DNA from: a virus
Reading direction: 5' to 3' (one strand)
IMG/VR virus record: IMGVR_UViG_3300035670_001126
Span: 1 to 26,016 of that record
Length of the DNA: 26,016 nt
In this document: piece after piece, positions 1-26,016 of the stretch
Position numbering within the stretch: position 1 is the stretch's first letter
Layout: each line of letters begins with the position of its first letter
Made by a program: the position numbers and the translations under genes
Notes under the pieces: generated by a model
Databases searched by the model: none
What the model saw: the letters and a program-made list of their open reading frames with translations, nothing else
What the model was told of the DNA's origin: nothing

Positions 1-392
1 CTGGAGACTCTTCTGACCAGCAAAACGGTTGGGTACTTACTACTGAAACAAATAACACATTGTATTTCTATGGGTCAGACAATGGTGGATGGGATGTAGT
101 TTTAGGAGGAGCACACACTCCAACAGCCAATTCGTGGCATCACATTGCTGTTACTAGAAGCGGAACTACGTTCAGGTTGTTTGTAAACGGGGCGCAAGTA
201 AACACGACGACAAGCTCCGCCAACATCACCCTCCCCACTAGCCGAGAGTTCCGTCTAGGTAGCTATAGATACATCCCTGGTAATCCCCAGTCGTTTAACG
301 GATTTATTCAAGATTTTAGGATGTACATTGGCGCAGCTAAATACACCACCAACTTCACCCCTCCAACCGCTATGTTTACAGGGAGCACCTAA
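1..392 (+). CDS. LamG/concanavalin-like adhesin, C-terminal part only
   Basis: The reading frame is open from base 3, so the gene begins upstream of the window; the TTG at 60 is only an internal codon. The visible 129 or so residues read as the end of a laminin-G/concanavalin-A-like jelly roll: W-H-H-I-A-V-T-R, then F-R-L-F-V-N-G-A-Q-V, then the terminal F-N-G-F-I-Q-D-F-R-M-Y and Y-T-T-N-F-T-P-P strands typical of the Laminin_G_3 type. Such domains in phages sit on fibres or head decorations and bind glycans. It is followed after 4 bases by another fibre module, so it is most likely part of the adhesin block. The ligand cannot be told from sequence. Confidence 0.8.
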   Translation, partial: GDSSDQQNGWVLTTETNNTLYFYGSDNGGWDVVLGGAHTPTANSWHHIAVTRSGTTFRLFVNGAQVNTTTSSANITLPTSREFRLGSYRYIPGNPQSFNGFIQDFRMYIGAAKYTTNFTPPTAMFTGST

Positions 393-396
393 ATAA

Positions 397-678
397 ATGA
401 CAGCAATTGATTTTCCTAACAGCCCGACTACTGGGGACGTATTTAACGCCAGTGGTAAATCGTGGACTTACAATGGCTCAGTATGGGCGCTAAATCCTAG
501 AACAGCTTCTAAGACTGCTTATGACATTGCTGTTGATAATGGCTTTGTAGGAACTGAGGCAGAGTGGTTGACCTCTCTAGAAGGAGCCCCTTACGGTAAC
601 ATTGACGGGGGCAAAGCCAACACAAACTTTGGCGGAACTATTACCGTCGTTCAAGGCGGAAACGCAGGGAGCTTCTAA
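397..678 (+). CDS. Small fibre/adhesin module protein
   Basis: A 93-residue protein. The start (P-N-S-P-T-T-G-D-V-F, then S-W-T-Y-N-G-S-V-W) is the short N-terminal module seen on many phage fibre proteins. The middle carries the motif AYDIAVDNGFVGTEAEWL, a linker that normally precedes collagen-like Gly repeats in tail fibres, and the same motif recurs in the next gene. The C-terminal tail is Gly/Asn-rich. Its TAA overlaps the next ATG (TAATG at 676-680), which suggests translational coupling. It is probably a structural fibre component; it could also be a remnant of a longer fibre gene split by recombination. Confidence 0.7.
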   Translation: MTAIDFPNSPTTGDVFNASGKSWTYNGSVWALNPRTASKTAYDIAVDNGFVGTEAEWLTSLEGAPYGNIDGGKANTNFGGTITVVQGGNAGSF

Positions 679-1253
679 TGGCAGTACAAATACAGCTTAG
701 AAATGACACAGCATCTAACTGGACTTCGGCTAATCCTACCCTTGCAGCTGGTGAGCTAGGCGTTGAGACTGACACTGATAAGTTTAAGATTGGTGATGGC
801 ACTACTGCCTGGACTTCACTTGGATACGGCGGTATTCAGGGGGAGTCCGCTTATGAGGTTGCGGTAAACAACGGTTTTGTAGGAAATGAAGCGGCTTGGC
901 TATCTTCTCTAGAAGGTGCCGACGGAGCAGACGGAGCTGATGGTGCCGATGGTGGCTTTGACTCAACACAAACCCTTGAATCTGTAGGTTCTAGCCGTGC
1001 ATTGACCTCTGCAGACGTTGGAAAACTTATTACTAACTCGGGCGCAATCACAATTACCGTAGAAGGCTTGTCTGTAGGACAGCAAGTAGACTTTTTGCAG
1101 CTGAATAGTTCGCAAATTACCTTTGTAGCTGGCTCTGGTGTGACCCTTTACAGCAAAGAAAACAAGCTAAAAACAAACGCTCAATACTCACCTGCATCAA
1201 TCAAGTGCATTGCTACTAACACTTACGTGCTTGTTGGCGACCTAGGAGCATAA
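678..1253 (+). CDS. Fibre protein with Mtd-type N-terminus and collagen-like repeat
   Basis: A 191-residue protein built of three parts. Residues 1-55 (QLRNDTASNWTSANPTLAAG, then F-K-I-G-D-G-T-T-A-W) match the small N-terminal domain known from major tropism determinant and other phage fibre proteins. Residues about 56-93 hold AYEVAVNNGFVGNEAAWL followed by four Gly-Ala-Asp triplets, a short collagen-like stretch that may trimerise. The rest is a beta-rich tip whose pattern is shared with the protein at 2928. It is therefore likely a trimeric fibre or decoration protein. The N-terminal family assignment rests on pattern recognition only. Confidence 0.8.
   Translation: MAVQIQLRNDTASNWTSANPTLAAGELGVETDTDKFKIGDGTTAWTSLGYGGIQGESAYEVAVNNGFVGNEAAWLSSLEGADGADGADGADGGFDSTQTLESVGSSRALTSADVGKLITNSGAITITVEGLSVGQQVDFLQLNSSQITFVAGSGVTLYSKENKLKTNAQYSPASIKCIATNTYVLVGDLGA
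915..953 (+). repeat. Collagen-like Gly-Ala-Asp repeat inside a fibre gene
   Basis: Bases 915-953 encode GADGADGADGADG as in-frame 9-base units (GGT GCC GAC / GGA GCA GAC / GGA GCT GAT / GGT GCC GAT). The synonymous codons differ between copies, so the repeat is kept at protein rather than DNA level. Short G-X-Y stretches in phage fibres usually act as trimerisation or recombination segments. Confidence 0.85.
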
Positions 1254-1255
1254 CC

Positions 1256-2521
1256 GTGGCATGGCCGATGGGGTTAATGGGAGCCTCTGTAATCTCACTC
1301 ATCCCTAACTATGTGGTTAGGTTTGTTAATAGCCGTGCCAACGGCGGGCTTGGTGGAGCATACGTAGACTCTTCTGGAAACTCATACGTCACAGTCTCCA
1401 ATAGCAATGGTGGTAGCGATGGCGGTCAAATTATTCAAAAAGTTGCCCCTAATAACTCTGTTCTTTGGAGCTACACCTACCCTAACGCTTACGGTGGAGA
1501 AGTAGGTTTGCACGCAGACTCTTCTGGAAATATCTACACGGGTGGTTTCCATGGATATTCCCCTGGAGATTACTATCTACTTGTAATCAAGTACTCTCCA
1601 GACGGCACTAGGCAGTGGCAGCGAATCTTTGGAGGAAGTGTTACTTACCCAGACTGGACGGACACTAACGCTACAGGACACACATCTATGTCTGGAGGTG
1701 CCTTCACTGGCGGCAGGTTTGTACTTCTAGACTCCAGCGGTAACACGGTCTTCACTAGAAGCGGTAACCTCGGCGGAGAAAGCGGTGAAGGTGGCTACAT
1801 TGCTGGTATTGGGCCTAACCGAGTTTTCTTTGGACATAGGAAACGATTTAATGTTTTTAACCTAAGCGGAACATTCCAATTTGGCAAAGCAATTGGCACT
1901 AACGTTCCAAGAGGAACATTCGATAGCAGCAATAATCTTTATCTGTGGCATTGCACGCAGGGCAACAACGTTATGTACGTTACCAAGTTTGACTCCTCAG
2001 GCACTCAGTTATGGGACCGTCAAATCACAGCTTCTTCTGGTGTTATCTGGAATAGCAGTCACGGTGTGTGCGATTCTAGCGGTAATCTTTATTTCCCAAT
2101 TGGTTGGGAGCAGACTTCAGGAACCAACACTACTCAAAAGATGGCTTTTGTATCGTTTGACCCTAATGGAAACCTTAGGTATCAAAGAGCAGTTGACGTA
2201 AATGGGGCTAGGGATGGAGCAAATCAGCTAAACATCAACACAGCAACAGGGATTGGAACTATTGCTGGATACATGAACGGTAATAACTCTGGTGGATTTG
2301 CTACTTTTGACTTGCTCACAGGGAGCCCTGTTCCAAAAACTGCAGTTGCAGGCGGAGTAACTGTAAGCTTTTACAATCCAAGCTTTAGCATTACGACACC
2401 CTCAACCTTGTCGTACTCTACTGTCGGTGACATCGGTGGTAGCACATCTGTCTCTACTCCAGACCGAGGTTCTTCTGGAGGAAACTCTCAATACACTATC
2501 TCTAGAGGAACCTTCGCTTAA
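1256..2521 (+). CDS. Beta-propeller-like fibre/adhesin protein
   Basis: A 421-residue protein starting at a GTG two bases after the previous stop. It has recurring blades with the pattern D-S-S-G-N-x-Y (YVDSSGNSYVT, HADSSGNIYTGG, FDSSNNLYLWH, CDSSGNLYFPIG) alternating with W-x-R-x-I/F strands, as in SBBP-type beta-propeller repeats. The last 70 or so residues are Ser/Gly/Thr-rich and look like a fibre tip or anchor. No enzyme motif is visible. Together with its fibre-module neighbours this points to a receptor-binding or decoration protein. The exact number of blades cannot be fixed by eye. Confidence 0.72.
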   Translation: MAWPMGLMGASVISLIPNYVVRFVNSRANGGLGGAYVDSSGNSYVTVSNSNGGSDGGQIIQKVAPNNSVLWSYTYPNAYGGEVGLHADSSGNIYTGGFHGYSPGDYYLLVIKYSPDGTRQWQRIFGGSVTYPDWTDTNATGHTSMSGGAFTGGRFVLLDSSGNTVFTRSGNLGGESGEGGYIAGIGPNRVFFGHRKRFNVFNLSGTFQFGKAIGTNVPRGTFDSSNNLYLWHCTQGNNVMYVTKFDSSGTQLWDRQITASSGVIWNSSHGVCDSSGNLYFPIGWEQTSGTNTTQKMAFVSFDPNGNLRYQRAVDVNGARDGANQLNINTATGIGTIAGYMNGNNSGGFATFDLLTGSPVPKTAVAGGVTVSFYNPSFSITTPSTLSYSTVGDIGGSTSVSTPDRGSSGGNSQYTISRGTFA

Positions 2522-2534
2522 TTAAGGAAAAGCA

Positions 2535-2861
2535 ATGATGTACATTGACCCTGAGGGCAACTTCCCTCGTTATTACGGAGACATTATGTCTCAGCATCCA
2601 GAGTGGCAGTTAGGCGATTCCCTGCCAGCAGGATGGCAATTGGTAGCTGATGCTCCTTCTCCTGAGTATGCGGAAGACGAAACCTTTGAAGATGGAGAGC
2701 CTGCCGTAGTTGATGGGGTTCTTACCAGAACCTTTATTGTCAGAAAACTAACTGAGGAAGAGCTGTCACTTCGACAGGCCCCTTTAACTGCACGAGCAAA
2801 ACTTGTGGCTTTGGGGTTTTCAGAAGCTGAGATTTCCGCAATTGCTAGAGGCACAGTCTAA
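2535..2861 (+). CDS. Fibre-associated small protein, function unknown
   Basis: A 108-residue protein preceded by AGGAAAAGC. Two adjacent ATG codons (2535 and 2538) could serve as start. It opens with MMYIDPEGNFPRYYGDI, then has an acidic stretch with many Glu/Asp residues in the middle and a helical Ala/Glu-rich end (LTARAKLVALGFSEAEISAI). The arrangement, an N-terminal beta part followed by a charged helix next to fibre genes, resembles small phage fibre-assembly or accessory proteins. That role is inferred from context only. Confidence 0.6.
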   Translation: MMYIDPEGNFPRYYGDIMSQHPEWQLGDSLPAGWQLVADAPSPEYAEDETFEDGEPAVVDGVLTRTFIVRKLTEEELSLRQAPLTARAKLVALGFSEAEISAIARGTV

Positions 2862-2927
2862 CTACAGTAGCCCTGCCTAAATCAAATAAATAGGGCAAAC
2901 TATTACTAAGACTTTATCGGAGGTATC

Positions 2928-3440
2928 ATGCCTGCAAAAACAGTTATCCAACATCGTAGGGATACTGGCGCAAACTGGACTGCAACTAACCCAGTATTGG
3001 CTATTGGCGAATTTGGTGTAGAAACAGACGCTTCTGGCGGACCTAAATACAAGCTTGGCGACGGCTCTACTGCCTGGACTTCTTTACCTTACCAGAGCGG
3101 TGCTCCTGGAGCAGATGCTCCTACCATCACCTCTTTTAACAACCAAACGGGTACTACCTACACCCTAGTTTTGGCTGACAAAAACAAGATGGTTACTCTC
3201 ACAAACTCTTCTGCGATTACCGTGTCTGTGCCCACTAACGCTTCTGTGGCGTTTGAAATCGGCACCACTATCAACTTTGTACAGGCAGGAACTGGTCAGG
3301 TAACTTTTGCAGCCGCAACACCAGCTACCACCTCGCTTCGTTCCACTCCTGGATTTAAGCTTCGTGGACAATGGTCAACTGCCACTCTAATTAAGTGGAA
3401 GACCGATGAGTGGATTCTATCGGGAGATACTACTGTCTAA
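2928..3440 (+). CDS. Fibre protein with Mtd-type N-terminus
   Basis: A 170-residue protein with a good ribosome-binding site (GGAGG, bases 2919-2923) before ATG. Residues 1-58 (HRRDTGANWTATNPVLAIGE, then Y-K-L-G-D-G-S-T-A-W) are the same Mtd-type module as in the gene at 678, followed by a short G-A-P-G-A-D-A-P linker. The C-terminal 100 residues also align by eye with the tip of the 678 protein (NSSAITVSVP, a F-V-Q-A-G-T-G-Q-V-T-F strand, and a final W-x-L-x-G-D), so the two are paralogues. This gene lacks the longer collagen-like repeat. It is likely a fibre or decoration subunit. The stop overlaps the next start. Confidence 0.78.
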   Translation: MPAKTVIQHRRDTGANWTATNPVLAIGEFGVETDASGGPKYKLGDGSTAWTSLPYQSGAPGADAPTITSFNNQTGTTYTLVLADKNKMVTLTNSSAITVSVPTNASVAFEIGTTINFVQAGTGQVTFAAATPATTSLRSTPGFKLRGQWSTATLIKWKTDEWILSGDTTV

Positions 3441-4789
3441 TGCGCTTCTTTCTTGGGTCCATATTTACTACGGTTCGTGAAAGGTTCTACGACAGCTTCG
3501 TAAGAAACGACCGTGGTGATTTGGGCACGGCCTCAGACGGCTCTCTGTGGAGCAGCGTTCGCTCTGGTATCGGAGTCTTGACAAATAAGGCTCACGCTAC
3601 AAACCCTTCTGACTTTCCAATTTCAGTACAAGATATGCCGTCTACCGACGCTACGGTTACTCTTAAAAACGTAGGGCCTGGCTCAGGTGCTGCTCTTTGG
3701 GTACAAAGCTCAGACGACTGGGTTACCGTAAGCGTAGAACGAGAAGACCGCTTTGTTCCTTCTGAGCCGTACACCGCAAACGCCCAGTACAACTACACCC
3801 AAGTAGTCAGTGGTTACACGACCAGTGATAATGCTGCGGGGTATAACTACTACTCAATACCAGGAAACAGTTTTTCTGTAGATGTTTTAGCGGGGTACAA
3901 CACAGAGCAGAATGCTGGGACTGTTACTCCGTACACTAACTATGGCCCTTCTTACGGAACTAACGCCGCCACCTATGGGTACAACAGCTATAACTACCAG
4001 TACACAACCACAGAGTATAACACCGCTCTAAAGTTCTCTACTTACTATGCCTATAACACTGCCTACGGGTTCTATTTAGCGAGCGCCGCTAACTACGGAA
4101 ACATCAGGGCTTATGGAAACTTCTACTACAAGGGAGTTACTGGTTACTATAACTTTACTCAGCTTTACAGCTATAACGTAAAGTATGGTGCTGGAGTTAA
4201 CTACTACTACACGACTTACGCCTATACTGCAAACGCTACAGGAACTAATAATTCCCCGTACTACACCCCTGGAACTACGTACTTTGCTGGAAACGTAGCC
4301 ACTGGTAGCGGAAATAACTACACCGCTGGTAGCTCGTACAACTCTCCTTACTACACTACTCAGCCTGGCACTAACGCCACTACTTTTGCTCCGTATGGCC
4401 CAAATTACTACTACCAGTATTTCACGTGGACTCCTGGGTTTACTCAAGTAGCAATTGGAAACTACCAGTACACCGCCTTTACAGCTGCGTACACAGCTAA
4501 CGACCAGAAAGTCGTAGTTAGGCAGTCTGCCAGCGGTGTCGTCAACACTATTAGAACTTGGTTAGTTTCTTCTTCAGCAGTTATTAGGGCGCTTAAAGTC
4601 AAAGCTTTAGGTGGAGCAATTACCGTTCAAGCATTTTCTGACGCTAATTTAGTGTCGCAAATTGGAAATGATTTGGTGCACACCCCCACAGGAATCACCG
4701 TTGATACTAGATTTGGTATTACCCTAAGTCCAGCGACTAACGGCCAAGTAACCTCGATTGCATCAGAAGTGAGCATCGACACCGAATAA
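3440..4789 (+). CDS. Tyr/Asn-rich structural adhesin (insert within a beta-sandwich domain)
   Basis: A 449-residue protein. The ATG at 3440 overlaps the previous stop (TAATG) and is preferred to the upstream in-frame ATG at 3410. Residues 1-110 (F-Y-D-S-F-V-R-N-D-R-G-D-L-G-T-A-S-D-G-S) look like the first half of a concanavalin-like sandwich. Residues 360-449 (ALKVKALGGAITVQAF, then FGITLSPATNGQV) look like its closing half. Between them about 240 residues are low complexity, with about 50 Tyr and abundant Asn, Thr, Gly and Ala in motifs such as Y-N-Y-Y and N-Y-Y-Y-T-T-Y. This is probably a surface-exposed virion protein, with the insert acting as a sticky or variable segment. It has no cysteines in the insert and no enzyme motif. 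Confidence 0.72.
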   Translation: MRFFLGSIFTTVRERFYDSFVRNDRGDLGTASDGSLWSSVRSGIGVLTNKAHATNPSDFPISVQDMPSTDATVTLKNVGPGSGAALWVQSSDDWVTVSVEREDRFVPSEPYTANAQYNYTQVVSGYTTSDNAAGYNYYSIPGNSFSVDVLAGYNTEQNAGTVTPYTNYGPSYGTNAATYGYNSYNYQYTTTEYNTALKFSTYYAYNTAYGFYLASAANYGNIRAYGNFYYKGVTGYYNFTQLYSYNVKYGAGVNYYYTTYAYTANATGTNNSPYYTPGTTYFAGNVATGSGNNYTAGSSYNSPYYTTQPGTNATTFAPYGPNYYYQYFTWTPGFTQVAIGNYQYTAFTAAYTANDQKVVVRQSASGVVNTIRTWLVSSSAVIRALKVKALGGAITVQAFSDANLVSQIGNDLVHTPTGITVDTRFGITLSPATNGQVTSIASEVSIDTE

Positions 4790-4801
4790 CATAGGACTAA
4801 C

Positions 4802-5491
4802 ATGAAGTTCATACACTTCTTCTCTAAATCGGAATACGCAGGATTGGGAGAGCCGCAACCTGTTAAGAAGTTCATACCTGAATGGTATCGAAAGTCTGAG
4901 ACTACGTTTAAGGACAAGACTACAGGCGAAGAGGTTGCAGGGCTTAAGCGCTGTGTGCCTTTTCTAGACGCCATGATGTCAGGATACGTGCTTACTCTTC
5001 CCATGGATTTGTTTGTGTCGGAGAACAAAGACGGCACTCTTAATTTGCGTTGGAACTCTGAGGACGCTTTTAAAGACTTCATTTCAGAACGCCCACATGA
5101 GTCTGGGTCATTAATGCCTCGCCCTGCTGGACACCATGATAACCACGTAGCTTGGAAGGGCGCTTGGGGCTTTAAGACTCCCAGAGGATGGAGCCTTCTA
5201 GTAGTGCACCCCTTAAACAGGTGGGATTTGCCGTTTACTACAACCTCTGGAATTATCGACTCTGATAAGTACTCCACCAGTGGAAACATCCCCTTCTTTG
5301 TTAAAAAAGGATTTGTAGGAATGATTCCCAAGGGAACTCCTATTGCTCAGTTAATCCCGATTAAACGAGCTAAGTGGACTAGCGTTATAAACAAAGCGTT
5401 TCTTTTTTTAGAAGACGTTCAAGGGTCGATTGTTAGAAGCCCAGGGCATAGCTACAAAAAAGACTTTTGGATTCGTAAGGACTACAAATAA
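4802..5491 (+). CDS. Conserved phage protein, paralogue A of a KKCVPFLDA-type family
   Basis: A 229-residue soluble protein of a type common in environmental phages. Landmarks are I-P-E-W-Y-R near residue 24, RCVPFLDAMMSGYVLTLP around 50-70, then KTPRGWSLLVVHPLNRWDLP, S-G-I-I-D-S-D, I-P-F-F-V-K-K-G-F and IPKGTPIAQLIPIKR. The succession of short beta strands with P-x-G turns suggests a cupin-like or jelly-roll fold, vaguely like DUF6065 proteins, but no catalytic site is evident. A second copy lies at 5858. The family's function is not known to me. Its position between adhesin genes and a glycosyltransferase hints at virion decoration or surface modification, which is inference. Confidence 0.75.
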   Translation: MKFIHFFSKSEYAGLGEPQPVKKFIPEWYRKSETTFKDKTTGEEVAGLKRCVPFLDAMMSGYVLTLPMDLFVSENKDGTLNLRWNSEDAFKDFISERPHESGSLMPRPAGHHDNHVAWKGAWGFKTPRGWSLLVVHPLNRWDLPFTTTSGIIDSDKYSTSGNIPFFVKKGFVGMIPKGTPIAQLIPIKRAKWTSVINKAFLFLEDVQGSIVRSPGHSYKKDFWIRKDYK

Positions 5492-5883
5492 TGGATATGA
5501 AAACTTCTAAAAAAAAGTACACCATGCGCCGTATGCAAAACGAGCGCAAATCAATAGTTCAGATTCTGCAAGAGTGGCTAGTCATGAAACTGCTCACTCC
5601 TAAGGTAAGAAAGCACGCAGTTTATTCAGAGTTTGCGTTTAGAAAGCCCAAGCTACACACAGAGGTGGCTGAGCAAGAACTCCGCTACATTGCCTTGGTG
5701 TACGACACGGAAGTAGTTGAGATGATTAGAGTGGGTGACCTAACTGCCAAAATGATTCTTAGCAAGGATACAAATTTTATTTTATATGACCCAAAAATCA
5801 CAGAGGTGAAAAGGGGCATGAAGTTTTTAGACGGAGAATTTAGAATGGAGCAGACTAGTGCTGAAGAAAACTCAACAGATTAA
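5491..5883 (+). CDS. Small basic hypothetical protein
   Basis: A 130-residue protein; ATG overlaps the upstream stop (TAATG at 5489-5493). The N-terminal 45 residues are rich in Lys/Arg (MDMKTSKKKYTMRRMQNERK) and probably helical. The rest alternates charged and hydrophobic residues (ELRYIALVYDTEVVEMI, then AKMILSKDTNFILYDPKI), compatible with a small alpha/beta domain. I do not recognise a family. It sits between the two paralogues at 4802 and 5858 and its last 26 bases overlap the start of the second, so it is probably co-translated and may act with them. Confidence 0.65.
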   Translation: MDMKTSKKKYTMRRMQNERKSIVQILQEWLVMKLLTPKVRKHAVYSEFAFRKPKLHTEVAEQELRYIALVYDTEVVEMIRVGDLTAKMILSKDTNFILYDPKITEVKRGMKFLDGEFRMEQTSAEENSTD

Positions 5884-6523
5884 ATTTATTTCTACCCACC
5901 CCTTACTAGACGTTCCAGCCCCTACTCCTGCGGTTAAAGCAGTCCCTGATTCTTATAGGAAAATGCCTAGCGTAATTGAAGGGGGTATGACCGTAAAAAA
6001 GTGTGTTCCTTTTCTTGACGCACTCACTTCTGGCTATACCTTCTATTCTTCTGCTGATGTAGATTACGAGTTTGGCAAAGGGTTTCAACAGTTTGCAGTT
6101 GTTCCTACCGTTTCTATGCACGGTAAGAAACAGCTAGAAGGCGTAGAGATAACCCCTGAGTTTGACACTCAGCCATATAAGTGGGAAAACCTTTTTGTAG
6201 CAAGAACTCCGAAAGGGTACAGCACAATGTTCGTGCACCCAATGAACAGGCTTGAATTGCCCTTCTTTACTCTCGGCGGAATTGTAGACACAGACCTGCA
6301 TGATGTTCCAGTTAACTTTCCCTTCCTAATGAAGAAAGACTTTAAAGGCACCATCCCTGCGGGCACTCCCCTGATTCAAGCCATTCCTTTTAAAAGGGAA
6401 GATTGGAAGCACAGCGTGGACGCTACTCACGGCCACACTCCTTCCATGAATCTGTCCGAAATGCACAATCCTCCTTTTGGATTCTACAAAAAGCACTGGT
6501 GGGAAAGAAAGAGCTTCCGATAA
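5858..6523 (+). CDS. Conserved phage protein, paralogue B of a KKCVPFLDA-type family
   Basis: A 221-residue paralogue of the protein at 4802. It shares KKCVPFLDALTSGY, then RTPKGYSTMFVHPMNRLELP, G-G-I-V-D-T-D, N-F-P-F-L-M-K-K and IPAGTPLIQAIPFKREDW in the same order, with a divergent middle. The only usable start is the GTG at 5858, with GGAG eight to eleven bases upstream, inside the previous gene; no in-frame ATG occurs before the conserved core. The duplication with divergence suggests a two-component or heteromeric role. The function is unknown. Confidence 0.72.
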   Translation: MLKKTQQIKFISTHPLLDVPAPTPAVKAVPDSYRKMPSVIEGGMTVKKCVPFLDALTSGYTFYSSADVDYEFGKGFQQFAVVPTVSMHGKKQLEGVEITPEFDTQPYKWENLFVARTPKGYSTMFVHPMNRLELPFFTLGGIVDTDLHDVPVNFPFLMKKDFKGTIPAGTPLIQAIPFKREDWKHSVDATHGHTPSMNLSEMHNPPFGFYKKHWWERKSFR

Positions 6524-7512
6524 TGGAACGAGTTTTTGTCACGTTTCCTAGCCTAGATGACACTGAGCTAGTCCCTACGATTCTTGATGCCATGGCAAAA
6601 GCTAAGCACCCTGAAAGGGTGTTCATGGGAATAGCACTTGTGTATAGCCGACGTAGGCTGTTTAGGGAGTTTAAAGAGGCCATAAAGCCGTATAAAGATA
6701 GAGTTCGATTTAGCGCTGAAAAACTTACGTACAGAAACCTCATAGAAAACACTGGTGTTGGTCGAGGTAGAAAAAAAGCTGCAGACCTATACTCCGATGA
6801 AGAGTACGTTCTTCAGATTGATTCCCACACCCTTTTTGCTCAAGATTGGGATGAAAAGCTAATTGCTCTTCACAAGGATGCCTCTAACAAGCTGAACCAC
6901 AATAAGGTTTTGCTTACTGGATACGCAGGACACTACCACTATGAGGCTGAAGGAAAGCGAGTTCCTGGTGAGCTTGAGGGCAGACTGAGGTATGCCTTCA
7001 TGGTGTATCACCACCGTTTTTCAAACGCTATTCCTAACTGGACCGACTTCCCCCTGCCAGAAGACTACGACCGTGATTTTGTTCCTGCAATTAAGTTCAA
7101 CGCTAACTTTGCTTTTGGAAACGCAGAGTTCGGAAAGTATTCAGGCGTGTTTGAGGACGCCGTGTTCTTTGAAGAAGAGTTGCTACAAACAATTAATCTG
7201 GTAGACAAAGGGTTTACCTTAGTGTTCCCGAACTACCCTGAAATGCTAATTTGTCATCTATACGGAGGACACACCAACGACTACGGTGGCTATAGGTCAG
7301 GAGTCTTAGATTATCTTCCAGGCTTTTTAAAAGACGCTACCAGCGCTGCTGTAAACATGAACTTCTACAGGTTCATAGTCGACCCTAAAAATCTAAAAGC
7401 CATTGAACTATGGCAAGACTACGCTAAATGCAGTCTTAGATTTGGTACTTATAAAGAGTACCTAATACCTGAATGGTTTATAAACGTCCCAAACTCTAGC
7501 CTGAAATCTTAG
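6523..7512 (+). CDS. Glycosyltransferase, GT-A fold, GT60/GlcNAc-transferase-like
   Basis: 329 residues from the ATG at 6523, which overlaps the previous stop (TAATG); the same frame stays open further upstream but those starts are less likely. The N-terminal half has the order of the Skp1-type GlcNAc transferase family (PF11397): R-V-F-V-T-F-P-S-L-D-D-T-E, G-V-G-R-G-R-K-K-A, E-E-Y-V-L-Q-I-D-S-H-T-L-F and DWDEKL. Asp100-Ser101-His102 stands where the metal-binding DxD-like motif lies. A late H-L-Y-G-G-H may contribute a metal ligand. It likely transfers a sugar to a phage structural protein or a cell-surface target in the cytoplasm. Sugar and acceptor are unknown. Confidence 0.8.
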   Translation: MERVFVTFPSLDDTELVPTILDAMAKAKHPERVFMGIALVYSRRRLFREFKEAIKPYKDRVRFSAEKLTYRNLIENTGVGRGRKKAADLYSDEEYVLQIDSHTLFAQDWDEKLIALHKDASNKLNHNKVLLTGYAGHYHYEAEGKRVPGELEGRLRYAFMVYHHRFSNAIPNWTDFPLPEDYDRDFVPAIKFNANFAFGNAEFGKYSGVFEDAVFFEEELLQTINLVDKGFTLVFPNYPEMLICHLYGGHTNDYGGYRSGVLDYLPGFLKDATSAAVNMNFYRFIVDPKNLKAIELWQDYAKCSLRFGTYKEYLIPEWFINVPNSSLKS

Positions 7513-7551
7513 CGATTTTACGAGAAACTAGAGGTTGACGAAAGAGGTCCC

Positions 7552-8115
7552 ATGCGAGGCATAAAACTTCAAGGCCGATTTGATGTAAACCATGAAATCG
7601 AGGCCATGTATGAAGGCATGTCCGAGGAGATTACCGAAAAGGTCGGCATTACCGTGGACTGGTTTCGTTGGCAAGACTGGTACCTAGAAGACCCTACTAA
7701 TAATGTCGTAGACGACATTTACGATGTGTCTAGTTCAGCCGCTGATGGTGGTCGCCGTTGGATGGCTCCATTCAAGATGCCTGTTCTTATGGCCCGTGTA
7801 GACCGTGGTGGCAGCGCTCTAAATGAGCGTGGTTTTTATACCACTGATACTCTTAGACTGGTCATAAACTCTGGAGAAGTGCGTAATCGCATTCCTGAGA
7901 TTCTAAGAAACGAGCCTAACCAGTACATCAAAGACAGAATTTTGTACAGAGGTCAGGTATTCACCCCGACCAGAATTAACCCTAGAGGTGAAGTGAACTT
8001 TAGGTGGGCTGTAGTTGAGGTTGACTGCAACGAAGTAAACGCAGAAGAACTAGTAAATGACCCACAGTTTTTAAAGTACGCTTCCCCCATCAAAACTGAC
8101 CTTAGGGACTTGTAA
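7552..8115 (+). CDS. Probable head-completion/neck protein
   Basis: A 187-residue protein preceded by AAAGAGGT and a 39-base gap that may serve as a leader. It begins with basic and amphipathic helix (GRFDVNHEIEAMYEGMSEEI) and ends in strands LYRGQVFTPTRINPRG and W-A-V-V-E-V-D-C-N-E-V. The Y-R-G-Q-x-F-x-P-x-x-I-x-P-x-G pattern resembles head-to-tail stopper and connector proteins of other tailed phages. The location ahead of tail-completion genes and sheath agrees. The identification is by pattern and context; a generic structural protein is possible. Confidence 0.5.
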   Translation: MRGIKLQGRFDVNHEIEAMYEGMSEEITEKVGITVDWFRWQDWYLEDPTNNVVDDIYDVSSSAADGGRRWMAPFKMPVLMARVDRGGSALNERGFYTTDTLRLVINSGEVRNRIPEILRNEPNQYIKDRILYRGQVFTPTRINPRGEVNFRWAVVEVDCNEVNAEELVNDPQFLKYASPIKTDLRDL

Positions 8116-8318
8116 TGGCTGAAGAAAAGAAAAAGATTAAAAAAACCCGTATTGCAGCAAGAGCGGGTAAAAATCCAAACGCTTCTGTAGAGACATCTAT
8201 CGATAGCAGCAAGTACCGTGCTGGTGGAGCTAAGTCAAAAGCTAAAAAGGGCGGAGTTATTCGCAAACCAACCGCAAAGATTCGATACAGGAAGACTCAT
8301 GGCGACAAAAAAGACTAG
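8115..8318 (+). CDS. Lys/Arg-rich small protein
   Basis: 67 residues, about one third Lys or Arg (MAEEKKKIKKTRIAARAGK and SKAKKGGVIRKPTAKIRYRK). Its ATG overlaps the upstream stop and its last 20 bases overlap the next gene. It opens a run of very small basic genes. Such proteins could bind nucleic acid, but no fold is recognisable. Confidence 0.65.
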   Translation: MAEEKKKIKKTRIAARAGKNPNASVETSIDSSKYRAGGAKSKAKKGGVIRKPTAKIRYRKTHGDKKD

Positions 8319-8496
8319 CAGTAAGTCAAAGTCCAGGGTAAACGAGGCTGGCAACTACACCAAGCCTGAGATGCGCAAAGCTTTGTTCAAGAAGATTAAA
8401 GCGGGCACCAAGGGCGGTGACCCAGGAGAGTGGTCTGCTCGTAAGGCTCAGCTTCTAGCTTCTGAGTACAAGAAGAAGGGCGGAGGCTACAAGTAA
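8299..8496 (+). CDS. Small basic protein with GEWSARKAQ / GGGYK motif
   Basis: 65 residues from the ATG at 8299; the same frame extends upstream but only with a TTG. Motifs N-E-A-G-N-Y-T-K-P-E-M-R-K, GGDPGEWSARKAQLLA and Y-K-K-K-G-G-G-Y-K form a pattern I have seen in many phage and environmental-virus small proteins. The function is unknown. The strong conservation of W-S-A-R-K suggests a real small domain. It is translated in an overlapping series with its neighbours. Confidence 0.75.
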   Translation: MATKKTSSKSKSRVNEAGNYTKPEMRKALFKKIKAGTKGGDPGEWSARKAQLLASEYKKKGGGYK

Positions 8497-8732
8497 TGGC
8501 CCTCGCTAAGTCCCAGAAGTCCTTAAAGGACTGGACGGACCAGAAGTGGAGAACCTCAGACGGCAAACCGTCTAAGGGCAAAAAGCGTTACCTGCCAGAC
8601 AAAGCTTGGGATGAGCTTACTCCAGCAGAAAAAGCGGCTACAAATAAAGCAAAAGCTAAAGGCAACAAAAAAGGAAAGCAATTTGTAGCACAACCAAAGA
8701 AGATTGCTAAAAAAACAGCAAAGCACAGATAG
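8496..8732 (+). CDS. Small basic protein (DUF5872-like pattern)
   Basis: 78 residues; ATG overlaps the previous stop (TAATG). Motifs in order: SQKSLKDWTDQKWRTSDGKP, RYLPDKAWDELTPAEKAATN and K-G-K-Q-F-V-A-Q-P-K-K-I-A-K-K-T. This order is typical of a widespread small phage and giant-virus family, which I recall as DUF5872; the label is from memory. It has no catalytic motif, is strongly basic, and may bind DNA. Confidence 0.75.
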   Translation: MALAKSQKSLKDWTDQKWRTSDGKPSKGKKRYLPDKAWDELTPAEKAATNKAKAKGNKKGKQFVAQPKKIAKKTAKHR

Positions 8733-8743
8733 AGAGGTTAGAA

Positions 8744-8908
8744 ATGGCATACGGAAAGAAAATGGACTCTAAGGGTTCAAAGTCAATGTCTCCAAAAAAC
8801 AAAGGACTTGCGGCTATGTCTGGTGACAAGAGCAAGATTACCCGTGGCGATGTTATTAAAGCTGCTCAAATGAAAAAGGACACTAACAAGAAAGCGAAGA
8901 AGAAGTAA
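8744..8908 (+). CDS. Small basic protein, 54 residues
   Basis: ATG at 8744 follows AGAGAGGTTAGAA, a clear ribosome-binding site, and the frame runs to TAA at 8906. The product begins MAYGKKMDSKGSKSMSPKNK, continues with S-K-I-T-R-G-D-V-I-K-A-A-Q-M-K-K-D and ends in a Lys-rich tail. The I-T-R-G-D-V-I-K-A-A segment reads as one amphipathic helix. It is immediately followed by the next ATG with no gap. The position, ribosome-binding site and composition match the rest of the cluster; the function is unknown. Confidence 0.7.
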   Translation: MAYGKKMDSKGSKSMSPKNKGLAAMSGDKSKITRGDVIKAAQMKKDTNKKAKKK

Positions 8909-8995
8909 ATGGCAACTTGTAAGTGCGGTTCTTGCGCCTCATGCAAGAAGAAGGCAAAGTCAACTAAGAAAGCAGCAAAGTATGGCCGAAAGTAA
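8909..8995 (+). CDS. Cys-rich microprotein, 28 residues
   Basis: ATG directly abuts the previous stop, and the frame ends at TAA 8993 after overlapping the next ATG by 14 bases. Sequence: MATCKCGSCASCKKK followed by a basic tail ending KKAAKYGRK. The four cysteines (C4-x-C6-x2-C9-x2-C12) look like a minimal zinc or other metal knuckle. A related C-x-C pattern recurs in the 18-residue gene at 9712. No known family comes to mind. The exact fit into the overlap chain supports it being a gene. Confidence 0.6.
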   Translation: MATCKCGSCASCKKKAKSTKKAAKYGRK

Positions 8996-9290
8996 GAAGC
9001 ACCACGGTAAGAAGAAGGACCCACGTCTAGAGCGTGCAGGTGTATCTGGCTACAACAAGCCTAAGGCTACCCCAGGAGCTAAGAAGTCTCACATTGTCGT
9101 TGCTAAAGAAGGCGACAAGATTAAGACTATCCGCTTCGGTGAGCAGGGCGCTGAGACCGCTGGTAAGCCAAAGCCTGGAGAGTCTGAGCGTATGAAGGCT
9201 AAGCGTAAGAGTTTTAAGGCTCGTCACGCTAAAAACATTGCTAAGGGCAAGATGTCTGCAGCATACTGGGCCGACAAGGTTAAGTGGTAG
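8982..9290 (+). CDS. Conserved small basic protein (DUF6321-like pattern)
   Basis: 102 residues, starting inside the previous gene. Motifs DPRLERAGVSGYNKPK, KKSHIVVAKEGDKIKTIRFG and SFKARHAKNIAKGKMSAAYW are hallmarks of a widespread phage family, which I recall as DUF6321. Its function is unknown. It is strongly basic and, being conserved far beyond this phage, is unlikely to be a chance frame. A role on DNA or in packaging would fit the place but is speculation. Confidence 0.82.
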   Translation: MAESKKHHGKKKDPRLERAGVSGYNKPKATPGAKKSHIVVAKEGDKIKTIRFGEQGAETAGKPKPGESERMKAKRKSFKARHAKNIAKGKMSAAYWADKVKW

Positions 9291-9292
9291 TA

Positions 9293-9574
9293 GTGGCTGA
9301 AAAGAAGAAGTTTGGACCATACAAAGGCTCTAAAGCCAATGGTGGTCGACCTATTTACGTCTACAAAGAAAAAGTAAACGGTAAGTGGGTCACAACTTCT
9401 AAGAACAAGGCCCGTGCAGACTACGAAGAGAAGTCTGGGCGCAAGCTTTCTAAAGACACTGATGTAGACCACAAGAACAACAATCACTCAGATGACCGCA
9501 AGTCAAACCTGCGGCCTCTGAAGCACGGTAAAAACACCGCTAAAGAGAATAAGCGGAGAGCAGGAAAGAAGTAA
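9293..9574 (+). CDS. Small HNH-endonuclease-like protein
   Basis: 93 residues from GTG at 9293 (GTG GCT GAA, as at 9789); a GTG at 9284 is an alternative. The N-terminal half is a basic beta part (GRPIYVYKEKVNGKWV). The C-terminal half carries D-V-D-H-K-N-N-N-H-S-D-D-R-K-S-N-L-R-P-L: Asp59-His60, then Asn64/His65 and Asn72 line up with the HNH core in which a D-H pair, a central Asn and a final His/Asn coordinate the metal. No zinc cysteines are present. It may be a nicking or homing-type nuclease, or a derived DNA-binding protein. Confidence 0.7.
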   Translation: MAEKKKFGPYKGSKANGGRPIYVYKEKVNGKWVTTSKNKARADYEEKSGRKLSKDTDVDHKNNNHSDDRKSNLRPLKHGKNTAKENKRRAGKK

Positions 9575-9711
9575 TGGCTAGACCTAAGAAAAAGGTTGAG
9601 GGTCTTGACCCTAAGAAGCCCTCTTATGAGAAAAACCCCATGATGAAGCGTAACCAGAACTTGTCTGACAGAATGAAGAATTCTAGAGGCAAAGTAAAGG
9701 GCAAGAAGTAA
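9574..9711 (+). CDS. Small basic protein, 45 residues
   Basis: ATG at 9574 overlaps the previous stop (TAATG) and the frame ends at TAA 9709. The product starts MARPKKKVEGLDPKKPSYEK, continues through NPMMKRNQNLSDRM and ends in a Lys/Gly tail. It is highly basic like its neighbours and directly followed by the next ATG with no gap. No family is recognised. Confidence 0.65.
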   Translation: MARPKKKVEGLDPKKPSYEKNPMMKRNQNLSDRMKNSRGKVKGKK

Positions 9712-9768
9712 ATGTGTGGTTGCAAAAACTGCGGTTGCGGTAAAAAAGATGATAGGCTACCTAACTAG
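9712..9768 (+). CDS. Cys-rich microprotein, 18 residues
   Basis: ATG directly abuts the previous stop; the frame ends at TAG 9766. The predicted product is MCGCKNCGCGKKDDRLPN, with cysteines at positions 2, 4, 7 and 9. The C-G-C-x-x-C-G-C core resembles a tiny metal-binding knuckle and parallels the 28-residue protein at 8909. The evidence is its place in an unbroken chain of abutting genes and the repeated motif. At this length a chance frame cannot be excluded. Confidence 0.45.
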   Translation: MCGCKNCGCGKKDDRLPN

Positions 9769-9788
9769 AACCCTGACAAGGAGCTAGT

Positions 9789-10184
9789 GTGGCTGAACAG
9801 CATTCCCTCACCAACGTCAATGAAGACACTTTGGTGGGGGATTGTTCTGTTTGCGGCACTTCTGTGCGAGTCCGTAAGAGCTACGCAAAGAAGCCCAATC
9901 AAAAGCAGTACTACCGCTGCTATCACAAATACCTAGTGACTAAAACCCACATTGAAACCCCTTGGAAGTTCCATAAAAAGGAATACTGTGAGACCTGTGG
10001 ATTTCAAGCGGTACATGAGTGCCAACTGACTGTAGACCACATTGACGGTAATCGCTACAACAATGAAATCTCTAACTGGCAGACTCTCTGCCATAACTGC
10101 CACGCCTTAAAGACATTAACACACAAAGACCACTTTACTCGCTATAGTTCACCCCTCCAAGAAGACGAAAGTTCCCTATCCTAG
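9789..10184 (+). CDS. HNH endonuclease with zinc-binding cysteines
   Basis: 131 residues, GTG start with AAGGAG upstream at 9778-9783. Cys19/Cys22 and Cys44/His46 may form a first zinc site. Cys67/Cys70 and Cys101/Cys104 frame the HNH core LTVDHIDGNRYNNEISNW, then LCHNCHALK, in which Asp83-His84, Asn91/Asn92 or Asn96, and His105 are the likely metal and catalytic residues. HNH proteins in phages act in DNA packaging as nicking nucleases or as free-standing homing endonucleases. No intron or group-I core is visible next to it. The second HNH-like gene at 9293 is close by. Confidence 0.88.
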   Translation: MAEQHSLTNVNEDTLVGDCSVCGTSVRVRKSYAKKPNQKQYYRCYHKYLVTKTHIETPWKFHKKEYCETCGFQAVHECQLTVDHIDGNRYNNEISNWQTLCHNCHALKTLTHKDHFTRYSSPLQEDESSLS

Positions 10185-10252
10185 ATACCGTAGACGTCCG
10201 TGCGGACCCTGCCTAGCCTAGCTAGAACCTGCGCCTTTTTAAGGAAACTGCT

Positions 10253-10456
10253 ATGTCATCATCGGGTTGGAACCCTTGGTGGATGAAAATCTCCGAAGTA
10301 GACTCTGTTCAAGAACGAGAAGAGTTTATGAAGGGAGTCGTCCCTGGGTTTAACAAGAGACCTCAGTCTCGTCAGTCTCAGCTTGTTCTGGGTCTGGTTG
10401 CAGGATACTTGCTTGGAAAGGCATCCTCCCAGTCTTCAGACAAGAAGGGGAAATGA
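10253..10456 (+). CDS. Small hypothetical protein with one hydrophobic segment
   Basis: 67 residues; AAGGAA lies eight bases before ATG. The start is Trp-rich (SSSGWNPWWMKISEVDSV). Residues 43-57 (LVLGLVAGYLLGKAS) form a Gly-containing hydrophobic helix with a Lys-rich end, so a single membrane segment or a glycine-zipper packing helix is possible. It overlaps the next gene by ATGA. It lies just upstream of neck candidates; the function is unknown. Confidence 0.6.
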   Translation: MSSSGWNPWWMKISEVDSVQEREEFMKGVVPGFNKRPQSRQSQLVLGLVAGYLLGKASSQSSDKKGK

Positions 10457-10764
10457 AGCAGTTCAGTAACGCAGCAACTAAGGCCTTAGACGCTCTTCCG
10501 CTATTTATGACCCAAGATTTGCGCAATAAAGCGCTTGAAAATGGGTGGTCTCCTGACGTAGCCAATAGCATCTCTGTAGTCAGAGAAGCAGGTGTGTTCT
10601 CTGTTAAAGTGGGTGCTGAGCACGCAGCTCAGGCATTTACTCACGAATACGGCAACGAGTCCATGCGTCCTACGGCCGTTATCCGCAGATTCGATAGTGA
10701 CACTACGTCTGCAGAATCTTTCTTTTTAAAAGCCTTCGGAACTTTCCTAGGGGGTAAGAAATGA
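10453..10764 (+). CDS. Neck/tail-completion candidate
   Basis: 103 residues, coupled by ATGA to both neighbours. The C-terminal half (VKVGAEHAAQAFTHEYGNES, then R-P-T-A-V-I-R-R-F) has the H/E-Y-G and P-x-x-V-I-R-R pattern common to small neck and head-tail joining proteins such as HK97-gp10-like ones. The N-terminal half is a predicted helix. The position directly before a larger terminator-like gene and the sheath supports a role in joining head and tail. The family assignment is tentative. Confidence 0.5.
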   Translation: MKQFSNAATKALDALPLFMTQDLRNKALENGWSPDVANSISVVREAGVFSVKVGAEHAAQAFTHEYGNESMRPTAVIRRFDSDTTSAESFFLKAFGTFLGGKK

Positions 10765-11405
10765 CCTTTTTGCTTTCTGAAGACAAGGCTCTTAGGCAGT
10801 CTTTGCAGGGAATGACGGTTACTGACCAGAAGTCAAACTCTGAGAATGAAGAGCGTCCAGTAGGAGTGTGGTTTGGACAGCCAGACCAAGAGATTCGTTC
10901 ACAAAGCTATCCTTACGTAACTATCGACATGGTAGACGTATTTAGAGACACTACTAGAGAGCACAGGGGTAAGGTCGCACCAAGTTACCTCGCTCCTACG
11001 GGATTAAGCGATGATGAGGACTGGGAAGTGGATTTCCCTATTCCAATGAACATTGACTATCAAATTACTACTTTTGCTCGTCACCCCAAACATGACCGAG
11101 AGATTATGGCGCAACTAATGTACCTAAAGTTGCCCGTTAGATTTGGTGTTTTAGAGGTAGAAGACGGAACTGTCCGTCGTCTAGACGTTCTAAACATCGC
11201 TAAGCGTGACGTTACTGAAGGCGCTAAGAGGCTCTTCATGAACGCCATAACTGTGAGAGTTTCAAGTGAGCTGTCGCAGGCACAAATTGCAACCTTGTAT
11301 AAAGTCCGTGAAATTCAAATCGAAAATCCCGCTAATGTACGCAACGGTGGTCGTCCAGGCAACCCTTACTTCATTGGTGATTTTGAACAAACAATCGTTG
11401 AATAA
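10761..11405 (+). CDS. Tail-terminator/tail-completion-like protein
   Basis: 214 residues, ATGA overlap with the previous gene. Features: VGVWFGQPDQEIRSQSYPYV, then T-I-D-M-V-D-V-F-R-D, later IDYQITTFARHPKHDREIMA and K-R-L-F-M-N-A-I-T-V-R-V-S-S-E. This order (an R/P-Y-V strand, an I-D-Y-Q-I-T-T strand, then a helix with R-x-I-M) is usual for phage tail terminator or completion proteins that cap the tube and sheath. The gene just before the sheath is the usual place for these. The T4 gp15 equivalence is functional inference. Confidence 0.6.
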   Translation: MTFLLSEDKALRQSLQGMTVTDQKSNSENEERPVGVWFGQPDQEIRSQSYPYVTIDMVDVFRDTTREHRGKVAPSYLAPTGLSDDEDWEVDFPIPMNIDYQITTFARHPKHDREIMAQLMYLKLPVRFGVLEVEDGTVRRLDVLNIAKRDVTEGAKRLFMNAITVRVSSELSQAQIATLYKVREIQIENPANVRNGGRPGNPYFIGDFEQTIVE

Positions 11406-11448
11406 TTTGGAACCCACTGAATTACTAACTACTAGTTAAGGAGAAATC

Positions 11449-12948
11449 ATGGCCTATGGTCGTCCAGGAGTCTACGTAACCGAGACTCTATTGCCTGCGC
11501 CTATTGCCGTTACTGGTACCGCAAACGCTGCTGGTGCTGTTATTGGTGAATTTGCTCAGGGCCCCGAGGATGTGACTCTTGTCACTTCTTGGTATGACTT
11601 CGTAAAGACTTACGGAGGATACAACGCTTCCTACCCAGCAACTTTTGGTGTAGGACTTTACTTCCAAAACGGTGGAAGTGAGCTATACGTCAAGCGTGTT
11701 CTACACTCAGACGCTGTAGCAGCATCCGCCACCATTGCTTCCAGCACCACTGGAAACCTCGGTACTGTAACTTCTAAGAACAAGGGTGTAGACGGTAACA
11801 ACCTCCGTGTTAAGTTCACCCCTACTGGTAACGGAGCTTACTACGACATGGTAGTCACTAAGGAGACCGTATCTGGTACTTCTTCGGACATTAGCAATGA
11901 CGTAACTCTAGAGCGCTTTACCAACCTTTTGTTCAACAACGCATTGTCTAGTGACTTTGGACCTACCGTTGTAAACCTAAGTTCAAAGTACGTTACTCTT
12001 TCTATTACTTCGGGTAACACTCTTGCTCCTACTGCTTCTGTTATCCCGCTTACCAGCGGAGACGATGGAGACCCTGCAGATGAGAACGACTACTCTTTGG
12101 CTCTAGACGACTTTACTGCTGTCGACCGCCCACTAGTAGTGTTCGCTCCTGAAGTTATCCAGAAGCTAACTGCTACCAACGCTGGGCCTGTTTTTGACGC
12201 CATGATTTCATGGGCTGAATCAAACAATGGGTTTGCAATTGTTGACACTGATGATGACTTGTCTGTATCTCAGGCAACTATTTTCGTAGGTGCTCGACAG
12301 AACTCAAGCTACGGAGCTGCTTACTACCCTAACTTCTACATCTCAGACCCTCTGGGAAGAAGCCCACAGTCACTACGCAAGGTGGGTCCAGCAGGCGCAA
12401 TTGCTGGTATCTACATTGCTACTGACAAGCAGGTAGGCCCATTCAAGGCACCAGCTGGTGTTACTGCCACTATTCGTGGAGCTGTCGCTCTAGAAAAGGC
12501 ATTCACCTCTGCAGAGCTTGACTCCCTGAACACTGCCACTACCCCAGTAAACGCAATCCGCAACCTTCCTGGAGCAGGTGTAGTCGTAATGGGTGCTCGC
12601 ACTCTGAAGAATGACGGAACCGCTAACAAGTACGTCAACATGAGACGTTCGTTGATTTACATCAACAAGCGACTCAAGGACCTGACCCAGTTCGCACTGT
12701 TTGAGAACAACAGCGAAGTTCTTTGGGGCCGTATCCGCACCGTTCTGAACGTATTCCTAAACGAATACCGTAACCAGGGTGGTCTGCGAGGAGCTACCCC
12801 AGCCGACTCGTTCTTCGTAAAGTGTGACGCTGAAAACAACCCAGCTGAGAGCATTGCTCTTGGAGAGGTTCACATCGAGGTTGGAGTTGCTCTTGAGTAC
12901 CCAGCTGAGTTCGTGGTCATCAACCTAAGCCAAAAGACTGCTAACTAA
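11449..12948 (+). CDS. Contractile tail sheath protein
   Basis: 499 residues with TTAAGGAGA five bases before ATG. The start M-A-Y-G-R-P-G-V-Y-V-T-E-T is the sheath hallmark, with A-A-G-A-V-I-G-E-F-A-Q-G-P and GVGLYFQNGGSELYVKRV following. The C-terminal core has YVNMRRSLIYINKRLKDLTQ, FENNSEVLWGRIRTVLNVF, L-R-G-A-T-P-A-D-S-F-F-V-K-C and a final E-V-H-I-E-V-G-V-A-L-E-Y-P-A-E-F, all typical of the phage tail sheath C-terminal domain. It polymerises around the tube and contracts on infection. It is followed 17 bases on by the tube gene, the canonical pair. The domain III-type middle region is present. Codon use looks more favoured than in neighbours, as expected for an abundant virion protein. 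Confidence 0.97.
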   Translation: MAYGRPGVYVTETLLPAPIAVTGTANAAGAVIGEFAQGPEDVTLVTSWYDFVKTYGGYNASYPATFGVGLYFQNGGSELYVKRVLHSDAVAASATIASSTTGNLGTVTSKNKGVDGNNLRVKFTPTGNGAYYDMVVTKETVSGTSSDISNDVTLERFTNLLFNNALSSDFGPTVVNLSSKYVTLSITSGNTLAPTASVIPLTSGDDGDPADENDYSLALDDFTAVDRPLVVFAPEVIQKLTATNAGPVFDAMISWAESNNGFAIVDTDDDLSVSQATIFVGARQNSSYGAAYYPNFYISDPLGRSPQSLRKVGPAGAIAGIYIATDKQVGPFKAPAGVTATIRGAVALEKAFTSAELDSLNTATTPVNAIRNLPGAGVVVMGARTLKNDGTANKYVNMRRSLIYINKRLKDLTQFALFENNSEVLWGRIRTVLNVFLNEYRNQGGLRGATPADSFFVKCDAENNPAESIALGEVHIEVGVALEYPAEFVVINLSQKTAN

Positions 12949-12965
12949 AGAAGGAGAAGTACATA

Positions 12966-13580
12966 ATGGCTATCATCAACAACAGGTCTAAGTTGGAGAC
13001 GGACCCGCTAAGAAACTTTAGGTTCTTGGTGACTTTCTCCCCACTAGACAGCGGTGACTTCACTAGCTCCGCAATGACTAACCTAACTAAGGCCACTATG
13101 GGATTCGTCTCTGTATCTGGTCTTTCCGTAACCACCGACAGCATTGCTTACCGTGAAGGTGGCTACAACACCACCGTTCACCAGATGCCTGGTCAGACTA
13201 GCTTCTCGCAGCTTACGCTACAGCGTGGCGTTATGCTGGGAAACCGTCAGGCATGGGACTGGATGAGGATGCTGTTTGCAACCGTTCAGGGTGGAGCTGA
13301 TGTTAGCGCAACTGATAACTTCCGTTGCGAGATTGACATTCAGGTTCTATCTCACCCAGTTGCAAAGGCTGCAGCTTCCTCTGCAAACTCAACCAACACC
13401 GCAGATGAGCACACCGCTATGCGATTCAAGGTCTACAACGCTTGGATTACTTCCTTGGCGTACTCCGACCTAAACGCTGGTGACAATGCTATCTTCGTAG
13501 AGCAGATGACGCTAGTACACGAGGGATTCGACACCTCTTGGGCTACTAACCTAACTACCAACGCACCAGCTCTAAACTAA
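12966..13580 (+). CDS. Tail tube protein, T4 gp19 family
   Basis: 204 residues preceded by AAGGAG. The start RSKLETDPLRNFRFLVTF, a middle S-V-S-G-L-S-V-T-T-D-S-I-A-Y-R-E-G-G, then QMPGQTSFSQLTLQRGVM are the standard marks of T4 gp19/conserved tail-tube proteins (PF06841). The C-terminal half follows the family, with a F-K-V-Y-N-A-W-I-T-S-L strand and Q-M-T-L-V-H-E-G-F near the end. It forms the inner tube inside the sheath encoded just upstream. The length is close to the family norm (about 150-200 residues), with a small insertion near residues 110-160 that contains an Ala/Ser-rich stretch. Confidence 0.95.
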   Translation: MAIINNRSKLETDPLRNFRFLVTFSPLDSGDFTSSAMTNLTKATMGFVSVSGLSVTTDSIAYREGGYNTTVHQMPGQTSFSQLTLQRGVMLGNRQAWDWMRMLFATVQGGADVSATDNFRCEIDIQVLSHPVAKAAASSANSTNTADEHTAMRFKVYNAWITSLAYSDLNAGDNAIFVEQMTLVHEGFDTSWATNLTTNAPALN

Positions 13581-13603
13581 TTAGCTAATCACAGGAGAAC
13601 AAT

Positions 13604-14422
13604 ATGACTACAAAAACAATAAGCGCAGAACAAAACCCAGCACTAGCTAACAAGCTTGCGGCTGAGGCACTGGCACCTGAAAAGGAAACCATTGCCCCAG
13701 CTGCAATCAGCACTCCTTCTTTCAACAACCTAGTGACCCTCCCTGGTGGTTATTTGACAATGACTGGGGAGGTCATTAGGGAAGTTGAGGTTAAGGAGCT
13801 TACTGGAAAAGACGAAGAAGCAATTGCCAGAACTAATGACGCTTCTAAGCTTTTCAATACGATTATTAACCGAGGCACGGTTCGAGTAGGTAAAGAAGAC
13901 GCTGATGAGTCGATTCTTGACCGCCTCTTGGCTGGTGACCGAGATGAGATTGTTATTGGAATCTTTAGAGCTACTTTTGGTAACGAAGTTGACGTCAATG
14001 CTTACTGCTCAGGATGTAACGAGAGCAAGGTCGCAACAGTAGACGTGTCCAAGGACATTAAGTCTAGGGTTCTGCTTGACCCAGTTGAAGACCGAGTGTT
14101 CGTAGTAAAGTCCCGTGGGAATGAGTTCAAGGTGACTCTACCTACAGGAGCAGTCCAGAAAGAACTTCTGAGTTCTTCTGGCAAGAGCATTCCAGAACTA
14201 ACGACCATGCTTCTAGAGCAAACTGTTCTAGAAATTAATGGGCAACCTGTATTCCACGCCCAGCAAGTACGTGACCTAGGACTAGTTGACCGAAGGGCCA
14301 TCAGCAACGCAATTGCTGAAAGAAACCCTGGACCACAGCTTGAAGATGTAATTACGGAATGCCCTGACTGCGGCGGAAAGGTTGTAGTTCCGATTAACCT
14401 CGGGACCTTGTTTCGCTTCTAG
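13604..14422 (+). CDS. Baseplate hub/tail assembly chaperone, T4 gp26-like
   Basis: 272 residues; AGGAG lies seven bases before ATG. The order tube, this gene, tape measure is that of tail assembly chaperones, and the body (VEVKELTGKDEEAIARTNDA, then LLAGDRDEIVIGIFRATFG, and RDLGLVDRRAISNAIAE) resembles the T4_baseplate family (PF12322). Cys135/Cys138 and Cys253/Cys256 form two C-x2-C knuckles that could close one zinc ribbon. After the stop at 14420 an overlapping +1 frame continues to 14582, suggesting a longer frameshifted form of about 325 residues. The start is residue 1 at 13604, since no better start is near. Confidence 0.72.
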   Translation: MTTKTISAEQNPALANKLAAEALAPEKETIAPAAISTPSFNNLVTLPGGYLTMTGEVIREVEVKELTGKDEEAIARTNDASKLFNTIINRGTVRVGKEDADESILDRLLAGDRDEIVIGIFRATFGNEVDVNAYCSGCNESKVATVDVSKDIKSRVLLDPVEDRVFVVKSRGNEFKVTLPTGAVQKELLSSSGKSIPELTTMLLEQTVLEINGQPVFHAQQVRDLGLVDRRAISNAIAERNPGPQLEDVITECPDCGGKVVVPINLGTLFRF

Positions 14423-14582
14423 TTTTATCAGCTACGAAGTGTTACTAAGGGAATGGCTACTAATTTCTACTGCATTTCCTGGATGGACACTTAGTGATAT
14501 CCAAGGATTAAGTCGAAGAGACCGTTTGAACTGGATTGAACTAGCCAGGGAGTACGGTAAGCTAAGGAAGAAAGATGGATGA
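14388..14582 (+). CDS. +1-frame extension of the tail chaperone (candidate programmed frameshift)
   Basis: Relative to the gene at 13604, the +1 frame is open from 14388 to the TGA at 14580 and has no ATG. Its only GTG (14439) lacks a ribosome-binding site. From 14415 it reads ASSFISYEVLLREWLL, then F-P-G-W-T-L-S-D-I-Q-G-L, then SRRDRLNWIELAREYGKLRK: a compact Trp-rich helical domain like the T-part of tail chaperone G/GT pairs. A slip at TTT-C (14411-14414) would let tRNA-Phe re-pair on TTC and give a 325-residue fusion. The TGA overlaps the tape-measure ATG at 14575. A -2 slip would reach the same frame. A separate short gene is less likely. Confidence 0.6.
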   Translation, partial: FRLTSGPCFASSFISYEVLLREWLLISTAFPGWTLSDIQGLSRRDRLNWIELAREYGKLRKKDG

Positions 14583-17004
14583 ACTTAACCAGAGTTTAGA
14601 CCAAGCTACGTCTAAATTCAGCAAGCTAGATAACTTGCTGAAGAGCATGGTTCGTAGCATGAACTCGCTCTCTGCTGGGATGTCAAAGGCCAGCAATAGT
14701 TTGTCATCTGTCGGATTTGGTGGGCAAACAGGTTTAGGTGGAGCGCAAAACCAAGGCGTCATGCAAGGCTCCATGGGAATGTTCTCCACTCCTCAAGCAG
14801 TGGCAGGAATTACTGCTGCCCGAGTAGGGCTTTCCGCAGTTGGAACCGCAGCCAACATGATGCCAGACGTTCAAGCAACGGTTGGAAGGGCATCCGCTTT
14901 CTATGTTGCGGGTCGAATGAGCGGCCAGAATTACCAACAGCTAGGTCTTGCTACCTCCCAAGCAATGCAGGGCGGTATTAGCCAACGAGGGATTACTGGA
15001 GTTGTTGGAGCTCAGTTTGCTACTGCGGGTATCATGGGTGGCTCTCAGCTTTATAACCAAGGACTTGCGTTTACTGCAGGTCAGTTTGGCTCTTTGGGAG
15101 TGGACAACCTAACTGCAGCCAAGTCTTTTATGAATACTTACTCAGGCTCTGGAGCGTCTGCTCTCATGAGGGGCTCGGGTATCATGCTTACCGACCCAAT
15201 GACTGGAAAGCAGCTTGGCACTAGACAACTTTTCCAGCAATTGGAAAGCAGAGTAGTAAATAACCCTAACCTAACCGTTGAGGGGATTAACAGTGCTGTT
15301 CGAAGTGGGTACTTGACTAGCTCTTTGTCTGGGGCAGGTTTGCAAGACGAAGGAATGCAACAAGCGTTTATTCAGTATCTAAGGGATAAAGCACAAGGAA
15401 AGTCCACGGCTTACCTAGAGGGTGACACAAGCGCCATGGGGGATAACCCACTGTCTGCTATTTCTAAAGTAGAAGGCGCTGCTGACCTAGCAATGGATAA
15501 GGCAACTCCTGCGTACCTTAGTGGAATTGAAACAGCTGCTGGAGCGCTGGTTACTCTAAATCAAGCAGCGGGAGATTTGGCCGCCCAGTTTGGTGCTCTT
15601 AAGTCCAGCATCTCTTACTTTACTGGAGACCCTACTGGTGGCGCACTTACAGGTGGGCTTGGCGCAGCTGGAGGAGCTGTTGCTCAGGGCGCTATGGCGT
15701 ATGGTGCAGCAAAGGCCTTTGGAGCGGGAAGAAACCCTGCAAGCAACACTAGGTCAGGACCAGCTGCTAGAGGACCAGGTAAGGTGACTCGGGCTGCTGG
15801 TGGTCGTGGTGGTGGTCTTATTGGTTCTGTTTTAGCGGTGCCAGACCTAATTAACGGAATTAGCACTGGGAACTCTACGGCAATTGGAGGCAGCATTGGC
15901 TCAATTGCAGGAGGTATTCTTGGCGGTGTTGTAGGAAGTGCCTTTGGTCCTGCTGGAACCATTGTCGGTGGTATGTTAGGTTCAATGGCGGGTGACTTTA
16001 TTGGCTCTGCTATTGGAGGGGCTATTGGTGGTGACAGCGGTGCCACTACGACTAGCTCCAACACAAACCAACCAACGGGAAAGTGGCTATCTCACCCCGT
16101 TGACCGACCAAACATAACCGCATACTTTGGACAGAAGTACAGCTCATTTGACCCTTCTAGGCTTGTTTGGCCTGACGGTCACCGAGGCATAGACTATGAG
16201 GCTACTGAAAGCACCACGGTTAAGGCCGCTGCTGACGGTCTTGCTTACTCAAAGAGCAGTGGGGCGCTAGGAAACTACGTGTTGATTGACCACCAAAATG
16301 GTTACTACACTTTCTACTGCCACCTAAGCAGCGTAAACGTAAGTGGACACGTAAAGCGGGGACAGTCCATAGGTAAAGCGGGTAACACAGGCAGTTCGAG
16401 TGGCGGCGTACACCTGCACTTTGCGTTGAGCACATCAGACAGTACTGCTAACGTAATTGACCCAGTTCCTTACCTAGGAGGTGCTCCGTCCTCTACTGGC
16501 ATGACTACTGGTACTAGTGAGGGGGTAGACTCTACTACTGGAGTAGCTACTACGGCCGCTAGTGCTGCTGGAGAAACTTACTGGAGCAACCCTTCAACCC
16601 AGGTAAACATTCAGGGTCTTGCAGGAGCAATGTCTTCTTCTGCTTCTAGCAACGGTGTCGGTGCAACAGGGGTCAACTCAACCTCTTCTTCTGGTTCTCC
16701 TGCCGCTTGGTATGGCCCAAATTCACGAGGGGCTGGAGCTACTGCTGCCCCTGGAGCTGCTACTGGTGTTGACTACGTTCCTCAAGATGGAATTTACCGC
16801 CTGCACCAAGGTGAATCAGTTTTGACTGCTCAAGAAACCGCTGCTCGTCGAGATGGCATGCGTGGCGGAGGAAAAGCGGGAAACAACATCACCATTAACG
16901 TAAACGTAAGCGATTTGTCCGAAGAAGAAGCCGTGAGATTTAGCAGAAGAGTAAAAGACATTCTTGAAAAAGAAACCATTTCTAACGCTGTAGGAAGGAA
17001 GTAG
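14575..17004 (+). CDS. Tape measure protein with M23 metallopeptidase domain
   Basis: 809 residues. The N-terminal helix (NQSLDQATSKFSKLDNLLKS), long Gly/Ala-rich middle, hydrophobic Gly-zipper-like stretch at about 437-487 (SIGSIAGGILGGVVGSAFG) and the tail Y-V-P-Q-D-G-I-Y-R-L-H-Q-G-E-S-V-L-T-A-Q-E are tape-measure features. Residues about 500-640 are an M23/lysostaphin-like peptidase: H536-x3-D540 in G-H-R-G-I-D-Y, a Y-V-L-I-D-H strand, and the H613-L-H615 motif, so all zinc ligands are present. It sets tail length inside the tube and probably cuts peptidoglycan cross-links as the tube enters the wall. The start overlaps the frameshift ORF's stop. Confidence 0.92.
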   Translation: MDELNQSLDQATSKFSKLDNLLKSMVRSMNSLSAGMSKASNSLSSVGFGGQTGLGGAQNQGVMQGSMGMFSTPQAVAGITAARVGLSAVGTAANMMPDVQATVGRASAFYVAGRMSGQNYQQLGLATSQAMQGGISQRGITGVVGAQFATAGIMGGSQLYNQGLAFTAGQFGSLGVDNLTAAKSFMNTYSGSGASALMRGSGIMLTDPMTGKQLGTRQLFQQLESRVVNNPNLTVEGINSAVRSGYLTSSLSGAGLQDEGMQQAFIQYLRDKAQGKSTAYLEGDTSAMGDNPLSAISKVEGAADLAMDKATPAYLSGIETAAGALVTLNQAAGDLAAQFGALKSSISYFTGDPTGGALTGGLGAAGGAVAQGAMAYGAAKAFGAGRNPASNTRSGPAARGPGKVTRAAGGRGGGLIGSVLAVPDLINGISTGNSTAIGGSIGSIAGGILGGVVGSAFGPAGTIVGGMLGSMAGDFIGSAIGGAIGGDSGATTTSSNTNQPTGKWLSHPVDRPNITAYFGQKYSSFDPSRLVWPDGHRGIDYEATESTTVKAAADGLAYSKSSGALGNYVLIDHQNGYYTFYCHLSSVNVSGHVKRGQSIGKAGNTGSSSGGVHLHFALSTSDSTANVIDPVPYLGGAPSSTGMTTGTSEGVDSTTGVATTAASAAGETYWSNPSTQVNIQGLAGAMSSSASSNGVGATGVNSTSSSGSPAAWYGPNSRGAGATAAPGAATGVDYVPQDGIYRLHQGESVLTAQETAARRDGMRGGGKAGNNITINVNVSDLSEEEAVRFSRRVKDILEKETISNAVGRK

Positions 17005-17007
17005 TAA

Positions 17008-18270
17008 ATGGATGCATCCGACCTAAGAGGGCGTACCGCTACTTCTACAGAGGTATACGACAAGTGGTACAAGGGCTACATCAAAGATTTAAACGCAGGA
17101 AAGTTTAATGTAAATAAAGAAGCAAAGAACACTGCTCTTGAACAGGGCTGGACAGCTGCGCAACAAGATGTAGACATTTGGTACGCAAGACTACAGGCAA
17201 TCATTAAGACGGGCGCTACTGGGTGGCCTACGAAGTACTTTAATCCAACCCAAGCACCACCTGCTCCTACTCCACCTTTTGGAACAAAGCTGTTTACAAA
17301 GGCCGAAGTAGAGTTCAATTTAAACGTGGCTAAAAAGGTCAGAGATAAAGCATGGGATGCGCTAGAAAAGTCTCCAGAAACCTTTGACCGACAAGACCAA
17401 AGGCTACAAAACGTTGCTGCCACAAAAGTTGTAACCACGTCTCCAAGAACCCCTACGAAATACAACGTTCCCTCTGTCAGAGAGGCGTACCACGCTTCAA
17501 GCGCTGCTTTCTTAGAGTCTTACGAGGACGATGGCATCAATGCTCCTGCTCAAGTAAAGCAGGCAATTGACTTGTGGACAACTTATGCTAAAAACGGTAA
17601 CAGCAAGGGAATGATTCAATCTTTAAACTGGCTACCTTCGACTGTGGCTGAGCAGGTTGTCCCTAAAGAACTCTTTGGAGGAAGACCCCTGTATGGAATC
17701 CAAGGGTTCCAGTTTCTCTACAACCCTAACCGAATTGACATGAGCTTTAATGGGGTCCAGGGTATTGACGTTGCTGCGGCAATTCAAGACTCACAAAACT
17801 TCAACCTTCTTGGAACTAGCGATGCTCCAAGCACTGTTAGTTTTTCAATTCTCATTAACCGAATGCTGGACATGAAGTACCTAAGCACTCAGGGAATGAG
17901 AGACAAGTTTAAAATCGAAAACGTTTATGGAAACAACTTCAAAGTAAATAACGTTGATTTAACGCAAATTTATCAGAAGGGAACAATGTATGACGTTGAG
18001 TTTTTGCTTGGCACTCTAACTGGGTTCCAAATGCCAAATCCAATTACTGGAAGGTACAGCACTGACGTAGGGTTCATCGGAGCTCGCCCTGTGGAGTTGC
18101 ACTTAGGACCTAATCTTAGATACATAGTACGAATTGACAGCTTTAGCCTTTCTCACAAGGCGTTTAACCGAAGAATGGTGCCAATCTACACTGAACTGGA
18201 ACTCACCTGTGGTCGACTACCTTGGGGATATAACAAGTCAACTACGACTCTACCTGGCAGTGTTTCTTAA
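17008..18270 (+). CDS. Baseplate hub/tube-associated protein
   Basis: 420 residues, starting three bases after the tape-measure stop. The N-terminal 170 residues are helical and charged (ALEQGWTAAQQDVDIWYARL), with a Pro-rich patch Q-A-P-P-A-P-T-P-P-F. From about residue 228 a beta domain begins (YGIQGFQFLYNPNRIDMSFN), continues with FSILINRMLDMKYLS and ends R-Y-I-V-R-I-D-S-F-S-L-S-H-K-A-F-N-R-R-M-V-P. This second half resembles tube-initiating or hub adaptor proteins that sit between tape measure and baseplate, comparable in place to T4 gp48/gp54. The assignment is from context and pattern. Confidence 0.6.
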   Translation: MDASDLRGRTATSTEVYDKWYKGYIKDLNAGKFNVNKEAKNTALEQGWTAAQQDVDIWYARLQAIIKTGATGWPTKYFNPTQAPPAPTPPFGTKLFTKAEVEFNLNVAKKVRDKAWDALEKSPETFDRQDQRLQNVAATKVVTTSPRTPTKYNVPSVREAYHASSAAFLESYEDDGINAPAQVKQAIDLWTTYAKNGNSKGMIQSLNWLPSTVAEQVVPKELFGGRPLYGIQGFQFLYNPNRIDMSFNGVQGIDVAAAIQDSQNFNLLGTSDAPSTVSFSILINRMLDMKYLSTQGMRDKFKIENVYGNNFKVNNVDLTQIYQKGTMYDVEFLLGTLTGFQMPNPITGRYSTDVGFIGARPVELHLGPNLRYIVRIDSFSLSHKAFNRRMVPIYTELELTCGRLPWGYNKSTTTLPGSVS

Positions 18271-18285
18271 AGACTGGAGAAGCAA

Positions 18286-18564
18286 ATGATTTATGCAGAT
18301 AGTAGATACGCCTCTGGCAACGTATACAGAGCGCAAAACCCTAAGACTGGGCAGTTTGTCATCTCAGTTGACCGAGTGTTTGAAGAATCTTCCGTGGAGT
18401 TCTTTACTTACGTCTGGGTAGAACGAGACCGTCCAGATTTGATTGCTTCCAAGTTTTTAAACGACCCAAACAAGTGGTGGTTAATTATGGACTATAACCC
18501 AGAAGTTATCGACGGTATGTCAATTCCTGTAGGAACGTCTATAAGGATACCGAATGTCAGATAA
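18286..18564 (+). CDS. LysM-like / gp53-type baseplate protein
   Basis: 92 residues. The C-terminal part, R-D-R-P-D-L-I-A-S-K-F-L, then N-K-W-W-L-I-M-D-Y-N-P, then M-S-I-P-V-G-T-S-I-R-I-P, follows the LysM pattern (helix, N-P loop, P-x-G-x-x-I-x-I-P strand) that also occurs in T4 gp53 and in Afp7-type hub proteins of contractile systems. The N-terminal half is beta-rich. In contractile baseplates this protein usually clamps the hub-tube junction rather than binding peptidoglycan. The ribosome-binding site is TGGAGAAGC. It overlaps the next gene by 11 bases. Confidence 0.78.
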   Translation: MIYADSRYASGNVYRAQNPKTGQFVISVDRVFEESSVEFFTYVWVERDRPDLIASKFLNDPNKWWLIMDYNPEVIDGMSIPVGTSIRIPNVR

Positions 18565-19825
18565 CAACGGCCAGTATCGGTATGGGACTAAGTATTCAGT
18601 AGAGTTCCCTTTACTGCCTTCTCTAACTCACCCTGCTCGTAAGGCATACTTACAGCAAACCCAGGGCCAGCACGACATTTTGACGTTAGAGTTCTCTGTT
18701 ACCAGCTCTCTTTGGGCCAAGCTACTCGCTACTGGAGTACCCGTCAGGTTTAAGTGGGAAACGGGAAAATACAAAGGAGAGTGGCTGGGTTATGTCCATT
18801 CAGTAAAACAGAACTGGGCCAAGGCAACTCAAAATGTTATGGAAGTAGTTTGCCTAGGAAGCACTTTTCCATTAAAAAACAGTAACAGCGAAGTATTTAA
18901 AAACGTCAGTATTCCTCAGGCTGTAGAAAAAATTGCTAAAAAATTTGGCTACAAGTTTGTGACCAAATCTCACCCCCTTCGTTTTTCTACTCTAACTATG
19001 GTGGGAGACGTTTCTTACTGGGAATGGATTCAGCAACTAGCAGTGGCAATTGGGTACGGGGTAGTAGTAAACGGCACTGAACTTCAATTCTTACCGTTAG
19101 ATGACTTGATTAATAGAGGTTCTTACAGTGCCCCTGTGCTAAGTGCCGAGTCAAAAATGCTACCGACAAATGTTGGATTTATTGACAAAAAACTAGACCA
19201 CATAGAAATTGTCAGTGGCGATTACCTAGAGGGCGGGTTTGGGCAACCTCGTACTAACAAACTTATGGGTGGGGTAGACGCTCTTACTGGACGAGTGTTT
19301 TCTAAAAAGGGTGTTCCATCCGAAGTGGGGCGAAATGTACGTAACTCAGTTACAGACGTTATCTTTGATGAAGTAGTAGCGAGCGCTGTAGTGGATACCC
19401 CTAAAATGGCTACAGAGCTGTCTAAAGGAGCAGCGCAAGCAGCCCGACTTACTCTTCCAGCAAAAATTAGATGTCAGGGTGACCCAAGAATTAAACCTTT
19501 TTCTCCTATCTACATCGAAGGAAGCGGAGAAGAGACTGACGGGTTTTGGGTTGTAACTAAAGCTGTTCACATGTTTTCTTTAATTGGGGAATATCAAATG
19601 GAAGTGTCTGCTCTTACTGACGGAAAGGGTCCTAACAAGGAAGCCCCTTTTAGAAAAGCGACTGGGTCTGCGGTTGGAATGATAGACTTAGAAAGCGCTT
19701 TAAATAAGCAGAATGTGCAAAGTAACACTCTGTCTGGAAAAACAGTTCTTGATGTAAAAGTCCCAATTGTTAAGCAGACTGGACAGGGATTTAATAAGAC
19801 TCCTGCTAGATGGAAGGCAACGTAA
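18554..19825 (+). CDS. Baseplate hub protein, gpD/gp27/VgrG-N-like
   Basis: 423 residues. After an N-terminal strand (YGTKYSVEFPLLPSLTHPAR) comes a hub-like part: H-D-I-L-T-L-E-F-S-V, a P-V-R-F-K-W-E-T-G loop, WLGYVHSVKQNWAK and a helix-strand portion ending in S-I-P-Q-A-V-E-K-I-A-K-K-F-G-Y, then YWEWIQQLAVAIGYGVVV. This combination of a G-Y-V-H-S-V-K strand with the I-P-Q-A-V-E-K-I-A helix is typical of late-control-gene-D and T4 gp27 hubs. It would form the trimeric hub that carries the spike. It lacks the OB and needle parts, which the protein at 22081 supplies separately. Confidence 0.8.
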   Translation: MSDNNGQYRYGTKYSVEFPLLPSLTHPARKAYLQQTQGQHDILTLEFSVTSSLWAKLLATGVPVRFKWETGKYKGEWLGYVHSVKQNWAKATQNVMEVVCLGSTFPLKNSNSEVFKNVSIPQAVEKIAKKFGYKFVTKSHPLRFSTLTMVGDVSYWEWIQQLAVAIGYGVVVNGTELQFLPLDDLINRGSYSAPVLSAESKMLPTNVGFIDKKLDHIEIVSGDYLEGGFGQPRTNKLMGGVDALTGRVFSKKGVPSEVGRNVRNSVTDVIFDEVVASAVVDTPKMATELSKGAAQAARLTLPAKIRCQGDPRIKPFSPIYIEGSGEETDGFWVVTKAVHMFSLIGEYQMEVSALTDGKGPNKEAPFRKATGSAVGMIDLESALNKQNVQSNTLSGKTVLDVKVPIVKQTGQGFNKTPARWKAT

Positions 19826-20247
19826 TGCCACAGACATACAACTCTCCTAAAGAGGTCACTGTAGCCCTACCATTCAGCGTTGACTCTTACGGAAACATAG
19901 CCACTGCAAGCACTCCAGAGAAAATCTGGGCTGCCCGTGTCTACTCCACTCTTACGACTGCTTTGGGAGAAAGGGTGTTTCTTCCTAGCTTTGGAACTCG
20001 ACTAGCAGAGTATGTCCTAGATACAACCTCGGTTGCTTCTGAAGGAATCTCTTCTGAAATTAGAAACGCCTTTAATTCTTTTCTTTCTGACTTGGAAATC
20101 TTGACTCTGGATTCCTACCTAAATGAGTCTGACAAGGTTTTTTACGTCGAACTAACTTACAAGCTACCTAATCAAAATGAGGCCAGTACCATTGTCGGAG
20201 TAACCACCCTGACAGCAAATGGCTTGGCTATTGAGGAACTACGATGA
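19825..20247 (+). CDS. Baseplate wedge protein, gp25/GPW-like
   Basis: 140 residues from the ATG at 19825, which overlaps the previous stop (TAATG); an upstream ATG at 19810 would add five residues and seems less likely. Key parts: VALPFSVDSYGNIATASTPE, then A-R-V-Y-S-T-L-T-T-A-L-G-E-R-V-F-L-P-S-F-G-T-R-L, then the helix of E-I-R-N-A-F-N-S-F and a last F-Y-V-E-L-T-Y strand. G-E-R-V-F-L-P-S-F-G-T is the gp25 hallmark. It links baseplate wedges to the sheath and starts sheath assembly. The Baseplate_J gene follows with an ATGA overlap, the usual order. Confidence 0.9.
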   Translation: MPQTYNSPKEVTVALPFSVDSYGNIATASTPEKIWAARVYSTLTTALGERVFLPSFGTRLAEYVLDTTSVASEGISSEIRNAFNSFLSDLEILTLDSYLNESDKVFYVELTYKLPNQNEASTIVGVTTLTANGLAIEELR

Positions 20248-22079
20248 CCGCTAATGTGAACCCTATTCCAGTTGCTATTGACTACACCAGTCGTGACTAC
20301 TACTCACTGCGTGAGGACCTAATTGCCCGAGTCAAAGCACGTGTTCCAAACTGGACAGGAACAGACGAAGCTGACTTTGGCGTAGCTTTTGTTGAAGCCA
20401 TGGCTTACATGGGCGACATTATGAGCTACTACATTGACAGGGTGGCTAACGAAGGGAACATCCTTACTGCAACTCAAAGGCAGTCCATACTTGAGCTTGC
20501 TGCTAGTTACGGGTACACTCCTTCTGGATTTGTTTCTGCTACATGTGACCTAACGTTTACCAACTCAAGCACGTCTCCCATAACTATCCCTGCAAACACT
20601 CAATTTTCTGTTGAGATACAGTACCGAGACATTGTTCAAGATATTGTTTTTGCTTTGAACTCTCAGACGGTAGTTCCTGCTAGTGGCTCGATTGTAGCAA
20701 CTGCTAGGCATGCCGAGCTGGTTCATGCACGAAGTGAAAACGCAGCTGACGAGCTAGTGGTCAATGACATAGCAGGAGAACTTGTCGGAGTTTCGACTGG
20801 TCTACCTGGACAAGAGTTTGTTCTTTCTGAAAACCAAGTTGTAGATGGTTCTGTAAAGGTGTTCATTAGAAATGGCAACGAGTATGACCAGTGGGACCAA
20901 GTAATTCACCTAACTGACTTTGGTCCAACAGATTCAGTGTACAGTCTAAGATTTGACGCTAATAACTACGTCTATGTCATGTTTGGAGATGGAGTCTCTG
21001 GCTCTATCCCTGGCGCTGGTTCATACATAAAAGTTCAGTACGAAGCAGGTGGAGGAACTGCAGGAAACATTTCTGACAATTTCTTGTTTTATTTTTTCCA
21101 AGACGCCCCTGGTGTTACCAGCACAATTGACTGGACAGACCTGACTATTCAAAACGCAGTAGCTACTGGTGGAATTGACCCAGAAACTGATGAAAACATT
21201 CGGGCTTTAGCCCCACTAGCGCTTTCTGCTATGAATAGAGTGGTTACTCTAGAGGACTTTGAGAATTACGCACTGTCTCTTCCTCTAGTTGGAAAAGCGG
21301 ACGCTACTGCGGCGTCTCGTTCGTCAGTAACGCTGTATGTAGCTCCGTACAGAGATGACAGGTCCACAGACCTGTACCCTGGATACAACACAACGAACAC
21401 TGTTGTAGGACAGGAACTGCTAAACATCATAACTAGCGTTAAGGACAACTTGTCTGACAAGCTTCAAATCGGAACAAGCCTGACGGTATCTCCTCCAACG
21501 TATGTCCCTGTTTCTCTAGAGATTGGCTACATTAAACGGCCTCAGTTCACTCACGAGCAAGTGCTAGAAAAACTAAAGTTGTCACTTCTTTCAGTGTTTG
21601 GGTACAACTACATGACTTTTGGGGACACTTTACGTCCAGAAGAAGTGGAGTTTGAACTAAGAAAAGTTGATGGAGTGCTTTCTGTAAAGGTCATCTCTTT
21701 ATACAGAAGCAGCTTAACTGCATCTCGTAACACTCTAATAGGTGCAAGTGGTGAAATCTTTGTATTCAATGAAGACGACTTGATTGTGCACCCTGACCCA
21801 GCTCTTTCAGCAATCACACTTCCTACTCCTTACGTTGTTTCGCCTGTATTTGAAAGCACCACTTTTGAGTACACAGTAGAAGCGGCTACAGGAAACCTTG
21901 ATGTGACCTTAGGGCTGTTTGACTCTGCGTCTACAGTTACTGTAAATGGCACATCTCAGTCTGTAGTTAGCGGAGAGGTTGACTTTACCGCAACAGTGCC
22001 TGGTTCTTCGGAGATTGAAGTAACTAGCGCTGACGGTACCACATCTACTGTCTACACCATTACTTTTAGCGCTGAGTGA
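20244..22079 (+). CDS. Baseplate J/gp6-like wedge protein with C-terminal cadherin-like domain
   Basis: 611 residues. The start (AIDYTSRDYYSLREDLIARV) and D-E-A-D-F-G-V-A-F-V-E-A-M-A-Y-M-G-D are typical of gp6/Baseplate_J wedge proteins. The middle has a V-Y-S-L-R-F-D-A-N-N-Y and F-G-D-G-V-S-G strand pair and A-T-G-G-I-D-P-E-T-D-E-N-I-R, the latter a strong Baseplate_J mark. Residues about 517-611 are added: L-S-A-I-T-L-P, Y-V-V-S-P-V-F-E-S-T-T-F-E-Y-T-V and a closing Y-T-I-T-F-S, the pattern of a cadherin-like beta-sandwich (PF12733). This extra domain may be exposed on the baseplate rim and bind glycans, but that is inference. Confidence 0.88.
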   Translation: MTANVNPIPVAIDYTSRDYYSLREDLIARVKARVPNWTGTDEADFGVAFVEAMAYMGDIMSYYIDRVANEGNILTATQRQSILELAASYGYTPSGFVSATCDLTFTNSSTSPITIPANTQFSVEIQYRDIVQDIVFALNSQTVVPASGSIVATARHAELVHARSENAADELVVNDIAGELVGVSTGLPGQEFVLSENQVVDGSVKVFIRNGNEYDQWDQVIHLTDFGPTDSVYSLRFDANNYVYVMFGDGVSGSIPGAGSYIKVQYEAGGGTAGNISDNFLFYFFQDAPGVTSTIDWTDLTIQNAVATGGIDPETDENIRALAPLALSAMNRVVTLEDFENYALSLPLVGKADATAASRSSVTLYVAPYRDDRSTDLYPGYNTTNTVVGQELLNIITSVKDNLSDKLQIGTSLTVSPPTYVPVSLEIGYIKRPQFTHEQVLEKLKLSLLSVFGYNYMTFGDTLRPEEVEFELRKVDGVLSVKVISLYRSSLTASRNTLIGASGEIFVFNEDDLIVHPDPALSAITLPTPYVVSPVFESTTFEYTVEAATGNLDVTLGLFDSASTVTVNGTSQSVVSGEVDFTATVPGSSEIEVTSADGTTSTVYTITFSAE

Positions 22080-22080
22080 T

Positions 22081-22533
22081 ATGTCTGACGTATCTATTGC
22101 TCCTGGTGTCTACAGGGGGGTCGTTGCAGATAACAGGGACCCCCTAAATAAAAACAGACTAAAGCTAAAAGTCCCTCAATTGCTACAAAACCATGTAACA
22201 GACTGGGCATGGCCTATTGAGACGTTTACCATTTCAACAAGCTTGCCAAAGCCAGGGCAAATGGTTTGGGTCATGTTTGAGGGTGGTAACCCTATGTGGC
22301 CAGTGTGGGCGGGTACGTTTAGCCTTACAACGGGCAACACTGGTGACTACATGTTTAATGCTATTTCAAACATTGCCGCATTGAACACTTTGTCAGCCTA
22401 CTTAAAAACCACCACAGCCCCAGACGGGGTCAGGAGCATTGACATGCTTGCCACTCTGACAGCTATGGCCACAGCCCTTAAAAACCACGAGCAACGAATT
22501 ACCGCCGAAGAGAACAAGCCAGACTTGACGTAG
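22081..22533 (+). CDS. Baseplate spike OB-fold protein, gp5-like
   Basis: 150 residues, starting one base after the wedge gene's stop. The opening A-P-G-V-Y-R-G-V-V-A-D-N-R-D-P-L, then N-R-L-K-L-K-V-P-Q-L, W-A-W-P and G-Q-M-V-W-V-M-F-E-G-G-N-P, ending P-V-W-A-G-T-F, is the Gp5/VgrG OB pattern. The rest is a short helix (LATLTAMATALKNHEQRI). No lysozyme domain and no repeated beta-helix are encoded, unlike T4 gp5. It would bind the hub and form a short spike base, with tip and cell-wall cutting supplied elsewhere. Confidence 0.8.
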   Translation: MSDVSIAPGVYRGVVADNRDPLNKNRLKLKVPQLLQNHVTDWAWPIETFTISTSLPKPGQMVWVMFEGGNPMWPVWAGTFSLTTGNTGDYMFNAISNIAALNTLSAYLKTTTAPDGVRSIDMLATLTAMATALKNHEQRITAEENKPDLT

Positions 22534-22589
22534 TTCACTGGGTTTATTGCCTTAAGAACCGTCAAAATAGAACTAGATTTAGGAGACAT

Positions 22590-23018
22590 ATGCCAGCGTC
22601 ATACCCCACTTCAGTTAAAACGTTTACTAATAGACAAGACCTAAGAGACCTCGTCGTAGCTGCTGACGTGAACATCATTTATGATGAAGTCACTGCAATT
22701 GAGACTGAGCTTGGAGTAAACCCAAGTGAAAGTGCGGGCTGGTCAGGCTCTTTTAGCAATACTCAAACTTCATGGTCGTCTGTTTCTGCTCGACTTCAGA
22801 ACATTGAGTATGGTCTACAAAAGACTTTTACAGAGAGAGTGTCTACTCTAGGCGGCTCGATTGTTGTTCCTTCATCTTCTAGCGTGATTGGACTTAGAGT
22901 CAGAGCTGCTTCTGGACAGACTGCGAATTTAGTTGAGTTTAGAAACTCGTCGGATACTTTAGTGACGGCTATCACTGCGTCCGGAAACATCAGCATAATT
23001 GACGGTGGCACTGCCTAG
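22590..23018 (+). CDS. Baseplate-proximal fibre/minor tail protein
   Basis: 142 residues; TTAGGAGAC lies before ATG. The N-terminus (SYPTSVKTFTNRQDLRDLVV, then A-D-V-N-I-I-Y-D-E-V-T-A-I-E) is a helical module I have seen at the head of many actinophage minor tail proteins. The end (ASGQTANLVEFRNSSDTLVT, A-S-G-N-I-S-I-I) is a short beta fibre part of the same type. It is likely a minor structural protein attached near the wedge, with a fibre-like C-terminus. A truncated fibre is also possible. Confidence 0.6.
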   Translation: MPASYPTSVKTFTNRQDLRDLVVAADVNIIYDEVTAIETELGVNPSESAGWSGSFSNTQTSWSSVSARLQNIEYGLQKTFTERVSTLGGSIVVPSSSSVIGLRVRAASGQTANLVEFRNSSDTLVTAITASGNISIIDGGTA

Positions 23019-23020
23019 AA

Positions 23021-25333
23021 ATGCCTACTTATAGTTCATTTGCGTATAACGACGGTACTCTCTATGGAGAACCGTCGAGAATTGCGTTTTCTGCTGAACC
23101 AGTAGTTGCTACTCCGTTAGATTATGGCAAGGTGTCTATTAACTGGGCTCCTCCTACAGGAAACATTCAGTCTATGCGACTGGTGCGAAATCAAGACGGA
23201 TTTCCTGAAACAGCAGAAGACGGAGTAATCCTTTTTGAGGCCCCTGGAGCTGAAGGAATCGCTGCTCCTTTTGTGGACGGAGAAGACACCCCCGAAGGAA
23301 CTATTCCTTTGGTCGAAGGCAGATTTGCTTACTACAGAATCTGGCTGCTTAGAGTCGACCAGAACTGGTACCCTGCAGGTGACTCTGTTGCTTTGGTACC
23401 AAAAAATCACGCCATTAAGACCATAGATGGAACTGTCCTTCTTACTAGCCAGCAAAAATTTATGGACATTCTTCCTAGAGCGTTTTTCTCTCCGCAAAGA
23501 AACATCTTGGATGAGGCAGATGTAAACTCGACTCTTGGCAGATTTATTTCGGCTTTTTCATTCACTGTTGACGAGCTGTACACTTACGCAGAGACAAGCT
23601 TGCCAAATACTTCTGGAGTAACTTTAAATCCAAGAGGACTTCCTCTTCACCTTGTTAACTACGGACTGACAAGTGAGCCAAACATTGGAATTAAGGGCCA
23701 AAAAAGGCTCTTGAGAGAAGCCAACTACATCTACTCTAGAAAAGGCACTCTAAACGCTTTAGCTACTATGGTAGAAAGTTTTTCGGGATACTCTCCTACA
23801 ATTTCCTTAAGCCCTAACTTAATGATGTCTATGGAAGACAGCACTTTTGTAGACGGTCTTGGCTTCTGGGAAACCAGTGGTTCTGCAGTAGTTCTCACTA
23901 GAGTTGATGACCAGTCAATTGCTTCAGAGCAGTTCGCCGTTGATGAAACTTGGGTAGGAAAAGTTCAAGCATCTGGGTCAGGGTCTATTAAAACGGGTGT
24001 GACGTCTCCAGTAACTAAAGGCATTCCAGTTGACCCAGGAACAGAGTACTCGTTCTCTGCGTATCTAAGACGAGAGTCTGCCACTAGTCAAAATGTCACT
24101 ATGCGAATCCGTTGGTTTGACAAAGACGGTACTCTTCTTAGTACGTCTTCGTCTACTGCTACTGCTATGGCACAAACTTGGACTAAGTACTCAGTAACGG
24201 CTAGTGCTCCTGGTGAAAAAATCTATTTAGACACTGGAGAAATCACTGCGGGAGTAGCAACCATTACTACGCTTTCAGACCACGGCTTCTCGGTAGGAGA
24301 TGACGTAAGGCTTTTCGATGCTCCTTCTGAGTACTCCTCTTTTTACGGAATTGTCACTATTACGGACGTGCCTTCTACAACTTCTTTTTCTTTTGAAACT
24401 ACAACGACAGGTAGGGACGAAGAAGACATCTACGGAACTGCAGTCCTTCTCAGTGGAAATGAAAACGATGGATTCAAGATAGTAGAGGCCGTATACGCTG
24501 GTGTTGAAATCGAAGTAAATGGTGCCGCTACTTACTATGTAGACATGGCTCAGCTATCTGAGTCGTCTGTAACTGATTACTACGAACCTCGTGGGGTGGT
24601 AATCCATTTGGCTCCTAACAAGAAAAACTTAGTGGTAAACCCTTCGTTTAACCCACAGTCTTCTACTTCTGTTATGCCTTTGGGCTGGTCTCTTACTCCG
24701 CTGTCTCCCGTAGACGCTACTATTACTCACCTAGTTGAAGACGCTACGTTAGCTATTACTCGAAGCGGAAGTCACATGCTGGGTGTCAGTGGTACTAACG
24801 GCCAGTATGAACTCTCTACTACTGTCACGGGAATTGAGTCAGGTAATTTCTACACGTTCTCAATTTACATGGAGCACGAAGAAGATGACAAAGACGTGGA
24901 GCTTTCAATTACTGCTCACGATGCAGGAGACCCCAGTACCGTGCACGCAACTGCTTCAGTAGACGTGACTGTAACAGCAGGCACTTGGGAAAGAAAATCA
25001 GTGTCAGTATTCATCCCTGCATCTGAAGATGACATTGAGATTACTGCCAAAGTGACTACAACTGCGGATGCTGACCACCTGCACTTTGACTCGGCTCAGA
25101 TTGAGAAGTCTTATGCAAGACCCTCAGATTACTTTGACGGAAACTACAACTCAATTGGAGCGATTTGGACTGGCACCGAAAACAACTCGGCGTCTTATTT
25201 CTACGTAAACAGAGATATAAAAGTAGACCGACTTGCAGCTACTCTGCCCAGCTATTTACCTCTGAAAAGCCCGTATGTAATTACGATTGGCGACCCAAGC
25301 GACCCAATTATCAAAGTTAAGGCGGTTTCGTAG
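23021..25333 (+). CDS. gpI/gp7-like baseplate wedge protein with carbohydrate-binding modules
   Basis: 770 residues. Parts by eye: an FN3-like domain (1-125, V-S-I-N-W-A-P-P-T-G-N); a tail-protein-I-like core (147-260, FMDILPRAFFSPQRN, then L-L-R-E-A-N-Y-I-Y-S-R-K-G-T); a first galactose-binding-like module (273-517, GTEYSFSAYLRRESATSQN, closing Y-Y-V-D-M-A-Q-L); and a second (533-708, NLVVNPSFNP, then F-S-I-Y-M-E-H-E, closing H-F-D-S-A-Q-I-E-K). Residues about 403-470 (ITAGVATITTLSDHGFSVGD) form an insertion splitting module one. The core joins gp6-like wedges. The modules may bind host glycans. It is the last gene of the structural run. Confidence 0.78.
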   Translation: MPTYSSFAYNDGTLYGEPSRIAFSAEPVVATPLDYGKVSINWAPPTGNIQSMRLVRNQDGFPETAEDGVILFEAPGAEGIAAPFVDGEDTPEGTIPLVEGRFAYYRIWLLRVDQNWYPAGDSVALVPKNHAIKTIDGTVLLTSQQKFMDILPRAFFSPQRNILDEADVNSTLGRFISAFSFTVDELYTYAETSLPNTSGVTLNPRGLPLHLVNYGLTSEPNIGIKGQKRLLREANYIYSRKGTLNALATMVESFSGYSPTISLSPNLMMSMEDSTFVDGLGFWETSGSAVVLTRVDDQSIASEQFAVDETWVGKVQASGSGSIKTGVTSPVTKGIPVDPGTEYSFSAYLRRESATSQNVTMRIRWFDKDGTLLSTSSSTATAMAQTWTKYSVTASAPGEKIYLDTGEITAGVATITTLSDHGFSVGDDVRLFDAPSEYSSFYGIVTITDVPSTTSFSFETTTTGRDEEDIYGTAVLLSGNENDGFKIVEAVYAGVEIEVNGAATYYVDMAQLSESSVTDYYEPRGVVIHLAPNKKNLVVNPSFNPQSSTSVMPLGWSLTPLSPVDATITHLVEDATLAITRSGSHMLGVSGTNGQYELSTTVTGIESGNFYTFSIYMEHEEDDKDVELSITAHDAGDPSTVHATASVDVTVTAGTWERKSVSVFIPASEDDIEITAKVTTTADADHLHFDSAQIEKSYARPSDYFDGNYNSIGAIWTGTENNSASYFYVNRDIKVDRLAATLPSYLPLKSPYVITIGDPSDPIIKVKAVS

Positions 25334-25345
25334 TACACTGCTCCC
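25334..25345 (+). promoter_or_regulatory. Leaderless-type promoter -10 element
   Basis: TACACT at 25334-25339 matches TANNNT and is followed by six bases before ATG 25346, the spacing of actinobacterial leaderless genes. There is no ribosome-binding site, and a TAG at 25331 closes the frame upstream. A convincing -35 box is not seen. Confidence 0.5.
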
Positions 25346-25609
25346 ATGAGCATGCTACTAACTATTGTAATTTCGGGCATGGCCGTGGGCTATGCCGTTG
25401 AGCTACTGACTTCCCTTTTGGACAGGTGGCTTTCGTCTTTCCTAATTAAAGTGACCACTACCCTTCCATTTAGTTTTTTATTTAATTGGCTACTTGGGAC
25501 AATTGGTTACCCCTTGGTCGTCTCGGCGCTCGCCTCGGGATTTTTTGCTCTCACCATCATGTCGTTCGTTAATCGGCCTGTTGTTGTCAATAGCTCATTA
25601 AGGCGATAA
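25346..25609 (+). CDS. Small membrane protein, possibly early-expressed
   Basis: 87 residues. The start ATG at 25346 has no ribosome-binding site but a TANNNT -10 element six bases upstream; ATG 25352 is an alternative. Residues 3-25 (MLLTIVISGMAVGYAVELL) and about 40-75 (SFLFNWLLGTIGYPLVVSAL) are hydrophobic, giving two or three membrane segments, with Arg-rich ends. It could be a holin-like or another inner-membrane protein; no family is recognised. It lies between the structural run and the replication-type gene. Confidence 0.6.
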   Translation: MSMLLTIVISGMAVGYAVELLTSLLDRWLSSFLIKVTTTLPFSFLFNWLLGTIGYPLVVSALASGFFALTIMSFVNRPVVVNSSLRR

Positions 25610-25612
25610 TAT
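25584..25612 (+). promoter_or_regulatory. Promoter for the right-end winged-helix gene
   Basis: TTGTCA at 25584-25589 is 17 bases before TAATAT at 25607-25612, both close to sigma70-type consensus boxes, with ATG eight bases after the -10. A GATAAT at 25605 is an overlapping alternative -10. The TAA at 25612-25614 closes the frame upstream, so translation must start at 25621, on a leader of at most a few bases. Confidence 0.6.
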
Positions 25613-25620
25613 AACCGCCT

Positions 25621-26016
25621 ATGTGTACCGCTGCTGAAAAGTTCTTTACCCCGCTGTCTGCGTCTGAGTATCGTCTGCTCGATGTGCTTTGTACGCTATC
25701 TGAAGGTGGGGTTGTCGAGGCCTCGATGGAAGAACTGGCTAGGTACGCACAGTGCTCTGAGGAGTCTATCCGCCGTGCGCTTCGGGGCCTAGAAGCTGCT
25801 GAACTAATCGCAACTACCCGCACAAAGCGTAACTTGGGAAAGCTCCACAAGAACGTTTACGAGCTGATTTCACCATCCCACAAAAATGTGGATGAGAAAG
25901 CTGTCATCCACAAAAATGTGGACGAGGTCATCCACAAAAATGTGGGGTCAACAGCTAGTAGTAATAGTAGTAATGACTTAGTAATAAATAGAGATAAGAC
26001 TACGTCTTATCTCTTG
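25621..26016 (+). CDS. Winged-helix DNA-binding protein, probable replication initiator or regulator (3' end outside window)
   Basis: 132 residues visible; the frame runs off the window. Residues 12-70 (PLSASEYRLLDVLCTLSEGG, then SMEELARYAQCSEESIRRAL) form a helix-turn-helix with winged-helix pattern (A-S-M-E-E-L-A, C-S-E-E-S-I-R-R-A-L-R-G-L-E-A-A-E-L-I). After it H-K-N-V occurs four times, and the DNA coding the last three copies is palindromic. The remaining part is Ser/Asn/Thr-rich and AT-rich in DNA. A wHTH gene with internal iterons resembles phage initiators such as lambda O, but a self-regulating repressor is also possible. Its ATG lies directly behind a strong promoter. Confidence 0.65.
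   Translation, partial: MCTAAEKFFTPLSASEYRLLDVLCTLSEGGVVEASMEELARYAQCSEESIRRALRGLEAAELIATTRTKRNLGKLHKNVYELISPSHKNVDEKAVIHKNVDEVIHKNVGSTASSNSSNDLVINRDKTTSYLL
25878..25945. repeat. Three palindromic iterons, CCACAAAAATGTGG
   Basis: Exact copies of CCACA-AAAA-TGTGG sit at 25878-25891, 25908-25921 and 25932-25945, starting 30 and 24 bases apart and in frame with H-K-N-V codons. A degenerate fourth site may lie near 25838. Flanks extend some arms to ATCCACA and TGTGGAT. Sites TCATCCACA (25904, 25928 and, on the other strand, 25887-25895) and TCGTCCACA (other strand, 25917-25925) differ by one base from DnaA boxes TTATCCACA/TTGTCCACA. They may bind the encoded protein or DnaA. Confidence 0.75.
25956..25973. 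repeat. AT-rich tandem 9-base repeat TAGTAGTAA x2
   Basis: Two exact adjacent copies of TAGTAGTAA lie directly 3' of the iterons, in a stretch (25951-25990) that is strongly A/T-rich. Such a tract beside iterons is what a DNA-unwinding element looks like, although the coding frame also passes through it (S-S-N-S-S-N). Confidence 0.55.
25990..26014. other. Perfect 11-bp inverted repeat with 3-base loop
   Basis: AGAGATAAGAC (25990-26000), loop TAC, then GTCTTATCTCT (26004-26014). All 11 pairs match. The frame of the winged-helix gene stays open across it, and no T-run is visible before the window ends, so a terminator cannot be claimed. Its position next to the AT-rich repeat suggests a role in replication start or autoregulation, or a protein-binding site. 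Confidence 0.7.

Follow-up and report, generated by a model that had tools for sequence, protein, structure and literature searches.

A probable theta-type replication origin with a covarying hairpin inside a phage initiator gene

The stretch of DNA analyzed here (the window) is an entire IMG/VR record (G000, 26,016 bases) and represents a tailed-phage fragment, with sheath and baseplate genes within positions 11449-22533. The tail genes run directly into an initiator gene, and the gene sizes resemble those of two relatives, L049 and L104. In L049, the initiator gene is followed by genes for a DnaC-like AAA+/IstB-type loader, two small genes, and genes for DnaB, a DnaG-type primase, an SNF2 helicase and a family-A polymerase (PolA). 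In the window, the winged-helix domain of the initiator is followed by three short repeats (iterons), a TCAACAGC box, an AT-rich stretch and a hairpin, HP1 (Table 1). All of these lie inside one open frame, as the original prediction had stated for the repeats and the hairpin, and this frame runs off the contig. At the left end of the window, positions 3-1253 encode Laminin-G-like and Mtd N-terminal domains, which suggests receptor-binding or host-range variable proteins, and positions 8001-10000 show a strong + strand AT skew (0.37, 0.27) that is not seen in the remaining window.

Table 1. Positions of the initiator gene and of the features within it (window coordinates)
Feature	Position	Strand	Remarks
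Initiator gene, 5' part	25621..26016	+	132 aa, open at contig end
Winged-helix DNA-binding domain, residues 1-82	25621..25866	+	AlphaFold2 model of relative L049
Fourth HKNV codon block, CCACAAGAACGTTT	25845..25858	+	No palindrome; internal codon control
Iteron 1	25878..25891	+	CCACA-AAAA-TGTGG
Iteron 2	25908..25921	+	Arms extend to 9 nt, 89% complementary: TCATCCACA/TGTGGACGA
Iteron 3	25932..25945	+	
TCAACAGC box	25948..25955	+	Directly after last iteron
AT-rich stretch with TAG/TAA trinucleotide run	25956..25989	+	Probable unwinding element
HP1, 11-bp stem	25990..26014	.	Loop TAC on top strand, GTA on bottom; conserved core ACTWCGT

The window gene encodes the N-terminal half, containing the winged helix, of a replication initiator; complete relatives have about 290-402 aa. 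Its 132 residues matched PHROG families of replication initiation, O-like and DnaD-like loader proteins (E 7e-9 to 1e-4). The AlphaFold2 model of L049 showed two confident domains, a winged helix (residues 1-82) and a helical domain (158-327), and between them a disordered linker (87-155) that coincides with the origin-coding stretch. Fold matches of the winged helix included 4pql, 4pt7 and 5kbj (Z 9-10.6), which we take to be staphylococcal RepA, and other winged helices gave equal scores; the 4pql match (Z 10.6 across 82 residues) was itself tied with unrelated winged helices. Profile searches of the initiator gave no RepA_N sequence match, and the lambda O family was not among its Pfam matches. 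Matches to O-like PHROGs fell mainly in the winged-helix region, the best of them at E 1e-6 to 4e-10. For the C-terminal domain taken by itself (mean pLDDT 83), no convincing fold match was obtained (best Z 5.4; lambda P, 9oa1, 4.8), which is not to be read as evidence for a new fold.

Relatives were collected through the DNA and through the protein. A first scan for viral contigs with two CCACANNNNTGTGG sites yielded 39 loci. Homologous proteins were encoded at 14 of these, and a profile (A1) built from them gave 64 loci with no requirement for repeats. The earliest relatives were thus found via the iteron arms, and the 65-locus set (64 profile loci and the window; 39 representatives below 93% identity) via the protein. 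These relatives share ancestry, and counts across members are not counts of independent events. The exact window protein as query had no match in GenBank phages and viral contigs, and no relatives of the initiator were found in GenBank phages and GTDB genomes. A structural search of a viral structure library gave one uncharacterised relative at 42% identity, labeled 'uncultured Caudovirales phage'. By DnaB and sheath, the closest cultivated phages are myophages of Streptomyces, Gordonia and Brevibacterium; an actinobacterial host is likely, judged solely from these nearest cultivated phages. HP1 was absent from the 15-kb regions read in the nearest cultivated myophages (BRock, ChisanaKitsune and Cantare).

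The sequence CCACAAAAATGTGG occurs exactly three times in the window, and is its sole 14-mer with three copies within 200 bp. The original prediction described three exact palindromes here. They are not exact palindromes, the reverse complement being CCACATTTTTGTGG; each copy is an interrupted palindrome, with 5-bp arms and a 4-nt spacer. The copies encode HKNV peptides, as had been claimed. In synonymous shuffles, in which the protein was fixed and codons were redrawn from family usage, three identical iteron copies arose with P = 0.00035 and all three arm sets in 0 of 20,000. HKNV occurs a fourth time inside the winged-helix domain, where it is encoded by CAC AAG AAC GTT; these codons differ from those of the iteron HKNVs, as expected where the DNA is not under selection.

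Gene-internal repeats were present at the same place in related phages. In 19 of 36 testable relatives found through the protein, the interval from the winged helix to the hairpin contained two to four interrupted palindromes whose arms were identical, versus 0-5% per member in synonymous shuffles; the other 17 were without two perfect identical-arm repeats, and no recognisable iteron was found in L086, L095, L089 and L099. Members of the CCACA group differ in the peptide (HKNV, HKAV, HKPV, HNPV, HSLV, HRVV) and the DNA arms remain constant. This is the opposite of palindrome loss with HKNV kept, which the original prediction had named as a refuting result. Iterons of other groups read TTTCA-4-TGAAA, GTTTC-6-GAAAC, GCCTC-6-GAGGC, CCCTC-6-GAGGG and GCCAA-6-TTGGC. 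Arm class is associated with the recognition helix: a helix start of S[EST]ES.RR pairs with CCACA arms (SAES in L083), [SG]RTT.[WFY]R pairs with TTTCA/GTTTC arms, and [SG]RE pairs with the GCC types. As a pattern in sequence, this association is as direct recognition by the encoded protein would predict.

Similar repeats were seen elsewhere. The CCCTC-6-GAGGG iterons of L092, 320 and 352 nt into the initiator gene, have nearly the lambda iteron arms, although this phage otherwise shows no close relationship to lambda. Two unrelated initiators (L016:8937-8973, identical to L004, and L037:2946-3003) have perfect CCACAAATTTGTGG palindromes after the winged helix, encoding HKFV, apparently convergent with the window iterons.

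The original prediction of an AT-rich 9-base tandem repeat was confirmed, two copies of TAGTAGTAA being located at 25956-25973. The 60-nt region ending at 25989 had an AT content of 0.68, versus 0.58 in synonymous shuffles (P 0.006), and the run of six TAG/TAA trinucleotides was obtained in 0 of 500 shuffles. From the TCAACAGC box to HP1, synonymous codons are shifted toward AT relative to those outside this linker (Asn AAT 0.83 versus 0.31, Ser AGT 0.43 versus 0.09, Ile ATA 0.55 versus 0.13), and in most members the AT content of this interval is above that of synonymous shuffles. The stretch is a probable unwinding element. TCAACAG was present in most of the 39 representatives, including the non-coding spacer of two relatives in which the initiator gene is split.

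The predicted perfect 11-bp hairpin, AGAGATAAGAC-TAC-GTCTTATCTCT, was found as described, and is the only hairpin of the window with a 3-nt loop and a stem of at least 8 bp. An 11-bp hairpin with a 3-nt loop arose somewhere in 3 of 200 mononucleotide shuffles of the window, and the 11-bp stem of HP1 was obtained in 0 of 2,000 synonymous shuffles. HP1 was detected in 59 of 65 loci, as 27 distinct sequences with stems of 8-14 bp, a loop of TAC or TTC, and an invariant ACTWCGT core; it was absent from five divergent members (L074, L076, L077, L088, L100). Against synonymous shuffles, it was significant in each of 31 members (P ≤ 0.003). HP1 cells were paired in 98.1% of cases, versus 73.8% when shuffled, and two-sided changes occurred at 8 of 10 pairs. 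The covariation score was 0.621 versus 0.148, and every slid partner register failed. Among the 27 distinct hairpins, the inner pairs 1-8 often change, yet include no G-T or A-C. The search pattern fixed CT.CG; an unrestricted scan (54 HP1 versus 4 others at ≥9 bp) indicated that little was hidden by this. Six contigs of 76-95 kb each contain a single HP1, and no second hairpin with the HP1 loop was found in 807 kb of loci. Three of the six contigs have 123-127-nt end repeats. In these three genomes, GC and AT skew was not consistently placed at HP1, and neither supports nor refutes an origin.

The window stops before a second hairpin, HP2, and the C-terminal half of the gene. HP2 is usually G+C-rich, lies a few bases after HP1 (35 distinct cases listed) and varies in loop length. 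It exceeded synonymous expectation (P ≤ 0.05) in only 17 of 30 members, and is therefore a weaker claim than HP1. In two relatives (L089:5023-5874 and L099:9959-10788), the first frame stops after the winged helix. A spacer of roughly 100 non-coding bases keeps the TCAACAGC box, HP1 (14 bp) and HP2, after which a Shine-Dalgarno sequence and ATG open a separate C-terminal half. The split genes separate, by natural means, the coding from the DNA function, and the retention of HP1 in non-coding DNA argues that it is kept for a nucleic-acid function. An internal in-frame Shine-Dalgarno sequence and start codon (ATG, GTG or TTG, within about 105 nt after HP1, e.g. in L104, L065 and L085) follow the hairpins in 27 of 30 members, versus 0.022 per 105 nt elsewhere in the gene. 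Because of these starts in most relatives, the C-terminal domain is probably also made alone as a shorter product, and the intact gene resembles a fusion of two cistrons with an origin at the junction.

The internal repeats, the covarying hairpin and its retention in non-coding DNA, the position of the gene at the head of a DnaC/DnaB/DnaG module and the predicted disordered linker independently support the original prediction of an origin within an initiator gene. With anatomy, conservation, covariation, synteny and the split-gene natural experiment all observed, the block is very likely a phage theta-type replication origin inside its initiator gene. It would be tolerated there because the stretch encodes a disordered linker. 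A single sequence oddity thereby becomes a family with a defined, testable origin, in which iteron specificity changes with a short recognition-helix stretch, the melting tract is synonymously selected, and a hairpin with strict pairing is held in coding DNA. The compact block could serve as a vector origin in the likely actinobacterial hosts.

The block belongs to the internal-origin type of lambda O and RepA_N. As in ori-lambda, it lies in the middle of the initiator gene, and interrupted-palindrome iterons (annotated in lambda as the ATCCCTCAAAACGAGGGA type) are followed by an AT-rich tract. In lambda, however, no perfect 3-nt-loop hairpin of at least 6 bp was present in the region scanned, whereas a tandem hairpin follows the AT-rich stretch here; the neighbor is a DnaC-like AAA+ loader (L049) rather than a lambda-P-type one, and similarity to the O initiator is at weak profile level only. 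The RepA_N initiator structures 4pql, 4pt7 and 5kbj were among the best winged-helix matches, although there was no RepA_N match at sequence level and the C-terminal domain here is not recognisably DnaD-like. According to the excerpted account of pSK41 (PMC5703833), four Rep boxes lie centrally inside rep and are bound by the N-terminal winged helix, the ori encodes a linker, and the C-terminal domain is separate. As far as that account goes, RepA_N plasmids share with this family initiator-binding boxes inside the gene (binding here being predicted) and an origin that encodes the linker, while covarying hairpins like HP1 and HP2 are not described in the excerpts. We found no description of HP1 in open-licence papers.

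The course of events, from binding of the protein and melting to loading of the helicase, and the function of HP1 are inferred as follows. The winged-helix domain would bind the gene-internal iterons, and binding would strain and open the adjacent AT-rich stretch. The DnaB-like helicase would then be positioned by the C-terminal domain together with the neighboring DnaC-like loader, and synthesis would be started by the DnaG-like primase of the phage. Initiator binding, opening of the AT tract and entry of loader and helicase are modeled here on lambda O and pSK41 RepA. HP1 (then HP2 in relatives) would come into play when the DNA has become single-stranded; most probably the bottom strand then folds into a signal for landing or priming. 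HP1 sits where single-stranded DNA would appear, and the bottom strand would be the leading-strand template for a rightward fork, with the HP1 loop there reading C-G[AT]A-G (a C-GNA-G triloop). Mini-hairpins of the d(GCGAAGC) type have been described as extraordinarily stable (PMC10527192). Priming or loading is our preferred role for HP1 because of this position and the bottom-strand triloop. The chance that HP1 acts as single-stranded DNA nevertheless falls a little short of even, the remainder being divided between protein binding to the duplex and an RNA role. A precedent is RSF1010, in which the ssiA/ssiB origin hairpins are read as folded single strands by primase (PMC4434180). A hairpin at the origin is common to both systems, and in the family here it is conserved at a fixed position. 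RSF1010 uses the archaeo-eukaryotic-type primase RepB', whereas a DnaG-like primase is encoded here; a primase role for HP1 is putative, drawn only from its loop and position.

The same features could be explained in other ways. The hairpins might be structures in the initiator mRNA that control the internal start of the C-terminal domain or attenuate transcription, with the iterons as separate elements. HP1 and HP2 lie directly upstream of the conserved Shine-Dalgarno sequence and start in 27 of the 30 members, and they fold well as single strands. We nevertheless consider this explanation unlikely: RNA helices usually tolerate G-U, but no G-T occurs in HP1 pairs 1-8; the invariant loop is a GNA triloop on the non-coding strand only; and in some alphaproteobacterial plasmids C[TWC]G hairpins stand beyond the rep gene, after repeats. 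In the sequences displayed, the hairpins are not followed by a T-run, so they are unlikely to be terminators. An RNA role and an origin role would also be compatible. Still less probable is a reading of the palindromes and the hairpin as operators, or as partition/incompatibility sites, that the encoded protein binds for self-repression or copy-number control. Winged-helix proteins do bind palindromes, the recognition-helix residues track the arms, and the encoded protein has TrmB/MarR/CRP-like profile matches. However, the sites are found about 260 nt after the start of the coding sequence and not at a promoter, operators are not marked by hairpins or by an AT-rich stretch under selection, and the gene heads a DnaC/DnaB/DnaG module.

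The original prediction also invoked host DnaA. Three TCATCCACA 9-mers (25887-, 25904+, 25928+) are one base from TTATCCACA as claimed, but they consist merely of an iteron arm and its flank. The TAG/TAA run, which is long also in L065, L071 and L085, resembles DnaA-trio sequences. Against an origin driven by DnaA through these boxes and the trio-like run, most relatives read CATCCCACA, in which the match to a DnaA box covers CCACA only, and the other arm classes are dissimilar; long trinucleotide runs occur in few of 31 members; and one-mismatch boxes in the window numbered 18, versus 20.5 expected. The flank not being conserved among relatives, DnaA boxes were rejected as a conserved feature, and we regard this mechanism as very improbable. 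Since the 9-mers are only iteron arm and flank, and boxes are not enriched, the feature rests on the iterons, the AT-rich stretch and the hairpin. The remaining explanation, that the repeats reflect a protein-level HKNV repeat or chance, could draw on the further HKNV inside the winged-helix domain. Its probability is close to negligible given the synonymous shuffles of the iterons (P 0.00035 for identical copies, 0/20,000 for all arms), the arms retained in relatives without HKNV, and the survival of the hairpin in non-coding DNA.

HP1-like hairpins were also examined outside the initiator relatives. A genome search with one HP1 sequence, AAGAATACTWCGTATTCTT, gave 29 matches, including probable chance matches or other repeats (Lachnospiraceae and others). 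Only a sphingomonad group, with matches downstream of a RepA gene (RPA-type, 'replication initiator protein A'), was taken further, and additional plasmids were then picked by RepA homology alone. The hairpins read AGAATCC[TAC]GGATTCT in Novosphingobium, AGAATTAC[TAC]GTAATTCT in Rhodopseudomonas, AGAATCC[TTC]GGATTCT in M. ciceri and AGAAATCC[TTC]GGATTTCT in Bradyrhizobium. A C[TWC]G hairpin was present in four of five close RepA plasmids and in none of nine others examined. As in the phage family, repeats are followed by a C[TWC]G hairpin with the same loop orientation relative to rep; the plasmids differ in their unrelated initiator, in an origin beyond rep, in DnaA-box-like sites in some, and in having the hairpin in the closest subgroup only. 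In four such plasmids (L264, L265, L266, L267), it stands about 130-150 bp after repA, is flanked by CTAAC motifs and preceded by three repeats of CTCGTGCTATCAGGAACCG type, and looks like an undescribed part of RepA plasmid origins.

HP1-like hairpins also accompany two unrelated phage initiators, at L167:4416(+) and L149:1494 (reverse-complemented locus), encoding the peptides INTTYLY and KNTTYSS. HP1 as a general part of O-like initiators was rejected, a C[TWC]G hairpin of at least 8 bp being found in 0 of 53 prophage initiator loci (phrog_678, phrog_270). Because of its absence from these loci and from ten other RepA plasmids, HP1 is not universal; it is either a moving module or a repeated invention. 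We tentatively suggest, as a possibility that we hold well below even, that HP1 is a portable, undescribed origin part of unrelated replicons (the initiator family here, alphaproteobacterial RepA plasmids, and the single loci L149 and L167). It would be strand-oriented, with a bottom loop of C-GNA-G, and placed after iterons and an AT tract; the machinery for priming or helicase loading would recognise it in single-stranded form. Such a shared signal, if HP1 is one, would reveal how the step from an opened duplex to priming or to the loading of a helicase is made in unrelated phages and plasmids. A further HP1-like hairpin, at L188:566(+), lies in a 58-aa ORF of doubtful coding status, adjoined by TTGTCC/GGACAA repeats.

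Other palindromes were noted in the course of these searches. Paired TTTTCCACAACCCTGTGGAAAA-type palindromes, 32 bp apart, occur in short ORFs or intergenic DNA of L012, L013, L015, L036 and L038. Phage contigs L026, L039 and L040 contain clusters of repeated TTATCCACA-4-TGTGGATAA, which consists of two inverted consensus DnaA boxes with a 4-nt spacer. Brevibacterium phage Cantare (L135) has four palindromes of the form ATACATAG-NNN-CTATGTAT, at 2305, 3944, 4857 and 9277, which are mostly intergenic and probably represent an operator or regulatory repeat.
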